A stretch of DNA of 64,000 bases, taken from the NCBI RefSeq assembly GCF_001610955.1, contig NZ_CP014335.1, positions 1,281,001 to 1,345,000 on the forward strand, in the 5' to 3' direction. Below the pieces are notes generated by a model. That model was not told the DNA's origin and did not search any database. It saw only the letters and a list, made by a program, of their open reading frames with translations. The position numbers and the translations under genes were made by a program. Source of the stretch: Geobacillus thermoleovorans (lineage in GTDB: Bacteria > Bacillota > Bacilli > Bacillales > Anoxybacillaceae). Shown here piece by piece: positions 1-64,000 of the stretch (position 1 is the stretch's first letter; each line of letters opens with the position of its first letter).

Positions 1-1
1 G

Positions 2-700
2 GATTTGACAAAGCTTCGCCGCCGCGAGTTTCATCCGTATCGGAAAGACATCCAGATGATTTTCCAAGATCCGTATTCTTCGCTCAATCCGCGCAAACGT
101 GTGCTCGACATTGTCGCCGAGCCGCTCCGCAATTTTGAACGCCTGTCCCCGCAAGAGGAGCGGCAGAAGGTGCAATACGTTTTAGAGCGGGTCGGCTTGA
201 GCGCGGAGTCGATTTACAAATATCCGCATGAATTTTCCGGCGGACAGCGCCAACGCATCGGCATTGCGCGGGCGCTCACGCTCAATCCGAAGCTCATCAT
301 CGCCGATGAGCCGGTGTCGGCGCTTGATGTGTCGGTGCAGGCGCAAGTGTTGAATTTCATGAAAGAAATCCAGCAGGAGTACGGGCTGACGTATTTGTTC
401 ATCAGCCATGATTTAGGGATCATCCGGCATATGTGCGACCGCATCGGCATTATGTACCGCGGCCGGCTCGTGGAGGAAGGGACGAGCGAGGAGATTTTTA
501 CGAATCCTCAACATATTTATACGAAACGTCTGCTCTCCGCCATTCCGAACGCCGATCCGCGCGAACGCGGCCGGCAGGAGGCGCTTCGCCGCGAAGTGGA
601 AAAAGAATATGAGCAGTCGTATTCCCGCTATTTTGATGAAAACGGCCGGGCTCACCCGCTCAAGCCGATTTCGCCGACGCACTCGGTGGCCATTCCGTAA
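2..700 (+). CDS. Oligopeptide/dipeptide ABC transporter ATP-binding subunit (OppF/AppF type), 5' truncated by window edge
   Basis: Nucleotide-binding subunit that powers peptide import through the two permeases encoded next. The first part, with Walker A, lies outside the window. Visible are the Q-loop (FQDPYSSLNP), the ABC signature (FSGGQRQRIGIARAL), Walker B (LIIADEPVSALD) and the H-loop (FISHDLG). The C-terminal tail matches the oligopeptide/dipeptide HPY extension. The reading frame is open to the window start, so the TTG at position 5 is an internal codon. The permease gene follows 18 nt later, which indicates an operon. Family assignment is firm; the exact peptide class is unknown. Confidence 0.93.
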   Translation, partial: DLTKLRRREFHPYRKDIQMIFQDPYSSLNPRKRVLDIVAEPLRNFERLSPQEERQKVQYVLERVGLSAESIYKYPHEFSGGQRQRIGIARALTLNPKLIIADEPVSALDVSVQAQVLNFMKEIQQEYGLTYLFISHDLGIIRHMCDRIGIMYRGRLVEEGTSEEIFTNPQHIYTKRLLSAIPNADPRERGRQEALRREVEKEYEQSYSRYFDENGRAHPLKPISPTHSVAIP

Positions 701-718
701 AGAGGGGAAGACGGGAAG

Positions 719-1687
719 ATGCTGAAATTTATTTTACGGCGAATCCTCATTATGATTCCGCAATTGTTTTTGCTGAGCGTCCTCATTTTCTTACTGGCGA
801 AGGCGATGCCGGGCGATGCGCTGACGGGGCAGCTGGCGGCCAACCCGAAAATGGATCCGCAGACGCTTGAGGAAATGCGGGAAAAACTTGGCTTGAATGA
901 TCCGGTACATATTCAATACATCCGTTGGGTGAAAAACATGCTGCAAGGGGATCTCGGCCTTTCCTATACCCACCAGCAGCCGGTCACTGATCTGCTGGCC
1001 GGACGGATCGGGAATACGGTGTTGCTGTCGGCGGCGATTTTAATTTTGACGTACCTGATTGCCATTCCGCTTGGCATCGTGTCGGGGCGATGGACAGATA
1101 CGTGGGCTGATAAGCTGATCGTCGGCTACAGCTATCTCGGGTTTGCCACGCCGCTGTTCATTTTTGCTTTGATCATGCTGTTTATTTTCGGCTTTCACCT
1201 TGGCTGGTTTCCAACCGGCGGCAGCGTGGACGTTCAGGTCGAGGAAGGGACGCTCGCTTACTATTTAAGCAAATTGAACCATCTCATGCTTCCGGCGTTG
1301 TCGGGAGCGCTCATCAACACGGTCGTTACGATTCAATATTTGCGCAGCGAAATCGTCGATACGAAAGTGAAAGATTTCGTGAAAACGGCGCGGGCGAAAG
1401 GCGTGCCGGAGCGGCACATCTATTGGCGCCATATTTTGCGCAATTCGTTTTTGCCGATCGCGGCGTTTTTAGGGTATGAGATCACCGGGCTTGTCGGCGG
1501 TTCCGTGTTTTTGGAGTCGATCTACAGCTATCCGGGGCTTGGCCAGCTGTTTTTGCAGTCGATTATGCAGCGGGATTACAGCGTCGTGACGGCGCTCGTC
1601 ATGATTTCCGGCCTGGCGACGCTGGTGGGCACTCTGTTGTCGGACATCATTTTGAGTGCGGTCGACCCGCGCATCCGGATTGAGTAG
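719..1687 (+). CDS. Peptide ABC transporter permease (OppB/DppB type)
   Basis: Inner-membrane permease of 322 aa, the usual length of the OppB/DppB family. It begins with the typical FILRRILIMIPQLF first membrane segment, has about six hydrophobic helices, and carries the EAA coupling loop near residues 222-245 (ARAKGVPERHIYWRHILRN) that contacts the ATPase. The ATG at 719 is preceded by a GA-rich ribosome site (ggggaagacgggaag). It lies between the ATPase gene and a second permease gene, all in one direction, so the four genes probably form one importer. Substrate specificity cannot be read from the sequence. Confidence 0.93.
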   Translation: MLKFILRRILIMIPQLFLLSVLIFLLAKAMPGDALTGQLAANPKMDPQTLEEMREKLGLNDPVHIQYIRWVKNMLQGDLGLSYTHQQPVTDLLAGRIGNTVLLSAAILILTYLIAIPLGIVSGRWTDTWADKLIVGYSYLGFATPLFIFALIMLFIFGFHLGWFPTGGSVDVQVEEGTLAYYLSKLNHLMLPALSGALINTVVTIQYLRSEIVDTKVKDFVKTARAKGVPERHIYWRHILRNSFLPIAAFLGYEITGLVGGSVFLESIYSYPGLGQLFLQSIMQRDYSVVTALVMISGLATLVGTLLSDIILSAVDPRIRIE

Positions 1688-1708
1688 GGAAGGAGGAAGG
1701 CAGCTGAC

Positions 1709-2617
1709 ATGAAAGCGGAAATCAGCGGCCCAACGCCGGCCGGAGCGAACATCGAGAAAAGCCCTTCCGCCTTTTCGATCATGTGGCGGGAGGTGGTTCG
1801 GGATCGGCTCGCGCTTGGTTCGCTCATCATTTTAGGAATCCTTTTGTCGATCGTCTATGGCGTGTCGCTCTTTTTGGATCAAGAGGAAATCGTGAAAGTG
1901 GATTTTCTTTCCATCTATTCTCCGCCGTCAGCGGAACACTGGCTTGGCACAGACTACGGAGGGCGCGACGTGTTTGGCCAGCTCATCATCGGCGCCCGCA
2001 ATTCGTTTACGATCGGACTGGCCATTACGCTCATCACTGGGGCGATCGGCCTCATTGTCGGATTGGTGGCCGGCTATTTTGGCGGCTGGATTGACAATGT
2101 CATTATGCGCATCATCGATTTCATTCTCGTTCTGCCGTTTTTGATGCTCGTTATTGTTTTTGTCGCCATTGTGCCTAAATATAATGTATTGACGTTCATT
2201 TTGATCATGAGCGCGTTTTTGTGGACGGGCAAAGCCCGGCTGATCCGCGCCAAAACGCTGGCCGAGCGCGAGCTGGATTATGTCAGCGCGTCAAAAACGC
2301 TCGGCACGCCAGATTGGAAAATCATTATTTTTCAAATTTTGCCCAACCTCAGCTCGATCATTATCGTCAATTTGACGTTAAATTTGGCGGGCAACATCGG
2401 CATCGAGTCCGGGCTCACGTATCTTGGCTTCGGGCTGCCGGAGAGCACGCCGAGCTTAGGGACGTTGGTCAGCTATGCGACCAACCCGGATGTTTTGCAA
2501 AACAAATGGTGGGTTTGGTTGCCTGCGTCATTGCTTATTTTAGTGATGATGCTGTGCATAAATTTCATCGGCCAAGCGCTGAAACGTGCGGCTGATGCAA
2601 GACAACGACTAGGATAA
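1709..2617 (+). CDS. Peptide ABC transporter permease (OppC/DppC type)
   Basis: Second permease of the peptide importer, 302 aa. It has a cytoplasmic N-terminus, a first membrane helix near residues 30-55, an extracytoplasmic stretch with the family motif HWLGTDYGGRDVF, and an EAA loop near residues 193-215 (ASKTLGTPDWKIIIFQILPN). AAGGAGGAAGG lies just upstream of the ATG. The gene is 21 nt after the OppB-type gene and 13 nt before the binding-protein gene, so translation of the four genes is likely coordinated. The protein pairs with the OppB-type subunit in the membrane. Confidence 0.93.
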   Translation: MKAEISGPTPAGANIEKSPSAFSIMWREVVRDRLALGSLIILGILLSIVYGVSLFLDQEEIVKVDFLSIYSPPSAEHWLGTDYGGRDVFGQLIIGARNSFTIGLAITLITGAIGLIVGLVAGYFGGWIDNVIMRIIDFILVLPFLMLVIVFVAIVPKYNVLTFILIMSAFLWTGKARLIRAKTLAERELDYVSASKTLGTPDWKIIIFQILPNLSSIIIVNLTLNLAGNIGIESGLTYLGFGLPESTPSLGTLVSYATNPDVLQNKWWVWLPASLLILVMMLCINFIGQALKRAADARQRLG

Positions 2618-2630
2618 GGGGGAAGAAAAT

Positions 2631-4415
2631 GTGAAGAGAAAATGGCTGGCGGCTCTCGCCGCGCTCTTGCTCGTGCTCGCCGGGTGCACGGGCAAATCCG
2701 ACACAACGAGCGGAAAGGGCAACAATAACGAAAAACCGGCGGCTCAGAAGGAAGACATCAGCAAATTCCCGATGACGGTGAAAAACGACGGGAAAATCAT
2801 CGACGGCGGCGTGTTGAAATACGGCCTTGTGTCCGATACGCCGTTTGAAGGGACGCTCAGCTATGCATTCTACACCGGAGCGCCCGACGCAGAGATTTTG
2901 CAATTTTTTGACGAGTCGCTTTTCCGGACGAACGGTGACTATGAAATTACAAATGATGGGGCTGCCACGTATGAGTTGTCGGATGATAAAAAGACGATGA
3001 CAATCCATATTAAAGACAATGTGAATTGGCATGACGGCCAGCCGGTGACCGCTGAAGACTTGGAGTATGCGTATTTGGTCATCGGCCATAAAGATTACAC
3101 CGGCGTCCGCTATGGCGATGCGCTCATCCAAGGGATCGTCGGGATGGAAGAATATCACAGCGGCAAAGCGGATAAAATTTCCGGCATTAAAGTCATCGAC
3201 AAAAAGACGTTGACGATCACATGGAAACAGGCCAATCCGTCGGTGTTGACCGGCATTTGGGCGTATCCGCTGCCGAAGCATTACTTGAAAGACATTCCGA
3301 TCAAAGACTTGGCGAAATCGGATAAAATCCGGAAAAACCCGATCGGGTTCGGTCCGTTTAAAGTGAAGAAAATCGTTCCGGGCGAGTCGGTAGAGTTTGT
3401 TCGCAATGATGACTACTGGGCTGGCAAACCGAACTTGGAAGGCGTCATTTTGAAAGTCGTCAGCCCGCAAGTCGTCCTGCAAGCGCTGAAAAAAGGCGAA
3501 ATTGACGTCGCTGAGTTCCCGACTGACCAATATTTGAACGCGAAAGGGACGAAAAACATTCAGTTTATCGGTAGAGTGGATTTGGCGTACAACTATATCG
3601 GCTTTAAACTCGGCCATTGGGATGCGAAAAAGCAGGAAAACGTAATGGACAATCCGAAATTCCAAAACAAAAAACTGCGCCAAGCCATGGCGTACGCCAT
3701 CAACAACCAAGAGGTGGCCGACCGCCTGTATCATGGTTTGCGCTTCCCGGCGAACACGCTCATTCCGCCGTCGTTCCCGGGCTATCATGACAGCTCCATC
3801 AAAGGATATACGTACAATCCGGAAAAAGCGAAACAATTGCTGGATGAAGCGGGATATAAAGATGTGGATGGCGATGGCCTCCGCGAAGATCCAAACGGCA
3901 AAAAATTCAAGATCAACTTCTTGGCGATGAGCGGTGGGGACATCGCTGAACCGCTGGCCAAATTTTATATGCAATGCTGGAAAGATGTGGGCCTCGATGT
4001 TCAGCTTGTAGACGGACGCTTGGCGGAGTTCAACTCCTTCTACGATATGGTCGAAAAAGACGATCCGAAAGTGGATGTCTACGCCGCCGCTTGGGGAACT
4101 GGAACGGACGTCGACCCGTACGGATTGTACGGCCGCAACGTCATGTTCAACTACTCGCGCTGGGTGAATGAGAAAAACGATGAACTGTTGGAAAAAGGCC
4201 ATTCCGAACAGGCGTTTGACAAAGAATATCGTCGGAAAATTTACAGTGAATGGCAAAAGCTGATGAACGAAGAAGTGCCGGTCATCCCGACGTTGTATCG
4301 TTCGGCCATTTATGCCGTCAACAACCGCGTCGCCAACTTCACGGTCGATCCGGGCTCGAAACTGACGTGGAAAGATGTCGGCGTCACGTCCGAGCAACCG
4401 GAAGTCGAACAATGA
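2631..4415 (+). CDS. Oligopeptide-binding lipoprotein (SBP family 5)
   Basis: Extracytoplasmic receptor of the ABC peptide importer, 594 aa. It starts with GTG after AAGGGGGAAG. A lipoprotein signal peptide is clear: MKRKWLAALAALLLVLAGC, with the LAGC lipobox placing the lipidated cysteine at residue 19, followed by a polar linker. The body has SBP_bac_5 features such as NVNWHDGQPVTAEDLEYAY near residue 130 and RNDDYW near 263. Its C-terminal half shows the usual DTGDxDPY-like region (GTGTDVDPYGLYGRN). Last gene of the operon. The B. subtilis App system is the nearest named relative I would expect, but the peptide specificity is not visible. Confidence 0.92.
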   Translation: MKRKWLAALAALLLVLAGCTGKSDTTSGKGNNNEKPAAQKEDISKFPMTVKNDGKIIDGGVLKYGLVSDTPFEGTLSYAFYTGAPDAEILQFFDESLFRTNGDYEITNDGAATYELSDDKKTMTIHIKDNVNWHDGQPVTAEDLEYAYLVIGHKDYTGVRYGDALIQGIVGMEEYHSGKADKISGIKVIDKKTLTITWKQANPSVLTGIWAYPLPKHYLKDIPIKDLAKSDKIRKNPIGFGPFKVKKIVPGESVEFVRNDDYWAGKPNLEGVILKVVSPQVVLQALKKGEIDVAEFPTDQYLNAKGTKNIQFIGRVDLAYNYIGFKLGHWDAKKQENVMDNPKFQNKKLRQAMAYAINNQEVADRLYHGLRFPANTLIPPSFPGYHDSSIKGYTYNPEKAKQLLDEAGYKDVDGDGLREDPNGKKFKINFLAMSGGDIAEPLAKFYMQCWKDVGLDVQLVDGRLAEFNSFYDMVEKDDPKVDVYAAAWGTGTDVDPYGLYGRNVMFNYSRWVNEKNDELLEKGHSEQAFDKEYRRKIYSEWQKLMNEEVPVIPTLYRSAIYAVNNRVANFTVDPGSKLTWKDVGVTSEQPEVEQ

Positions 4416-4442
4416 CGATTGTTGCCTTTGATGATGTATGAT
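4412..4442 (+). promoter_or_regulatory. Candidate sigma-A promoter in front of the S-box leader
   Basis: A TATGAT -10 element (4437-4442) lies about 25 nt before the riboswitch. The best -35 match is ATGACG, overlapping the stop codon of the peptide-binding protein gene with a 19-nt spacer. The -35 is weak, so the call rests mostly on the -10 and the position. Confidence 0.35.
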
Positions 4443-4467
4443 AAGATAGAAGATAAATTGCATACGT

Positions 4468-4568
4468 CTTATCAAGAGTGGGCGAGAGAACGGGCTTGAT
4501 GACCCCACAGCAACCTGCCGCAGGCAAGGTGCTAACACCCGCAAAGCGGTTTCGCTTTGGATGATAAG
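4468..4568 (+). promoter_or_regulatory. SAM-I (S-box) riboswitch aptamer
   Basis: The segment follows the S-box consensus. P1 is formed by CTTATC (4468-4473) and GATAAG (4563-4568). After AAGAGTGGGCGAGAGA comes the GGGCTTGATGACCCC P2 region with the conserved GATGA, then CAGCAACCTGC, GCAGGCAAGGTGCTAA and the P4 hairpin GCAAAGCGGTTTCGCTTTG. S-boxes bind S-adenosylmethionine and usually switch off sulfur or methionine genes by transcription termination; a terminator follows directly. The controlled genes here (an unknown small protein and a VOC protein) are not classic S-box targets. Confidence 0.9.
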
Positions 4569-4578
4569 AATGGCTCAT

Positions 4579-4615
4579 GGCCCCTTTCGCATCATTCCGA
4601 GGCGAAGGGGGTTTT
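4579..4615 (+). terminator. Rho-independent terminator of the S-box expression platform
   Basis: CCCCTTTCGC pairs with GCGAAGGGG (one bulged T) and is followed by GTTTTT. It begins about ten nt after the P1 3' strand of the S-box, the normal spacing for SAM-dependent termination. Confidence 0.85.
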
Positions 4616-4641
4616 TGTCGATGGGAGGTGAAGGAGAAACA

Positions 4642-4977
4642 GTGGAGGAGGCGGTTTCGCTCCGCGCTTGCATGGCCGCTCATCTCCCTGCCGCAGCGTT
4701 CGCCGTTTGTGTCATGCGCTGTGTGCAGGCGGAGCTCATCCGGTTTGACCCTAAGGCGGCGGTGCATGTCGACCGTGGGGACGGATACGTTCATTTGTAT
4801 GGGGAAGCGCAAGGAACAGCCTTTTCGTTGTTGTTGACCAACAGTGAGGCGGACGAATGGAAGGCGGACGGACCGTACGCCCTTGACCGCTACATATGGA
4901 CAGAGCTTGGGAAAAAAGGGATTTTCCCGATGCAGATGACGCCGTATTTACAAGCAGTATGGTTAACTGAGTCATAG
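4642..4977 (+). CDS. Unknown small protein under S-box control
   Basis: I do not recognise this 111-aa protein. The GTG at 4642 is chosen because AAGGAG (4631-4636) sits five nt upstream. The in-frame ATGs at 4561 and 4621 lie in the riboswitch/terminator or lack a ribosome site. The sequence has an alanine-rich start (ACMAAHLPAAAFAVC), a central segment DPKAAVHVDRGDGYVHLYG with beta-strand character, and a C-terminus ending QMTPYLQAVWLTES. No signal peptide or clear membrane helix. It is the first gene after a SAM riboswitch and 16 nt before a VOC gene, so a link to sulfur, methionine or methylation metabolism is an inference from context only. Confidence 0.7.
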   Translation: MEEAVSLRACMAAHLPAAAFAVCVMRCVQAELIRFDPKAAVHVDRGDGYVHLYGEAQGTAFSLLLTNSEADEWKADGPYALDRYIWTELGKKGIFPMQMTPYLQAVWLTES

Positions 4978-4993
4978 AAAGGAAGAGGGACGA

Positions 4994-5377
4994 ATGGCAG
5001 TCAAAAAATTTGAACATGTCGGCATTCAAGTGAAAGACATCGAGGCATCGAAAGAGTTTTATCAAAATGTTGTCGGCTTGGAGCTGCTCGACGAAATGAT
5101 TCATACGAACGGCACGATGAAATTGGCGTTTTTAGGGATTGGCGGCTCGATCATTGTCGAGCTGATCGAAGGATACAATCCGGATTTGCCGACGGAAGGA
5201 AAAGTGCACCATGTGGCGTTTACGGTGGAAGGCATTGAGCAGGAGAAAGAACGGCTTCAGTCGCTCGGTGTGCCGCTTGTGTGGGAAGAAATAACGACAC
5301 TTCCGAACGGGGCCAAATATTTGTTCTTCCTCGGGCCCGACGGCGAATGGATCGAGTTTTACGAGCCTGCTCGATAA
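4994..5377 (+). CDS. VOC (glyoxalase/dioxygenase) superfamily protein
   Basis: Protein of 127 aa with one vicinal-oxygen-chelate module pair. Candidate metal ligands are visible: H8 (FEHVGIQVKD), E near 56 (IIVELIEG), H near 72-73 (VHHVAFTVEG) and E near 122 (GEWIEFYEP). The spacing resembles lactoylglutathione lyase and methylmalonyl-CoA epimerase-like proteins. GAAAGGAAGAGG precedes the ATG. It lies 16 nt after the small unknown gene and probably shares its SAM-controlled transcript. The substrate cannot be told from the sequence; a role in thiol or methionine-derived metabolites is suggested only by the S-box. Confidence 0.85.
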   Translation: MAVKKFEHVGIQVKDIEASKEFYQNVVGLELLDEMIHTNGTMKLAFLGIGGSIIVELIEGYNPDLPTEGKVHHVAFTVEGIEQEKERLQSLGVPLVWEEITTLPNGAKYLFFLGPDGEWIEFYEPAR

Positions 5378-5389
5378 ATGGCGTCACGC

Positions 5390-5416
5390 TAGGCGGCCAG
5401 CTGTTTGGGCCGCCTA
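5390..5416. terminator. GC-rich hairpin after the VOC gene, possible terminator
   Basis: TAGGCGGCC (5390-5398) pairs perfectly with GGCCGCCTA (5408-5416). There is no uridine run, so intrinsic termination would be weak. Confidence 0.4.
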
Positions 5417-5557
5417 TGAATTTGCCGTCTGGCGATTGGCGCTTCGTTCCATTTTTCTTCGTATGGCCTTGCCTGCCGCTAGACAACAACCGTCCATGTA
5501 GGAGTCGTCGTCTTCTCGATTCAATGGTATACTAGAAAAAGAGAGGGGGAGGATGAC

Positions 5558-6040
5558 GTGGAAGAAATGATCGTGCACGCGATTCAAGACGACTACCCTG
5601 ATGAATTCGCCTGGTGCTACGGCTGCGGGCGTCTGAATGAACAAGGCCACCATTTCCGCACCGGGTGGCGGGGCGACAAAACGGTGACGGTGTATACGCC
5701 GCGTCCGGAACATACGGCGATTCCAGGGTTTGTGTACGGCGGGCTGATCGCCTCGCTCATTGATTGCCACGGCACCGGTTCAGCGGCGCTTGCCTTGCAT
5801 CGGAAAAACGGCCATGAACCAGGGAGCGGGGAAACGCCGCCGCGCTTTGTCACTGCGTCGCTTCACGTCGATTTCGTCAAGCCGACGCCGCATGGAGTGC
5901 CGCTTGTCGCCGTCGGCACTGTGACGGAGATTCATCCGAAAAAATGGAAAGTGGACACCGAAGTGTTCGCCAACGGCGAACTGTGCGCCCGCGGGCAAGT
6001 CGTCGCCGTCGTAATGCCGAAAACGTTTGTCCGTGGGTAA
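5558..6040 (+). CDS. PaaI/YigI-type hotdog thioesterase
   Basis: Predicted acyl-CoA thioesterase of 160 aa with a single hotdog domain. The N-terminal CYGCGRLNEQGHHF motif and the helix region IPGFVYGGLIASLIDCHGTGSA are typical of PaaI-like enzymes, where the GG and D/H residues line the thioester site. The start GTG/GAA context (AGAGGGGGAGGATGAC) gives a good ribosome site. The gene is monocistronic: a promoter-like stretch with TATACT (5526-5531) lies about 30 nt upstream and a strong hairpin follows. Substrate unknown. Confidence 0.85.
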   Translation: MEEMIVHAIQDDYPDEFAWCYGCGRLNEQGHHFRTGWRGDKTVTVYTPRPEHTAIPGFVYGGLIASLIDCHGTGSAALALHRKNGHEPGSGETPPRFVTASLHVDFVKPTPHGVPLVAVGTVTEIHPKKWKVDTEVFANGELCARGQVVAVVMPKTFVRG

Positions 6041-6053
6041 CAAGCAACGAAAG

Positions 6054-6095
6054 GCGCCGGAGAGCGGCTGTTTTTGACAGCGCTTTCTCCGGCGC
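6054..6095. terminator. Hairpin terminator downstream of the PaaI-type gene
   Basis: GCGCCGGAGA (6054-6063) pairs with TCTCCGGCGC (6086-6095). The inner loop contains a five-T run but the 3' flank is only TTGG, so strength is uncertain. Confidence 0.5.
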
Positions 6096-6135
6096 TTGGC
6101 AACTGGTCGAAAACGGCTGCGCCTCACCTCGTTTC

Positions 6136-6395
6136 GCCATTGAGGACTGATGATGTCATGAAAAAGGCAACTCGACAACGCCTCTTCTCAAGTGGGGAAA
6201 CCTTGTGAAATTGGTTCTCCTTTTTCAACAAAACCACCGATTTGGCGAACATCATCGTTTTTCACCGGTTTTCTCGGATTCCTCTGATCATCGCTTTCCA
6301 TGCGTTTCAAAACAACAACAGCAGCTGCTGTTTGGACTCGTCGAATCCAAGGAGAACGAGCATGCGCAAAAACGCCTTTTGGAGATCCATCACCT
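6136..6395. other. Intergenic stretch without a supported gene
   Basis: About 260 bp between two thioesterase genes that point toward each other. Open frames exist but have no ribosome site or recognisable protein. I see no repeat, RNA or mobile-element signature. Confidence 0.5.
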
Positions 6396-6812
6396 TCACG
6401 GTTTGTCCATGATCAGCACCGACGACGTGGCGCTCGCCACCTCTTTGCCGTTTTGCCGCACGATGGCGGTTACATAGGCGACGGTTTTCCCGAACTTTTC
6501 CACCCGCGCCTCGATTTCGGCTTCTCCAGCCGCCGCTGGGCGGTGAAACGTCGTCTGCAAGTTGATGGAGGCGTGCATTTGGTCATCGCGAAGCAAGGTC
6601 GTCACCGCATACGCCATGAGAATGTCCGCCGCCGCCCCGACGAACCCGCCCATAATCACCCCGTTGCCGTTGAGCAGCGATTCGCTGATCGTCCATACGC
6701 CTTTCGCATAGCCGTCTCGGGCTTCCGTCAGGCGGACGCCGAGCGTTTCGTCGCATGGGGGCGGCGCGCTTTGACCGGCGATGACAGCGTGCAAGTTGGT
6801 CATTGGCTTCAT
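6396..6812 (-). CDS. PaaI-family hotdog thioesterase
   Basis: Predicted thioesterase of 138 aa. The ATG at 6812 (MKPMTNLHAV) is preferred over the upstream frame extension because AAAGGGTG lies eight nt before it. The hotdog signature LNGNGVIMGGFVGAAADILMAY (gating N/G residues and catalytic Asp region) is followed by LQTTFHRPAAAGEAEIEARV. It is transcribed divergently from hutG with about 140 bp between them. It resembles the phenylacetyl-CoA or general acyl-CoA thioesterase group; the substrate is not evident. Confidence 0.85.
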   Translation of the reverse strand: MKPMTNLHAVIAGQSAPPPCDETLGVRLTEARDGYAKGVWTISESLLNGNGVIMGGFVGAAADILMAYAVTTLLRDDQMHASINLQTTFHRPAAAGEAEIEARVEKFGKTVAYVTAIVRQNGKEVASATSSVLIMDKP

Positions 6813-6953
6813 GTGGAACACCCTTTCTGTTGTCAATCATGTTTTTTTATTCGCCAAACGGCGGCGATTTCCTCTTTTCGCGTGCATGAGGAGGAGAACG
6901 GCAAAGCTGTGGCGAAAGAAACAAGCAGCTGATGATGGAAAGGAGATGGTCTC

Positions 6954-7922
6954 ATGTATCAACCGCCAGACGCCGGCCGTTGGACGGGACGGATTGACAG
7001 CGTGAGCGATGAGCAGGCGTTTCGTCTTCATCAGCGCATTCGCTTGCTCGATTTGTCGCAGCCATTGGAGACGGTGGAACGAGCGGCGGCATTCATCGGG
7101 TTTGCGTGCGACGAAGGAGTGCGCCGCAACCAAGGCCGCCAAGGGGCGAAAGAGGCGCCGGCCGCCGTCAAAGCGGCGCTGGCCCGGCTGCCTTGGCATC
7201 TTCCGGAAGGGGTCGTTGTCTATGACGCAGGCGATGTCGTTTGCGTCGATGAACGGCTCGAACAAAGCCAGACTGAACTTGGGAAGGCGGTCGCCCGCCT
7301 GCTGAAAAACGGGATGGCGTCTATCGTGATCGGCGGCGGCCATGAGACGGCGTACGGCCATTACTTGGGCGTTCGCGAAGCGCTCGGGCCCGAAGCCCGC
7401 CTTGGCATCCTCAACATTGACGCCCATTTCGACTTGCGCCCGTACGATGACGGGCCGACGTCCGGGACGATGTTCCGGCAAATATTGGATCAAGACGAAC
7501 GGGTCCGTTACTTCTGCCTCGGCATTCAGCGGCTTGGCAACACGGCGGCGCTGTTTGCGGCGGCCGAGACGTACGGCTGCCGGTACATGCTTGAAGACGA
7601 GCTGACCGCAGGGCCGATCGAGGCCGCCTATGAACAAATCGAGGAATTTGCCGCTCATCACGATGCCGTGATGTTGACCATTTGCATGGACGCCATCAGC
7701 GCGGCTGCCGCGCCGGGGGTGAGCGCGCCGTCGCCGTTTGGACTTGCTCCGTCGCTAGTGCGCGCTCTCGTCCGCCGAATCGTTTCTCATCCGAAAACGA
7801 TCAGCGTCGATCTTTGCGAAGTCAATCCACTCTGGGATGAAGGCGGAAAAACGGTGGCGTTGGCCGCCGCCTTTTGCATGGAAGCGCTCCTTCATTTTCG
7901 ACGCTTGCAGCCAAGGCGGTGA
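6954..7922 (+). CDS. hutG: Formimidoylglutamase HutG
   Basis: Ureohydrolase of 322 aa that hydrolyses N-formimidoyl-L-glutamate to glutamate and formamide, the last step of histidine degradation. Binuclear Mn ligands are visible: GGGHETAYGHYLG, NIDAHFDLRP and CMDAISAAAAPG, in the arginase-family order. GGAAAGGAGATGGTCTC precedes the ATG. The regulator gene begins four nt after its stop, and hutU and hutI follow, which supports HutG over agmatinase or arginase. The length fits HutG. Confidence 0.92.
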   Translation: MYQPPDAGRWTGRIDSVSDEQAFRLHQRIRLLDLSQPLETVERAAAFIGFACDEGVRRNQGRQGAKEAPAAVKAALARLPWHLPEGVVVYDAGDVVCVDERLEQSQTELGKAVARLLKNGMASIVIGGGHETAYGHYLGVREALGPEARLGILNIDAHFDLRPYDDGPTSGTMFRQILDQDERVRYFCLGIQRLGNTAALFAAAETYGCRYMLEDELTAGPIEAAYEQIEEFAAHHDAVMLTICMDAISAAAAPGVSAPSPFGLAPSLVRALVRRIVSHPKTISVDLCEVNPLWDEGGKTVALAAAFCMEALLHFRRLQPRR

Positions 7923-7926
7923 GAAC

Positions 7927-9408
7927 GTGAAATTGGTCATTGCCGAACGGGACGACAAGGAACGAGAAGCGATCCGCTGGCTCGTTTCCGCGTATTCCTT
8001 GCCGATTGAGCAAGTATATACGGCGGCTACGGTCGAGGAGATGATGGCGTTTCTTGAGCGGGAGGCGCCGGAGCTATTGTACGTCGAACTGGATATGATT
8101 CCGTATGAACGATGGTCGAAGGCGACATCCCACGTCCGCTTGTTTTGCCAACGCGTGATTGCCGCAACGGCCGAGGCGACGTTTGCGCGGGCGAAACAAG
8201 CCATCGACTGGCAATGCGTCGATTTGCTTGTGAAGCCGCTTGAGCCCGCCAAGCTGAAACAAGCGTTGAGGACGGCGGTTTCGCTTTCCTCCAACAGCCG
8301 CTCGAGCCTGACAGCGGGTTTTGACGGCCATGACGACTACCGCGCATTATTTTACGATGACCCCGCCGCAGCTTCCACCCATGTATGGCTTGTGCAGGCG
8401 GAACAGCCTGCCTTGTCTCGAGAAGTGATCCGCTTTTTAACGAGCTATCCGTTTCGCGGACGGGCGCGCGTATTGCCGCTCACCCATATGGCGGTTTGCC
8501 TGCTTCCCGATTTGCCGGGCGACGGGAAAGAAGAGGCGTGGAAGCTGTTGCGCGATTGGGAAGAGGAGCATCATGAGCCGCTCGCGGTTGTCGTGATGCC
8601 GCCTGATGGTCGGAAAACGGTGCGCGGGCAATACCAAGCGGCCCGCCGGTTGCTGGAGACGACGTTTTTCATTGGCTATCGCCAAGTGATCGCTCCCGCT
8701 TCGGAATACGAACAGTGGCGTGAGCTCGATCCCTTTTTGACGCCGGAGGAGCAGCGGCAATGGATCGAGATGCTCGAGCGGTTCGACCATGAAGGGGTGA
8801 AGCGATGGCTGCGGCGCGAATTCTCCCATTGGAAGCCGCCGTTTCCGAGCCCGGAGATGGTGCGGACGCGGCTGACGAGCATCTTGGCGCAAATCCGCCG
8901 GTTTATGAAAACATACGGCCTTGACCGCGGCGGAACCGAGCGGGAGTATATGCGCATTTTTCAAGACATTTTGTACAATCCCGTCTTGTATCGCATCGTT
9001 CAAGAATTGATTTTATTTTTATATCGATTGTTCCATGAGGCCAAGCAGGCCGAGGAAGACGCGCGCGTCGACGCCGTGGAGCGCGGCCTCCGCTATATGG
9101 AGGCGCATTTTCGCGATCCGTCGCTCACGCTTGAGCGGGTCGCGGCCGCCGCCGGGCGCAGCCCCGCGTATTTCAGCCATTTGTTGTCGAAAAAGCGCGG
9201 CGTGACGTTTCGCCAGTGGCTGACCAACCGGCGGCTTGAGGAAGCGAAACGGCTGCTTCGGCAGACGGATTTGTCGATTAAAGAAATCGCCGAACAAACC
9301 GGGTTTCGCACCGCCCATTATTTGATGCGCGTCTTTAAAGCCGAACTGAACCAGACGCCGACCGCCTACCGCGATGAACAACGGCTGAAACCGTCATCAC
9401 CGCGGTAG
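7927..9408 (+). CDS. Two-domain regulator: REC-like receiver plus AraC-type HTH, probable hut activator
   Basis: Regulator of 493 aa starting at GTG 7927, four nt after hutG, with GGCGGTGAG as ribosome site. The N-terminus is receiver-like: acidic pair ERDD near residue 8, candidate phospho-Asp in ELDMIP near 55, and conserved Lys in LLVKPLEP near 101. A long linker follows (about 120-380). The C-terminal 100 residues form an AraC/XylS double HTH (LTLERVAAAAGRSPAYFSHL and LSIKEIAEQTGFRTAHYLMRVFK). This is the YesN-like response-regulator layout, although no histidine kinase is encoded nearby. Its place between hutG and hutU, and a direct-repeat array before hutU, point to control of hut genes. 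Confidence 0.85.
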   Translation: MKLVIAERDDKEREAIRWLVSAYSLPIEQVYTAATVEEMMAFLEREAPELLYVELDMIPYERWSKATSHVRLFCQRVIAATAEATFARAKQAIDWQCVDLLVKPLEPAKLKQALRTAVSLSSNSRSSLTAGFDGHDDYRALFYDDPAAASTHVWLVQAEQPALSREVIRFLTSYPFRGRARVLPLTHMAVCLLPDLPGDGKEEAWKLLRDWEEEHHEPLAVVVMPPDGRKTVRGQYQAARRLLETTFFIGYRQVIAPASEYEQWRELDPFLTPEEQRQWIEMLERFDHEGVKRWLRREFSHWKPPFPSPEMVRTRLTSILAQIRRFMKTYGLDRGGTEREYMRIFQDILYNPVLYRIVQELILFLYRLFHEAKQAEEDARVDAVERGLRYMEAHFRDPSLTLERVAAAAGRSPAYFSHLLSKKRGVTFRQWLTNRRLEEAKRLLRQTDLSIKEIAEQTGFRTAHYLMRVFKAELNQTPTAYRDEQRLKPSSPR

Positions 9409-9418
9409 GCGGTTTTTT
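9361..9418 (+). terminator. Terminator overlapping the 3' end of the AraC-type gene
   Basis: ACCGCCTACCGCG (9361-9373) pairs perfectly over 13 bp with CGCGGTAGGCGGT (9401-9413), followed by six Ts. The stop codon TAG (9406-9408) lies inside the 3' arm. A smaller ACGG/CCGT hairpin sits in the loop. It separates the hutG-regulator transcript from hutU. Confidence 0.9.
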
Positions 9419-9493
9419 CAAAAGAAATGAACATATATCAAAAGAAATGGATAGATGAAGCGAAAAGAAAAAAGAAATTTCAAAAAAAATGGA
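9418..9493 (+). promoter_or_regulatory. Phased direct-repeat array upstream of hutU, candidate AraC-type operator
   Basis: Four related A-rich blocks begin at about 9418, 9438, 9460 and 9480. The first two are TCAAAAGAAATGAA and TCAAAAGAAATGGA, the third is GCGAAAAGAAAA, and the fourth is TCAAAAAAAATGGA. Spacing is 20, 22 and 20 bp, close to two helical turns each. AraC-family regulators bind direct repeats about 21 bp apart on one face of the helix, and such a gene ends just upstream. Confidence 0.6.
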
Positions 9494-9515
9494 TCATCTT
9501 GAAAAGACGAGAATC

Positions 9516-9544
9516 TATCTCCATCCTCTTGGCTTCCTTACAAT
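9516..9544 (+). promoter_or_regulatory. hutU promoter with strong -10 and poor -35
   Basis: TACAAT (9539-9544) matches the sigma-A -10. The -35 position at 17-bp spacing is TATCTC, a poor match, consistent with dependence on an activator bound to the repeats that end about 22 bp upstream. Confidence 0.45.
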
Positions 9545-9576
9545 AAAAAGCAAAGAGGAAAAAGGAGAGGATGACG

Positions 9577-11232
9577 ATGGCAGAAAAACGGACCGTACGC
9601 CCGTTTGCGGGAACAGAGCGGCGGGTGAAAGGATGGATTCAAGAAGCGGCGTTGCGTATGTTAAACAACAATTTGCATCCCGATGTCGCCGAGCGGCCGG
9701 ATGAGTTGATCGTCTACGGCGGCATCGGCAAGGCGGCGCGCAACTGGGAATGTTACGAGGCGATTGTGGACACCCTTCTTCGTTTAGAAAACGATGAAAC
9801 GTTGCTCATTCAATCCGGCAAGCCGGTGGCGGTGTTTCGCACGCATCCGGACGCCCCTCGCGTGCTGATCGCCAACTCCAACCTCGTGCCCGCATGGGCG
9901 ACGTGGGACCATTTCCACGAACTTGACAAAAAAGGGTTGATCATGTACGGACAAATGACGGCCGGGAGCTGGATTTACATCGGCAGCCAAGGGATCGTCC
10001 AAGGGACGTATGAAACGTTTGCCGAAGTGGCGCGCCAGCACTTTGGCGGCACGCTGGCCGGGACGATCACGCTAACCGCCGGCCTTGGCGGCATGGGCGG
10101 GGCGCAGCCGCTCGCCGTGACGATGAACGGCGGCGTCTGCCTCGCCATCGAAGTCGATCCGGCCCGCATCCAGCGCCGCATTGACACGAATTACTTGGAT
10201 ACGATGACCGACAGCCTAGACGCGGCGCTCGAGATGGCGAAACAAGCGAAGGAAGAGAAAAAAGCGCTGTCGATCGGCCTTGTCGGCAATGCGGCTGAAG
10301 TGTTGCCGCGTCTCGTCGAAATGGGCTTTGTTCCGGACGTCTTGACCGATCAAACGTCCGCCCACGATCCGTTAAACGGCTACATCCCGGCTGGCCTTAC
10401 GCTTGATGAGGCCGCCGAACTCAGGGCGCGCGATCCGAAGCAGTACATCGCCCGTGCAAAACAGTCGATCGCCGCGCATGTTCGAGCGATGCTGGCGATG
10501 CAAAAGCAAGGGGCGGTGACGTTTGATTACGGCAACAACATCCGCCAAGTGGCAAAAGACGAAGGGGTGGACGACGCCTTTTCCTTCCCGGGTTTTGTGC
10601 CGGCCTACATCCGTCCGCTCTTTTGCGAAGGAAAAGGGCCGTTCCGCTGGGTGGCATTATCCGGCGACCCGGAAGACATTTATAAAACCGATGAAGTCAT
10701 TTTGCGTGAATTCAGCGACAATGAGCGTCTTTGCCATTGGATTCGCATGGCGCAAAAACGCATTAAGTTCCAAGGGCTGCCGGCGCGCATTTGTTGGCTC
10801 GGCTACGGCGAGCGGGCGAAGTTCGGGAAAATCATCAACGACATGGTGGCCAAAGGCGAGCTGAAAGCGCCGATCGTCATCGGTCGCGATCATTTGGATT
10901 CGGGCTCCGTTGCTTCGCCGAACCGGGAGACGGAAGGAATGAAAGACGGAAGCGACGCCATCGCCGACTGGCCGATTTTAAACGCGCTGTTGAATGCGGT
11001 CGGCGGCGCAAGCTGGGTGTCGGTTCACCACGGCGGCGGCGTCGGCATGGGCTACTCCATTCACGCCGGCATGGTCATTGTCGCCGACGGCACGAAAGAG
11101 GCGGAAAAACGGCTGGAGCGCGTGTTGACGACCGACCCGGGGCTTGGTGTGGTCCGCCACGCCGACGCTGGGTATGAGCTCGCCATTCGGACAGCGAAAG
11201 AAAAAGGCATCGATATGCCGATGCTGAAGTAG
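9577..11232 (+). CDS. hutU: Urocanate hydratase HutU
   Basis: Converts urocanate to 4-imidazolone-5-propionate using tightly bound NAD+. The 551-aa length is typical. Family features include [20 protein letters not shown], the NAD-site region [33 protein letters not shown], and the C-terminal [17 protein letters not shown]. The ATG at 9577 is chosen over 9571 because AAAGGAGAGG (9561-9570) is then six nt away rather than abutting. hutI follows after 14 nt. Cytoplasmic enzyme of the histidine utilisation route. Confidence 0.96.
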
Positions 11233-11246
11233 AAAGGGGGATCCAT

Positions 11247-12521
11247 ATGCGCCCGCTTTTTGTCCGCCGCGCCCGCCAGCTCGTCACGCTGGCGGGAAGC
11301 TCCGCGGCTCCGCTTGTCAAGGAGAAGATGAGCGATCTTCACATCATCGAAAACGGCAGCGTCTGGATCGAACATGGCACGATCGTGGCGGTTGGGGCGG
11401 ACGATGAACTGGCCCGCCAATTTGCCGATCGGCTCGCCGAAGCGGAAGTCATTGACGCTAAGGGCAAAACGGTGACGCCTGGGCTTGTCGATCCTCATAC
11501 TCATCTCGTTTACGCCGGCAGCCGCGAACACGAATGGACGATGCGGCTCGGCGGGGCGACGTACATGGAAATCATGAACGCAGGCGGCGGCATTCATGCG
11601 ACGACAAAAGCGACGCGCGAGGCGTCGGAAGAGATGTTGTATGAAGAAAGCAAGCGGCGGCTCGATCAGTTTTTGCTTCATGGGGTCACGACCGTCGAAG
11701 CAAAAAGCGGCTATGGTTTAAGCCTTGAGCACGAAATCAAGCAGCTTGAAGTCGCCAAGCGTCTCGATGACACCCACCCGGTCGATATCGTCTCCACGTT
11801 TCTTGGCGCTCATGCCGTTCCGCCGGAGTGGAAGCACGATCCGGATGAATACGTCCGCCTTGTCATCGACGAGATGATTCCCGAAGTGAGCCGGCGGGGG
11901 CTCGCCGAGTTCAACGACGTCTTTTGCGAGCGCGGCGTCTTTACCCCCGACCAGGCGCGCCTCATCCTCGAAGCAGGCAAAGAGCACGGCTTGACGCCGA
12001 AAATCCACGCCGATGAAATCGAGCCGTATGGCGGGGCGGAACTGGCAGCCGAAGTCGGCGCGATATCCGCCGACCACCTGCTTCGTGCGTCGGACGAAGG
12101 GCTTCGGCGCATGGCGGAGCGCGGCGTGATCGGCGTTCTCTTGCCGGGCACGGCATTTTTCTTAATGACAAAAGCCGCTGATGCCCGCCGTTTGATCGAC
12201 GCCGGCGTTCCCGTCGCTTTGGCGACCGACTGCAACCCCGGTTCGTCGCCGACCGTCTCGCTGCCGCTTGTCATGAGCCTTGCCTGCCTGCATATGGGCA
12301 TGACTCCCGCTGAAGCGATGGCCGCCGCCACGATCAATGCCGCCCACGCCATCGGCCGCGCGCATCTCGTCGGCAGCCTCGAGCCGGGGAAGAAGGCGGA
12401 TTTGGTCATTTTCAATGTCCCGAATTATATGCAAATCATGTACTATTACGGCGTCAACCATGCGGTGACGGTGATCAAAGGTGGAAAGGTGGTGGTGAAC
12501 GACGGCAAGGTGTACATCTGA
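11247..12521 (+). CDS. hutI: Imidazolonepropionase HutI
   Basis: Amidohydrolase-family enzyme (424 aa) that opens 4-imidazolone-5-propionate to N-formimidoyl-L-glutamate, the substrate of HutG. Metal ligands are seen in VDPHTHLVYAG (HxH), FLGAHAVPPEW, IHADEIEPYGG and the late Asp in ATDCNPGSSPT. AAAGGGGGATCC precedes the ATG at 11247. The N-terminal MRPLFVRRARQLVTLAG matches the usual beta-sandwich start. Co-transcribed with hutU; the yjiH-like gene 105 bp downstream may also be part of the operon. Confidence 0.96.
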   Translation: MRPLFVRRARQLVTLAGSSAAPLVKEKMSDLHIIENGSVWIEHGTIVAVGADDELARQFADRLAEAEVIDAKGKTVTPGLVDPHTHLVYAGSREHEWTMRLGGATYMEIMNAGGGIHATTKATREASEEMLYEESKRRLDQFLLHGVTTVEAKSGYGLSLEHEIKQLEVAKRLDDTHPVDIVSTFLGAHAVPPEWKHDPDEYVRLVIDEMIPEVSRRGLAEFNDVFCERGVFTPDQARLILEAGKEHGLTPKIHADEIEPYGGAELAAEVGAISADHLLRASDEGLRRMAERGVIGVLLPGTAFFLMTKAADARRLIDAGVPVALATDCNPGSSPTVSLPLVMSLACLHMGMTPAEAMAAATINAAHAIGRAHLVGSLEPGKKADLVIFNVPNYMQIMYYYGVNHAVTVIKGGKVVVNDGKVYI

Positions 12522-12626
12522 AGGGGGAATGGTCTTCCGTCGAGGTGTCTAGCGACCGGGAGCGGTTATGCTTCCGGCCGTGCTGTCGTCTTTAGCCTGT
12601 AGAAGAACAAATGGGGGTGGAGGAAA

Positions 12627-13955
12627 ATGAAAACGGATACAAACATGGCGCCATCCGTGCCGACACCAACGCCGGCAAGCGGGGCATGGAAGTTTTTCGT
12701 CTTTAGCGCCATCGGGATTTTCGTGTTTTTCGTTCCGGTGTCAATTGGCGGCACATCATCGATTTTGCTCGATCATATTGTGACATGGATCCGCACCCAG
12801 TTTTCGGCACTTGTTCCTTATTATGCTCTTATCGTGATCGCTCTCGGTGCCGTTTATCCGTTTTACAAAAAAACGTGGAACAAAGATGCTGTGACAACCG
12901 TTTTTTCACTGTTGAAAGTTCTAGGACTGATCACGGCGGTCATGCTTGTGTTTCACATCGGTCCGTCGTGGCTGTTTCAACCGAATATGGGGCCGTTTTT
13001 GTATGACAAACTCGTCATTTCCGTCGGTCTCCTTGTGCCGATTGGCTCGGTTTTTCTCGCTCTTCTTGTTGGTTACGGGCTGCTTGAATTTGTCGGTGTG
13101 TGGATGCAACCCGTCATGCGGCCGATTTGGAAAACGCCGGGCCGCTCGGCGATTGACGCCGTCGCTTCCTTTGTCGGCAGCTACTCCATTGGGTTATTGA
13201 TCACTAATAAAGTGTTCAAAGAAGGCAAATATACCGTGAAAGAAGCGGCGATCATCGCCACCGGCTTTTCCACTGTATCCGTGACATTTATGGTCGTTGT
13301 GGCGAAAACATTGGGGCTCATGCCAATCTGGAATACGTATTTTTGGGTGACATTTCTTGTCACGTTTGCCGTTACAGCGTTCACCGCTCGGATTTGGCCG
13401 CTAAGCCGCATGAGCGATGAATACTACGACGGCAAGGGGGATCCCGAGCAAAAAGTAACGGGCAACTATATGAAACAAGCTTGGGCTGAAGCGATGAGGG
13501 CGGTAGAGCAGTCAAAAGGGATTGGGACAAACATATGGGAGAACTTGCGAGATGGCTTCATCATGACGATGGGCATTTTGCCGTCCATTATGTCAGTCGG
13601 ACTGATCGGGCTGTTGCTCGCTGAATATACGCCGGTGTTTGACTGGTTGGGTTACCTGTTCTATCCATTCACCCTTCTGTTGCAAATCCCTGAACCGCTG
13701 TTGGCCGCGAAAGCTTCGGCCATCGAAATCGCAGAAATGTTTTTGCCGGCCTTGCTTGTCACCGAAGCACCGCTTGTCACGAAATTCATTATTGCTGTTG
13801 TATCCGTATCAGCGATCCTATTCTTTTCCGCTGTCATTCCATGCATTTTGTCTACGGAAATCCCGCTCAGCTTGCCGCGGCTTCTTGTCATTTGGTTCGA
13901 GCGGACTGTATTGACGCTCATCCTCACCGCGCCGCTTGCATATTGGCTGCTTTGA
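12627..13955 (+). CDS. YjiH-family (nucleoside-recognition/Gate domain) membrane protein, possibly a hut-linked transporter
   Basis: Integral membrane protein of 442 aa with about ten hydrophobic helices and two Gate-like segments (SAIDAVASFVGSYSIGLLITN near 172 and AKASAIEIAEMFLPALLVTEAP near 365). This is the YjiH arrangement. GGGGGTGGAGG is the ribosome site. It lies downstream of hutI in the same direction with no obvious terminator between, so uptake of histidine, urocanate or a breakdown product is a reasonable inference. The family has no generally agreed substrate. Confidence 0.8.
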   Translation: MKTDTNMAPSVPTPTPASGAWKFFVFSAIGIFVFFVPVSIGGTSSILLDHIVTWIRTQFSALVPYYALIVIALGAVYPFYKKTWNKDAVTTVFSLLKVLGLITAVMLVFHIGPSWLFQPNMGPFLYDKLVISVGLLVPIGSVFLALLVGYGLLEFVGVWMQPVMRPIWKTPGRSAIDAVASFVGSYSIGLLITNKVFKEGKYTVKEAAIIATGFSTVSVTFMVVVAKTLGLMPIWNTYFWVTFLVTFAVTAFTARIWPLSRMSDEYYDGKGDPEQKVTGNYMKQAWAEAMRAVEQSKGIGTNIWENLRDGFIMTMGILPSIMSVGLIGLLLAEYTPVFDWLGYLFYPFTLLLQIPEPLLAAKASAIEIAEMFLPALLVTEAPLVTKFIIAVVSVSAILFFSAVIPCILSTEIPLSLPRLLVIWFERTVLTLILTAPLAYWLL

Positions 13956-14055
13956 CGGGAGTGCGGCGCTTCGATGAAAACGGACATCGATGGGGCGGCT
14001 GCGATTTTCAGGTTCGCCGCCATTCCATCAACCCGACTGAGAAGTTTCAGCGCCA

Positions 14056-14088
14056 TGAAAGCCTGTCCATCTTCCAGACAGGCTTTCA
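14056..14088. terminator. Inverted repeat between convergent yjiH-like gene and mscL
   Basis: TGAAAGCCTGTC (14056-14067) pairs perfectly with GACAGGCTTTCA (14077-14088). It overlaps the mscL stop codon. The 3' flanks have only short T-runs, so it may act as a modest bidirectional terminator. Confidence 0.55.
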
Positions 14089-14481
14089 CGTCGTTTCCCG
14101 TTGCTGCTTTAACAAATCGCGAATTTCTGTCAATAGCTCCTCCTCTTTCGTCAGCGTCGGCGCGGTTTCCTTCACCTCTTCCTGCTTTTTCACCCGTTCA
14201 TACAGCGTGTTGATCAATTTCACAAACAGGAAAATCGAAAACGCGATGATCAAAAAATCGACGACTGTTTGGATAAACGCCCCATATTTCACTTCCGCTT
14301 TGCCGACTTTCCAAGACAAATCGCTGAAATTGATGCCGCCTAGAATCAGCCCGACAAGCGGCATGATGATGTCATTGACGAGCGAGGAAACGATTTTGCC
14401 AAACGCCCCGCCGATGATCACCCCAACGGCTAAATCGATGACATTGCCGCGGATGGCGAATTTTTTAAATTCGTTCCACAT
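14086..14481 (-). CDS. mscL: Large-conductance mechanosensitive channel MscL
   Basis: Pentameric membrane channel that opens under membrane tension to relieve hypo-osmotic shock. 131 aa from the ATG at 14481 ([20 protein letters not shown]), preceded by GAAAGGAGATTCAC. TM1 ([20 protein letters not shown]) carries the glycine-rich pore face. TM2 is [18 protein letters not shown]. The charged C-terminal helix ends [12 protein letters not shown]. The frame upstream of 14481 has no ribosome site. Single gene, convergent with the yjiH-like gene. Confidence 0.97.
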
Positions 14482-14628
14482 GTGAATCTCCTTTCTCGAA
14501 ATGTGATCCTCTACATTATACCATAAGTTCATACGTGAAATTTTTATATCTAAATCATAGAAAATCAATCTGTTTTATATTATTATAGAGTATATTAACA
14601 ATGGGGAAAGAAAAGGGGGATATGCACC

Positions 14629-15849
14629 ATGGAAATGACTGCGCAACAAGACGTTCGCGCGAAACAGGCGGCGAACGCCCCGAAAAATCCGACGGCATGG
14701 ATCATTGCAGTCTCCTGCTTCGTGTTAATCGGTGGAGCATTGTTCTTATACAGCCGTGTGTCCTGGCAACAAGCGCTGTTATATTTGTTGGGAGCGTTCG
14801 GCGGTTTTGTGCTTTATCAGGCCCATTTCGGTTTTACTTCGGCCTGGCGGAAATTCATTTTGTACCGCCAAGGGGAAGGCATTCGGGCACAGATGATCAT
14901 GATGGCTGTGGCCAGCGCGTTGTTTTTGCCGTTGCTCGTGAAAGGTTCGGCGCTCGGGCACCCGGTGTCAGGGTATGTATTTGGCGTGGGGGTATCAGTC
15001 ATCGTCGGCGCCTTCCTGTTTGGCATCGGCATGCAGCTTGGCGACGGCTGCGCGTCCGGGACGTTGTACCATATCGGCGGAGGCGATGCGAACGGCATCG
15101 TGACGCTCATCGGGTTCATCGCTGGCTCAGTCATTGCGACGACCCACTTTGACGTGTGGGCGAAGATGCCGCAATGGAAGCCGTTCTCGTTCATTGGCGA
15201 GTTCGGCGCCTTGGGAGGGTTTTTGCTTCAGTTGGTTTTGTTGGCAGCGGTCTACTATGTGGTGACCGTGGCGGAAAAACGGCGCTATGGCCAACTCGTT
15301 GCTACATCGCTTGAGAACCGTCATGGCTGGAAAGCGATTTACAAAGGGCCATGGTCGCTTCTGGTCGGGGCGTTGCTCTTGGCTGTAACGAACGCGCTTG
15401 TGCTGATGATTAGCGGTAAGCCGTGGGGCATTACGTCCGCCTTCGCCCTTTGGGGGGCGAAGTTCGTGCAGCTGTTTGGCGTCGATCCGACTGCTTGGGC
15501 GTACTGGCAAGATGAAGCGAAACGGCAGGCGCTCGCGAATCCACTCTACTACGATACAACGACCGTGATGGACATCAGCTTGATGGTCGGCGCCTTATTG
15601 GCGGCAGCGCTTGCGGGCCGCTATACAAAACCGATTCAGTGGAAGCGTCCGACGCGCATGACGATCGGTGCGCTGATCGGCGGCCTGATGATGGGATACG
15701 GCGCCCGGCTGGCGTTCGGCTGCAATATCGGCGCGTATTTCGGCGGCATTGCGTCATTCAGCGCCCACGGCTGGGCGTGGTTTGTCTTTGCTTTCCTCGG
15801 CAGCCTGATCGGCGTCAAACTGCGTCCGTATTGCGCGTACAAAAACTAA
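14629..15849 (+). CDS. YeeE/YedE-family transporter (thiosulfate/sulfur-compound type)
   Basis: Integral membrane protein of 406 aa, about ten helices, with two inverted YeeE/YedE (DUF395) repeats. Conserved cysteine motifs sit at GMQLGDGCASGTLYHIGGG and YGARLAFGCNIGAYFGG. In the TsuA branch of this family such cysteines relay thiosulfate. GGGGGATATGCACC precedes the ATG. Monocistronic, with a good terminator after it. No TusA-like partner gene is adjacent, so the transported sulfur or selenium compound remains open. Confidence 0.85.
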   Translation: MEMTAQQDVRAKQAANAPKNPTAWIIAVSCFVLIGGALFLYSRVSWQQALLYLLGAFGGFVLYQAHFGFTSAWRKFILYRQGEGIRAQMIMMAVASALFLPLLVKGSALGHPVSGYVFGVGVSVIVGAFLFGIGMQLGDGCASGTLYHIGGGDANGIVTLIGFIAGSVIATTHFDVWAKMPQWKPFSFIGEFGALGGFLLQLVLLAAVYYVVTVAEKRRYGQLVATSLENRHGWKAIYKGPWSLLVGALLLAVTNALVLMISGKPWGITSAFALWGAKFVQLFGVDPTAWAYWQDEAKRQALANPLYYDTTTVMDISLMVGALLAAALAGRYTKPIQWKRPTRMTIGALIGGLMMGYGARLAFGCNIGAYFGGIASFSAHGWAWFVFAFLGSLIGVKLRPYCAYKN

Positions 15850-15862
15850 GTGTCCGAAAGTT

Positions 15863-15894
15863 GGCATCCCGTCGTTTTGACGGGGTGCCTTCTT
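15863..15894 (+). terminator. Terminator of the YeeE/YedE gene
   Basis: GGCATCCCGTC (15863-15873) pairs perfectly with GACGGGGTGCC (with a G-T pair) at 15879-15889, followed by TTCTTT. Confidence 0.85.
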
Positions 15895-15922
15895 TATGCC
15901 GTTCTTGCCAGGCGGTATGTGG

Positions 15923-15981
15923 TACAATGGGTGGTGAGGCTTCGAAGCGTGCAGCTGTCCGCTTTTTTGAAATCGTTTTCT
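15923..15981 (+). promoter_or_regulatory. psuK upstream region: TACAAT -10 and near-consensus cre box
   Basis: TACAAT (15923-15928) is a likely -10. TGAAATCGTTTTCT (15968-15981) matches the CcpA cre consensus TGWAANCGNTNWCA at 13 of 14 positions (last base T for A). At about +35 it could act as a roadblock for carbon catabolite repression. Confidence 0.4.
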
Positions 15982-16039
15982 CCGTTTGGAAAGAGGCGGG
16001 ATCGCGCGGCTGCGATCATTGGAAGAGAGGGGGAAAGGC

Positions 16040-17099
16040 ATGGGGAAAGCGGCCTCGATCGTCTGCATCGGCGGGGCGAATGTCGATCGGAAAGCGCGGT
16101 TGCTTGTGCCGTTTCAGCTTGGCACGTCCCATCCCGTCACCACGACGCAAACCGCGGGCGGGGTGGCGAGAAACGTGGCGGAAAACTTAGGGCGGCTTGC
16201 TCAACCTGTTTCGCTCGTCAGCGCCGTTGGCGATGATCACGATGGACAGTGGCTCATTGACGTGACGAGCCGATATGTCAATACGAGCTTCATCGTGCGA
16301 ACGCCAAAAGCGAACACCGGGACGTATACAGCGGTGCTCGATGAACGCGGCGAGATGGTTCTCGCCTTGGCGGGTATGGCCATTTATCATCCTGAACCGA
16401 GAAGACCCCCACTTCCACGTGTGAGCGTAAGTGGGGGATGAATCGGTATTTGTCATCGCTCTTCCTCTTGCCTTAACAAAACAGAAGGTGTAAATGGGAG
16501 AGCGTTCAAGATACAGTGGGAAACGAGTGGATGAAGCAGCGATGGTTGAAATTCGGTCCGATTTCCACTGTCGTGCTCGATACGAATTTTCCGCCTGATG
16601 TCATCTCATGGGTGATCGAGCAGTGCCGCCAAGACCGCCTTCCGCTTTGCGTCGTGACTGTGTCCGTGCCCAAAGTGAAGCGGTTGCCCAGCGATTTGTC
16701 TGGTGTGACGTGGTTTGTCACGAATGAAGCGGAGGCTAAGGAATTTGTGGGACGCAACGGGCATACGGACGACATAATGAAACCGATCCTTCAAGCCGGT
16801 GCCAAGAACGTTGTCGTCACGCGCGGCGCAAACGGCGTCGCGTACGCCACCAAGCAAGGGGAAACAGGAGCGATTGCGGCGCCGAAGGTTGAGGTCACCG
16901 ACGCCACCGGAGCGGGCGACGCCTTTGCGGCTGGATTTTTGTACGGCGTCTTAGGCGGACATACGGTGGAAGACGCCTGCCGCTTTGGGATGAGCAGCGC
17001 GGCGCTTACGCTGCAAACGGCCGAAACGGTGCATCCCGCTTTGAATGAACACCTGTTGCAAGCCGCCTATGCGCGGTATTTTCGCGAAGGGGGAACGAA

Positions 17100-17103
<4 letters not shown>
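16040..17103 (+). pseudogene. psuK: psuK, pseudouridine kinase (PfkB family), disrupted by a small hairpin insertion
   Basis: Two frames together give one PfkB sugar kinase that would phosphorylate pseudouridine. The N-part starts at ATG 16040 (ribosome site GAGGGGG) with the substrate motif GGANVDRKA and TAGGVARNVAENLGRL. It runs to about 16395, then continues into foreign sequence and stops at 16441. The C-part resumes in another frame (open from 16477) with STVVLDTNFPPDVISW and the ATP/anion-hole signature DATGAGDAFAAGFLYG. Between them lies a hairpin-bearing insertion of roughly 80-120 bp. psuG overlaps the end, the usual psuK-psuG pairing. A separate C-terminal peptide could start at GTG 16516, but a working kinase is unlikely. 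Confidence 0.8.
16396..16480. mobile_element. Small hairpin insertion inside psuK, IS605-end-like remnant
   Basis: CCCCCACTT (16406-16414) pairs with AAGTGGGGG (16429-16437) and is followed at once by ATGAATCGG. The left-end region of the TnpB element at 36.2 kb also has a hairpin followed directly by ATGAA. No transposase is present. Borders are estimated from where kinase similarity stops and resumes and are uncertain by tens of bases. Confidence 0.5.
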
Positions 17104-18008
<905 letters not shown>

Positions 18009-18015
18009 TGCGAAC

Positions 18016-18043
18016 GCCCCCGCCTTGATGGAAGGACGGGGGC
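18016..18043. terminator. GC hairpin after psuG
   Basis: GCCCCCG (18016-18022) pairs with CGGGGGC (18037-18043), with an inner CCTT/AAGG extension. No T-run follows, so it is only a possible terminator between convergent genes. Confidence 0.45.
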
Positions 18044-18061
18044 ATGATGGCGGTGGAGGAT

Positions 18062-18451
18062 TTATCGAGCGTGAAGCAAATGGCGGATTTTTCGATCATG
18101 CTGGGCGATTTTGACGGAGTGGAAGTCGACCGTTTCTTGTGTTTCAACTAGTTCCACGCGGATGTGGCCGAGTTTCGCTTCGAGCCGTTCGAACCGTTCG
18201 TTCACGGTGCGCTCCAACTGGGCAATCTGCCGCTCAAACCGTCCATCCATCTCCTCGATGCGCTTGTCCATTTCATCCGTTTTTTCATTCAACGCTTGAA
18301 CTTGGCGTTGAAGCGAGTCGAATTTCTCATGGAGCGCTTCGAACTGCTTGCGCATATCCGCCGCGTACAAATCAAGCACTTGCAAAATTTGCGCCAATAT
18401 CGTTTTTTTTCCACCCTCTTCACCTCCTTCCACTTCTAGCATATCAAACAA
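18062..18451 (-). CDS. Coiled-coil protein of unknown function, start uncertain
   Basis: A 129-aa frame, almost all heptad coiled coil from about residue 25 (MRKQFEALHEKFDSLQRQVQ) to 115, with a C-terminal HSVKIAQHDRKIRHLL segment. Such proteins often oligomerise; no function is apparent. The start is odd. The best ribosome site (AAGGAGG) lies inside the frame and points at a GTG that is out of frame by one base, just before a run of eight As. Nine As would put that GTG in frame, giving MEKKTILAQ. So the true start is either upstream at 18451 or 18442, or depends on slippage at the A-run. Confidence 0.65.
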   Translation of the reverse strand: MFDMLEVEGGEEGGKKTILAQILQVLDLYAADMRKQFEALHEKFDSLQRQVQALNEKTDEMDKRIEEMDGRFERQIAQLERTVNERFERLEAKLGHIRVELVETQETVDFHSVKIAQHDRKIRHLLHAR

Positions 18452-18689
18452 GCGAGTTTGCGAGAAGGAAAAACGGTTTCAAATCAAGCGGATTTTGTCT
18501 ATGATAGAGGAGGAGATGCTGTGATGTTTGAAATGACCAAGAGCTCCTTTGGCTGCCCATTTCCATCGCATCGGCCGCTGCTTGTGTTCCATGTATGAAG
18601 GAAGAACCCGCAAGCCCGTCGCGAGGAGGTTGAATGTCGATATTCTGTCAGCGACGGGGGTGAAATTTCAGAAAAAAGAAGGTGTGATC

Positions 18690-19856
18690 ATGTCCTTTAT
18701 TCAAACAATCGAGCCGCATTTGTTTAGCGACCATCCTGTCCTCCGCCAGTTTGCGTTTGACGCAATCGAAGAGTATCCGGATATTCCAGCCGCGCTTGTG
18801 GAGCGTTTGGTGGATGAGGCTGTAACGGCGGACAACGAAGAAACACGGAGGATGATTTTGCACGGCATCTCCAAACAGCCGTTGACCGACCGAGCGCTTG
18901 AGCAGTTGTTGAGCATGAAAGATGCAGCGAAGTACATCCGTTGGTTTTTCCCGTTTCCAGCCGCCCAGCTCGAAAAATACGGAGAACAGCTGCTCCCTCA
19001 CTTCCCGCGGTCTTGGCAGCGAGCTGTCCGCCTTGCTTTAGAAGGAACGGAAGATGACGTATGGGAACACTATTTTTCAGTGCTTTCGCATTTGCACGAG
19101 GAAGAGTTTCACAATCACGATTGGTTTTTAGTAGCCAAGCAAGCCGTGCGCATTCTCGTTGAACGCGGATGGATGACGAAGGAAGATATCGGTCTGACAT
19201 GGATGAAAAACGAGCAACAGCCTTGGTTTTCGTATGACGGCATTTTGGCGGTGTATGCGGTCTCGCTCGTCGGCGCCGCTGAATATATTCCCCGCCTCGC
19301 CCGACTGTTGGAACAACAAGACGGTGATGTGCTTGTTGATCAAGCCGTTTCCACCTTATCGATGTTCCAACGTGAAGAAACGATCGAAGCGGTGCGCCCA
19401 TATGCGTTTCAGGAAGACACGGCGCTGTCCGCTATTCATGTGCTCGCCAACATCAAATCTAAACAGGCCGTGCGTGTATTGCGAGAAGTCTTTTCCAAAC
19501 AGCGCGATGATGACCTCCAAGCATTTTGCTTTGAGGCGCTTTGCCATCAGCTGGATAAAGAGGCGCTCCCAGAAGTAGAGCAGTATGTAAAAAGAGCGGA
19601 AAAACGAGGGCGTTCTTGGATGATTGATGTCGAACAGAACGCGTACGCCTATTATACGATTCTAGAGATCGATCACCCGAAGCTGGAAACGTGGAAAGCC
19701 ATTGCCGAGCAGCGGTATCGCCATTTTCAAGCCGTGCTGCAAACACCTCCGCGGCCGACCAACATCCCATACCGCCGAAAAGAGCAAAAAATCGGCCGCA
19801 ACGACCCATGTCCGTGCGGCAGCGGGAAAAAGTATAAAAAGTGCTGTGGCAAATGA
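18690..19856 (+). CDS. HEAT-like repeat protein with C-terminal SEC-C zinc motif
   Basis: 388 aa from ATG 18690 ([20 protein letters not shown]), with GAAGGTG upstream; the longer frame has no ribosome site. The body is made of helical repeats resembling HEAT/armadillo units (for example [20 protein letters not shown] and [20 protein letters not shown]). The last 20 residues carry the SEC-C motif [13 protein letters not shown], a zinc-binding tail also found on SecA and many accessory proteins. A protein-interaction or scaffold role is inferred; no partner is encoded nearby. A terminator follows. Confidence 0.8.
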
Positions 19857-19881
19857 GAACGCTGCTTTGTCTCAAAGAAAC

Positions 19882-19920
19882 GGCCCGTCCCCACGCGGTG
19901 GCGTCGGAGGCGGGCCTTTT
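19882..19920. terminator. Bidirectional terminator between SEC-C gene and dioxygenase gene
   Basis: GGCCCGTCC (19882-19890) pairs with GGAGGCGGGCC region (19907-19916) using one wobble, followed by TTTTAAAA. It also lies at the end of the minus-strand gene ending at 19919. Confidence 0.7.
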
Positions 19921-20686
19921 AAAAAGACACAGCCATGAGGCTTAAGCTTCCATATTGATATTCTCGGAACAACACGCGCGGCGCTTGGTCGCGATCGCCT
20001 GCGCCGTAAGCGATCCAATACGGCGCGAGGTGTTCGGGGGTCGGTACGGCCTGCTTGGCGTAAGGTGCTTTTTCTTCATAATGGAATACATCCTCACTGC
20101 GGGCGGCTGACTCGCGCAACAGCCAGTCATCAAAAGCGGCCGCCCAGCTTTCTGCCTCCGCATGCCCTTCCCAACGGAGCGCCATCAAATTGTGCACCGT
20201 CCCGCCGCTGCCGATGACCATCAATCCTTCGTCACGCAATGGACGCAGCGCCTCACCAAGCTGGAACAATTGCTTCGGCGTCCACCACGGCACGACCGAC
20301 GCTTGCACAATCGGGATGTCAGCGTTGGGAAATAGGCGGTGCAACAACACCCAAGAACCGTGATCCAGCCCGCGCGTGGAATCAACGGCCACTTCCGCCA
20401 CACCAGCGAGACGCTCGCGCACGCGCTCCGCCCACTCGACCGACCCGCGCGCCGGATAAACCACTTCATACAGCTCGCGCGGAAACCCGGAAAAATCATA
20501 AATCATGTCATACGTCCCCTCAACCGCCGAAACCGTCGGTTGGCGCGTCATCCAATGCGCTGTAAAGATGACGACCGCCTGCGGGCGAATTCCTTCCCCA
20601 AGCTTTTTCAAAAACGCCGTATACGCATTGTCTTCGATCGCCAACATCGGCGAACCGTGGGCGAGAAACAGGGCAGGGGGGTTCAT
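19919..20686 (-). CDS. DODA-type extradiol ring-cleavage dioxygenase (LigB superfamily)
   Basis: Non-haem iron enzyme of 255 aa related to 4,5-DOPA dioxygenase (YgiD). The ATG at 20686 (MNPPALFLAHGSPMLAIED) is preceded by GGGAGG nine nt away. Ligand motifs are visible: LAHGSPM near residue 10, FTAHWMTRQP near 46, LDHGSWVLLHRLFP near 109 and GSGGTVHNLMALRW near 160. The natural substrate in bacteria is usually unknown. Monocistronic, convergent with the SEC-C gene. Confidence 0.9.
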   Translation of the reverse strand: MNPPALFLAHGSPMLAIEDNAYTAFLKKLGEGIRPQAVVIFTAHWMTRQPTVSAVEGTYDMIYDFSGFPRELYEVVYPARGSVEWAERVRERLAGVAEVAVDSTRGLDHGSWVLLHRLFPNADIPIVQASVVPWWTPKQLFQLGEALRPLRDEGLMVIGSGGTVHNLMALRWEGHAEAESWAAAFDDWLLRESAARSEDVFHYEEKAPYAKQAVPTPEHLAPYWIAYGAGDRDQAPRVLFREYQYGSLSLMAVSF

Positions 20687-20744
20687 CGTTCCATTCCTCC
20701 CTTGAGTCATATTGACGGATCAACACTTTGCGGCCTGATGCCGC

Positions 20745-20886
20745 CTCTAGAAGGTTGGTGAAAAACCACTGTTTGACTTGATCGATGATTGAACGCGCGA
20801 ACATAGAGGCTGATGCAACAAGTTTTTTCTACTTGAGAACCGATTTCCAGAAGCGGTTGCGCAAGTAAATCACCAACCTCCTAGAG
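20745..20886. repeat. 142-bp element with 17-bp terminal inverted repeats (MITE-like)
   Basis: CTCTAGAAGGTTGGTGA (20745-20761) and TCACCAACCTCCTAGAG (20870-20886) are inverted repeats with one mismatch. The interior has no coding frame of note. A partial third copy of the end (CTAGAGAGCTGGTGAAAAA) overlaps the right end at 20881. The shape suits a non-autonomous insertion element. I cannot name the parent transposon. Confidence 0.55.
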
Positions 20887-21437
20887 AGCTGGTGAAAAAT
20901 TTGTTTTTTGCTTGAACCGGTGGCAGTTCATCAGAAAGGGGGACAGATCTGACAAGGCTTCCCTAATTGAAAAAAATAATGGGGATGAGCCGCCTTTTTC
21001 ATTCCTCGTCGGCCTTTCTAGACGATTCGACGAAAAACGGTGTATGGGCCGCTTCCCTTGCCAATCCCCTTACCCTTAGTGTAGCATAAGCATCCTTTGC
21101 CATTCTATGCCCTTGCAAAACTTTTCCTTGTCCATTTAACCTTTTAAAACAGCAAAAAATCAGTTATAATATACCCGTCTGACACGCCATAAACGGTATG
21201 CATCAACAAACATGACTAGAGCCTGCCCCCAGTTCACTGGCAACCAAACAATGAACATATTCTCAAACTGGCCGCGCGTTTGATCGGTTGCACAGCGCCA
21301 AAGGCAAGGAGCGGTCTCGTTTCGATGTTTTTCCTCAAAAAACCAGGAACGGATCAAACAATCGGAATTCTCGACGTCTCGAGGGGATGGAGTCTCTCCC
21401 CTAGCCGTCCCAGCGCTTAGGTGTACATTCTTATCAT
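20887..21437. other. Non-coding stretch before tRNA-Arg
   Basis: About 550 bp with no supported gene. It holds a partial copy of the MITE-like end at its left, a TATAAT (21165-21170) that could serve a promoter, and an inverted repeat GGGGATGGAGTCTCTCCCC just before the tRNA. No open frame has a ribosome site and recognisable product. Confidence 0.45.
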
Positions 21438-21510
21438 GGCCCCGTAGCTCAGTGGATAGAGCGTCGGTTTCCTAAACCGTGCGTCGGAGGTTCGAATCCT
21501 CTCGGGGCCG
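21438..21510 (+). tRNA. tRNA-Arg(CCU)
   Basis: 73-nt cloverleaf. The acceptor GGCCCCG pairs with CGGGGCC and a G discriminator. The D-arm is AGCTCAGTGGATAGAGC. The anticodon loop TTCCTAA gives CCU. The T-arm is GGTTCGAATCC. The 3' CCA is not encoded. It reads arginine AGG codons. A tRNA gene at the left edge of an accessory region is a common integration target. Confidence 0.95.
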
Positions 21511-21559
21511 TTCCAACGATCCGACTAGTTCGGATTAAAATTCTTAAACCCCTTGATAC

Positions 21560-21590
21560 GACTGCGTTTGCAGTCATTTTCTATTTTTTT
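21560..21590 (+). terminator. Terminator downstream of tRNA-Arg
   Basis: GACTGC-GTTT-GCAGTC is a perfect hairpin followed by ATTTTCTATTTTTTT. Confidence 0.85.
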
Positions 21591-21622
21591 GGAATCCGAA
21601 AAAATACGATAGAATTTGAAAA

Positions 21623-21643
21623 AATTTTGCACGAATTTTGCAC
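21623..21643. repeat. 21-bp direct repeat, left copy
   Basis: The sequence contains ATTTTGCACGAATTTTGCAC, itself two TTTTGCAC units. It recurs with one mismatch at 22489-22509, 866 bp away, and the two copies flank the toxin/immunity remnant. Tandem TTTTGCAC units are often seen near integrase gene ends and att sites in Bacillaceae, so these may be scars of a lost integrative element. Confidence 0.55.
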
Positions 21644-21724
21644 GGCTATTTGGCATGATGCAGTTCCTCCATTGCCAGATCAACTTGGCGGAATCCTTTT
21701 TGCTTCATTCCCTTCTATTCTAGA

Positions 21725-21844
21725 AACAGTCAAGTACCACTTTTGGCGAAGATCCAAAATGATATGTATTTGGACATAAATGGTAACCCGGTGGCAAAGG
21801 GATCAAAAGCTTCGCATATTGTGATTAATAGGGGGAAGAAATGA
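21725..21844 (+). pseudogene. C-terminal remnant of a polymorphic-type toxin
   Basis: About 40 codons in one frame end in LAKIQNDMYLDINGNPV followed by AKGSKASHIVINRGKK and a stop. The pattern YLDxNGNPVxxGSxxxHI resembles the extreme C-terminus of secreted or polymorphic toxin domains of Gram-positive bacteria. No start codon with a ribosome site or upstream toxin body is present. The stop TGA overlaps the ATG of the next gene, as expected for a toxin-immunity pair. Base composition is AT-rich compared with the neighbours. The call is a resemblance and not a proven homology. Confidence 0.45.
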
Positions 21845-22188
21845 TGAGAATATCTGATTTTCTTAAAAGATATAATTTACATGGGAGTTTAATTAATAAT
21901 GTGGAATATGATTCCACTACAAAAAGAGTATCTATTGAAACTGAGTTATGTAAATGGCAGCAATTTGATTATGACGAAACTAAAGATCCTGAAATGATTG
22001 AGGGATTCATTGTTTTTGAAGATGTAACATATTTTGAAACAGATTGCGTTAAAGACTTTGATGCTGATGAAATATTGGAAGCGGTGCTTATTTCCGAAAC
22101 TCCATCGCTTGAAAAAGTTAAAATAGTAACCGATGGGGTGAACATCATCATTATTGAGGCAGGGAATGTAGAGTGGCACTCACTTTGA
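21841..22188 (+). CDS. Small acidic protein, probable immunity protein
   Basis: 115 aa, strongly acidic, AT-rich codon use unlike the surrounding core genes. The ATG at 21841 (or 21844) follows AGGGGGAAG. Sequence features: MRISDFLKRYNLHGSLINN start, KWQQFDYDETKDPEM, and GVNIIIIEAGNVEWHSL end. I do not recognise a named family. Its coupling to the toxin-like remnant, size, acidity and composition fit an immunity protein retained after loss of the toxin. Cytoplasmic; no membrane segment. Confidence 0.65.
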   Translation: MMRISDFLKRYNLHGSLINNVEYDSTTKRVSIETELCKWQQFDYDETKDPEMIEGFIVFEDVTYFETDCVKDFDADEILEAVLISETPSLEKVKIVTDGVNIIIIEAGNVEWHSL

Positions 22189-22424
22189 GTTCAATGCTTG
22201 AGGAAAAGAACATTAAAATGTATACAGCGCATACAGTTGTATCGAACGATATTGCTTCATACAGTTTCGAGAAACAAAGGGAGGATGACATCACATATGA
22301 AGATGAACCGCCTCGCGAAATAAAGCTGGTGAAGGTGGATGGTACGTATGGAACGTATCGCGTCGAGGAGAAGATGAAGCCGAGTGATGTGGTGGGGTGT
22401 GCTTTGTTATCGTTTTACTTATAG
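22173..22424 (+). CDS. Hypothetical protein, start uncertain
   Basis: An 83-aa frame overlapping the previous gene by 16 nt. Internal ATG 22218 (MYTAHTVVSNDIASYSF) after GAGGAAAAG is an alternative start. The C-terminal part IKLVKVDGTYGTYRVEEKM has beta-strand character. Not recognised. It may be a fragment or a third gene of the toxin/immunity locus. A strong terminator follows 16 nt after its stop, which supports a real transcript. Confidence 0.45.
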   Translation: MALTLSSMLEEKNIKMYTAHTVVSNDIASYSFEKQREDDITYEDEPPREIKLVKVDGTYGTYRVEEKMKPSDVVGCALLSFYL

Positions 22425-22440
22425 CTTATTTTAGCTAAAC

Positions 22441-22464
22441 AAAAGGCGGATCTCTCCGCCTTTT
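22441..22464 (+). terminator. Terminator after the immunity/hypothetical genes
   Basis: AAAAGGCGGA (22441-22450) pairs perfectly with TCCGCCTTTT (22455-22464) across a four-base loop. Confidence 0.9.
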
Positions 22465-22488
22465 CGCACGAGATAGCAACTCAAAAGA

Positions 22489-22509
22489 ATTTTGCACAAA
22501 TTTTGCACA
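22489..22509. repeat. 21-bp direct repeat, right copy
   Basis: Contains ATTTTGCACAAATTTTGCAC, matching the copy at 21623-21643 with a single A/G difference. See that entry. Confidence 0.55.
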
Positions 22510-22601
22510 ACACAAAAGAATGTGTCGCTCAAACATTGAAATATCAATACTTTTCGGTAAATGGTTATTATCCTCTCGGGCCGCTAGTGAAAACCCTTGC
22601 G

Positions 22602-22801
22602 ATGCGGGGGTTTTTTCTTTATCTCCCGCCATATTCGCCGCAGCTCACCCCGATCGAGCGTTTGCGGAAATGGCGGAAAGATCCTGTCATGGCGAATGTA
22701 TTTCATAAAGAACGAAACGATATCATGCAAGCCTTTGATCGATGGCTTATATCCATGAACATCCGGAGAAGGTGCTGCAGCGCTTGGGGGATGGGGCGTG
22801 A
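22602..22801 (+). pseudogene. IS630-family transposase fragment, C-terminal and frameshifted
   Basis: FLYLPPYSPQLTPIERLRKW is the signature around the last catalytic Glu of IS630/Tc1-mariner DDE transposases. It is followed by KDPVMANVFHKERNDIMQAF. The frame then shifts by one near 22745, after which YIHEHPEKVLQRLGDGA completes the expected C-terminus at TGA 22801. The N-terminal two thirds are absent. A decayed insertion-sequence scar. Confidence 0.8.
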
Positions 22802-22863
22802 TGAGAAGTCCACTCTTCATGTTGCATGTATATACATAAAGAACGCCTGCTCGTGACGAAAGA

Positions 22864-22900
22864 AGCGGCTCTCTCACTAGTTGAGAGAGCCGCTTTTTTA
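22864..22900 (+). terminator. Strong terminator before the McrB-like gene
   Basis: AAGCGGCTCTCTCA pairs with TGAGAGAGCCGCTT, followed by TTTT. It insulates the defense genes from upstream transcription. Confidence 0.9.
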
Positions 22901-22959
22901 GTAGAATAGAAGAAAAATAGAAACGAAGAATAACATTTCTATACGAAGGAGTTATTCCC

Positions 22960-24639
22960 ATGTCATTGCACGATCTTTTCCGCCAAGTGATGGCCATTTA
23001 CGAACAAGAAAAACGCGAAAAACTGTCAAAAGAGCGACGGTCGTTTCAGCTGGTGACACGAGCGATTCCAGAGGCGTTGAAAACATTGCCTTTCTTACCG
23101 CCTGACCGGTATGTGGTGAAAGGTTCTGTCGGTCAAGGGGTGTGGACCGACGTGCCGTGGGTGGCGGTGATGGATCAAGAGGTGACGGATTCGACGCAAC
23201 GCGGGTATTATATCGTCTACTTATTCAGTGAAGATATGCGCCGGCTCTATTTGACGCTTGCCCAAGGAGTGACGGAGACGCCGAAAGACGAAATGGAGCG
23301 GGTGAAGCGCGGCATCCGCCAACTCATTCCCGCTGAAGAACGCGTGCGGACCGATGATGACATCCGTCTTGGCGAAAGCAAACGGGCGAAAGAGTACGAA
23401 CGGTCGGTGGCGGCGTATATCGCCTATTCGTTTGACGATCTGCCGTCCGATGAACAACTCGCGCGCGACCTCGAAACGATGATCGATTATTACCGACAGT
23501 ATGTAGAGCGAACAGAACCAATGACACCGCCCGAGCAGGCCCTTTCCTATCGGGAGGCGGTTGAGCATATTCATTCATACATATCCGCTAAAGGGTTTTA
23601 CTATACGAAAGAGGAAGTGGCCAACCTCTTTCTATCGTTAAAAACAAAACCGTTCGTCATCTTGTGCGGCATTTCCGGAACCGGGAAAACGAAAATCGTT
23701 CAATGGCTCGCCGAGAGCGTCGGCGCGACGGAAGACAACGGCCGCTTCACCTTGATCCCCGTCCGCCCGGATTGGAACGACGGTTCGGACTTGCTTGGCT
23801 ATGTCGACATTAAAGGCGATTTCAAGCCCGGGCCGCTCACGAGCGTCATCATCGAAGCGGGGAAGCATCCGGACAAGCCGTATTTCGTCGTGTTGGATGA
23901 GATGAACCTCGCCCGCGTTGAGCATTATTTCAGCGATGTGCTGAGCGTCATGGAAAGCCGCCGCTGGGAAGACGGGCGCATCACCTCGTCACGGCTGCTG
24001 CCGAGAGAAACAGCAGGGTGTGATCTTTTTCTCCCACCGAACGTCTACATCATCGGCACGGTCAACATGGACGAGACGACTCACCCCTTCAGCAAAAAAG
24101 TGCTCGACCGGGCGAACACGATCGAGTTCAACCGCGTCCAGCTCGACCATCTCGATTTTTTGCGCGACTTGCCGACCGTCGCGCCCCTGTCAATCGGACA
24201 GGAGCTGTTCGCGGCGCGGTATTTGCATTTGAAAGATGTGTACGCACGCTGCCCAGAGCTTGTTGAAACGGTGACGAAACAGCTCGTGGAGATCAACCGC
24301 ATCCTCGCGCCGCTCGGCGCGCATATCGGTTACCGCGTCCGCGATGAAATTTGCTTCTACCTTGCGTATAACGAAGAAGGAAAGCTGATGGAATTTGACA
24401 AGGCGTTCGACTATTGCCTGATGCAAAAAATTTTGCCGCGCCTTTCGGGAAGCGACGTGCGGCTCGAAACAGCGCTCAAGCAGCTGTTTGTCCTGTGCGC
24501 CGGTTTTGAACCGGACGGTGAATACAGCGGCGTGCTTGATGTTTCGTATGCCCGTTATCCAAAAAGTGCGGAGAAAATTTGGCAGATGCTGCGGAGGTTA
24601 GAGGACGATGGCTTCACTTCGTTCTGGCTCGGGGCGTGA
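22960..24639 (+). CDS. McrB-like AAA+ GTPase/ATPase with N-terminal MrcB-type (DUF3578) domain
   Basis: 559-aa motor subunit of a modification-dependent or related restriction system. Residues 1 to about 190 form the MrcB_N/DUF3578 domain (VKGSVGQGVWTDVPWVAVMD), expected to sense DNA or modified bases. The AAA domain has Walker A GISGTGKTK near 238, Walker B VVLDEMNLARVEHYFSDVL near 309, and the sensor-like GTVNMDETTHPFSKKVLDR near 366. Start ATG 22960 follows GAAGGAG. The next gene overlaps by 32 nt, so the two are coupled like mcrB-mcrC. Confidence 0.88.
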   Translation: MSLHDLFRQVMAIYEQEKREKLSKERRSFQLVTRAIPEALKTLPFLPPDRYVVKGSVGQGVWTDVPWVAVMDQEVTDSTQRGYYIVYLFSEDMRRLYLTLAQGVTETPKDEMERVKRGIRQLIPAEERVRTDDDIRLGESKRAKEYERSVAAYIAYSFDDLPSDEQLARDLETMIDYYRQYVERTEPMTPPEQALSYREAVEHIHSYISAKGFYYTKEEVANLFLSLKTKPFVILCGISGTGKTKIVQWLAESVGATEDNGRFTLIPVRPDWNDGSDLLGYVDIKGDFKPGPLTSVIIEAGKHPDKPYFVVLDEMNLARVEHYFSDVLSVMESRRWEDGRITSSRLLPRETAGCDLFLPPNVYIIGTVNMDETTHPFSKKVLDRANTIEFNRVQLDHLDFLRDLPTVAPLSIGQELFAARYLHLKDVYARCPELVETVTKQLVEINRILAPLGAHIGYRVRDEICFYLAYNEEGKLMEFDKAFDYCLMQKILPRLSGSDVRLETALKQLFVLCAGFEPDGEYSGVLDVSYARYPKSAEKIWQMLRRLEDDGFTSFWLGA

Positions 24640-27112
24640 CGACCGCGAGCTTGTCCATATCGAAACGAAACAGCTCACGCTCGTGATCAAAGGAAAGCCG
24701 TACCACGAACAATACGAAGGGCTTCAGCAGTACCGCCGCCTCGATTTCCACGAGACGATGGAGTTTTTCGTCAGCGGTGAAGACATCTTGGACGTCAAAC
24801 TGTTTGACGTGGACGCTGGCGAGCTTGTCGACTGGTCGGGCGGCCACCGCCCGATTTTCTTTGAAAACGGCGTCTATCAGCTGCTCGTCGTTCCGAAAAC
24901 CGAGCGGGTGCTTACCTTTTATCATGAATCGCCAGCCATTCGGAACGCCGTCAGCCGCGTTGACATCGGCGGACAGGCGGTGTTGATGGGCAACCTCTAT
25001 TTCCCGAATGAAGTCGGGCTGTCGACGTTGGAAATCCGCGACGGCAGCCGTTCCATTTTGGACGTGACGATCGAAATTTTTCCGACGAAGCTGACATATA
25101 AACAAGACTACCAAATCCTTCTTGACGAAGTCAGCGAAGAAATTTACAACTTGGCGTTTCACTTCATCAAGCGCACGTACCAGCGGGCGAGAGCGAAGCG
25201 GGACGACGCACCGTCCCGAAGCGAGTTTTTCCGGCTCATGGAAGCGCATATCAGTGACTTTTTGCATGCCATTCGGCATATTGAGCGGCAGCCGCACCAT
25301 CAACTGTCGACCGTCCATGTGAGAGTGCGCGGCGACCAGCTCGGCCGTTTGGATGCGGCAGGAAGAAACGATTTGCGCAAGCGGCCGCAAGTGTTCCGTG
25401 ACGTCAAGCGCGGCATCAACATCGGAAGTCGAACCGTCATGCCGCGATCGGGGCTCAAAGCGAAAAAAGAACTGACGTACGACACGCTCGAAAACCGGTT
25501 CGTCAAATGGATGATGACGCGCCTTGTCGAGAAGCTGCGCGATTTGTTCGAACACGTGCAAGGGAAGCAAAAGCGATACGAAACGGAACCGGATCCGGGT
25601 TTGCTTGAGCGCATCCAATCGATGATCCGCGCGCTCGAAACTCGGCTTCGTCACTCTTTTTGGCGGCCGATCGGGCGGCTTGACCGCTCCGTCATGAGCC
25701 TCGTCCTGCAAATGGCGCCCGGGTACCGCGACGCCTATCAGCTGTTTCTCATCATCACCCGCGGCCTCGCCTTGCAAGGGAAGCTGTACCGAATGTCCGT
25801 AAAAGACGTCGCCACGTTGTACGAGTATTGGACGTTTTTGAAGCTCGGGCAGCTCCTCGGGAAAAAATACAAACTCATCAGCCAAAATGTCATCCAAGTG
25901 AACCGCTTAGGGCTGTTCGTCAATCTCGAAAAAAACCGCTCCGCCAAGCGGGTGTACGAACACCCATACACCGGAGAGCGAATCACGCTGACCTATCAGC
26001 CGTACGAAGGAAGGCTGCCAACCGTCCCGCAAATGCCTGACACGGTTTTGGCGATTGAAAAGAAGGGAAAAGACTATACATTCAACTACATTTTCGACGC
26101 CAAATACCGCCTGGACTTCGCCGTTTCGGGCAGCTCATACGAAAAACGGTACGGAATGCCGGGCCCGATGGAAGACGACATCAACACGATGCACCGCTAC
26201 CGCGATTCGCTTGTCGCCCGCCGCGGCGGCCCATACGAGCGCACCGCCTTTGGCGCCTACGTGCTGTTCCCGTGGCATGACGAAGACAGCTACCAAGCGC
26301 ACCCGCTGTACAAAAGCATCAACGACGTCAACATCGGCGGCCTGCCGTTTTTGCCGAACGCCACCCGCCTGGTCGAGCAGTTCATCGAGCGGCTGATTGA
26401 AAAGAATCCCGAAGAACTGCAAAACGAAGGCATCCTGCCGCAAGGGATCATCGAAGAATGGCGGTCGGGGTTCGATGAGCATGTGCTTGTCGGCATGGTG
26501 CCAAGCGCGCGGCATTACGAAGCCTACCGGAAACACCGCTTCTACCATATCCCGGTCAAGCAGCTGAAAAAAGGCTGGCAAGACGCGCGCTACATCGCCC
26601 TTTACCCGAAGCGGGGAGCCGCCCCGCAAAACGGGGTCACGTGCTTTGGCAAAATCGCCGCTGTGAACATCGTCAAACGATCGGCCATCACCGAGCTGCC
26701 GAAACGAAGCGATGAGGAATACGTTCGCTTCGAAGTCGAAAGCTGGAACTTTCTCCAAAACGTCATCCGTCCCGTCGGCTACGGCATCGCCGTCTATGCG
26801 ATGACGACGTTCAACATGCTCAAACAGGCGAAAGAACTGCCGGAACTGTTCATGAAATCAAGCGAGGAAATCGCCCTTTGGCGCATCCTGCGGCGGCTGT
26901 CCGACCGCATCCGCTTCGACCTTGACGCCCGCTACTTGGATCAGGCGTCCAAGATCACCGCGTACCGCATCAAAAACGTGTCCATCCGCCTAGGAGACGG
27001 CCTGCTCATGATCACGAACGGCACGAAGCACAAAACGATCCCCGCCGAACTGCTCCGCAAGCAGCCATCGGCCGTGTTTCGCGAAGTGGTGGGGATGATG
27101 GGGGGAGAGTGA
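24608..27112 (+). CDS. DUF2357-type PD-(D/E)XK nuclease, McrC-like partner
   Basis: 834-aa protein overlapping the McrB-like gene by 32 nt. The N-terminal half is beta-rich (ETMEFFVSGEDILDVKLFD) and fits DUF2357. The C-terminal half carries a PD-(D/E)XK core near residues 485-510 (TFNYIFDAKYRLDF, with D and K of the catalytic triad). It continues with LPNATRLVEQFIERLIEKNP and an ending KNVSIRLGDGLLMITNG. Proteins of this family replace McrC as effector nuclease in many McrB-like systems. It is much longer than McrC (about 350 aa). Co-expression with the AAA motor indicates a two-gene restriction system. Confidence 0.82.
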   Translation: MASLRSGSGRDDRELVHIETKQLTLVIKGKPYHEQYEGLQQYRRLDFHETMEFFVSGEDILDVKLFDVDAGELVDWSGGHRPIFFENGVYQLLVVPKTERVLTFYHESPAIRNAVSRVDIGGQAVLMGNLYFPNEVGLSTLEIRDGSRSILDVTIEIFPTKLTYKQDYQILLDEVSEEIYNLAFHFIKRTYQRARAKRDDAPSRSEFFRLMEAHISDFLHAIRHIERQPHHQLSTVHVRVRGDQLGRLDAAGRNDLRKRPQVFRDVKRGINIGSRTVMPRSGLKAKKELTYDTLENRFVKWMMTRLVEKLRDLFEHVQGKQKRYETEPDPGLLERIQSMIRALETRLRHSFWRPIGRLDRSVMSLVLQMAPGYRDAYQLFLIITRGLALQGKLYRMSVKDVATLYEYWTFLKLGQLLGKKYKLISQNVIQVNRLGLFVNLEKNRSAKRVYEHPYTGERITLTYQPYEGRLPTVPQMPDTVLAIEKKGKDYTFNYIFDAKYRLDFAVSGSSYEKRYGMPGPMEDDINTMHRYRDSLVARRGGPYERTAFGAYVLFPWHDEDSYQAHPLYKSINDVNIGGLPFLPNATRLVEQFIERLIEKNPEELQNEGILPQGIIEEWRSGFDEHVLVGMVPSARHYEAYRKHRFYHIPVKQLKKGWQDARYIALYPKRGAAPQNGVTCFGKIAAVNIVKRSAITELPKRSDEEYVRFEVESWNFLQNVIRPVGYGIAVYAMTTFNMLKQAKELPELFMKSSEEIALWRILRRLSDRIRFDLDARYLDQASKITAYRIKNVSIRLGDGLLMITNGTKHKTIPAELLRKQPSAVFREVVGMMGGE

Positions 27113-27151
27113 GCTACGGCGATGTCCGAAGAAGACCTCGCCCCTTGCTCC

Positions 27152-27176
27152 ATTATCAAACCGCATCGTTGATAAT
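27152..27176. promoter_or_regulatory. Inverted repeat between the McrBC-like and type III-like operons
   Basis: ATTATCAA (27152-27159) and TTGATAAT (27169-27176) are perfect 8-bp arms. No T-run follows. It could be an operator for the downstream operon or a weak terminator of the upstream one. Confidence 0.35.
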
Positions 27177-27263
27177 TCATCTATGTCCGACAAATTTCAA
27201 CAACATTTCTGGGGACGGTTTAGTAAAATAAAGTGAAGAAAAGGAATAAGGAGCAATCGGGAC

Positions 27264-30200
27264 ATGAAGGCAAAAGGGATGATTGACAATAGACAAAACG
27301 GCCTAGTCGGCGATGTGTTGAAAGCGCATATTACAAAAGGCAGCAAACTATCGATTGCGGCGGCCCATTTTACGTTATATGCGTTTGCACAATTGAAAAA
27401 AGAGCTGGCGCAAATCGATGAATTCCGTTTTATTTTCACAGAGCCTGCCTTTGTGCGCGGTGATCGTTCATTCAATGAATGGATGAAGAAAAACGAAGCG
27501 GCGCTGTATGGAGTAGAAGAAGAACGAAAATACAAAATTGAACTTAACCAAGCATACATAGCAAGGGAACTGGCGAAATGGCTGAAACAGAAAGCAAGGG
27601 TGAAATCGGTCGTCAATCAGCGCATTCAAGGCAGCATATATCATGTGCGAAATGAGGACGGGTCACAAATCGGCTTGATCGGCGGGGCGCCGTTTTCCAG
27701 TCCGGGGCTCGGCTACAGCAACTCCTCCCATTTTTATTTTACCCATATGATGAATGATCGAGATTCCAGCGCCCAGCTGCTTTGCCAGTTTGAGGCGATT
27801 TGGCAAGATGAACAGGCGCTGCAAGATGTGAAAGATGAAATTTTGCGGCGCTTGGAAGTCATGTATCAAGAGCATCCGCCAGAGTTTATTTACTTTGTCA
27901 CACTTTATTACCTATTCAAAGATTTTTTAAAAGAAGCGACAAACTACGAAACATTGCAGACGAGAACTGGTTTCCAAAATACGGTGATTTGGAACAAACT
28001 TTATGACTTTCAGCGCGATGGGGTCCTTGGGGCTATCAATAAAATTGAAACGTACGGGGGCTGCATCATCGCCGACAGTGTCGGGCTTGGAAAAACGTTC
28101 GAAGCGTTGGCGGTGATCAAATATTACGAATTGCGCAACCATCGCGTTCTCGTATTGGCGCCGAAAAAATTGCGGGAAAACTGGGCCATCTACCGTTTAA
28201 ATGATAAGCGAAACATTTTAGCCGCAGACCGCTTTTCGTATGACTTGCTCAACCATACCGACTTATCGCGTGAGCGCGGCTACAGCGGCGATATTAACCT
28301 AGAGCATGTCAACTGGGGAAACTATGACCTTGTTGTCATTGACGAATCGCATAACTTTCGCAACAACGATCCGCGCAATGACCGGGTGACGAGATATTCC
28401 CGCTTGATGAACGATATTATTAAAGCGGGGGTGAAAACGAAGGTATTGATGCTTTCCGCCACCCCCGTCAACAACAAGCTTGATGACTTGAAAAATCAAA
28501 TTGCCTTTATTACAGAAGGAAATGACAAGGCATTGGCGGAAACGGCAAACATCAAAAGCATCAGCCAGACGATTCGGCGCGCCCAGTCGCAGTTTAACAA
28601 ATGGAGCCAACTTCCCGAAGAAGAGCGGACGACCGAGCGGTTGTTGGATATGCTCGATTGGGATTATTTTGCTTTGCTTGATTCGCTGACAATCGCCCGT
28701 TCGCGCCGCCATATCGAAAAATATTACAATGTGGATGCCATCGGGCCGTTTCCGACACGCCTAAAGCCGATCAATCTAAAAGAAAAAATTGACGCCAAAG
28801 GCGAGTTTCCGCCGCTTGAGAAAATCAATAACGACATCTTGCGGCTTCGGATGGCGGTCTATTCGCCGATGCAATACATTTTGCCGAACAAAAAAGCGGA
28901 CTATAGCGAAAAATACGATACAAAGGTCGCAAACGGCAGAGTGTTTAAGCAAACGGACCGGGAGCACAATCTCGTTTATTTAATGAAATCCAATTTGCTG
29001 AAGCGGCTAGAGAGCAGTGTCCATTCGTTTTCTTTAACATTGCAAAACATCATCCAACAAATCGAAGAACATATTAAGAAAATCGACCGTTACGATGGAA
29101 GTTCCGGGACAATTGGAGAGATGGACGGGATCGACGCGGAAGATCCGGAATTGGAAGAGGCGTTGATTGGCTCGAAAGTCAAAATCTTTTTGAAAGACAT
29201 GGATTTGATCCGTTGGAAACAAGATTTGTTATACGACCGGGAGATTTTGCTGAGGCTGCTTCACCAGGCGCGGAACGTAACGCCGGATCGCGATCAGAAG
29301 CTGTTGGCGTTGAAACGATTGATCGAACAGAAAATCAAGCACCCGATTAACGATCAGAACAAAAAACTGCTCATTTTCACAGCTTTTGCCGATACGGCGA
29401 AATACTTATACGAGAATTTGCATCAATGGGTGCAAAACCAATTTGGATTGCACTGTGCGGTCGTGACGGGTACCGATCAGCCGAAAACAACATTGAAGAT
29501 GAAGAAAGTCGATTTCAATCATGTGTTGATGAACTTTTCGCCCGTCTCGAAAGAGCGGGATAAAGTGATGCCGGAAATGAAAGACGAAATCGACATCCTC
29601 ATCGCCACGGACTGTATTTCCGAAGGACAGAACTTGCAAGACTGCGATTATCTTGTCAACTATGACATCCATTGGAACCCGGTCCGCATCATCCAGCGGT
29701 TCGGCCGCATCGACCGGATCGGCAGCAAAAACAATCAGATCCAGCTCGTAAACTTCTGGCCATCAATCGAGCTTGACGAATACATTCAGCTCGTCAATCG
29801 GGTCAAAGGCCGAATGACGATCCTGGATATTTCATCGACCGGGGAAGAAAACGTCATTGCCGACAACAGCAACGAAATGAATGACTTGGAATACCGCCGA
29901 AAACAGCTGGAAAAATTGCAAAATGAAGTCATCGACTTAGAGGACATTTCCGGAAATATCTCGCTGACGGATTTTACACTCGACGACTTCCGAATGGACT
30001 TGTTGAATTTCATGAAGGAACATAAGGAAGAGCTCGAGCGGGCGCCGTTTGGACTGTTCAGCATTACCGCCAATCAAAATGAAAAACTGAAAGATGAAAT
30101 TCAGCCAGGCGTCATTTTCTGCCTAAAACAAACGGCACCAACGGCATCTGCACATGAACAAAACGCGCTTCATCCGTATTACTTAGTGTACGTGCGGGAA

Positions 30201-30509
30201 GACGGCACGGTGTTGTATAACCATGTCCACGTAAAGAAAGTGTTGGATTTATACCGCTCGCTTTGCAGCGGCAAAAAAGACGTTGAAAGGGGCTTGTACA
30301 AGGCGTTTTATCAAGAGACGAAAAACGGAAAAGACATGGGGCAATACAAGGCGCTGCTGGAAAAAGCGGTGGAAGAGATCGTCGGCAAGATGGACCAGCA
30401 ATTGATGCTCAACATCTTCAGCCTTGGAAACTTGGACGCCTTCGTGACGAACGCCAACACGAGTTTGCAAGACTTTGAGATCGTTTCGTATTTGATCATT
30501 GAAGGGTGA
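27264..30509 (+). CDS. SNF2-type helicase with N-terminal PLD-like domain
   Basis: 1081 aa. Residues 1-170 resemble a phospholipase-D-like fold (KLSIAAAHFTLYAFAQLKKE), but the HxK-like site reads YHVRNEDG, so nuclease activity is doubtful. The SF2 motor has Walker A ADSVGLGKTFEAL near 269, DESH near 357, MLSATPVNN near 394, and helicase C motifs ATDCISEGQNLQDC near 780 with QRFGRIDRIGS. Start ATG 27264 follows AAGGAGCAATCGGGAC. Its stop overlaps the next gene. It heads a four-gene operon with DUF4391, Mod and Res genes and probably moves along or remodels DNA in that defense system. Confidence 0.85.
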   Translation: MKAKGMIDNRQNGLVGDVLKAHITKGSKLSIAAAHFTLYAFAQLKKELAQIDEFRFIFTEPAFVRGDRSFNEWMKKNEAALYGVEEERKYKIELNQAYIARELAKWLKQKARVKSVVNQRIQGSIYHVRNEDGSQIGLIGGAPFSSPGLGYSNSSHFYFTHMMNDRDSSAQLLCQFEAIWQDEQALQDVKDEILRRLEVMYQEHPPEFIYFVTLYYLFKDFLKEATNYETLQTRTGFQNTVIWNKLYDFQRDGVLGAINKIETYGGCIIADSVGLGKTFEALAVIKYYELRNHRVLVLAPKKLRENWAIYRLNDKRNILAADRFSYDLLNHTDLSRERGYSGDINLEHVNWGNYDLVVIDESHNFRNNDPRNDRVTRYSRLMNDIIKAGVKTKVLMLSATPVNNKLDDLKNQIAFITEGNDKALAETANIKSISQTIRRAQSQFNKWSQLPEEERTTERLLDMLDWDYFALLDSLTIARSRRHIEKYYNVDAIGPFPTRLKPINLKEKIDAKGEFPPLEKINNDILRLRMAVYSPMQYILPNKKADYSEKYDTKVANGRVFKQTDREHNLVYLMKSNLLKRLESSVHSFSLTLQNIIQQIEEHIKKIDRYDGSSGTIGEMDGIDAEDPELEEALIGSKVKIFLKDMDLIRWKQDLLYDREILLRLLHQARNVTPDRDQKLLALKRLIEQKIKHPINDQNKKLLIFTAFADTAKYLYENLHQWVQNQFGLHCAVVTGTDQPKTTLKMKKVDFNHVLMNFSPVSKERDKVMPEMKDEIDILIATDCISEGQNLQDCDYLVNYDIHWNPVRIIQRFGRIDRIGSKNNQIQLVNFWPSIELDEYIQLVNRVKGRMTILDISSTGEENVIADNSNEMNDLEYRRKQLEKLQNEVIDLEDISGNISLTDFTLDDFRMDLLNFMKEHKEELERAPFGLFSITANQNEKLKDEIQPGVIFCLKQTAPTASAHEQNALHPYYLVYVREDGTVLYNHVHVKKVLDLYRSLCSGKKDVERGLYKAFYQETKNGKDMGQYKALLEKAVEEIVGKMDQQLMLNIFSLGNLDAFVTNANTSLQDFEIVSYLIIEG

Positions 30510-30514
30510 GTGTC

Positions 30515-31339
30515 ATGGCCGCATCCGTGTTTTATGCTACAATAGGGCTGGACGAGCGTGTCCGTCCGTTGCATAAAAAGCTCGATAAAAAAATGTTTTA
30601 CGACTATGCGGACTTGACGAGAAAAGAAAAGGACTATATGACGAAAGACATCGAGCGGATCGAGCTGACGTATTTGTTGTCTCCGGGCGTCATCAACATT
30701 CAGCCGTTCGTCAACGACGACTACCATTACGAAGGGGTTATGTTTATCACCGTTCGTCTGCGCCCGGAATCGAAGGATGCGCACGTTTCCGTGATCGGGG
30801 AGATCATCCAAAAAACAGTGCCCAACCCAACCGTTATCGTGTTTGAAAAAGAAGGAAACGTTCGAATGGGGACATGCCGCAAGCGGCTGAACAAAAACGA
30901 CCGGACCAAAACCGTGGCCGAAGAATGGGCGTATACGCCGTGGTTTTCTCCCGATCATGCTGACGAGACAGTCAAGCAGTTTCTTCGCGCCGTCCATATG
31001 ACGAGGCTTTCGTTCGCCAACTTTTTTCGGTTTTATCAAGACATCCATCTGGCGGTGCAGGCGTTCCAGCACGCCAAAGCGATCGGCGCCTTTTACATCG
31101 CCGCTGATGAACAATCAAAACAGCTCGTCGCGCAAATCGAACAGGCGGAAGTCGAAATCGCAAAATGGAAAAACGAAATCAAAAAAGAAACGCAGTTTAA
31201 TCGAAAAGTCGAATACCATATGAAAATTCAACAGCTAACGAAGCAAATCGAACAATGGAAGCAACAATTGCACGGAAAGGAGCAGCATGATGGAAAAACT
31301 GGACGGAAGATCATTGGATCTCATCAAAACGAACATTGA
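30515..31339 (+). CDS. DUF4391 family protein
   Basis: 274 aa from ATG 30515 (MAASVFYATIGLDERV), with GAAGGG eight nt upstream; an alternative GTG at 30506 overlaps the helicase stop. The sequence has a KLDKKMFYDYADLTRKEKD region and ends in a coiled coil (QIEQAEVEIAKWKNEIKKE, about residues 205-260). Proteins of this kind accompany helicase and type III-like Mod genes. The biochemical role is unknown. The C-terminal 53 nt overlap the mod gene, an unusually long overlap that ties its translation to Mod. Confidence 0.8.
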   Translation: MAASVFYATIGLDERVRPLHKKLDKKMFYDYADLTRKEKDYMTKDIERIELTYLLSPGVINIQPFVNDDYHYEGVMFITVRLRPESKDAHVSVIGEIIQKTVPNPTVIVFEKEGNVRMGTCRKRLNKNDRTKTVAEEWAYTPWFSPDHADETVKQFLRAVHMTRLSFANFFRFYQDIHLAVQAFQHAKAIGAFYIAADEQSKQLVAQIEQAEVEIAKWKNEIKKETQFNRKVEYHMKIQQLTKQIEQWKQQLHGKEQHDGKTGRKIIGSHQNEH

Positions 31340-33173
31340 AGCGTTAAAGCAGCTATTCCCAGAAGTTGTCACGGAGGGAAAAATCGATTTTGACAAACTG
31401 AAGCTTGTTCTCGGCGAAGAGATTGAAACGCGCAACGAAAAGTACGAATTCACCTGGCACGGCAAAACACAAGCGATGAAACTTGCGCAAACGCCGTCCA
31501 CTGGCACCTTGCGGCCGGACAAAGCATCAAGCAAAAATTGGGAGACAACGGAGAACTTGTATATTGAAGGCGACAACTTGGAAGTGCTGAAATTGCTGCA
31601 AAAATCGTATTTTGGCAAAATCAAAATGATCTACATCGACCCGCCGTACAATACGGGGAAAGACTTTGTGTACAAAGACGATTTTCGCGACAATATCAAA
31701 AATTATAAAGAAATCACACAGCAAACGACCAAAGCGAATACGGAGACAAACGGACGGTATCATACCGATTGGTTGAATATGATGTACCCCCGGTTGAAGT
31801 TGGCAAGGAATTTGTTGAGGGAGGATGGGGTTATATTTATAAGTATTGATGATAATGAGGTTGCCAACTTAAGAAAAATTTGTGATGAAATATTTGGGGA
31901 ACAAAATTTTATTACTCAAATCACGGTTTTATGTAATCCAAAAGGTCGTTCCCAAGATAAATATTTTGCAACTAATCACGAATACATACTAGTATACTCG
32001 AAAAATGATCTAGAGCAAGGTTATTTTTCCATTCAAAAAGACGAAGAACAAATAGTTAATGACTACCCGGAACAAGATGAGCAAGGGAGATACAGGCTGA
32101 TTGAATTAAGAAACACTCACAGGGAATTCGGTAAGCATAATCGTAAAAATCTCTTTTATCCTATTTATGTAAATCCAGTTACATCAGAAATATCCCTTGA
32201 ATATAAGGACAGCTATAATATAAAGGTTGAACCTATCTGGGATGACGGGTACGAGGGATGTTGGACGTGGGATAAGTCAAAAGCTCTAGAAGATATTCAC
32301 TTATTGGTTGCTAGAAAAACTAACAAGGGTAACTGGAAAATTTATAGAAAAAACTATGCTAATGGCGCGAAAAAAATGTTAAAAACAATTTTTTTAGATA
32401 AGTTATTCTATACGGAAAAGGGACAGGCAGTATTTTCTTCCTTGTTCTCAACAAAATCTAAGTTGTTTCCATCACCTAAATCTGTAGATTTAATTGCTCA
32501 ATTGCTTCTCACAGCTACTCAGAATGATGATATAGTTCTTGATTTCTTCTCCGGCTCCGCTACAACTGCCCATGCAGTCATGCAGTTAAACGCGGAGGAT
32601 GGCGGCAATCGCAAGTTTATTATGGTCCAGTTGCCGGAAAAAACGGATGAAACGTCGGATGCGTATAAAGCGGGATATAAAAACATTTGCGAAATCGGCA
32701 AGGAGCGCATCCGTCGGGCGGGGGAGAAAATCGTTCAAGAAACCGGAAAGACCGATTTAGATATCGGTTTTAAAGTGTTTAAGCTCGATTCTTCCAATAT
32801 TAAAGAATGGGATCCGGACTTTGACAACCTCGAACAAACGCTTTTCGATTTGCAGAATAACATTAAGGAAGATCGGACGAAAGAAGACTTGTTGTATGAG
32901 ATTTTGCTGAAAATCGGGTTGCCGTTGACGGTGCCGATTGAGGAAATCGACTGCCGCGGCAAAACGATTTACAACGTCGCCTACGGTTCTGTGTTGGTCT
33001 GCCTAGAAGATGAGATTGACCTTGACCTTGTTCAGGAGATGTTGAACTACAGGTCCGAGCATATGCCGCCGAAAGTCATTTTTAAAGAATCCGGCTTTAT
33101 GAGCGACGCGGTGAAAACGAACGCCTTGCAAACGTTGAAAAAGCACGGCATCACGGATGTTAGGAGTGTATAA
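31287..33173 (+). CDS. mod: Type III restriction-modification methyltransferase subunit Mod
   Basis: 628-aa beta-class adenine-N6 methyltransferase. Motif IV MIYIDPPYNTGKDF lies near residue 116 and the SAM-binding motif I LDFFSGSATTAHA near 417, with the target recognition domain between them. Mod sets sequence specificity for the Res partner. The start is ATG 31287 or ATG 31290 (better spaced from AAAGGAG). The stretch 31.82-32.56 kb, which encodes the recognition domain, is visibly more AT-rich than both flanks, suggesting replacement by recombination. res follows after three nt. Confidence 0.93.
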   Translation: MMEKLDGRSLDLIKTNIEALKQLFPEVVTEGKIDFDKLKLVLGEEIETRNEKYEFTWHGKTQAMKLAQTPSTGTLRPDKASSKNWETTENLYIEGDNLEVLKLLQKSYFGKIKMIYIDPPYNTGKDFVYKDDFRDNIKNYKEITQQTTKANTETNGRYHTDWLNMMYPRLKLARNLLREDGVIFISIDDNEVANLRKICDEIFGEQNFITQITVLCNPKGRSQDKYFATNHEYILVYSKNDLEQGYFSIQKDEEQIVNDYPEQDEQGRYRLIELRNTHREFGKHNRKNLFYPIYVNPVTSEISLEYKDSYNIKVEPIWDDGYEGCWTWDKSKALEDIHLLVARKTNKGNWKIYRKNYANGAKKMLKTIFLDKLFYTEKGQAVFSSLFSTKSKLFPSPKSVDLIAQLLLTATQNDDIVLDFFSGSATTAHAVMQLNAEDGGNRKFIMVQLPEKTDETSDAYKAGYKNICEIGKERIRRAGEKIVQETGKTDLDIGFKVFKLDSSNIKEWDPDFDNLEQTLFDLQNNIKEDRTKEDLLYEILLKIGLPLTVPIEEIDCRGKTIYNVAYGSVLVCLEDEIDLDLVQEMLNYRSEHMPPKVIFKESGFMSDAVKTNALQTLKKHGITDVRSV

Positions 33174-33176
33174 CCG

Positions 33177-36131
33177 ATGAAGCTGAAGTTTAACGCGGAT
33201 TTGGACTACCAACGGCGCGCGATTGAGTCGGTGGTGCATATTTTCAAAGGACAGGAACTGAACCAGTCGAACTTCACCGTTTCGTACGGCCCTGAGGCGG
33301 GAATGCTTCAAACGGACTTGGGCGTCGGGAATCGGCTTGACCTGACGCCTGAGGAAATTTTAAAAAACGTCCAAGACATCCAGGTGAGAAACGGCCTGCC
33401 GCGCAGCGAGCGGCTCGATGGCATGCATTTTACGATTGAAATGGAGACGGGGACGGGGAAGACGTACGTCTATTTGCGGACGATTTATGAGCTCCATAAG
33501 CATTATGGATTTACGAAATTTGTCATCGTCGTTCCGTCCGTGGCGATTCGCGAAGGAGTGTACAAGTCGCTGCAAATCACTCGCGACCATTTCGATGAAC
33601 TGTACGACCGCACTCCGGCGGAATATTTTATTTACGATTCGCAGAAGCTTGATCAAGTCCGCAATTTTGCGACGGCGACAACGATTCAAATCATGATCAT
33701 CAATATCGATGCGTTCCGCAAAAGCTTTGAAGATCCGGAAAAAGAAGATAAGGCGAACGTCATTCATCGGCCGAACGACCGTCTAAACGGGTATCGCCCG
33801 ATTGAATTTATCCAACAGACGAATCCGATCGTGATCATCGATGAGCCGCAAAGCGTCGATACGACGCCGAAATCGAAGGAAGCGATCGCGTCGCTCAACC
33901 CGCTTTGTACGCTGCGCTACTCGGCGACGCATGTGGACAAGTATCATATGGTGTACCGCCTTGATGCGGTTGACGCCTATAATCAAAAGCTGGTGAAAAA
34001 AATTGAAGTCATGTCTGTCCGATCCGAACCGTCGTTCAATGTGCCGTACATCAAGCTCATTGAGGTGAAAGAGCGAAAAGCGAAAATTGAGCTCGATGTC
34101 GAATCGCGCGGGAAGATCAAACGGATGACGAAAACGGTCAAATACGGCGATGATTTGTATGACATTTCCGGAGAGCGCGAACTGTACCGCGGATATATCG
34201 TCGAGCAAATCGATTGGACGGAAGGAAATGAAGCGGTTGAAATCAATGGCTACCGACTCGGTGTGGGCGACGCAATCGGGGATGTCGATGACGATGCCAT
34301 CAAGCGGTATCAAATCCGCAAAACGATTGAAGAGCATTTAAATAAAGAATTGTGGCTCCGCCCGCGTGGGATTAAAGTGCTCAGCTTGTTCTTTATCGAC
34401 AAGGTCGCTCATTACCGCGACTATGATCAAGAAGGCCAGCCGGTAAAAGGAAAATATGCGATCATGTTTGAGGAAGAGTATCGGAATTTAATGCAAAAGC
34501 CGAAATACCGTCCGCTCTGGGACGATCCGGGCATTGACCAAGACATCGAGAAGGTGCATAATGGCTATTTTGCTCAAGATAAAAAAGGACGGTTGAAAGA
34601 TACGAAAGGGAATACAGAGGCGGATACAGATGTATACAATCTCATTATGAGGGACAAAGAACGGCTGCTCAGCCTCGATGAGCCGCTCCGCTTCATTTTC
34701 TCTCATTCCGCGCTCCGTGAAGGATGGGACAACCCGAACGTCTTCCAAATTTGCACGTTGAAAGACTCGTCAGGCACGTATGTATCGAGGCGCCAGGAAA
34801 TCGGGCGTGGTTTGCGTTTGGCTGTCAACCAAAACGGGGAACGGGTGCATGACGATCATATCAACATATTGACGGTTATGGCGAATGAGTCATATGAAGA
34901 ATTTGTTGCCACTTTGCAAAGAGAGATTGAAGAAGATACGGGCATCCAGTTCGGCAAAATCGAAAAACATGTATTTGCCAAACTCGTTTATGTGGACGAG
35001 GCGACGGAAGAGCCGGTGCAAATGGGCTATGATTTATCATTGAAGCTGTATGAGGAATTAAAACAAAACGGCTATATTGACAAACAGAGCAAAGCAACGG
35101 AAAAACTCAAACGAGCCATTGAAAACTATGATCTCCATCTGAGCGATGAATTCCAGCCGTGGCTATTGTCCATCGTGAAAGAGATCAAACGCCATTTGCA
35201 AGCATTGCCGATCAAAGACGGGACGAAAAAGAAAAAAGTCCATGTCAATATGGCGGTCCTTAATCAAGAGGAGTTCACGCGGCTGTGGGATAAAATCAAA
35301 TATAAAACCGTTTATTCCGTTGATTTTGACAGCGAACAGCTCATTGACTTATGCATTGCCGCCATTCAAGAAATGAGGCCGATTGAGAAAATCCGCATTG
35401 TCAGCCGAAAAGGACGGGTGGAAATTGATCATGTGACAGGCGTACAGGCGCAAACGATCAGCGAAAAAGTGGAAGATTACGTGAGTTTGCACCATACGCT
35501 CCCGGATCTCATCACCGAGCTGCAAAACCGGACGAATTTAACGCGGAAGACGATCGTGCGCATTTTGACCGGCTGCAAGCGGCTCGATGATTTCAAAAAC
35601 AATCCGCAAAAGTTTATTGAAGAAGTGGCGAACATCATCCAGCGCCAAATGAGGCTGCTGCTGAAAGATGGCGTGAAATATTACAAAATTGGTGATGATG
35701 CGTATTACGCGGTCGAGCTGTTCCAAAATGAAGAGCTGCTCGCCTATTTGAACGACAACGCCATCCCGAGCGAAAAATCGCCGTTTGACCATATCCTTTA
35801 CGATTCTGAGGTGGAAGAGCGGTTCGCCAAACGTTTTGAACACGATGAAAACGTAAAAGTGTACGTCAAACTGCCGAGTTGGTTTAAAATTGACACCCCA
35901 ATCGGCTCCTACAATCCCGACTGGGCGCTTGTCATCGAAAAGGATGGTGAGGAAAAACTGTACTTCGTCCTCGAGACGAAAGGACAGGAATGGGAGGGCG
36001 AACTGCGTCCCGGTGAAGCAGCGAAAATTGCCTTCGCCCGCAAACACTTCCAAGCCATCGGAACGGACGTGGAATTCATCGGACCGGAAAATGATGTCGA
36101 GCGGTTTATGCTGCAAGTCTTAAGCCGTTAA
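33177..36131 (+). CDS. res: Type III restriction-modification endonuclease subunit Res
   Basis: 984-aa SF2 helicase-nuclease. Walker A METGTGKTYVYL near 90, motif II IIDEPQSVD near 219, RYSATH near 249, helicase C motifs SALREGWDNPNVFQIC near 515 and RRQEIGRGLRL near 538. The C-terminal PD-(D/E)XK nuclease has NPDWALVIEK near 912 and FVLETKG near 930. The DEPQ box and this layout are those of EcoP-type Res. It works with Mod to cut unmodified DNA after translocation. Start ATG 33177 is three nt after mod; the ribosome site AGGAG lies within the end of mod. Confidence 0.94.
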   Translation: MKLKFNADLDYQRRAIESVVHIFKGQELNQSNFTVSYGPEAGMLQTDLGVGNRLDLTPEEILKNVQDIQVRNGLPRSERLDGMHFTIEMETGTGKTYVYLRTIYELHKHYGFTKFVIVVPSVAIREGVYKSLQITRDHFDELYDRTPAEYFIYDSQKLDQVRNFATATTIQIMIINIDAFRKSFEDPEKEDKANVIHRPNDRLNGYRPIEFIQQTNPIVIIDEPQSVDTTPKSKEAIASLNPLCTLRYSATHVDKYHMVYRLDAVDAYNQKLVKKIEVMSVRSEPSFNVPYIKLIEVKERKAKIELDVESRGKIKRMTKTVKYGDDLYDISGERELYRGYIVEQIDWTEGNEAVEINGYRLGVGDAIGDVDDDAIKRYQIRKTIEEHLNKELWLRPRGIKVLSLFFIDKVAHYRDYDQEGQPVKGKYAIMFEEEYRNLMQKPKYRPLWDDPGIDQDIEKVHNGYFAQDKKGRLKDTKGNTEADTDVYNLIMRDKERLLSLDEPLRFIFSHSALREGWDNPNVFQICTLKDSSGTYVSRRQEIGRGLRLAVNQNGERVHDDHINILTVMANESYEEFVATLQREIEEDTGIQFGKIEKHVFAKLVYVDEATEEPVQMGYDLSLKLYEELKQNGYIDKQSKATEKLKRAIENYDLHLSDEFQPWLLSIVKEIKRHLQALPIKDGTKKKKVHVNMAVLNQEEFTRLWDKIKYKTVYSVDFDSEQLIDLCIAAIQEMRPIEKIRIVSRKGRVEIDHVTGVQAQTISEKVEDYVSLHHTLPDLITELQNRTNLTRKTIVRILTGCKRLDDFKNNPQKFIEEVANIIQRQMRLLLKDGVKYYKIGDDAYYAVELFQNEELLAYLNDNAIPSEKSPFDHILYDSEVEERFAKRFEHDENVKVYVKLPSWFKIDTPIGSYNPDWALVIEKDGEEKLYFVLETKGQEWEGELRPGEAAKIAFARKHFQAIGTDVEFIGPENDVERFMLQVLSR

Positions 36132-36138
36132 AGGTGGG

Positions 36139-36173
36139 GACAAAGCAGAGGCCGATTGGGCTTCTGTTTTGTC
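36139..36173 (+). terminator. Imperfect terminator after res
   Basis: GACAAAGCAGAGG pairs with CTTCTGTTTTGTC with wobble and one mismatch; the T-run is within the 3' arm. Probable end of the helicase-DUF4391-mod-res transcript. Confidence 0.5.
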
Positions 36174-36309
36174 TCAGCATCACATTACAGATCAGCGAGC
36201 GAGAAAGCCCGCTCCTTGAGGGGTGGGATGAAAGCGAGCCGTTTTCTTCATATTATTGAATGATGATGAAAAAAACGGTATCATGTAATCGTCGCAAGGA
36301 GGTGAATCC

Positions 36310-37365
36310 ATGCCGACCATCACACTAAGGCTGGAGCTGCACAACCCAACGAAAGTCAAACAGGAAATGTATGAACGGATGACAGAAGTGAACACAGAGT
36401 TTGCGAATTGGCTGTTGGATCATCCAGAACTGAATCAAGTGACGAGTAAAATTTTTAAAGCGTTTTCGTCACAACGATTTCCTTCCGCCGTCGTGAATCA
36501 AACGATTCGAGAAGTGAAGTCCCAAAAGAAAAACCAGAAAACAAAGAGGTTTCGAACATTATGGTGTTGCTTTAACAATCAAAACGTGAAGGTGGAAAAG
36601 AAAGGAGAGTTCTACACCGTTTCATTCCCAACATTAGAGAAGCGAATCGGTGTGCCGGTGGTCACGCGTCCCTATCAAGAAGCATGGCTGAATCGGCTGC
36701 TTAACGGAACCGCCAAACAAGGGGCAGCCAAGCTCTACAAAAAGAGAAAGAAATGGTACTTGGCTGTTGCGATCACAGTTGAAGTCCAACAACGGGAAGA
36801 AACGAAGGCAATGGGCGTTGATTTGGGACTTCGTTATATCGCCGTTGCCAGCGTGGGAACGAAATCACTGTTTTTCAAAGGGAACCAATGCGCCTTTGTA
36901 CGCCGACGATATGCGGCTTTGCGAAGGAGATTAGGAAAAGCTAAGAAGCTCCATATGATTCGCAAAATCGGCCGTAAAGAGTCCCGCTGGATGAAGGATC
37001 AAAATCACAAAATCAGCCGTCAAATCGTGAATTTTGCGCTCGCCAACGGTGTTGGCGTGATTCGGATGGAAGCGTTGACGGGGATTCGCAAGCGGGCAAA
37101 ATCGGCCAAAGAAGCGGGGCGAAGCCTTCATGCTTGGGCGTTTCATCAACTGCAAACGATGATCGCCTATAAAGCGGAAATGGCGGGCATTCGTGTTGAG
37201 TGGGTGAATCCAACCTACACAAGCCAAACGTGTAAATGTGGTTATCGAGAGAAAGCGAACCGAAACGGCATCCGCTTCCGATGCCAAAAGTGCGGATACA
37301 CCCTCCACGCCGACTTGAATGGCGCGATCAACATCGCCAAAGCGATTTCGGGCTTTGCCGTCTAA
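36310..37365 (+). CDS. tnpB: TnpB, RNA-guided nuclease of an IS605-type element
   Basis: 351 aa, intact. RuvC catalytic acidic residues are all present: D in MGVDLGLRYIAVAS near 171, E in VIRMEALTGI near 254, and D in LHADLNGAINIA near 336. A zinc ribbon is formed by TCKCGYREKANR and RCQKCGYTLH. The first knuckle is CxC here, as in a known Bacillaceae subgroup. N-terminal residues 1-60 fit the WED/REC start (TITLRLELHNPTKVKQEMY). GCAAGGAGGTGAATCC is an excellent ribosome site. TnpB uses the element's right-end RNA as guide to cut DNA next to a TAM and helps keep the element at its site. Confidence 0.93.
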   Translation: MPTITLRLELHNPTKVKQEMYERMTEVNTEFANWLLDHPELNQVTSKIFKAFSSQRFPSAVVNQTIREVKSQKKNQKTKRFRTLWCCFNNQNVKVEKKGEFYTVSFPTLEKRIGVPVVTRPYQEAWLNRLLNGTAKQGAAKLYKKRKKWYLAVAITVEVQQREETKAMGVDLGLRYIAVASVGTKSLFFKGNQCAFVRRRYAALRRRLGKAKKLHMIRKIGRKESRWMKDQNHKISRQIVNFALANGVGVIRMEALTGIRKRAKSAKEAGRSLHAWAFHQLQTMIAYKAEMAGIRVEWVNPTYTSQTCKCGYREKANRNGIRFRCQKCGYTLHADLNGAINIAKAISGFAV

Positions 37366-37515
37366 CTCACATTTCGCACCCTGAATAAAAATTCGAAATA
37401 AGCCTGATTTGATTGAATAAAAATTAATTATCTTACAATTTTTGTATAAAAAATTATTTTTATGCGAATATCCAGGTTGTTTTTTGTATATTATGCAAAG
37501 GTTGCGAAATATGAG
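37366..37515. other. AT-rich spacer between tnpB and the omega-RNA block
   Basis: About 150 bp of very AT-rich DNA without coding potential. TTGATT (37409-37414) and TACAAT (37434-37439) with a 19-nt spacer could form a weak promoter reading toward the right end. Most TnpB elements have the guide scaffold overlapping the tnpB 3' end, so this spacer is unusual. Confidence 0.4.
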
Positions 37516-37682
37516 GTCTAACCTAGCGCACTGGTCACAGGTGCGCCGCCCATTGGGGTACATCCTAACCCGATGGGATGGGGTGATGACACACCCCTGA
37601 ACTTGGGCGTTGTCCGAACCAGAAATGGATGAGGACGCAAACGACCCAAGAATCCCACGCCTTTAGGCGTGCGGAGTGTCAA
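37516..37682 (+). ncRNA. Probable omega-RNA (TnpB guide RNA scaffold), guide beginning about 37683
   Basis: GC-rich block able to form several hairpins: CCCATTGGGG, CCCGATGGGATGGGG, a GACGCAAACGACCC region pairing with upstream GGGCGTTGTC, and the terminal CACGCC-TTTA-GGCGTG. It ends in GGAGTGTCAA at the element border. By analogy with characterised TnpB systems, the next roughly 16-20 nt (AATCGACCCGG onward) would act as guide and equal the flanking DNA. No RNA data support this; the call rests on position and structure. Confidence 0.6.
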
Positions 37683-37851
37683 TAATCGACCCGGTTGAAT
37701 GCAAAATCTTTGAGACATCCAAGAGCACATTCCCGAGTAGCAACAGGGCGCTAGTGTATTGCACACTTAGAGAAATAGGAGTTGATAAAAAATGAGTTTC
37801 AAAGCGGAAGCGTTATGTGTTCTCATCGCTTCGCCATCGGTATAGAAAAGG

Positions 37852-37877
37852 GAGCGGCACCGCACCGCTCTTTTTGT
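37852..37877 (+). terminator. Terminator-like hairpin downstream of the TnpB element
   Basis: GAGCGG (37852-37857) pairs with CCGCTC, followed by TTTTTG. No intact gene ends just before it, so it may belong to a lost gene or end the omega-RNA transcript. Confidence 0.6.
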
Positions 37878-37980
37878 ATTTTTGATCGGTCGACAAAGTT
37901 CGACGGCAACGTTTTACAAAAGTTGATACAATCAAATCAACTGAATCTTTTTATCTATGACAAAGGGAGGGGTCACGGGA

Positions 37981-38082
37981 TGGCAACGATTCGTAAAGCA
38001 GATTACGGCAGCAAGCGCGCAGATGTATTGGATGGGAAAGATCATACGATCAAAATTGAACGAAATCGATTAAGCAGTTTGT
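37981..38082 (+). CDS. Possible 33- to 34-aa small protein
   Basis: ATG 37981 follows GGGAGGGG with good spacing and reads MATIRKADYGSKRADVLDGK and on to SSL before a TAA. The product is basic and has no membrane segment. An extended -10 (TGATACAAT, 37924-37932) lies about 50 nt upstream. The product is not recognised. It could be a small defense-associated gene or the start of a decayed gene. Confidence 0.35.
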
Positions 38083-38100
38083 AATAGACGGAGAACACCG

Positions 38101-38190
38101 ATGGGCGGGCTTATTCTATATGGTTTTTTCGTTTTTGCTCATCTTATAATGGTATTGCATATAGTGGGGAGCTATCTGCTCGTCTTTTAA
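38101..38190 (+). CDS. Possible 29-aa single-membrane-span peptide
   Basis: ATG 38101 follows GGAG eight nt upstream. The product is almost entirely hydrophobic (GGLILYGFFVFAHLIMVLHI, ending SYLLVF) and would form one membrane helix. It sits between the TnpB element and the Mrr-type gene. Tiny hydrophobic peptides of this sort can be toxins of type I modules, but no antisense RNA is evident. Chance cannot be excluded. Confidence 0.3.
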   Translation: MGGLILYGFFVFAHLIMVLHIVGSYLLVF

Positions 38191-38260
38191 GCGCCTGTTT
38201 TTAGAAAATGTTTGCTTCGCGAATGGAGCGATTTCTTTTTACAAAAAAGGGGGAAATCCA

Positions 38261-39247
38261 ATGGCAAAATGGTGGATGATCCGCGCGGGCGACCGCAATG
38301 AACTGATTCCGCTTTGGCTGGAAAAGGGCATCGCATCGATCGGCTGGGCGCGGTTAGGAAACCCAAGGCATTTTTCATCAAAGCAACAGCTTCAACAGAA
38401 GGCAGACGAAGTGTTTAACGAGGCCAAACCGAAATCAAGAAATAGCTGGGTTAATCAAGTGTGGCGTTTCAGCCATGAAATTAAAAAAGGCGATCGTGTG
38501 ATCACGTACTCTAAAGAAAGAAGAGAATACATTGTCGGAACGGTCACAGAGGAGCATGTGTACGATCCTGGCATCGGGCACCCGAATTATCCGAACATCA
38601 TTCGGGTCAACTGGGAAAACGCCCGGATCTCAAGAGATTCATTGCCGCAGGCGGCGAAAAACAGTTTAGGCTCTACCTTAACAGTTTTTCGGGTCGATGA
38701 GTGGGGGGATGAAATCGAACGACAATTGAGCAACCCGTCATTAGCTTCCGTCGATAAAACCATTGAACCGGAAGAGGACGAAATCGTCGAAGATCTTGTT
38801 GGAAAAGCGTTGATGATGATCCAGGACAAAGTGGACAAGCTTGATCCGTGGCAAATGCAAGATTTAGTAGCAGGCTTGCTTCGGGCTATGGGGTACAATG
38901 TGCAAGTCAGCCCGAAAGGCCCTGACGGTGGGGTGGATGTGTTGGCCTATAAGGATGCATTCGGTTTTGAAAAACCAATTATTAAAGTGCAAGTTAAGCA
39001 TCGCAAAAGTGCCGCTTCGGCTCCAGAAATCCAGCAGCTTCTCGGGGCCAACCCGATTGATGCCAATTGCCTGTTCGTCTCAACAGGCGGTTTTACTTCC
39101 CATGCAGAGGCAGTCGCCAAACATAATTCCGTTAAACTGATTGATTTGGAAGAACTGGTCAACTTGATTGTCCATTGGTACGAGAACATGCCAAATGATG
39201 CGAGAGCGCTGTTGCCGCTGCAGAAAATGTATGTGCCCGAATCTTGA
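38261..39247 (+). CDS. Mrr-type type IV restriction endonuclease with N-terminal PUA/EVE-like domain
   Basis: 328 aa. The N-terminal about 140 residues (WWMIRAGDRNELIPLWLEKG, GDRVITYSKERREYIVGTV) resemble PUA/EVE-like modules that read modified bases. The C-terminal Mrr_cat domain has the motif GPDGGVDVLAY near residue 224 and VQVKHR near 244, the D...(D/E)xK catalytic core, with an upstream helix WQMQDLVAGLLRAMGYNVQV. AAAAAAGGGGG precedes the ATG. It likely cuts DNA bearing foreign modifications. Last gene of the defense region; a terminator follows. Confidence 0.9.
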   Translation: MAKWWMIRAGDRNELIPLWLEKGIASIGWARLGNPRHFSSKQQLQQKADEVFNEAKPKSRNSWVNQVWRFSHEIKKGDRVITYSKERREYIVGTVTEEHVYDPGIGHPNYPNIIRVNWENARISRDSLPQAAKNSLGSTLTVFRVDEWGDEIERQLSNPSLASVDKTIEPEEDEIVEDLVGKALMMIQDKVDKLDPWQMQDLVAGLLRAMGYNVQVSPKGPDGGVDVLAYKDAFGFEKPIIKVQVKHRKSAASAPEIQQLLGANPIDANCLFVSTGGFTSHAEAVAKHNSVKLIDLEELVNLIVHWYENMPNDARALLPLQKMYVPES

Positions 39248-39254
39248 CAAACAT

Positions 39255-39298
39255 AAGGCTTCATCCCTGCTTGGCAAGTGCGAGAGGATGAAGCCTTT
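39255..39298. terminator. Bidirectional terminator between Mrr-type gene and acetamidase gene
   Basis: AAGGCTTCATCC (39255-39266) pairs perfectly with GGATGAAGCCTT (39286-39297). T and A runs on the two sides suit both convergent transcripts. Confidence 0.85.
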
Positions 39299-39317
39299 AG
39301 TGATGATCGACATGTTT

Positions 39318-40622
39318 TTACTCCAAAACGCTGCGATATTGATCGTACACTAGCGAGGTCAAACTAATCTTGTCTAAATAACGAACAGGGCACAAGAAGG
39401 TCACGGTGATGACCCCAGGATGTCGGCCAATTTCGATGGCGCCGGTAATCGTGGCACGGTTCATCACCTCAGGGACAGAGATGCCTAACGTTTTGGCTGC
39501 CCGCTGCAACCCGTTTTCTGTTGCCTCATTTAGGTTGGCACCTGTCCCGACAAAGGAAATCGGCAACGATTCTTCCAACTTGTTTACCCCCCATGATTGT
39601 GCCAAATCGAGGGCGATCTCTTTTTCTTTTTTTGTCAATGGCTTTGCCAAGTAGGGGAGGTCCTCAGCAACAGGAAGAAGAATCGGTCCGTCAATGGTCA
39701 ACCCTTTGATCACTTTCACTTGAAGGGTGACGATGCCAGATACGTCGGTCGTATGCCCAGCAATTTCCCCGTCGCCCTGCATGGCATGCATATCACCGAG
39801 ATAAACACCTCCGCCCCGCACTTTCACAGGGCAGATCAACACGGCGCCTTCGCGTACACGGTTAATGTCCATATGTCCGTCCGTGCGATCTTCCAGCTGT
39901 TCTTTCGTAATCCCGTATTCATGTGGGGCGTTGATCAGAAATTGGCCAAAGTCGCCAGCGTTATGTGAATCCGGTAGCGGACGCGCCGGGGTGGTGCCGA
40001 GCTGTCCGAGGAACGGGCGGAGTCTGGCCACCGTTCCGACTAAGTCATGGGGCGCAAACGTGACGATCGGGTTTTGGACGGAGTTGTCGGGTGTCGCCAT
40101 GTAGTACCGTCCTTGTCGAGCGATGTGTTCTGCCGCTTCTTTATGCACGGTCACGCCGATTTGTCGGTTTGGATCAAACGTCATCGTATAGCCGTTCGTA
40201 AATACAAATGGAGTCACGTCCGCGCCACAATTCGCACACCGAATGGCTTCCGGGCCGATCCCCTCGATTTTCGTTTCCGGGTACATCGTTCCGCACTGTG
40301 GGCATTTGACAGCAACGAACGGATCGCCGACAAACCGACCTTCCATTGGTTTATCATTTCCTGAGGATGTGGCGATAGAGGTGACGCGAATCGATTTGAT
40401 CTTAATCGCAATGGCGTCTCCTACTTCAGCGCCTTCGACAAAAACGGGCTTTGTCACTTCATGGCCACCGCGGATGCAAGGAGTGATCATCGGTCCCCAG
40501 CAGCCAGGAGTAGTATTGGCGACAATGTATCCCCCATCCTGCACGGGGCCAAGCATGTTTCCATGAGGGTCTAAGATGCCGTTAGTGAACTCATTGACAA
40601 ACACGGTTTGTTTCGCTTCCAT
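39318..40622 (-). CDS. Acetamidase/formamidase family amidohydrolase
   Basis: 434 aa, FmdA_AmdA family, hydrolysing formamide or small amides to ammonia and acid. Family features include the NTTPGCWGPMITP region, IARQGRYYMATPDNSVQNP, and HMDINRVREGAVLICPVKV followed by GGGVYLGDMHAMQGDGEIAG. A cysteine pair module (VKCPQCGTMYPE ... IRCANCGADV, near residues 105-135) looks like a small zinc knuckle inserted in the domain. Divergent from the amidase operon, so both may share control. Formamide is also a product of HutG, which this enzyme could consume; that link is inference. Confidence 0.92.
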   Translation of the reverse strand: MEAKQTVFVNEFTNGILDPHGNMLGPVQDGGYIVANTTPGCWGPMITPCIRGGHEVTKPVFVEGAEVGDAIAIKIKSIRVTSIATSSGNDKPMEGRFVGDPFVAVKCPQCGTMYPETKIEGIGPEAIRCANCGADVTPFVFTNGYTMTFDPNRQIGVTVHKEAAEHIARQGRYYMATPDNSVQNPIVTFAPHDLVGTVARLRPFLGQLGTTPARPLPDSHNAGDFGQFLINAPHEYGITKEQLEDRTDGHMDINRVREGAVLICPVKVRGGGVYLGDMHAMQGDGEIAGHTTDVSGIVTLQVKVIKGLTIDGPILLPVAEDLPYLAKPLTKKEKEIALDLAQSWGVNKLEESLPISFVGTGANLNEATENGLQRAAKTLGISVPEVMNRATITGAIEIGRHPGVITVTFLCPVRYLDKISLTSLVYDQYRSVLE

Positions 40623-40767
40623 GGCGTTCCCCTCTTTACTTTTAGATTTTAGGATTGGTTACATAGGAACCTTGGATCGCTGACAACGAACCTTCGACGG
40701 GTGATGTCTAACTACATTTTAGGAAATTCAGTAGAGTATTGTCAAAATAATCGGGTGTATATTTATT

Positions 40768-40789
40768 ATATTTTGTTAAGTCAAAATAT
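40768..40789. promoter_or_regulatory. Perfect 8-bp inverted repeat in the divergent amidase/acetamidase control region
   Basis: ATATTTTG (40768-40775), six-base centre, CAAAATAT (40782-40789). It abuts the -35 of the amidase promoter and is placed to serve as an operator. Confidence 0.5.
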
Positions 40790-40790
40790 T

Positions 40791-40818
40791 TTGGAATTTA
40801 ATTCTTGTAATGTATAAT
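40791..40818 (+). promoter_or_regulatory. Sigma-A promoter of the small protein-amidase operon
   Basis: TTGGAA (40791-40796), 16-bp spacer, TATAAT (40813-40818), about 24 nt before the first start codon. Confidence 0.6.
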
Positions 40819-40841
40819 AATTTTAGAAGGGAGGAAACGAA

Positions 40842-41051
40842 ATGAGCAATAGCATAGAAAAGAAATTAAGAGAAAAAGGGATTAAGTGTTCAGAACAGGA
40901 ATTGATGATGCTTGAGCATCAGTGGAAAGCCATTCAGCAACTAAAACAGGGAGTCGAAAAACTTGGTTTGAATGAGGCAGATATTGGAGTCGTCCACCAA
41001 CCGGGAGGTGTGTATCGTGGAAAAACGGCTAAATACGAAAACAATCTCTGA
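40842..41051 (+). CDS. Small GatC/AtzG-like partner protein of the amidase
   Basis: 69 aa, helical, starting at ATG 40842 after GAAGGGAGG. Sequence MSNSIEKKLREKGIKCSEQE and a following helix MLEHQWKAIQQLKQ, ending with VHQPGGVYRGK. It overlaps the amidase gene by 35 nt in a different frame. Small helical proteins in this position (GatC, AtzG) wrap around and stabilise their amidase subunit. The size, overlap and gene order support that role; similarity is not strong enough to name it. Confidence 0.7.
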   Translation: MSNSIEKKLREKGIKCSEQELMMLEHQWKAIQQLKQGVEKLGLNEADIGVVHQPGGVYRGKTAKYENNL

Positions 41052-42429
41052 ACTTTCCCCTCTTCTAAAAAACAAAGAAGTTTCACCTGTTGAACTCGTT
41101 GACGATGTACTCGAACAAATTGAAACATTAAACAATAAGCTGAATGCCTATATAGAGGTGACAGCAGAGAAAGCACGCAAGCAAGCTGAGTTGGCGGAAT
41201 CGGAAATCCGATCTGGAAATTACCGCGGCCCGCTACATGGCATCCCTATAGCAATCAAAGATATTCTTTACGTAGCTAATGAAACAACAACGATGGGGTC
41301 AAAAATTCACCGAAACTTCCGGCCAACTTACAGTGCGACAGTAATCGAGAAGTTGACGGAAGCGGGAGCAGTGTTTCCTGGAAAAACAAACTTGCATGAG
41401 TATGCTTGGGGAGCAACGAACAATAATCCTCATTTCGGACCTGCCCGAAATCCTTGGGATCCTGAACGCATTCCCGGAGGCTCAAGCGGAGGATCGGGGG
41501 TCGCAACGGCGGCGCATATGACGATTGCTTCCCTAGGAACAGATACCGGTGGTTCGATTCGAATTCCTTCTTCGTTTTGCGGCATTGTCGGTTTAAAGCC
41601 CACCTATGGACTAGTAAGCAAATATGGTTGTTTCCCGCTTGCATGGTCGTTGGACCATATCGGTCCGATGGCGAAAACGGCGAGGGACGCTGCCTATATT
41701 TTAGAAGCCATGGCAGGATACGACCCAAAAGATCCTACTTCCACCGATGCCCCTGCAACGAGTTATTCCACACAATTCATGGAGTCTGTTAAAGGTGTAA
41801 AAATTGGCATAGAACCGTACTTCTTTGATCATGTGGATGAAGGAGTCGAAAGAGCGGTTAAACAGGCGATTGCTTCTTTGGAACGCGAAGGTGCTGTTGT
41901 AGAAACCGTGCGAATTCCAACATTGCAATATGCGCAGTATGCGGAAATGATCACGATTCTTTCAGAAGCCAGCGCTATTCATCACAATCATTTAGTAGAA
42001 AGGGAAGAAGATTTTGGCGATGATGTCCGTTTCCTTTTAAAGCTTGGAGAACTCCCTTCCGCTGTAGACTACTTGGAAGCGCAACAAATTCGTTTGAAAT
42101 TGGATCACGAGTTCATGGAAATATTCAATAAGGTAGATGTTTTGATCACCCCAACCATTCCGTTTCTCCCTCCCAAAATCGGGCAGGATACGGTATGGAT
42201 CAATGGAGAGGAAGTAAACTTTCTTGACCATATCATCCGTTTTACAGGACCGTTTAACTTGACGGGCTTGCCTGTTGTAACGGTGCCATGTGGTTTTGTT
42301 CAAGGACTTCCTGTAGGGATGCAAATCATCGGCCCAGCCTTTGGGGAAGGAACGATATTAAATGTTGCTGATGTGTTTGAAACGTTGCATCCTGAGCTGA
42401 AATACCCGCCGGCCGTTCTAAGAAAGTAA
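41017..42429 (+). CDS. Amidase-signature family amidase
   Basis: 470 aa from GTG 41017, seven nt after GGGAGGTG. The catalytic Ser-cisSer-Lys triad is visible: Lys in GIPIAIKDILY near residue 79, cis-Ser in PGGSSGGSGVATAAH near 154, and the nucleophile in GTDTGGSIRIPSSFCG near 178. The fold is GatA-like, but no GatB or true GatC genes are adjacent, so a catabolic amidase is more likely than tRNA amidotransferase. It overlaps the small partner gene and is divergent from the acetamidase gene. Confidence 0.9.
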   Translation: MEKRLNTKTISELSPLLKNKEVSPVELVDDVLEQIETLNNKLNAYIEVTAEKARKQAELAESEIRSGNYRGPLHGIPIAIKDILYVANETTTMGSKIHRNFRPTYSATVIEKLTEAGAVFPGKTNLHEYAWGATNNNPHFGPARNPWDPERIPGGSSGGSGVATAAHMTIASLGTDTGGSIRIPSSFCGIVGLKPTYGLVSKYGCFPLAWSLDHIGPMAKTARDAAYILEAMAGYDPKDPTSTDAPATSYSTQFMESVKGVKIGIEPYFFDHVDEGVERAVKQAIASLEREGAVVETVRIPTLQYAQYAEMITILSEASAIHHNHLVEREEDFGDDVRFLLKLGELPSAVDYLEAQQIRLKLDHEFMEIFNKVDVLITPTIPFLPPKIGQDTVWINGEEVNFLDHIIRFTGPFNLTGLPVVTVPCGFVQGLPVGMQIIGPAFGEGTILNVADVFETLHPELKYPPAVLRK

Positions 42430-42464
42430 AAGCAAACGCTGGTCGTGGCGATGTACTTACTGAA

Positions 42465-42514
42465 GGGCGGTCTCAAAAGGTGATGATGACATAACTTTTT
42501 GAAGCAGCCTTTTT
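42465..42514 (+). terminator. Hairpin with IS-end-like arms after the amidase gene
   Basis: GGCGGTCTCAAAAGGT and ACTTTTTGAAGCAGCC form an imperfect stem followed by TTTTT. It probably terminates the amidase transcript. The arms recall the GGCTGTCTCAAAA ends of some insertion sequences, so it may derive from one. Confidence 0.6.
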
Positions 42515-42575
42515 CAACTGAGTGTTTTTCACTCGCGTTCGCTGCCGTTTGTATGACGGGGAGCAAGCACAAAAC

Positions 42576-42608
42576 GGAGAGCTTTTTCCTGGCTCTCCAT
42601 TTTTTATA
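42576..42608 (+). terminator. Second terminator, upstream of the Rpn-type gene
   Basis: GGAGAGC (42576-42582) pairs with GCTCTCC (42592-42598), followed by ATTTTTTAT. Confidence 0.75.
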
Positions 42609-42680
42609 TCGTACATGCAGGATTTTCGCCTCGTGCTCACGAATGATAGTTGGTGAACATCTTCATCGTGAGGTGATCGG

Positions 42681-43549
42681 ATGGCCATTGACCATGACCG
42701 ATTGTTCAAAGAGCTGATCCAGACGTTCTTCGAAGAGTTTTTCTTCCTCTTTTTCCCCGACATGCACGAGCATATCGATTTCCGCCATTTGTCCTTTTTG
42801 TCCGAAGAACTGTTCACTGATGTGACCGCAGGAGAAAAATACCGCGTTGATCTGTTGGTCGAGACGAAGCTGAAAGGGGAAGATGGACTGATCATCGTTC
42901 ATGTGGAGAATCAAAGCAGCGTGCAGTCGTCCTTTCCGGAGCGCATGTTTGTCTATTTCAGCCGTTTGTTTGAAAAATACCGCATCCGCATTGTTCCCAT
43001 TGCCGTCTTCAGCCATGATGCCCTCCGTGATGAACCGTCCGTGTTTTCGATTGAGTTTCCCTTTGGCGAGGTGTTGCAGTTCCGCTTTTTCCCGGTGGAG
43101 TTGCGCAAGAAACATTGGCGGGATTCTATTCGGCATGACAATCCGATTGCGGCTGCGCTGCTTGGCAAAATGGGGTATACTGAAAGTGAGAAAGTCGAGT
43201 TGAAAAAAGAGTTTTTGCGCATGTTGGTGCGATTGGAGCTGGATGAAGCGAGGCAGCGGCTGCTCTTGGGCTTTTTTGAAACGTATGTGAAGTTGTCGGA
43301 GGAGGAAGAGCAACAACTGCAAAGAGAAGTGAAGGCGATGGAAACGAAAGAAAAAGAGAACGTGTTGGGGCTGATCATTTCCTATGAGCAAAAGGGAAGG
43401 AGGGGTTGGAAGAAGGGATGGAACGTGGAATTCAACAAGGAATGAAACAGCTGATTCGTAACATGGAGCGCAAAGGAATGACGGTGGAAGACATTGCTCG
43501 GTTGGTGGATCTTCTAGAGGAAGATGTTCGGGGATTGCTTGAAGAGTAG
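42681..43549 (+). pseudogene. Rpn/PD-(D/E)XK transposase-like nuclease, frameshifted near its C-terminus
   Basis: Rpn-type (recombination-promoting nuclease) protein. The first frame (ATG 42681, 254 aa) has HDRLFKELIQTFFEEFFFLF, the nuclease core VDLLVETKLKGEDGLIIVHVENQ (D, E, Q/K pattern) and PERMFVYFSRLFEKY. Near 43400 the frame ends abnormally in GRRGWKKGWNVEFNKE. In the +1-compensated frame it continues as EEGMERGIQQGMKQLIRNM to a normal tail LVDLLEEDVRGLLEE and TAG 43549. A single missing G in the G/A-rich run 43394-43405 explains it. It is either an inactivating indel or a slippage site. Confidence 0.8.
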
Positions 43550-43792
43550 GGAAATAAAAAACAAGGGGATGGCCATGGGGAATAAGAAGGTTGGTGACGA
43601 CAAGCGGCCAATTGATCGTCGTATGGACGGCATGGCCTAAGGATGCCGAAGGGCCGCTGCGTTTGTGAAGACCGTGACCGCGGAAGCGCCTTGCTTGATT
43701 ACGAAATTTGGCCGCCTTTCATCCTACGGTTTCCATTGCGGGATGAAAGACGGTGTTGTTTCGCATCTTCTTGTGAGGGAGGAAGAGAAAAG

Positions 43793-44284
43793 TTGGATTT
43801 CCGTGATATCCCGCAACTCATTGCCCGAATGCTCATGGAAGTGATTCAAACGCATATACCGCACCAATGGATATACACCGCTGAACCATTCATCAATCCA
43901 TACAACGGCAAGATCAGCTATGACTATTCCGGTGAAGTGAGGAAAATGAAGAAGGAAGAGTTCGCCGAGCTTGTCCGGTCGCTGGGGAGAAGTAAGGGCT
44001 CGCGATTTTATTGTTCTCCGTTAGATGAGTTGTTAAACAACGTTTACATTGATCAATGGGTGCCGACGTATATGTCTAACTATGGAAAGCGTTGGGTGAC
44101 ATACTGTGACTTGCTTAGGGAAACATTTGATCAATGGAAGTACAGCCACTTTGAGATTTATGACGAGGACGGGAATGAGGTCAATGAAGATCTCAACTTG
44201 CAACTTGATGAAATATTCGAAGATTTTTTAGAGAATACTTCGCACGAGCCATTTGTTAGAGAAATTGAAAAAACGATTGCCTAA
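43793..44284 (+). CDS. Hypothetical protein
   Basis: 163 aa from TTG 43793 (LDFRDIPQLIARMLMEVIQT), chosen because GGGAGG lies ten nt upstream; the longer frame upstream has no ribosome site. Acidic C-terminus (EVNEDLNLQLDEIFEDFLEN). A middle segment WVPTYMSNYGKRWVTYCDLL is rich in aromatics. Soluble, no membrane or signal segment. I do not recognise the family. Codon use is somewhat AT-rich relative to mqo downstream. Confidence 0.6.
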   Translation: MDFRDIPQLIARMLMEVIQTHIPHQWIYTAEPFINPYNGKISYDYSGEVRKMKKEEFAELVRSLGRSKGSRFYCSPLDELLNNVYIDQWVPTYMSNYGKRWVTYCDLLRETFDQWKYSHFEIYDEDGNEVNEDLNLQLDEIFEDFLENTSHEPFVREIEKTIA

Positions 44285-44550
44285 TACGATGGATGTCACC
44301 TTGGAATGTTTCGGGTGTAGATGGTTTATATGACGCTTTGGCGGCATGGAGCCGTCTTTTTTGCTGCTATGAAATGATTTCGTTTGTTTTTCATCAGTCT
44401 TCTTGAAAAATCTCTGCGTTTTTTCTCGAGATGGTGGCGAAATATTCAACGATTTTGTAAAATTATTATGAAGGGCGATGTTGGGATGGCTGTGTTGATG
44501 TTATGAATATACGATGTTGCATTGAATTATAGTAATATATTTTGTTCAAA

Positions 44551-44578
44551 TTGATAATAGTGACATACTATTAATCAA
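44551..44578. promoter_or_regulatory. Inverted repeat overlapping the mqo promoter
   Basis: TTGATAATAGT (44551-44561) and ACTATTAATCAA (44567-44578) form near-perfect arms (one extra A) around GACAT. They overlap the expected -35 region, so this is a candidate operator. Confidence 0.45.
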
Positions 44579-44610
44579 TTGTGTTATAATAAATGTTGAA
44601 ATCGCCCTCA
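44560..44610 (+). promoter_or_regulatory. mqo promoter with adjacent cre-like box
   Basis: TATAAT (44585-44590) with GTGACA (44560-44565) upstream at a long 19-nt spacing. TGAAATCGCCCTCA (44597-44610) matches the CcpA cre consensus at 13 of 14 positions and would sit at the transcription start, the repressing position. Confidence 0.5.
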
Positions 44611-44693
44611 AAAATAAAAGGGGTATCGGTGGAATCATTTCGAGCGCTCGCTCGATGGTCTTTTACAACTATTCATGGATAGGGATGGTAAAC

Positions 44694-46199
44694 ATGGGCA
44701 ACAAACAAGGAAAAACGGATGTCATCTTAATCGGCGCGGGCGTTATGAGCGCGACGCTGGGGACGCTCTTGAAGGAATTGGCGCCCGAGTGGGACATTGT
44801 CGTCTTTGAAAGACTGGAAGAGGCAGGAGCGGAAAGCTCCAACGAGTGGAACAACGCCGGGACGGGGCATGCGGCGCTGTGTGAGTTGAACTATACGGTT
44901 GAGAAGGCCGATGGGTCGATTGACATCGGCAAAGCGATTAAAATCAATGAGCAGTTTTACGTCTCTTTGCAGTTTTGGGCTTATTTAGTCAACAGCGGTA
45001 TTCTTCGTGACCCGAAAGATTTCGTCCGTCCGCTGCCGCATATGAGCTTTGTGCAAGGGGAAGACAATGTGGCGTTTTTGAAGAAGCGCCACGAAACGAT
45101 GGCGGCCAATCCGCTGTTTAAAGGGATGGAGTTCACAGATGATCCGAAAAAGTTGGCCGAATGGGTGCCGCTCATGATGGAAGGGCGGGTGGTGGACGAG
45201 CCGATCGCGGCGACCCGCATCGAATCGGGGACGGACGTGAACTTCGGGGCGTTGACGCGCCAACTGTTTGAACATTTGAAACGGAAGAACGTGGAGATCC
45301 GCTACCGCCATCATGTCGAGGATATCAAACGGACAAGCGACGGTTTATGGGAGCTGAAAGTGCGGAATTTGGACACAGGCACGGTGGAGCTTCATGCGGC
45401 CAAGTTCGTCTTCATCGGCGCCGGGGGAGGCAGCCTCCATTTGTTGCAAAAATCCGGCATTCCCGAAGGAAAGGGGATTGGCGGTTTCCCGGTGAGCGGG
45501 TTGTTTATGGTGTGCAACAATCCGGAAGTGGTGGAAAAGCACCATGCGAAAGTGTACGGCAAAGCGAAAGTCGGCGCGCCGCCGATGTCGGTGCCGCATT
45601 TGGACACGCGGTTCATCGACAATCAAAAGATGCTGCTGTTTGGGCCGTTTGCTGGTTTTTCGCCGAAATTTTTGAAAAACGGATCGATGCTCGACTTGTT
45701 CACTTCAATCAAGCCGCATAACGTATTGACGATCTTGGCGGCGGGCGTGAAAAATATGGCCTTGACCAACTATTTGATCCAGCAAGTGCTGTTGTCCAAA
45801 GAACAGCGCATGCAGGAGCTGCGGGAATTTGTCCCGACGGCGAAAAGCGACGAATGGGACATCATCGTCGCTGGTCAGCGCGTGCAAGTGATCAAAGACA
45901 CGGAATCTGACGGCAAAGGAACGCTGCAATTCGGCACGGAGGTCGTTCATGCGGCCGATGGCTCGATCGCGGCGTTGCTCGGCGCTTCGCCAGGCGCATC
46001 GACGGCGGTTCATGTCATGCTTGAAGTGATGGAGAAGTGCTTCCCAGAACGGATGAACGAATGGCGGGCGAAAGTGAAAGAGATGATTCCGTCTTACGGC
46101 GAGTCGTTGATGAAAAACGAAGCGCTGTTGCGGCAAGTGCAAGCATCCACAGCCGAAGCGCTCGGATTGAACGGGCACTTTGCGATGCAGTTGGCGTAG
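44694..46199 (+). CDS. mqo: Malate:quinone oxidoreductase
   Basis: 501-aa FAD enzyme at the membrane face that oxidises malate to oxaloacetate and passes electrons to menaquinone. The ATG at 44694 ([20 protein letters not shown]) gives the standard length; upstream in-frame ATGs lie in a poorer context. FAD Rossmann motif [10 protein letters not shown] near 13, [20 protein letters not shown] near 52, and [15 protein letters not shown] near 242. A promoter with a cre-like site precedes it and a terminator follows. Confidence 0.97.
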
Positions 46200-46246
46200 G
46201 CCCATGCCAATTGCGGCCTGCTGGGGATAGCTTGGCCGTCTGTGAG

Positions 46247-46283
46247 AAACAGCTGCCTGAAGACGAAGGGCAGCTGTTTTCCT
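46247..46283 (+). terminator. Terminator of mqo
   Basis: AAACAGCTGCC (46248-46258) pairs with GGCAGCTGTTTT (46269-46280). Confidence 0.85.
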
Positions 46284-46545
46284 ATTTTGATTGTTGTTCT
46301 GTTGATGGGATCAAAGATGTGCGGCGGAAGCCTTGAACACCGCTCGCGGCTGCGTGATGGGGCAAAATCGGTTATACTGAAAGTAAGTAAATGGATGGAA
46401 TGGGAATAGACGTTTTTACGCTATCATTTGCTTCACGTTGAATAAACCTGTGTCGCGGTTCGTCCCTTGGTTTTTGAACAATGAGGAGATGGTCAGACAA
46501 CTCCGCGGTGGCAGGCGAATAGGCTAGGGTGAAGGGGGTGACGCA

Positions 46546-47097
46546 ATGATGAGGTGGGTGTCGGCTTTGGAAAAGCGCAATTTTTTAACATCGTTTTTGC
46601 ACAATCATCGCTTAAAGCATCCGGATGCCCGATTTGTGCTTAAGTATTTGCTTCAGCACCCCCATTTGCTTGAGAACGTCCAGTTTACGGAAACCGAGCA
46701 AAAGCAAGCGCGGTGGCTCATCATCTCAACCGCGATGGCGGAAGAAGAGGGGCTTGTGTTTTATCGACGCGGTCAAAAAAGCACGAGTTTGGCCGCCATT
46801 ATGGGCGATTTGGCGCTGCATCCAAATGAACCGCTCTATTTGACGCTTCATTTTCCAGGAAAGGCAAGGAATTTTTCGTACCTTCGGCTTATTGATCACC
46901 AAGCGTTTGAAAATGTCAGACGGCACGAGCGGCATGAGAAAATGGCGAAGGCGGCCGAGCAAGTGTTGGATGAGGCGCTGAAACGTCATGAACTGTCGGT
47001 GTTGAAAATGCAAATTGACCAGGCGCTTGACCGAAAAGATATGGCGTTGTTTCAACAGCTGACGGAACAGTTGAAAAAATACGAAGGACAAAGCTGA
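46546..47097 (+). CDS. YpiB-like UPF0302 protein with C-terminal IDEAL domain
   Basis: 183 aa; start ATG 46546 or 46549 after GAAGGGGGTGACGC. The N-terminal part MRWVSALEKRNFLTSFLHNH and the LKYLLQHPHLLENVQFTE segment fit the UPF0302/YpiB family of Bacillaceae. The C-terminal LKMQIDQALDRKDMALFQQL is an IDEAL-like helix pair. In relatives the domain mediates protein contacts; function here is unknown. Single gene, about 350 bp after mqo. Confidence 0.75.
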   Translation: MMRWVSALEKRNFLTSFLHNHRLKHPDARFVLKYLLQHPHLLENVQFTETEQKQARWLIISTAMAEEEGLVFYRRGQKSTSLAAIMGDLALHPNEPLYLTLHFPGKARNFSYLRLIDHQAFENVRRHERHEKMAKAAEQVLDEALKRHELSVLKMQIDQALDRKDMALFQQLTEQLKKYEGQS

Positions 47098-47202
47098 CAA
47101 AACACGGTCAGCTTTGCCCTGACGGTGAGAAAGGGATATCAGTCGCTGCGTTGGCTATTGTCCATATCGTGGAAGCTCCGTTGTTGCTTTTTCTGATCCC
47201 CC

Positions 47203-48330
47203 TCATTGAACGATCGGTGCGACGGCGCTTGCTGCGTCATAATCGCTTGGGTCGAGTTCCGTCGGCAGGCCGATGACGAGTTTCGCCAACTCCTTTCCTA
47301 AATACGGGCCGACGGTGAGACCTGAGGAGCCGAGCCCATTGGCGATATACACCCCAGAAAAGCCCGGAAGCGGTCCGAAGATCGGGAGAAACCCAGGCGT
47401 GCGCGGGCGAAACCCGACCCGTGTTTCCACGTAGGTGCACGCCGACAGCCCTGGCGCGACGGCGAGCGCTTTGTCCAGTATTTCGTGGATGCCGCCGGCG
47501 GTGGCGCGGACATCCATCCCCGCTTCATCTTCATGGGTCGTTCCGATGATGATTCGCCCTCTAGGGAAGGCGAGCATATACTGATTGTTCGGCGGCATGA
47601 CGACCGGCCATCGGCCAGTCTCGCCTGCCAACCATTCGAGATGAACGATTTGTCCTTTTTGCGGAGTGACGGCAAACCGAACGCCCAGCGGCTCCAGCAA
47701 CTCGCCGGCCCAGGCGCCGGCCGTGACGATGACCGCTTCGGCAGCGTATTTCGTTCCGTCGGTTTCCACGCCGATGATGCGGGAGCCTTCAAACAGGAGT
47801 CGGGCGTTTCCGCGGATGTAGGCGGCGCCGCGCTTTTGGGAAGCGTTCATGAGGGCGTCTCGCACCGCCCGACCGTTCACTCGGGCGGCGCCGCTCACAT
47901 AAAGGGCATGATGCTCGCCGACAAGCGGCGGAAACAGCTCCTTCGCCTCTTGGGGATGAAGCCGCACGATCTCTCCCATTTCCGGCGCGTCTTCGCGCCG
48001 TTTGAGAGCGCGCTCCTCCATTTGTTCCAGTTTCTGTTCATCTGTGTGCAGCCATAGAGCCCCGACGCGTGCGTAACCGGTCTCCGTTTCCCCGTATGAT
48101 TCCAGCTCTTCAATGAGGGAAGGATAAAATTTCGCCCCGCCTTTCGCTAACCGATACCATTTTTGGTTGCGGCGCTGCGAGAGCCAAGGGCACACGATCC
48201 CCGCCGCCGCATCGGTCGCTTGGCCTTTGTCGCCGCGGTCGATGATCATCACGCTTGCCCCTTCTTTAGCCAAATGATAGGCGGTAGAGGCCCCTAAAAT
48301 GCCAGCTCCAATGACGATGTATGACTTCAT
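47203..48330 (-). CDS. DAO-family FAD-dependent oxidoreductase
   Basis: 375 aa. N-terminal FAD motif IVIGAGILGASTAYHLAKEG, then QATDAAAGIVCPWLSQRRNQ. C-terminal FAD-contact motif VGFRPRTPGFLPIFGP and YIANGLGSSGLTVGPYLG. This is the glycine oxidase/D-amino-acid dehydrogenase group, which deaminates small amino or imino acids. Start ATG 48330 follows AAGGTGTCAGGGA. Single gene on the minus strand; the substrate is not defined by the sequence. Confidence 0.9.
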   Translation of the reverse strand: MKSYIVIGAGILGASTAYHLAKEGASVMIIDRGDKGQATDAAAGIVCPWLSQRRNQKWYRLAKGGAKFYPSLIEELESYGETETGYARVGALWLHTDEQKLEQMEERALKRREDAPEMGEIVRLHPQEAKELFPPLVGEHHALYVSGAARVNGRAVRDALMNASQKRGAAYIRGNARLLFEGSRIIGVETDGTKYAAEAVIVTAGAWAGELLEPLGVRFAVTPQKGQIVHLEWLAGETGRWPVVMPPNNQYMLAFPRGRIIIGTTHEDEAGMDVRATAGGIHEILDKALAVAPGLSACTYVETRVGFRPRTPGFLPIFGPLPGFSGVYIANGLGSSGLTVGPYLGKELAKLVIGLPTELDPSDYDAASAVAPIVQ

Positions 48331-48532
48331 TCCCTGACACCTTTTCTGCGTTTTTCTCTATTAGCATAACATACGCAGCGTCAATGGGGAACAGCAGACG
48401 CCTGCCTGAACGGCCAATGGGCCGTCCAGCACCAAAAAGGTGTAACTGTCCATGGCGAGGGAAGAATACGAAATGGAAGACAACGAGAGTTGGGGGAGAC
48501 GGCGGCAGAAAAGAAAGCAGCGGCGGGCGTAA

Positions 48533-48578
48533 AAAGGCTGCCCCACAACGCAATCATGGCCATCTCGGGCAGCCCCGC
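48533..48578 (-). terminator. Terminator of the MBL hydrolase gene
   Basis: On the minus strand GGCTGCCC pairs with GGGCAGCC, followed by TTTTTACG. Confidence 0.75.
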
Positions 48579-48579
48579 C

Positions 48580-49419
48580 TCAGCCCGCTTGTTTCGTCTC
48601 ATATTCCTGAATGACCGACCGGATGATATGGAGCGAGTCCCATTCTCCACCCGAGAAAAAGACGATCGGGTATTTTTTCGGAAACAAAAGGGCCTGGATT
48701 TGTTTGGGCGGTGTTCCTTTTTCGTATAAATCGATGATCGTCCCTTGCAGTTCAAGCAAATAGTCAAGCTTCCGCTGCAAGGCCTCGCGCCCGTTCGGGA
48801 GATAGCCCGCATGGGCGCAGAAGACGTCGCCGAAATCGTACGTCAACACGTGTTGCAAGGAAGTGATGATCGCCGGGATGTTTTCCTCGCGCAAGATGAC
48901 TTTCGTTTTCTCTTGGCAGTACAAGTCGCCGCTGAACAGCTGGCCGGTTTCGCGATTTAAAAACGCCACATGGTCGATCGAGTGACCCGGCGTGGGAATG
49001 ACGTCCCACGTTGCGCTTCGCGAGGAAAACGTCGCGCCGATGGGCTTGGCGGTGAATGGATCGCGCTTGCCCCAAAACACTTTTCGATAGAGCGGATAGT
49101 CCGCCTTTTGCTGGCAATAATGGATCATCAGTTCGTTCATATAGATGGGCAGGCCCATCTTCCGCTGCAAAAACGCTGCGCAGCCGGTATGGTCTTCGTG
49201 ATAATGGGTGATGACGACTTGGTCGATGTCTTGTTGTTGGAAAAACGAAGTAAATTCGTTTTCCATCGATTTTGCGCCGGTGTCAATCAGCATCCCATCG
49301 ATGACAAAGCAGCGGACGGTAAGACGGACGCCTTGAAACATCGCCGTTCCTTTGGCGATGCGCACGTTTTGCACGGTCTCCGTTTCAAACCGCTTTTTGA
49401 TCACTTTATCGAGCCACAT
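48580..49419 (-). CDS. Metallo-beta-lactamase-fold hydrolase
   Basis: 279 aa from ATG 49419 (MWLDKVIKKRFETETVQNVR), seven nt after AAGGAGG. The zinc motif ITHYHEDHTGC near residue 71 (HxHxDH) is followed by later ligands in VIPTPGHSIDHVAF and FSGDLYCQEK. A C-terminal helical extension (ALQRKLDYLLELQGTIIDLY) is present. Substrate unknown. A FadR-type palindrome lies in its promoter, which suggests a part in fatty-acid metabolism, for example thioester hydrolysis; that is inference. Confidence 0.88.
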   Translation of the reverse strand: MWLDKVIKKRFETETVQNVRIAKGTAMFQGVRLTVRCFVIDGMLIDTGAKSMENEFTSFFQQQDIDQVVITHYHEDHTGCAAFLQRKMGLPIYMNELMIHYCQQKADYPLYRKVFWGKRDPFTAKPIGATFSSRSATWDVIPTPGHSIDHVAFLNRETGQLFSGDLYCQEKTKVILREENIPAIITSLQHVLTYDFGDVFCAHAGYLPNGREALQRKLDYLLELQGTIIDLYEKGTPPKQIQALLFPKKYPIVFFSGGEWDSLHIIRSVIQEYETKQAG

Positions 49420-49454
49420 AGGGGAACCTCCTTGCCGCAAAAGTGGTTGTGTTC

Positions 49455-49484
49455 ATTATACCATAGAGAATGAGTATTCATTCA
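49455..49484 (-). promoter_or_regulatory. MBL-gene promoter with FadR-type operator
   Basis: On the minus strand TGAATGAATACTCATTCT (49467-49484) matches the Bacillus FadR box TGAATGANTANTCATTCA at every defined position but the last. TATAAT (49455-49460) follows six bases later, so the box covers the -35 to -10 region, ideal for repression relieved by acyl-CoA. Confidence 0.75.
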
Positions 49485-49875
49485 TTTTTGTTCAATCACC
49501 AATCGTTGTGTATCCCTTCTTTTACGGGGAATGAGCGCTCTATCAACATTTCCGGTTCGTTAGAATGACGGGGAAGGCGTTAATAGTAAAATGGTAGAAA
49601 ACGATTCATTGGGTCATTTTGATGGAGAAGGTTCCCCCATTTCCACCTTAGGGAAACACATAGAGTTGCAATGGGGAGCTCGGGAAGCCTTCTGGCAACG
49701 GCGTTGTTCGCTCGCCCGACAGTCGATCCAATCGCTCTGTAAAAACTACAAATGTTAAAGATTCAAATTGCATCTATATATTTATAAAAATAGGAATATA
49801 TGATAAATTACAGTTATAATTCATAATATTCCATTGGGGATTTTTAACTTTCATAATTAGTCAAGGGGGAGCCAC
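49485..49875. other. Intergenic region before the DUF975 gene
   Basis: About 390 bp without a supported gene. The last 120 bp are very AT-rich, with a possible -10 TATAAT at 49815-49820 for the downstream gene. Nothing else recognised. Confidence 0.45.
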
Positions 49876-50526
49876 ATGACATTATCGCAACTCAGAAGGC
49901 AAGCGAGGCAGGCGTTAAAAGGGCAATGGGGAATGGCAGTTCTTATCATGCTCGTGTATTTTGTGTTGAATACGGTCATCCCAACAGTGTTGGAAATGGT
50001 GCTCAGCGGTGGATGGAGCGCTTGGATGGCGCAAGAGGATCCGCCTTTTGCGGCCCAGCTGGTCAGTTTGTTGTATACGGCGGCGCTGCTTCCGCTCGGT
50101 ATCGCGGTCTATTGGGTGTTTTTGGATGCCTATCGAGGGCAGCCGCTTTCGGTGGCGCCGCTCTTCACCGTGTATCGGCAAGGAAAGCTGCCGCTTAAGT
50201 TGATCGGCGCATCGATTTTGTACGGCATTTTTGTTTTCCTATGGACTCTTTTGCTCATCATCCCGGGGATTATCAAATCATTGGCTTACTCGCAGACGTT
50301 CTTTTTGTTAAAAGACCATCCGGAGTATGGGGCGCTTCAAGCGATTCGTGAAAGCAACAAGCGGATGAAAGGGTATAAATGGAAGCTTTTTTTGCTTTAT
50401 TTGAGTTTTCTCGGCTGGGGGATTTTATCCCTTCTGACGCTCGGCATCGGGTTGTTATGGCTGATTCCTTATGTGTACACGTCGCTGGCGGCTTTTTATG
50501 ATGAGTTTATTCGTGTGCAGGAATAG
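49876..50526 (+). CDS. DUF975 family integral membrane protein
   Basis: 216 aa with about five hydrophobic helices. The start MTLSQLRRQARQALKGQWGM (residues 1-20) and the LIIPGIIKSLAYSQTFFLLKD segment followed by YGALQAIRESNKRMKGYKW are hallmarks of DUF975 proteins of Firmicutes. The conserved helix with SxxxM(K/R)G lies near 155-170. Function unknown. Ribosome site AAGGGGGAGCC. Single gene on the plus strand. Confidence 0.85.
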   Translation: MTLSQLRRQARQALKGQWGMAVLIMLVYFVLNTVIPTVLEMVLSGGWSAWMAQEDPPFAAQLVSLLYTAALLPLGIAVYWVFLDAYRGQPLSVAPLFTVYRQGKLPLKLIGASILYGIFVFLWTLLLIIPGIIKSLAYSQTFFLLKDHPEYGALQAIRESNKRMKGYKWKLFLLYLSFLGWGILSLLTLGIGLLWLIPYVYTSLAAFYDEFIRVQE

Positions 50527-50596
50527 ACCATAATAGTTTCGATTCTTGGAAAAAACTATCCGCTAGAAAGGGGAATTTCTTTAAAGGATGAAAAAT

Positions 50597-50632
50597 GTTG
50601 CCCGCAGCCAGTTCAATAGGTTGGCTGCAGGC
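50597..50632 (-). terminator. Terminator of the atoE-type gene
   Basis: On the minus strand GCCTGCAGCCA pairs with TGGCTGCGGGC, then AACATTTTTC. Confidence 0.75.
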
Positions 50633-50642
50633 CGTTGTTTGG

Positions 50643-52010
50643 TTAAAGCACGTACAAAAAGACGGAAGCAACAATGCCGACGTAAAGGAAGGTGATCGTT
50701 GTAAAGCCCATAATGTCGCGAATGCGTAGGCCGGCAATGGCAAGGAGCGGGATAGCCCAAAACGGTTGGATCATGTTGCTCCATTCGCCCCAGGCGACGG
50801 CCATCACCATTTTGGCTGGATCCACGCCCATCTCAAGGGCTGCAGGAAGGGCGATCGGCGCCTGCACGACCCATTGGCCACCACCAGACGGGATGAATAA
50901 GTTTAAAAATCCGGCTGACCAGAAGGTGAACAACGGCAGCGTTTCGCTCGTTGAAAATTTCGTGAAGACGTCGGATAGCCATTGAGCCAACCCGGATGAG
51001 GACATCATGCCCATAATGCCGGCGTAAAACGGGTATTGCAAAATAATTTGGCTGACGCTGTTGGATGATTTGACAAGGCCGATTCCGAGTTCACGCACGT
51101 TTCCAAACAGCAACAAAGCGAGCGTTAAAAACATCAAGTTGACGGTGTTCAGATCGAGAGAAAATCCGTTTTTCGAAAAGTGGATGATTAAATAAATCAA
51201 TCCAAGAATGCCGGCTGCTACCGTAATGAGGCGGCTTTTTTCAATTTTGTCGTTGATGAAGTTCGATTGTTCCTGTGGTTCATCGATCGAATCTTCTAGC
51301 AAGTTCGGATCGATGAGAAAACGATCTTCTTTTTTGGCCGGGTGAATGAGTTTCATAATGAAGGGCAGTGTAAAGAAGACGACGAGAATAATCGCCATAT
51401 TCACCATTGAGAAAATCGTTTCCGACGTTGGGATGACACCGATTTGGTCTTCGAACACATGTCCTTTGGTGGCGACGAACAGAGCGGCGGAAGATGACAA
51501 GCCGCCTTGCCAAATGACAAATCCGGAATACCCGGCGGCGACAAGGACGCGATAGTCGACGTCACGCACCTTTTTCGCCACGAGCTTGGCGATGATGCCG
51601 GCCACGACGAGGCCGAACGCCCAGCTGATGAATGAAGCGGCCAGCGATGTAAAAGTGACGAGCAGGATGGCGGAATTGGGCGTATGGCATTTCCCGGCGA
51701 TTTTTTCAAGCAATCGCGAGACGGGTTTCGTCAACGCCAAGGCATAGCTCATGACAAACGTGGTAATGACTTGGGCGGTGAAGGCGAGCAATCCCCAGAG
51801 TCCGTCACCCCAATATGTGATCATTTCGATCGGACTTTTTCCATTAATCAATAGGCCGCCTAGAAACGTCACAAATGTGAGAACAACGGCGAAGACGAAA
51901 GAGTCTGGCAGCCAGCGCTCGGCGATTTTGGCGAAAAAAAGCGCCAGTTTCGCGATCAAATTGTTTTCTTGTTTTTCCATAGACATGTTTGTCTGCACTT
52001 TTGCTTCCAT
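50643..52010 (-). CDS. Short-chain fatty acid transporter (AtoE family)
   Basis: 455 aa, about 11-12 membrane helices, matching AtoE-type short-chain fatty acid carriers that bring butyrate-like acids into the cell. The region RWLPDSFVFAVVLTFVTFL and the late motif FIPSGGGQWVVQAPIALPA are typical. Start ATG 52010 follows GAGGAGGCTGACGCGT. It lies 146 bp after the acyl-CoA synthetase gene in the same direction, with a perfect cre site between, so it is part of the acid-uptake and activation module and probably repressed by glucose. Confidence 0.9.
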   Translation of the reverse strand: MEAKVQTNMSMEKQENNLIAKLALFFAKIAERWLPDSFVFAVVLTFVTFLGGLLINGKSPIEMITYWGDGLWGLLAFTAQVITTFVMSYALALTKPVSRLLEKIAGKCHTPNSAILLVTFTSLAASFISWAFGLVVAGIIAKLVAKKVRDVDYRVLVAAGYSGFVIWQGGLSSSAALFVATKGHVFEDQIGVIPTSETIFSMVNMAIILVVFFTLPFIMKLIHPAKKEDRFLIDPNLLEDSIDEPQEQSNFINDKIEKSRLITVAAGILGLIYLIIHFSKNGFSLDLNTVNLMFLTLALLLFGNVRELGIGLVKSSNSVSQIILQYPFYAGIMGMMSSSGLAQWLSDVFTKFSTSETLPLFTFWSAGFLNLFIPSGGGQWVVQAPIALPAALEMGVDPAKMVMAVAWGEWSNMIQPFWAIPLLAIAGLRIRDIMGFTTITFLYVGIVASVFLYVL

Positions 52011-52110
52011 ACGCGTCAGCCTCCTCGACAGATTTTATGTCCCAGTCCTCCCTTTATGACTCATGGCAGCGCGCATATAAGGGAGGAACAGCGGGTTCAA
52101 ACAGGATAAT

Positions 52111-52124
52111 TGACAACGCTTTCA
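52111..52124. promoter_or_regulatory. CcpA cre site upstream of the AtoE-type gene
   Basis: TGACAACGCTTTCA on the plus strand, TGAAAGCGTTGTCA on the minus strand, fits the cre consensus TGWAANCGNTNWCA at all positions. It is 100 nt before the start codon. Confidence 0.75.
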
Positions 52125-52156
52125 AAACAACCGTCCTTCCACGCTTGCGATCTTGA

Positions 52157-53758
52157 TCATTGTCGTTGATTCGTCATCGACATTTCGATCAGTTTGTTTT
52201 TTAAAATTTTCCCTCCTGGATTGCGTGGGAGCTGGTCAAGGAATTCGACTTGCTTTGGCGTCTTGAATTTCGGAAGCCGCTCGCGGGTAAAGGCGATAAT
52301 CTCATCGGCTGTCGGAGATTCACCGGATTTGGGGACAATGTAGGCTTTTACCTCTTCTCCGAATATCGGGTCTTTCACCCCGACGACCGCTGCTTCGAAC
52401 ACTTTCGGGTGAGCGTAGAGAACATTTTCAACCTCGACTGAATAGATTTTTTCCCCACCGCGGTTGATGATGTCTTTTTTTCGGTCGAGGATGTACACAA
52501 ATCCGTCTTCATCGATGCGGGCGATGTCGCCGGATTTCCAGTACCCGTCTTCAGTGAAAGATGAGAGGTTCGCTTCCGGGCGGTTCCAATATTCTTTAAT
52601 GACCATAGGGCCTTTAATGTACAGCTCGCCGGCTTCTCCCGGCTTGGCGGGTTCGCCGTTTTCCGCGATGACTTTGACATCGGCGACAGGCACCGGTACG
52701 CCGACAGAGTCCGTTTTGTCATCTGGGTATGGTTTGGGCATGATCGTTGTTGGCGAGGTTGTTTCTGTTGCCCCGTAGGCGTTGTGTAGACATGCATTCG
52801 GAAAACAGTTCCTCAACTGACTGATCGTTTCTTTGGACATCGGAGCCCCGCCATAGGCGACGATGCGCACAAAGTCATATGAGGATGCGTGAAACGACGG
52901 GTGCGACATCATCATGATGTACATTGTCGGTACATTGAACAAAAAGGTGATCCGTTCTTGCAGGATTAGCCGGATGGCGGCTTCTGTCTGGTAGCGTTCC
53001 ATCAGAACGACCGTACCGCCGACAAGCATCATATGGAACAGTTGGCCAATTAAGCCGGTGACATGAAACAGCGGGACGGCGACAAGTGTGCGCACCGTAT
53101 GGTCGGTCTGCATAACCGTCTGATAGCTTAAACAGCTATGGATGGCGTTCACATGGCTGCCCACTGCTCCTTTTGGCCGCCCGGTTGTTCCGGATGTGTA
53201 CATGATATAGAGCGGATCTGTCTCATGCGGAGGAGAGAATGGTTGCTCTTCCCCTCTGGCATGGCCAAGCAAGTCTTCATGAAACGAATACAGGCGTTTG
53301 TCGGGCTCGCGGCCATCGGTCAAGTAACAGCAGGGAGCCGCTGAATGATGGATGAGCCAGTTTTCAAGCGATTTGACGAGCTCACGGTTCGTGATGAGCA
53401 TGTTCACCCCAGCATCTGTCATCATGTAAATCAGGTCGTTGGCGGTGAGCTTCGTGTTCAGCGGTACGAACATGGCCCCAATTTTGGCGCACGCCAATGC
53501 GGTTAGCACAAATTCGATGTCATTACCAAGCAATATGGCGATGCGGTCGCCTTTTTTCACTTGGTTTTCACTGAGGCAGGCAGCTGTTCTGTCAACAAGT
53601 TGCTTCAGTTCGGCATAACTGAGCCGCGTGCCGCCTTTGACGAGCGCTTCCCTGTTTAGGAACTGCGCGGCCGAACGTGCGAGCATTTCGTAAACGTTTG
53701 CCGGCCGTTTGGAGTACAACTTGACCGTCCGGCCGTATAAACGCCCTTCTGAGATCAT
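52157..53758 (-). CDS. AMP-forming acyl-CoA synthetase
   Basis: 533 aa from ATG 53758 (MISEGRLYGRTVKLYSKRPA), preceded by AGGGGGG; the longer frame would run into the SDR gene. Activates a carboxylic acid to its acyl-CoA with ATP. Motifs: adenylate P-loop YIMYTSGTTGRPKGAVGSH, A5 region NAYGATETTSPTTIM, DGYWKSGDIARIDEDGFVYI and the C-terminal lysine region PRNPGGKILKN. It follows the SDR gene by 19 nt, and the transporter gene follows it. The preferred chain length is not evident. Confidence 0.93.
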   Translation of the reverse strand: MISEGRLYGRTVKLYSKRPANVYEMLARSAAQFLNREALVKGGTRLSYAELKQLVDRTAACLSENQVKKGDRIAILLGNDIEFVLTALACAKIGAMFVPLNTKLTANDLIYMMTDAGVNMLITNRELVKSLENWLIHHSAAPCCYLTDGREPDKRLYSFHEDLLGHARGEEQPFSPPHETDPLYIMYTSGTTGRPKGAVGSHVNAIHSCLSYQTVMQTDHTVRTLVAVPLFHVTGLIGQLFHMMLVGGTVVLMERYQTEAAIRLILQERITFLFNVPTMYIMMMSHPSFHASSYDFVRIVAYGGAPMSKETISQLRNCFPNACLHNAYGATETTSPTTIMPKPYPDDKTDSVGVPVPVADVKVIAENGEPAKPGEAGELYIKGPMVIKEYWNRPEANLSSFTEDGYWKSGDIARIDEDGFVYILDRKKDIINRGGEKIYSVEVENVLYAHPKVFEAAVVGVKDPIFGEEVKAYIVPKSGESPTADEIIAFTRERLPKFKTPKQVEFLDQLPRNPGGKILKNKLIEMSMTNQRQ

Positions 53759-53777
53759 GGAATCCCCCCTGATGATG

Positions 53778-54551
53778 TTATTTGGCCGTCCAGCCGCCGT
53801 CCACGTATAAAATGTGTCCGGTAATGTAATTGGCGGCGTCAGAGGCGAGAAAGACAACGGGCCCCGCCACATCCTCTGGTTCGCCAACGCGATTGAGCAT
53901 CGTGCTCTTGACAATGTCCCGATACCGTTCCTCATCCTCAAGCCAGGCGCCCGTCATTGGCGTCCGAATATAAGCCGGGGCGATGGCGTTGACGTTGATA
54001 TTGTATGGAGCGAGTTCACTCGCCCAAACCTTTGTCAACTGGTTGATGCCGCCTTTGCTGGCGGCGTAGCTCGTTTGAAACGGCATGCCGACGCCGCCGA
54101 AAATGGACGAAATGTTAATAATTTTTCCGCTCCGCTGTTGGATCATCTGTTTGGCAGCTGCCTGGCCGACGAGGAAGATGCCTTTTAAGTTGGTGTTTAA
54201 CACTTGGTTCCAATCGTCTTCCTCAATGTCAATGAGCGGCTTGCGGATGTTCATGCCAGCGTTGTTCACCAAAATATCGAGACGGCCGTGCTGCTCGACA
54301 ACGCAATTGACCATGTGTTGAACGCTTTCTTTGTCGGTGACATCCGCTTGAACCCAAGAAAGTGAGATTCCTTGGCCGGCCATGTCTTCGGTCGCCTTTT
54401 TCAAATCGACCGCCTTCCGGCTGGCGATCACGACATCGGCCCCATGAACCGCCAAGGCGCATGCCATGGCTAACCCGATGCCTCTGCTACCGCCGGTGAC
54501 AAGGGCGACTTTTCCGTCAAGCCGAAAGGAAGGGAAGCATCTTGCATCCAT
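53778..54551 (-). CDS. Short-chain dehydrogenase/reductase
   Basis: 257 aa from ATG 54551 (MDARCFPSFRLDGKVALVTG), six nt after AAAGAGGTG. Classical SDR: coenzyme motif TGGSRGIGLAMACALAVHG, NNAG near residue 93, catalytic SSIFGGVGMPFQTSYAASKG (S, YxxxK). It would oxidise or reduce a hydroxyacyl or keto intermediate, resembling FabG or 3-hydroxyacyl dehydrogenases. First gene of the operon with the acyl-CoA synthetase; a sigma-54 promoter lies about 50 nt upstream. Confidence 0.93.
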   Translation of the reverse strand: MDARCFPSFRLDGKVALVTGGSRGIGLAMACALAVHGADVVIASRKAVDLKKATEDMAGQGISLSWVQADVTDKESVQHMVNCVVEQHGRLDILVNNAGMNIRKPLIDIEEDDWNQVLNTNLKGIFLVGQAAAKQMIQQRSGKIINISSIFGGVGMPFQTSYAASKGGINQLTKVWASELAPYNINVNAIAPAYIRTPMTGAWLEDEERYRDIVKSTMLNRVGEPEDVAGPVVFLASDAANYITGHILYVDGGWTAK

Positions 54552-54602
54552 CAACGACACCTCTTTCCATCATTAGGAATATCAGTCTTCATCTGTGTAT
54601 AA

Positions 54603-54617
54603 GCAATTTTCATGCCA
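54603..54617 (-). promoter_or_regulatory. Sigma-54 (-24/-12) promoter of the SDR-ligase operon
   Basis: Minus strand TGGCATGAAAATTGC followed by TT fits TGGCACG-N4-TTGCW with exact GG-GC spacing; only one base of the -24 box differs. Transcription would start about 40 nt before the SDR ATG. Confidence 0.85.
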
Positions 54618-54680
54618 ATAAACAAGAGAATAGGAGAGTTCACAAAATTGTTACATTTTCAGTTCGCGCTAGCCAAAAGG

Positions 54681-54708
54681 TGATTCTGTACGGAATCAAT
54701 GATGAAAA
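54681..54708. promoter_or_regulatory. Candidate upstream activating sequence for the sigma-54 activator
   Basis: GATTCTGTACGGAATC (54681-54696) is an interrupted palindrome about 80 bp upstream of the -24/-12 promoter, where enhancer sites for such activators usually lie. GATGAAAAA follows at 54700-54708. Confidence 0.4.
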
Positions 54709-54723
54709 AACGAATCAATCCGT

Positions 54724-56145
54724 TCAAATGCCGAGCCGTTGCATTTTTTTTACCAAGGCGGATTGGCTGATGCCGAGCGCCTGAGCTGCTTTTCTTGTCG
54801 TCTTGTATTCGGAAATCGCTTTCAAAATCAGTTCTCGTTCCAGATTGCGGACCATGTCTTTCATCGTTTTTGACGCTTGTTTCATCTCCAATGATGACGA
54901 GGAATGGGAAAAAGGCAAGTGTATGGCTGTGATATGATCGGTTTCCATTGTAATGACGAGCCGTTCGATTAAGTTCTGCATTTCCCGGACATTCCCTGGC
55001 CATGCATACGACTTCATCGCTAGCAGTGCATCATCGGTGAATTGTTTATTGAGGCGGTATTTTTGATTAGCTCGCTCTAAAAAATAATGGGCGAGCAAAG
55101 GAATGTCTTCTTGGCGTTCCCGCAGCGGCGGAATGTGAATCGGGATAATGTTCAGACGATAGTACAAGTCTTCGCGAAACTTCCCCTGTTTGACGAGAGA
55201 CTCCAAATCTTGATTGGTCGCCGATATGACGCGCACGTCAATTTTGATCGTCTGCCGCCCGCCGATTCGCGTCACTTCGAACTCCTGAAGCACTCTCAGC
55301 AGTTTTCCTTGAAGTGAAAGCGGCATTTCCCCGATTTCATCGAGGAAAATCGTCCCAGTGTGCGCCTGTTCGAACAAGCCTGGACGCCCTCGGCTGTCTG
55401 CTCCAGTGAACGCGCCTTTTTCGTATCCGAACAGTTCGGATTCAATCAGCTCTTTTGGAATAGCAGCACAGTTGACTTTAATAAAAGGTTTATCGGAACG
55501 CGGGCTCCACTTTTGAATCAAATTGGCGATCACTTCCTTGCCGACACCCGATTCTCCGAGCAATAGCACGGTCGAGTTGAAAGGAGCAATTTTTTGTGCC
55601 AAATGAAGGACGTGCAACATTTGGCGGCTATGGGCGATGACCCCCTCATGGCGAATGATATCCTCACGGCGTTGGTACACTTTGATCTCTTGCAGGTATT
55701 GGTCAGCCAACGCTTTCGTCCGCATCAATTCCTGCTCTAACATTTTCAGCGCCGATATATCCCGCAAGTTCGTCACCACATAGGATACATCGCCGTCTTC
55801 GTCAAAAATCGGATTTCCAGTCACGAGCAAGTCTTTTCCGTTGACGTGCTGGATGATCGTCACCCGCCGTTTTTCCTGTAGTACTTTTAGCGAGACGGAC
55901 TCCGATATGATGCCGTCTTGGACGACGTCTTTCAAATGGCGGCCGATGAGCTGATCTTCCGTGATGCCAGTCACCCGAGTGTATGCCTCGTTCATTTTGA
56001 TTCCATAGCCATGCTTATCGGCGATAAAGATCGGGTCATAGCTGGCATTGATCACTCCTTCGTACAGCGCAGCTTTCTTCTGCAGCTCGCGGATGACGGC
56101 GTTGAGTTCCTGGATGCGAGTTTGCAGTTGTTCGAGTGTGGTAAT
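54724..56145 (-). CDS. PAS-AAA-HTH sigma-54-dependent transcriptional activator
   Basis: About 473-479 aa. N-terminal coiled coil, PAS sensor near residues 30-135 ([20 protein letters not shown]), AAA+ domain with Walker [27 protein letters not shown] sigma-54 contact loop ([13 protein letters not shown]) and Walker [13 protein letters not shown], then a Fis-type HTH ([20 protein letters not shown]). The start is unclear: GGAGGG lies inside the frame and is best spaced for an ATT codon at 56145; TTG 56163 is the nearest standard start but lacks a ribosome site. Flanked by two sigma-54 promoters, which it likely controls in response to an organic acid or acyl-CoA. Confidence 0.93.
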
Positions 56146-56202
56146 AACAATCCCTCCAATCAAACAGAATTATCTTAACTTTTACAATATTATAACTGTT
56201 TT

Positions 56203-56218
56203 GATGAAATTTTTCATC
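56203..56218. promoter_or_regulatory. Palindrome upstream of the acyl-CoA dehydrogenase promoter
   Basis: GATGAAA-TT-TTTCATC, perfect 7-bp arms, about 40 bp upstream of the -24 element. Candidate activator site; its GATGAAA half also occurs upstream of the SDR promoter. Confidence 0.4.
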
Positions 56219-56249
56219 GCTTTTGTCTGTCCGAAAGAGTAGCGTTTAT

Positions 56250-56264
56250 TGGCATGAAACATGC
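56250..56264 (+). promoter_or_regulatory. Sigma-54 (-24/-12) promoter of the acyl-CoA dehydrogenase gene
   Basis: TGGCATGAAACATGC has the invariant GG and GC at correct spacing. Its -24 half lies in a 16-nt string, GTTTATTGGCATGAAA, also present in the SDR operon promoter. Confidence 0.8.
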
Positions 56265-56298
56265 GTGCCATAGAGGAAAAAAGGAAGGAGTGGAAACG

Positions 56299-57510
56299 AT
56301 GTACAGCTTTCATCCATCGCCAGAACAACAAGAGATGATGGAAAAAGCCAGCACTTTTATGGAAGAGTTCGTATACCCGAACGAGCGATATATCGTCCCG
56401 CATCGGGGGCTGCCTGAGGAAATATTGAAGCCTCTCCAACAAAGGGCGAAAGAGATGGGGCTATGGGCGGCCCATATGCCGAAAGAGGCAGGCGGCGCGG
56501 GGCTGGGCCTTGTTTCACTGGCGCTGTTGTCGGAAATCACGGGGCGGAGCCCGGCCGGTCCTTATGTGTTTGGCTGCATGGCGCCGGATGCAGGAAATGC
56601 TGAGATATTGTGGCACGCCGGAACAGAAGAGCAAAAGCAGAGATATTTGTATCCGCTCGTCAACGGGGATATCCGTTCTTGTTTTGCCATGACCGAACCG
56701 GAAATATCCGGGTCGGATCCGAAGCTGCTTCGCGCCACGGCTGTGCTTGATGGGGACGAATGGGTCATCAATGCGCATAAATGGTTTACGACGGGAGCGG
56801 TCGGTTCGAGTTTTTCCATTGTGGTTGCCAAGACCGACCCGAGTGCTCCACCCCATCGGCAGTTCAGCTTATTTATCGTCGAGCATGATAACCCTGGGTT
56901 TGAAATCGTCCGCGAGCTTCCTGTCATCGGCGATCATTTCACTGGCGGCCATTGCGAAGTGCGGTATACGAATTGCCGCATCCCCAAAGAAAATCTGTTA
57001 GGGCCGCAGGGAATGGGATTGGAGCTGGCGCAGTTGCGACTAAAGACAGGTCGCATCACTCATGCGATGCGCTGGATCGGCATCGCCCAACGAAGTTTAG
57101 ACTTAATGATCAGCTATTCCTTAAAGCGAGAAACGCGCGGGAAGCGGCTGGCGGATTATCAGACGATCCAAAACTTTATCGCCGATTCGGCAGTTGAAAT
57201 TGAGGCGTTCCGTCTTATGACGCTGAAGGCGGCGTGGATGATGGACAACGGTTACGAGGCGAAAAAAGAAGTTTCCGCCATTAAGTTTTTCGGCGCTAAA
57301 GTGCTCCATGATGTGATTGATCGGGCGATTCAAGTGCACGGCGCCCTTGGCGTGACCGGGGATATACCGCTTGAGGGGTTTTACCGCGAAGCCCGAACGG
57401 CGCGGATTTACGACGGTCCAGATGAAGTTCACCGCATGGTCGTGGCTCGTTCGATAATCAAAGAGTTTGAACAAAATGAAGGCAAACATGTTGACGTCCC
57501 GCAAGCGTGA
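56299..57510 (+). CDS. Acyl-CoA dehydrogenase
   Basis: 403-aa FAD flavoenzyme that introduces a double bond into acyl-CoA. ATG 56299 follows AAGGAAGGAG. Family motifs: CFAMTEPEISGSDPKLLRAT near residue 132, NAHKWFTTGA near 160, and the C-terminal IQVHGALGVTGDIPLEGFYR and YDGPDEVHRMVVA, where the equivalent of the catalytic Glu of many members lies. Divergent from the sigma-54 activator, with its own sigma-54 promoter; forms a degradation module with the SDR, ligase and transporter genes. Confidence 0.94.
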   Translation: MYSFHPSPEQQEMMEKASTFMEEFVYPNERYIVPHRGLPEEILKPLQQRAKEMGLWAAHMPKEAGGAGLGLVSLALLSEITGRSPAGPYVFGCMAPDAGNAEILWHAGTEEQKQRYLYPLVNGDIRSCFAMTEPEISGSDPKLLRATAVLDGDEWVINAHKWFTTGAVGSSFSIVVAKTDPSAPPHRQFSLFIVEHDNPGFEIVRELPVIGDHFTGGHCEVRYTNCRIPKENLLGPQGMGLELAQLRLKTGRITHAMRWIGIAQRSLDLMISYSLKRETRGKRLADYQTIQNFIADSAVEIEAFRLMTLKAAWMMDNGYEAKKEVSAIKFFGAKVLHDVIDRAIQVHGALGVTGDIPLEGFYREARTARIYDGPDEVHRMVVARSIIKEFEQNEGKHVDVPQA

Positions 57511-57524
57511 TTGGGGCATAACAC

Positions 57525-59092
57525 CATACCCATCAAGTTAAGAATTTTGGTCTTTGTGCATCGTCAAAAACATGGTATCCTTTCTAACGAACACTCCACG
57601 TTAGAAAGGATTTTTTTCATGGAAAAACAAATGAAAGCATGGATTCAAACCATTCATCAACTCTTTTCTCCCGAAGAATGAACCCGTCTCGCACGGAAAA
57701 CAGGCTTTATCCGGCGGCAGCGTTCGTTAACGGCGGAAGCCTTTCTGACTCTCTGTGCATGGGGAGATGGCTCACTGGCAAAACAGTCGCTTCAGCGGTT
57801 GTGTGCGGCCTTGACGCTCTGGCATGGCTGTTCCCTTTCAAGCGAAGGCTTGAATCAGCGTTTTACCGATCGGGCCGTGGCATTTTTGCGAGAAGTGTTT
57901 TTCCTTCTCCTCCTGCATCAACGTCCATTGCTTTTGTCAGCCATGGAGACCTATCGAACTTGTTTTACCCGCCTGCGGATTTTGGACTCAACCAGCTTTT
58001 TGGTTCCCGCTGACTATGGGGAAGACTATCGAGGTTCCGTTTCGTCGGGGGTGAAAATTCAGTTTGAATATGACTTGTTATCCGGCGCCTGCCTTCAGCT
58101 ATGCGTTCAATCGGCCAATGACTCGGACGCTCGTTTTGCCTATCATGCCCAGCATACGATTTTACCGAATGACCTATGTATTCGGGATTTGGGCTTTTTC
58201 TCCGTTGCCGCACTGGCCGAGATCGACGCCCGCGGAGCGTATTATATTACTCGGCTCCGTTCCGATATGAAAGTGTATATCAAGGAGAATGGCCAGTGGA
58301 AGGAATGGGATTGGGAATCCCTTGGGAATCAATTAGAGGAAGGGGAATCAGTGGAAATGGAACATGTGTACATCGGACATGAACGCTTGTATGTTCCACG
58401 GTTGGTTTTCCGCCGTCTGACGGCGGAAGAATGGCAAAAACGGATGGCGTATGTGCGGAAAAAGGAAAAAAGAAAAGGGAAGGCGCTGGCACGCCAAACC
58501 CTCGAACAAAAGAAATACCACATCTTACTGACGAATTTACCACAAGAGTCGTTTGATGGTCAACAGGTTTATGAGCTCTATTCCCTGCGCTGGCAAATTG
58601 AATTGTTGTTTAAAGCCTGGAAATCCGTATTTGATTTGGAGAAAGTCAAGGAGATGAAAAAAGAACGTTTCGAATGCCATTTATACGGGACGTTGATTGC
58701 CATTTTGGCCACCCAGACGTTTCTGTTTCAAGCTCGGATGTATTGGCATCAAAAGGAAGACATTCAAATCAGTGAACAGAAAGCTCTTGATCTTCTCCAA
58801 TCGTATTGGCACCAGTTGCTTTTGCGTTCGCATATGGCGGAAATCTCAACCTTTTCTCTCTCCTTTTCCTGTTGTGAAAACATACCAAGAAAGGGCGAAG
58901 GAAAGGGGAAGAAACGGCATCAGATATTTTTTAGAGATATGGTAGAATCAGATATGGATATAAATGCCAAATCCCCCTCTTCTGGAGGGGGATTTGGTAT
59001 GCCCAATAATGGATGTGATCCCCATCATTCACTGCAGGGATGAACACGAGTATCGTCTTAAAAATTTTATATCGCTAAACTTGACGGGTATG
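57525..59092 (+). mobile_element. IS231-like insertion sequence (IS4 family), 1568 bp
   Basis: Terminal inverted repeats are CATACCCATCAAGTTAAGAA (57525 onward) and the complement of CTAAACTTGACGGGTATG (ending 59092). These match the CATGCCCATCAACTTAAG type ends of IS231. One long frame encodes a DDE transposase. No 10-12 bp target duplication is recognisable on the flanks, which suggests an old insertion or later rearrangement. Confidence 0.85.
57619..59043 (+). pseudogene. IS4/IS231-family transposase with in-frame stop at codon 21
   Basis: Reading from ATG 57619 (MEKQMKAWIQTIHQLFSPEE), codon 21 is TGA (57679-57681). The same frame then continues without interruption through RLARKTGFIRRQRSLTAEAF to 59043. 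The DDE core includes the Y-(2)-R-(3)-E-(6)-K signature in YSLRWQIELLFKAWK near codon 327. Downstream starts such as the ATG at 57799 would lack the N-terminal region. A single nonsense change appears to have silenced the transposase. A 12-bp hairpin (58967-58997) follows the conserved part and overlaps the frame's end. Confidence 0.85.
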
Positions 59093-59153
59093 GATGGCCG
59101 TTCTCCTTTTTCATGACGCAGATAGTGGAGATCAGTATTCATCTCTGTGAACA

Positions 59154-60815
59154 TTATGGAGCAGGATCATATCCCACCACCGTCCATATTCCCGTCGCGT
59201 CTTGCCGGATCAGCCGTTTCAAATATACTCGCTTGATTGGAGTGTTGTGGGCGTCCACTTCTACGATGGCCTCCTTCCCGTTGTTTTGGATAATGCGCAA
59301 GTCTTCATAGTGAATCGGGTAATCTCCAGTAATGCCTCCAGGGGACATTTGCAGGCTGACAAATACTTGAGCCACAAACAAAGGATCCAATTTCCAAGGC
59401 GAACTTCCAGCATCGACGTTTTTTTGATCATTTTTCTCCCGTTCCAAGTCAACAGGAACTTCCACCTTCGGCTTGAATGGGAATGGATCTTTATGTGTCG
59501 GCATTTCAAAGGCTCCGTTTGTCAGCTCTTTGGTGAATGCGATCAAGTCCCCCAAAGAGGCATGGCCGATAACGGCGTATTCAAACCCGTTTTGCCGCCA
59601 GCGAATCGAATGGAGGTCCGTCAGGCCGGCATATGGTCCTCCTGCTCCGATCACGCCTGATTCTTCTACAACCGGCGACTGAATTTCAGCAGTTTGGTGA
59701 TGAATTTTCCCGACCATCGCGGTTGGGGCAAGTTTCCATTCGCCGATGGCTTTTCCTTGGATGATGACAATCTCTTTGTCCAGTGCCCGGTAATAGAGTT
59801 TGACCAGTTTTTTGTCCGGTATGATCGCGATGCGGTCTTGGACATATCCAGACGGGATTTGGCTGACCGTATCAGGCAGAAATCCGACAGCCTCCTTTGC
59901 TTCATCGATGCTGGTGACGATTTGTTCCGGGTTTTGGTTGACTTCTTGAAACCCTTTTGGCACATGGTAGGTCAGCAGTTTTTCAGGGATAGCGTGGTTC
60001 CATTCGATTTTCGTGTACGTAATTTTGTATTGGATCCCATGCTGCATTGCATATTGTTTTTGCAACGGAAGACGGGTTTCCTTATCAATCCATATCCGAT
60101 AAGGCTCCCCTCCTTGTGGGGTGACTTCGACAATCCAAGATGGACGGTTGGCTGCCTTCTCTTCCCCGATGATGTTCGTTGATATGGCCTGTTTGATCCC
60201 TTTGATTTCGTTTCCGAGTTCAAAGGCAAAACGATACGGATCAGGGAAGGCAGGAAATCGATGAACTTGTTTTTCGGAAGGCCGGATCTGCCATTTCGTT
60301 TGCCCGTTATTGACGGTAATCAGCCCTTTGTTTGAACCTTCCAGTTCTTGTATATAATAGCGTCCGTGTTTGTCGGCCCAAATTTCCAATTTGGCTTGTG
60401 TGGTCGTCTTGCCTTGGGCATTCGTTTCGACAATTTCCAAAAATCCATGGTAGGCGTTGACGTCTTGAAAGGCTTTTTCCATCGCCTTTACAATGTTGGG
60501 ATGGTCAAAGAGTGAAGCGAAATGGATCAGCAACGATAGGGCCAACATAGCCGCGATGCCGGCGATGCTGGCCATCCAGGCCCGTTTTTTCTTTTTCTGT
60601 TTTGTTTGCACTAGTTGATCGGTGACCGCACGGACCAGTTTGGCTGGAAAATCCCGCTCCGGCATGGCAGGCTCCCTGAGGTTGCGGACGAGCCTGACTG
60701 TATGAAACAGCTTTTGCAATTCGGGATCTGCCCCTAAATGTTCATGGTCTTTTGGTTTTTTCTCGGCGTTCAATTGATCGATATAATCGGATAATCGGCG
60801 TTCGTTGTCATGCAT
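59154..60815 (-). CDS. Membrane anti-sigma-like protein partnered with an ECF sigma factor
   Basis: 553 aa. Residues 1-75 are cytoplasmic and helical (MHDNERRLSDYIDQLNAEKK), the expected sigma-binding part. One membrane segment lies near 80-100 (AGIAAMLALSLLIHFASLF). The long extracytoplasmic part has a LolA/RseB-like region (VNAYHGFLEIVETNAQGKTT ... WIVEVTPQGGEPYRIWIDK) and a DUF4367-like region (GFLPDTVSQIPSGYVQDRIA). The gene lies 15 nt after the sigma gene, so they form one operon. It probably holds the sigma factor at the membrane until an envelope signal is sensed. Confidence 0.8.
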   Translation of the reverse strand: MHDNERRLSDYIDQLNAEKKPKDHEHLGADPELQKLFHTVRLVRNLREPAMPERDFPAKLVRAVTDQLVQTKQKKKKRAWMASIAGIAAMLALSLLIHFASLFDHPNIVKAMEKAFQDVNAYHGFLEIVETNAQGKTTTQAKLEIWADKHGRYYIQELEGSNKGLITVNNGQTKWQIRPSEKQVHRFPAFPDPYRFAFELGNEIKGIKQAISTNIIGEEKAANRPSWIVEVTPQGGEPYRIWIDKETRLPLQKQYAMQHGIQYKITYTKIEWNHAIPEKLLTYHVPKGFQEVNQNPEQIVTSIDEAKEAVGFLPDTVSQIPSGYVQDRIAIIPDKKLVKLYYRALDKEIVIIQGKAIGEWKLAPTAMVGKIHHQTAEIQSPVVEESGVIGAGGPYAGLTDLHSIRWRQNGFEYAVIGHASLGDLIAFTKELTNGAFEMPTHKDPFPFKPKVEVPVDLEREKNDQKNVDAGSSPWKLDPLFVAQVFVSLQMSPGGITGDYPIHYEDLRIIQNNGKEAIVEVDAHNTPIKRVYLKRLIRQDATGIWTVVGYDPAP

Positions 60816-60830
60816 CGATGGACTCCTCCT

Positions 60831-61352
60831 TCATTTCATCCCGTCATGTAAAATGCGGGTAAGAGACTGCAATGCCCGATGCTGCATTACGCGAATGGTT
60901 GTTTCTTTTTTGTTCATGATTTGGGCGGTTTCAGCGACGGAATACCCTTTTATAATTCTTAGTTCGATCACCGTGCGTTGCTCTTCATTGAGTTCATTTA
61001 ACGCTTTTTCGATCGTCATGCGCTGTACACTCCATTCCGCAGGATCCTCAAAGGCAGCCTCTTTGGGGGCAATGGCTTCCAAATCGGCTGTCGTTCCTCG
61101 GCGTTGGTGCTGCCGCCAGCGATCCCGGATGATATTCAAGGCCACTGTTTTTAGAAAGGCCATCTGTTTATCAGGGGGGACGTGGTTTTTTTGCAAATAG
61201 GGGATGGCCCTTACATACGTTTCTTGTGTGATGTCTTCCGCTTCTTCACGGTTTTGGACCTTAAAATAGATCAATCGGTAGACCGGCTCCCAAGTGGAAA
61301 GGCATAAATGTTCGATCCAGTTGACGCGGCTGTCTTCATTCGCATGAACCAT
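60831..61352 (-). CDS. ECF (group 4) RNA polymerase sigma factor
   Basis: 173 aa from ATG 61352 (MVHANEDSRVNWIEHLCLST), nine nt after AAAAAGGAG. Region 2 carries YRLIYFKVQNREEAEDITQE and TYVRAIPYLQ. Region 4 carries LNELNEEQRTVIELRIIKGY and SVAETAQIMNKKETTIRVMQ. The anti-sigma-like gene follows. A GTAAC...CGTT type promoter upstream suggests that the factor reads its own promoter. Target genes outside this operon are not visible. Confidence 0.92.
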   Translation of the reverse strand: MVHANEDSRVNWIEHLCLSTWEPVYRLIYFKVQNREEAEDITQETYVRAIPYLQKNHVPPDKQMAFLKTVALNIIRDRWRQHQRRGTTADLEAIAPKEAAFEDPAEWSVQRMTIEKALNELNEEQRTVIELRIIKGYSVAETAQIMNKKETTIRVMQHRALQSLTRILHDGMK

Positions 61353-61397
61353 ACATCGTAACTCCTTTTTCCCGATCGGGTCATTTACGCTAATAAA

Positions 61398-61424
61398 AAC
61401 GATGAAGCTGCTTAAAACGTTACG
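61398..61424 (-). promoter_or_regulatory. Candidate ECF-type promoter of the sigma/anti-sigma operon
   Basis: On the minus strand CGTAAC (-35, 61419-61424), 17-nt spacer, CGTT (-10, 61398-61401). This resembles SigX/SigV-class promoters of Bacillus (GTAAC with a CG-rich -10) and lies 45 nt before the sigma gene start. Confidence 0.5.
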
Positions 61425-61607
61425 GCCATGGAAGTTTTTTTGATCGATGGCTGTGTCCATCGGTTGGATAACGGTTTTCTATGCATGTCGCTATGCCGAT
61501 CTTCAAGGTAAAACAAGGACGAAGGCTGTGATCATTTCGATCATGGTGCATATCCGCGTTGTTTTGCCCATACACTGAAAGAAGAGGAGAAACAGGGAGG
61601 GAAGAGC

Positions 61608-62090
61608 GTGCAATTTTACTACGGCCCACACATGCCGCTGCGCGTTTTGGATGAGATTGAATTTTGGAAGCATCAAGAAGAGGAGCATACGGTCGTCATT
61701 CGCGAGCTTGCGTCTGGATTGGAAGCGCCATATGTAGAAGCGTTGAAAAAATGGGAGGAGGCGCTTTCGGCTGCGCATCAGCACGCGGTCCGTTATATCG
61801 AATCGGTGGTTCGGGCCGGCCATTATGTTCCTGAACAACTGCATCAACAAGTGCTCCATTTTGTGTCGTACTGCCTAGAGCAGAGCCTTCAGTTCATCGA
61901 ATTATGCCGGCAAATCAAAACCCGCAGCAAAGCCGTCAGCCAAAACCCGACCGCCAAGGTGGTGCTCGATCACATCATTCGCGAATCGGAGTATTTTGTC
62001 GGCATCGCGCAGTTGTTGCTGTACGGTACTCATTCGGCATCGGCTGCACTGCGGACCAATCCATCGGTGACGTCATATGATGTGCCGTAG
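61608..62090 (+). CDS. DUF2935 family protein
   Basis: 160 aa, all-helical, GTG start at 61608 after AGGGAGGG. Typical sequence: LRVLDEIEFWKHQEEEHTVV near the N-terminus and DHIIRESEYFVGIAQLLLYG near the C-terminus. The conserved His/Glu pairs (EFWKHQEEEH, HIIRESEYF) suggest a ferritin-like helical metal site. Function unknown. Transcribed away from the sigma operon. Confidence 0.85.
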   Translation: MQFYYGPHMPLRVLDEIEFWKHQEEEHTVVIRELASGLEAPYVEALKKWEEALSAAHQHAVRYIESVVRAGHYVPEQLHQQVLHFVSYCLEQSLQFIELCRQIKTRSKAVSQNPTAKVVLDHIIRESEYFVGIAQLLLYGTHSASAALRTNPSVTSYDVP

Positions 62091-62146
62091 TATAATCGAA
62101 TGGGGTGCTTCCACCTATTATGATGAGCCACGAGGGGGACATAGCT

Positions 62147-62464
62147 GTGATTGTCACGACCACCAATACCATTGAGGGAAAAGAAATTGAAGAGTATTTG
62201 GGCATCGTAGCGGGAGAGGTCATTTTGGGCGCCAATGTCGTCCGTGATTTTCTCGCCAGCATCACCGACATCATCGGCGGGCGGAGCGGAACGTATGAAA
62301 GCAAGCTGGCCGAAGGGCGGGAGATGGCGATCAAGGAGATGGTCAATAAGGCGAGAAGCCTTGGCGCCAACGCCGTCATCGGGGTGGATCTCGATTTTGA
62401 AACGCTGCGCGACGGCATGATGATGTGCATTGCGACGGGGACGGCGGTGCGGCTGAAATCGTAA
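62147..62464 (+). CDS. UPF0145 (YbjQ) family protein
   Basis: 105 aa from GTG 62147 ([20 protein letters not shown]), with GAGGGGGA upstream; the longer frame to 62105 has a poorer start. The [37 protein letters not shown] and [16 protein letters not shown] motifs are diagnostic. Forms small oligomers in known structures; the role, perhaps heavy-metal binding, is not settled. A terminator follows. Confidence 0.9.
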
Positions 62465-62469
62465 TGGGA

Positions 62470-62500
62470 AAGCAGCGGGTCTATCGGCCCCTGCTTTTTT
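62470..62500 (+). terminator. Terminator after the UPF0145 gene
   Basis: AGCAGCGGGTC region pairs with GGCCCCTGCT with one mismatch, followed by eight Ts. Confidence 0.8.
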
Positions 62501-62579
62501 TTGCTTTGTCGGCTGCCGTTGTGGGGGTGTCAGTGCATCGGCTGTTGATGCTGATGGGGTTTTGCAGCTTGAAATAGGA

Positions 62580-62638
62580 TTGACAGAAGAAAAAAAAGCG
62601 GTTTATGATTCGCATATATGAACAAATGCTCATATATT
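62580..62638 (+). promoter_or_regulatory. Promoter and CzrA-type operator of the metal-efflux operon
   Basis: TTGACA (62580-62585), 18-nt spacer, TATGAT (62604-62609). It is followed at once by a 12-2-12 palindrome: CATATATGAACA (62613-62624), AA, TGCTCATATATT (62627-62638). This is the classic ArsR/SmtB metal-sensor site, covering the transcription start, so metal-free repressor would block initiation. Confidence 0.9.
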
Positions 62639-62657
62639 AAAATGTGAGGGAACAGCC

Positions 62658-62966
62658 ATGAACGCAGAGGATCATTCGTTTTTAGATGAAAGTGTGATTG
62701 AGGAAGTGTCACGGATCTTTAAAGCCCTAGCGGATCCGACTCGGATGAAGATGTTGTATTTGTTGTCGCAGGAAGAATGCCATGTAGGCCATATTGCGGA
62801 AGTGCTCGGCATGTCGCAATCGGCGGTTTCCCATCAGTTGGCGCTGCTTCGGACGTTGCGGCTTGTGAAATATCGCCGTGAGGGGAAGATGTTGGTTTAC
62901 TCATGTGATGACGAACATGTCATATCGTTGCTAAAGCAGGCGATTGATCACGCACAACACCAATAA
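62658..62966 (+). CDS. czrA: ArsR/SmtB-family metal-responsive repressor (CzrA-like)
   Basis: 102 aa. The winged-helix recognition segment is EVLGMSQSAVSHQLALLRTL. Alpha-5 zinc/cobalt sensor ligands are complete: D and H in DDEHV and, 11 residues later, H and H in DHAQH. This is the CzrA/SmtB spacing. The alpha-3 CxC site of arsenic or cadmium sensors is replaced by EECHVGH. GAGGGAACAGCC precedes the ATG. It lies 17 nt before the efflux gene, with its operator just upstream, so it represses the operon and releases on Zn or Co. Confidence 0.92.
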   Translation: MNAEDHSFLDESVIEEVSRIFKALADPTRMKMLYLLSQEECHVGHIAEVLGMSQSAVSHQLALLRTLRLVKYRREGKMLVYSCDDEHVISLLKQAIDHAQHQ

Positions 62967-62983
62967 ATAAGGAGAGAAGATGG

Positions 62984-63907
62984 ATGCATCATCACGCGCA
63001 CGGCCATTGTGATCACCATCACGGGCATCATCACGGCAGAGAAGGAAATCAAAAAGGGCTGGCGATTGCCCTCGGTGTAACGATCGGGATCATGGTGCTC
63101 GAGTTTGTCGGCGGGCTTGTGACGAACAGCCTTGCTCTTCTTTCGGATTCGGGGCATATGCTGAGTGATGCCATTTCGCTTCTGTTAAGCCTGGCGGCGG
63201 TTTGGCTGGCGGCGAAGCCCGCGTCGCCGAAGAGAACGTATGGATTTTACCGGTTCGAGATTTTAGCGGCGCTAGTAAACGGGGTCACGTTGGTGGTGAT
63301 TGCCGCTTGGATTATTTGGGAAGCGGTCGGGAGGTTTGTGAATCCACCTGCTGTCGCGAGCGGGCCGATGATGGCGGTGGCCGCCGTCGGGTTGTTGGCA
63401 AATCTCGTGAGCGCTTGGGTGTTAATGCGCAAAGGGGATGTCAAAGAGAACGTCAATGTCCGCAGTGCGTATTTGCACGTGATCGGCGATGCGTTAGGCT
63501 CGGTCGGGGCGATGGCGGCAGGGCTTGTCATCTGGCTGTTCGATTGGTACGCGGCCGATCCGCTCATTTCCATCGCGGTGGCGGTTTTGATTCTAAAAGG
63601 AGCATTTGCCGTAGTCAAGCAGACAGTGCATATTTTAATGGAAGGAACGCCGGCGGCGATTGACCATGCGGAAGTGAAGGCGGCGCTCTCGGGCATTGAT
63701 GGGGTGATCGATGTCCACGATTTGCATATTTGGACGATCACCTCGGGGCTTGATTCGTTAAGCTGCCATTTGCTCATTGAGGAAGGATGCGATGGACAGG
63801 CGGTTTTGCAGCGGGCGATTGATTTGGTCGAAACGCGCTTTCACATTCGCCATGCGACGATTCAAATTGAAATGCCGCACATCCGCCATGGGGAGATGGA
63901 AGTGTGA
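62984..63907 (+). CDS. czcD: Cation diffusion facilitator CzcD (Zn/Co/Cd exporter)
   Basis: 307 aa, six membrane helices plus a cytoplasmic domain. The N-terminus is a histidine-rich metal-binding tail (MHHHAHGHCDHHHGHHHG). Transport-site motifs are LLSDSGHMLSDAISL in TM2 and HVIGDALGSVGAM in TM5, the HxxxD/DxxxD arrangement of zinc exporters. AAGGAGAG precedes ATG 62984; another ATG at 62980 is out of frame. Second gene of the czrA operon; exports divalent metal in exchange for protons. Confidence 0.96.
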   Translation: MHHHAHGHCDHHHGHHHGREGNQKGLAIALGVTIGIMVLEFVGGLVTNSLALLSDSGHMLSDAISLLLSLAAVWLAAKPASPKRTYGFYRFEILAALVNGVTLVVIAAWIIWEAVGRFVNPPAVASGPMMAVAAVGLLANLVSAWVLMRKGDVKENVNVRSAYLHVIGDALGSVGAMAAGLVIWLFDWYAADPLISIAVAVLILKGAFAVVKQTVHILMEGTPAAIDHAEVKAALSGIDGVIDVHDLHIWTITSGLDSLSCHLLIEEGCDGQAVLQRAIDLVETRFHIRHATIQIEMPHIRHGEMEV

Positions 63908-63936
63908 GGGCGGGTCATCCATGACCACGCCCTTCT
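63907..63936 (+). terminator. Terminator after czcD
   Basis: AGGGCGGGTCA pairs with TGACCACGCCCT (one bulge) around TCCA, then TCTGTT. It ends close to a convergent gene. Confidence 0.7.
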
Positions 63937-63937
63937 G

Positions 63938-64000
63938 TTATTGGCTGACGCCAGTCCAATTGGTTTGCAAGGCTTCAAGGAAAATGCGCACGTTTTGTTT
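63938..64000 (-). CDS. 3' end of an unidentified gene, cut by the window edge
   Basis: Twenty sense codons and TAA on the minus strand read KQNVRIFLEALQTNWTGVSQ. The frame is open to the edge, and the stop lies just after the czcD terminator, as expected for a convergent gene. Too short to identify. Confidence 0.45.
   Translation of the reverse strand, partial: KQNVRIFLEALQTNWTGVSQ

Follow-up and report, generated by a model that had tools for sequence, protein, structure and literature searches.

A four-gene type III restriction-modification cassette with a SNF2-type motor and a DUF4391 protein

Type III restriction-modification enzymes are textbook two-subunit machines; their hallmarks are an asymmetric site, methylation of one strand and cleavage about 25 bp away. 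In the window (the whole stretch analysed here, 64,000 nucleotides of Geobacillus thermoleovorans DNA), the genes of a type III methyltransferase (MOD) and of its restriction partner (RES) are preceded by two others, which encode a helicase-like protein (HEL) and a protein of the DUF4391 family. The question raised by this locus is whether the two additional genes belong to the type III system and, if they do, which of its activities they serve.

Organisation of the cassette and properties of its products

ORF calling placed four same-strand ORFs in the order HEL-DUF4391-MOD-RES in a cassette of about 9 kb (27264-36131; Table 1), in agreement with the first-pass annotation, which had described four tightly packed genes. 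The same annotation had read the junctions as evidence of translational coupling. The junction at which coupling is conserved is that of HEL and DUF4391: in 127 of 138 loci the two genes overlap or are at most 50 nt apart. The DUF4391/MOD overlap, which is 53 nt in the window (the MOD-RES gap being 3 nt), is a local quirk and was set aside as evidence: in 10 of the 11 relatives from the same family, DUF4391 is 256 aa long and ends 13-15 nt before mod, and a single one (L045) shares the overlapping 277-aa form with the window.

Table 1. Features of the four-gene cassette (positions in the window)
Feature	Position	Strand	Description and basis
HEL	27264..30509	+	1081 aa; SNF2-type SF2 helicase/ATPase with N-terminal PLD-fold domain; ORF, Pfam, PADLOC C3a139 444 bits
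HEL residues 1-239, pseudo-PLD domain	27264..27980	+	AlphaFold2 model, pLDDT 83.7; Foldseek; canonical HxK missing
HEL Walker A, ADSVGLGKT	28071..28097	+	identical in 120/120 full-length HEL
HEL DESHNF	28341..28358	+	identical in 120/120 full-length HEL
HEL stop/DUF4391 start overlap, GTGA	30506..30509	+	4 nt; ORF coordinates
DUF4391 protein	30506..31339	+	277 aa, GTG start; PF14335 169.5 bits
DUF4391 C-terminal coiled-coil hairpin, residues 202-255	31109..31270	+	predicted, DSSP of AlphaFold2 model; conserved E228 and Q230
MOD	31287..33173	+	628 aa; type III beta-class DNA methyltransferase; PF01555; PADLOC MTase_III 719.9 bits
MOD target-recognition region, about residues 206-389	31902..32453	+	boundaries approximate; E. 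coli cassette comparison, distance correlations
RES	33177..36131	+	984 aa; type III restriction ATPase-endonuclease; PADLOC REase_III 1132.1 bits; ResIII, RE_endonuc
RES PD-(D/E)xK endonuclease domain, residues 866-967, PDW...ETK	35772..36077	+	PF19778 127.8 bits

A McrB/McrC-like pair lies to the left of the cassette, and TnpB and an Mrr-type endonuclease lie to the right (Pfam, PADLOC); the surroundings are therefore a defence island. Two candidate additions to the system were rejected. McrBC was one, as 6 of 143 loci had McrB or McrC of the window type in the flanking DNA retrieved; the other was a small upstream HTH gene, whose two largest clusters cover 13 and 7 of 115 loci. Phase variation was discarded in the absence of tandem repeats from 27264-36131; the sole tandem array within 22000-40000 lies at 22488-22510. 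Scans for promoters and terminators returned fewer sites than the shuffled means.

MOD matches the Pfam family N6_N4_Mtase (PF01555) and has the DPPY motif of a beta-class amino-methyltransferase, which is invariant in 119 full-length sequences. RES combines an SF2 ATPase with a PD-(D/E)xK endonuclease, whose catalytic PDW...ETK residues are 98% conserved among 98 full-length RES. Judged by these motifs, both proteins are type III enzymes of the orthodox kind.

The Pfam domains of HEL are SNF2-rel_dom and Helicase_C, and the Walker A, DESHNF and QRFGR..DR motifs are invariant over 120 full-length sequences. No PLD domain was called in HEL by Pfam; the PLD assignment is based on the PADLOC HKD+Snf2 model C3a139, which is a mixed model, and on the fold predicted for residues 1-239. 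In Foldseek searches this model matched SauUSI (7clg, E 2.9e-6), NgoAVII R (4rct, E 1e-5) and Zucchini (1e-4), as expected of a PLD fold. SauUSI and NgoAVII R, the nearest solved folds, are PLD-type nucleases; unlike them, HEL has no canonical HxK. This motif was found in one of 120 HEL sequences (H-G-K in L059), where the window HEL has Q122-G-S, and any HxK within residues 113-151 was present in 6 of 120. The window HEL has H127-V-R five residues past the canonical place, near the end of the strand, and a shifted motif is unlikely. We therefore rejected HEL as a PLD nuclease, the canonical HxK being lost in 119 of 120 sequences; from its sequence, it is very probably not one. The first-pass description of the second motor as a PLD-SNF2 helicase holds for the SNF2 motor and the PLD fold, and very probably does not extend to a PLD nuclease.

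The DUF4391 protein scored well above the Pfam cut-off (29.9 bits) and had no PADLOC or NCBIfam match at E 0.001. The AlphaFold2 model of residues 1-256 (pLDDT 95.8, pTM 0.89) predicts an alpha/beta domain followed by a C-terminal coiled-coil hairpin. Compared with solved structures, the best Foldseek E value was 0.012 and the VIA-align rows were mostly confined to the coiled coil (199-256); neither program found a convincing fold match outside it. DUF4391 is the fastest-evolving subunit, with 6 columns at 90% conservation or more, versus 293 in HEL.

Conservation of the four-gene arrangement

PF14335 was found in 34 of 398 genomes from an even draw of the phylum; within the family, 13 of 41 genomes have it. 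Relatives were added from viral contigs (17 loci), plasmids (8 of 10 matches) and named genomes (the best 80 of 261), the viral-contig and named-genome loci being those nearest to the query and not a random draw. Flanks were annotated with profiles of the four proteins, and HEL, MOD or RES was scored as linked when it occurred anywhere within the flank on the proper side and strand; six duplicate loci, two DUF4391 fragments (L054 and L087) and the window itself were left out of the counts.

HEL was present upstream on the same strand in 131 of the 134 DUF4391 loci with at least 1.5 kb of upstream flank (all except L086, L119 and L168). Downstream, MOD was present in 129 of the 130 loci with at least 1.5 kb of flank (all except L119), and RES in 87 of the 90 with at least 9 kb (all except L119, L132 and L160; L132 has HEL, DUF4391 and MOD, and RES was not found within 10 kb). 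The sole locus without MOD, L119, is a fragment. The four genes recur in the same order and on the same strand across many bacterial phyla and in archaea: all four were found in Methanomethylovorans (L107), a Woesearchaeote (L170), Planctomycetota (L185), Omnitrophota (L190), Verrucomicrobiota (L155) and Prevotella (L158). Since nearly every DUF4391 locus examined has this order and strand, the arrangement is not due to chance. The first-pass annotation had asked for such a survey, expecting constant linkage of DUF4391 with the helicase and with mod and res, and the outcome was strongly positive, the opposite of the missing linkage that would have spoken against its proposal; the idea that the genes encode one machine is consequently better founded on conserved linkage than on gene overlaps, from which it had been drawn.

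Linkage was also examined from the other genes. C3a139 (HKD+Snf2) had 36 matches in the phylum draw, 30 of which adjoin DUF4391; the other six were three proteins unscored by the HEL profile (one of which was rescanned), a truncated HEL (L212) and two HEL at contig ends, namely a 5' piece (L221) and a HEL followed by another ORF (L208). C3a139 itself was rejected as a marker of HEL, as an unrelated protein scored 581 bits with it and -10 bits with the HEL profile. RES genes numbered 58 (61 rows) in the phylum draw, 29 beside DUF4391, 11 without it and 18 indeterminable (contig ends, fragments or flanks not fetched), in a search that scored at most two candidates per genome and missed at least one RES (G134:C1, L085). 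On plasmids, DUF4391 directly followed HEL in all three loci examined, among 30 listed of 102 records; in one (L233) the methyltransferase is in two pieces and preceded by a transposase gene, and in another (L235) the annotation of the stretch shows no RES downstream of MOD. DNA matching a Providencia HEL gene was present in 88 of 5426 complete E. coli genomes, and in all seven E. coli loci examined HEL and DUF4391 come first and are followed by methyltransferase genes and a type III endonuclease, the methyltransferase of L231 being split by an insertion sequence.

Additional genes are found at the inner junctions. More than 400 nt separate DUF4391 from MOD in 55 of 135 loci, and MOD from RES in 35 of 114; gaps of more than 300 nt contain 106 same-strand ORFs of at least 140 aa in 62 loci. 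The families, named for representatives only (Pfam and PADLOC, 10 + 10 proteins, partly the same), include a RhuM cluster confined to the MOD-RES junction (14 loci), AlbA_2 (8 loci), DUF1016/YhcG (5) and TIR (4), as well as SIR2 + HerA pairs (L063 and L082) and GmrSD_N, AbiL-like and PrrC-like proteins. In E. coli, a gene annotated as encoding an ATP-binding domain lies between DUF4391 and MOD in L231, and one of 126 nt with the same annotation does so in L229. The window cassette has no cargo. A literature search for RhuM together with type III restriction, mod and res found no paper.

Co-inheritance, gene loss and the role of the additional pair

Distances between core parts were compared over 88 complete loci, RES being taken without its nuclease part; these correlations ignore species relatedness. 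HEL motor and RES (r=0.93), HEL motor and DUF4391 (0.93), RES and DUF4391 (0.91), and MOD core and RES (0.91) diverge together. An apparently tighter association of HEL with RES than of MOD with RES (0.94 vs 0.85) did not hold: without the recognition region the difference was 0.022 (interval -0.004 to 0.047), which is non-significant. The MOD recognition region correlated with no other part (r 0.04-0.14). Among four E. coli cassettes, identity is 96-99% for HEL and 96-100% for RES, versus 2-40% over most of the MOD recognition region. This region is therefore the freely exchanged part of the system, by which near-identical E. coli cassettes mainly differ. DUF4391 was considered as a specificity subunit and rejected: its distances do not correlate with those of the recognition region (r=0.066), and it remains 97-99% identical among L226-L228 while that region is swapped. 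L225 differs from the other three E. coli cassettes (76-77%), mostly in the centre of DUF4391.

Helicases other than HEL have been described beside type III genes. Eco86II (E. coli NCTC86) and BspHIV have an additional helicase-like ATPase gene of unknown function 5' of mod, and over 500 genomes are reported to have a close homologue of it next to type III genes (Murray et al., 2021, PMC8259958). The NCTC86 sequence contains a row of genes for a SNF2 protein (963 aa), a methyltransferase (1040 aa) and a helicase (1126 aa), which the record does not name and which we take to be Eco86II.

Loci lacking the HEL-DUF4391 pair were placed on a RES tree of 75 rows (55 four-gene, 11 without DUF4391, 9 undetermined), with an assumed root. 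Pairs without DUF4391 need seven changes of state on this tree; nine of the 11 are interspersed with four-gene members, the pattern that repeated losses would give, and the other two (L206 and L207), a distant outgroup, keep RES without a helper. L194, whose RES is nearly identical to that of L059, keeps a 90-aa HEL remnant. Two other pairs, L197 and L198, are not truly helper-less, as their genomes carry SNF2 proteins of the NCTC86 type: a complete one in G285, 44% identical to that of NCTC86 over 977 aa and separated from mod by a large ORF, and a split copy in G111. The presence of this type in two members of the RES family suggests that a motor was recruited repeatedly.

The remaining seven pairs, with L086 and L087, which have helper remnants in the survey set, make a helper-less or remnant set of nine. 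The RES nuclease domain is missing from four of these nine and from 5 of 106 pairs with HEL-DUF4391 or an Eco86II-type SNF2 (Fisher p=0.0019); without L086 and L087, the figures are 4 of 7 vs 5 of 107 (p=0.0006). Sorted by intact helper, loss affects 5 of 16 pairs without and 2 of 91 with one (p=0.0007), the latter being L057 and L110, in which RES is truncated. The four nuclease-less pairs (L202, L203, L204 and L215) represent three lineages, L202 and L203 being sisters, and five of the nine keep the nuclease. With these small numbers and sister loci, the association of helper absence with nuclease loss is suggestive and not proof.

The HEL-DUF4391 pair is very likely functional. The reading that we prefer, at a probability of about one half, is that the four genes form a single helicase-assisted variant of type III restriction-modification, in which the pair is a helper serving restriction. 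What the sequences show is the conserved linkage, the correlated divergence of the cores, the conserved motifs of the motor, MOD and RES, and the loss of the canonical PLD motif; the more frequent nuclease loss in pairs without a helper, the repeated recruitment of a motor and the constancy of DUF4391 when the recognition region is swapped also speak for this reading. Counting against it are the pairs that keep the RES nuclease although their helper is missing or reduced to a remnant (five of nine, besides the outgroup L206 and L207), the 8 of 9 DUF4391 loci that keep it with HEL broken or absent, the truncated RES of L057 and L110 beside an intact helper, L132 with its missing RES, the lack of a significantly tighter HEL-RES than MOD-RES correlation, and the exchange of halves in L184 and L187. 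MOD would mark self DNA and read the target, and RES would be the ATP-driven endonuclease. HEL would act as an active SNF2-type motor on double-stranded DNA, its PLD domain, having lost its own nuclease site, now probably serving in binding or dimerisation, and DUF4391 may be a non-enzymatic adaptor coupling HEL to the MOD-RES complex. The pair would most likely license or power RES cleavage on unmarked DNA, for example by translocation, by clearing bound proteins or by bringing two enzyme complexes together; we infer a physical complex, with DUF4391 as adaptor and translocation as the task of the helper. A more far-reaching version is offered tentatively, and we rather doubt it in full: HEL, as a motor with a dead PLD domain, and DUF4391, as an adaptor of new fold, would be the obligatory helper of a widespread type III class in which two-site sliding has become motor-driven, RES nuclease would decay when the helper is lost and leave a pair surviving by methylation only, recruitment of a helper would have happened at least twice (once as HEL-DUF4391, once as the Eco86II-type SNF2), and the inner junctions would be standard docking sites for defence genes.

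HEL-DUF4391 might instead be a separate second-line defence module that travels with the type III pair and acts alone when restriction is evaded, for example by sensing DNA ends or phage proteins. Several observations are in line with this: HEL and DUF4391 are tightly joined while the junction that follows is open to cargo, and in the gut clostridia L184 and L187 HEL-DUF4391 is close to that of relatives and MOD-RES is not, which indicates that the halves can be exchanged. Moreover, RES still reaches its nuclease domain in 8 of the 9 DUF4391 loci with a broken or absent HEL. Mass spectrometry found no helicase peptides in a partly purified Eco86II fraction that still cut partially (PMC8259958), which argues, by analogy, against a strict requirement for helicases of this sort in cleavage in vitro, and so also against the helper reading. 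However, HEL without its canonical nuclease motif would probably need a partner to harm DNA, DUF4391 is beside MOD in all but the fragmentary locus, and absence of the helper goes with loss of the RES nuclease; we consider an independent module unlikely.

It is distinctly unlikely that the pair serves modification or regulation and not cleavage, for instance by assisting MOD after replication or by keeping RES silent until the host is marked. MOD core distances do correlate with those of the HEL motor (0.86) and of DUF4391 (0.84) over the 88 complete loci, and methylation helpers exist, as MOD needs RES to methylate in two other m4C type III systems (PMC8259958). However, the mod genes of Eco86II and BspHIV alone methylated nearly fully without the extra helicase (PMC8259958), and MOD persists in the four helper-less pairs whose RES nuclease is gone.

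The first-pass annotation had suggested that the second motor or DUF4391 adds sensing, regulation or abortive activity, and this held up incompletely: the abortive part has no direct support in the four core proteins, abortive-type genes occurring only as cargo elsewhere, and DUF4391 does not track the MOD recognition domain. A related view, that DUF4391 senses a phage counter-defence or phage component and switches the system to an abortive response, fits the rapid evolution of this subunit, the centre of which falls to 47-75% identity between two E. coli cassettes whose HEL proteins are 96% identical, and the TIR, SIR2-HerA, AbiL-like and AlbA_2 cargo genes found beside it in other genomes. 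It is nevertheless very unlikely, as none of the four core proteins matched a toxin-like family (Pfam, PADLOC, NCBIfam), fast evolution is equally expected of an adaptor or of recombination, and cargo is optional.

Finally, it is extremely improbable that MOD and RES form a plain two-gene type III system to which the genes beside them are unrelated. This would fit the agreement of MOD and RES alone with standard models and the pairs without DUF4391 (11 of the 40 RES genes of the phylum draw that could be assigned either way), and is already disfavoured by the linkage survey across phyla and archaea, and by the scattering of 9 of the 11 pairs within the four-gene RES family, one with a HEL remnant and two with another SNF2.

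Comparison with known systems

That the system is incompletely described, as first proposed, is a fair statement. A literature search found DUF4391 named in one paper, within a table, and the function of the analogous extra helicase is given as unknown (PMC8259958); in the main text of a 2025 review of host-dependent restriction-modification, as far as it was available, SNF2, 'additional helicase' and Eco86II were not found (PMC12707154).

Systems with an HKD-fold helicase resemble the cassette in part. As far as the available text of the source describes them, the BREX-related Type-2 BR systems combine an HKD-SNF2 helicase fusion, in which HKD is said to be the effector nuclease, with a methyltransferase and a small lineage-specific protein, DUF3780, and are built on a DUF499 ATPase (PMC12839542). 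In the window, too, an HKD-fold SNF2 helicase is accompanied by a methyltransferase and by a small protein specific to its lineage; the differences are the loss of the HKD motif, the presence of RES, and DUF4391 at the place taken by DUF3780, which is a comparison of position and not of homology. Pfam found neither the DUF499 ATPase nor DUF3780 among the eight proteins of 22960-39247. The PbeABCD/CxC-ABC-ATPase systems, in the part of the source consulted, have an HKD-SF2 helicase beside a rapidly evolving small protein, and in some cases a DNA methylase (PMC10853773); their central components, an ABC ATPase and a DndE relative, are both missing from the four genes of the window. Nor is the cassette a DISARM system: HEL matches DrmD models in part (129.8 bits) and DrmA weakly (81.3), and no DrmA or DrmB was among the PADLOC matches listed for the other seven proteins scanned.

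Eco86II and BspHIV also join type III mod-res to an extra helicase-like gene 5' of mod, with about 140 bp of non-coding DNA between the two genes in BspHIV (PMC8259958). In the window, no SNF2 gene of the Eco86II type stands directly 5' of mod. The putative Eco86II locus lacks the DUF4391 gene that lies between HEL and mod in the window; its SNF2 protein matches HEL over the motor alone (117.7 bits), and since the match starts at residue 56, a PLD domain would have no space ahead of it. The RES of that locus has no match to the RES profile of the window. An hhalign comparison gave no ground for reading the C-terminus of the NCTC86 helicase as a fused DUF4391 (probability 0.25%, E 0.25), and this idea was rejected. 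For these reasons the window system appears, from the sequences compared, to be an architecture analogous to Eco86II and separate from it.

Compared with the classical type III enzymes EcoP15I and EcoP1I, MOD (DPPY, beta class) and RES (SF2 plus PD-(D/E)xK) are of the same kind; these enzymes are encoded by two genes only (PMC8259958) and have neither a second motor nor DUF4391, whereas the window has both. The cassette is thus a four-gene version of type III restriction-modification with its own motor and a little-described protein family, conserved across bacteria and archaea, and the annotation 'type III R-M' alone would miss half of it.

Putative helper proteins and MOD-RES pairs that lack them

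The centre of DUF4391, the partner of the helicase HEL, is only 47–75% identical between the copies at L225 13690–14556 and L226 13690–14544, two loci with 96% identical HEL proteins; this central divergence points to local recombination or diversifying selection. In L184 (9156–9959) and L171 (1763–2578), an extra, weakly DUF4391-like ORF sits between HEL and DUF4391 and is possibly a duplication. In L208, a non-DUF4391 ORF lies 3' of HEL at the contig end (3449–4264); its start presumably resembles DUF3800.

Four MOD-RES pairs (L202, L203, L204 and L215) are devoid of HEL-DUF4391, and their RES stops short of the nuclease domain. These are possibly methylation-only type III pairs. Apparent housekeeping genes adjoin the L202 and L204 pairs.

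Junction cargo and flanking genes

Among the surveyed loci, insertions are concentrated at two hot spots inside the operon, the DUF-MOD and MOD-RES junctions, which are filled with diverse same-strand genes (RhuM, AlbA_2, TIR, YhcG, SIR2-HerA, AbiL-like, GmrSD-like). Immediately 5' of the window's operon are McrB-like and McrC-like genes that overlap by 32 nt. The same type of pair is also found close to L046, L047, L050 and L078. Near the Acinetobacter plasmid cassette L234 there is a McrC gene.

Features of the window outside the four-gene operon
Feature	Position	Location
McrB-like (MrcB_N, AAA_5) and McrC-like (DUF2357-PDDEXK_7) proteins	22960–27112	
TnpB (guided_TnpB)	36310–37365	3' of operon
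Mrr-type endonuclease (PADLOC PDC-S02)	38261–39247	3' of operon
SAM riboswitch	4466–4570	
tRNA-Arg (cct)	21437–21511	

Model C3a139 and Eco86II

The PADLOC-DB HKD+Snf2 model PDLC01075 (C3a139) matched HEL proteins and also, at 581 bits, the L209 7629–11507 protein, which obtained no score from our own HEL profile. Because both scored, C3a139 matches are unsafe for annotation.

In E. coli NCTC86 (L232, 11030–20447), SNF2, long methyltransferase and helicase genes are consecutive, with nan and fim genes nearby; this gene row fits the published Eco86II, a type III system with an extra helicase gene.
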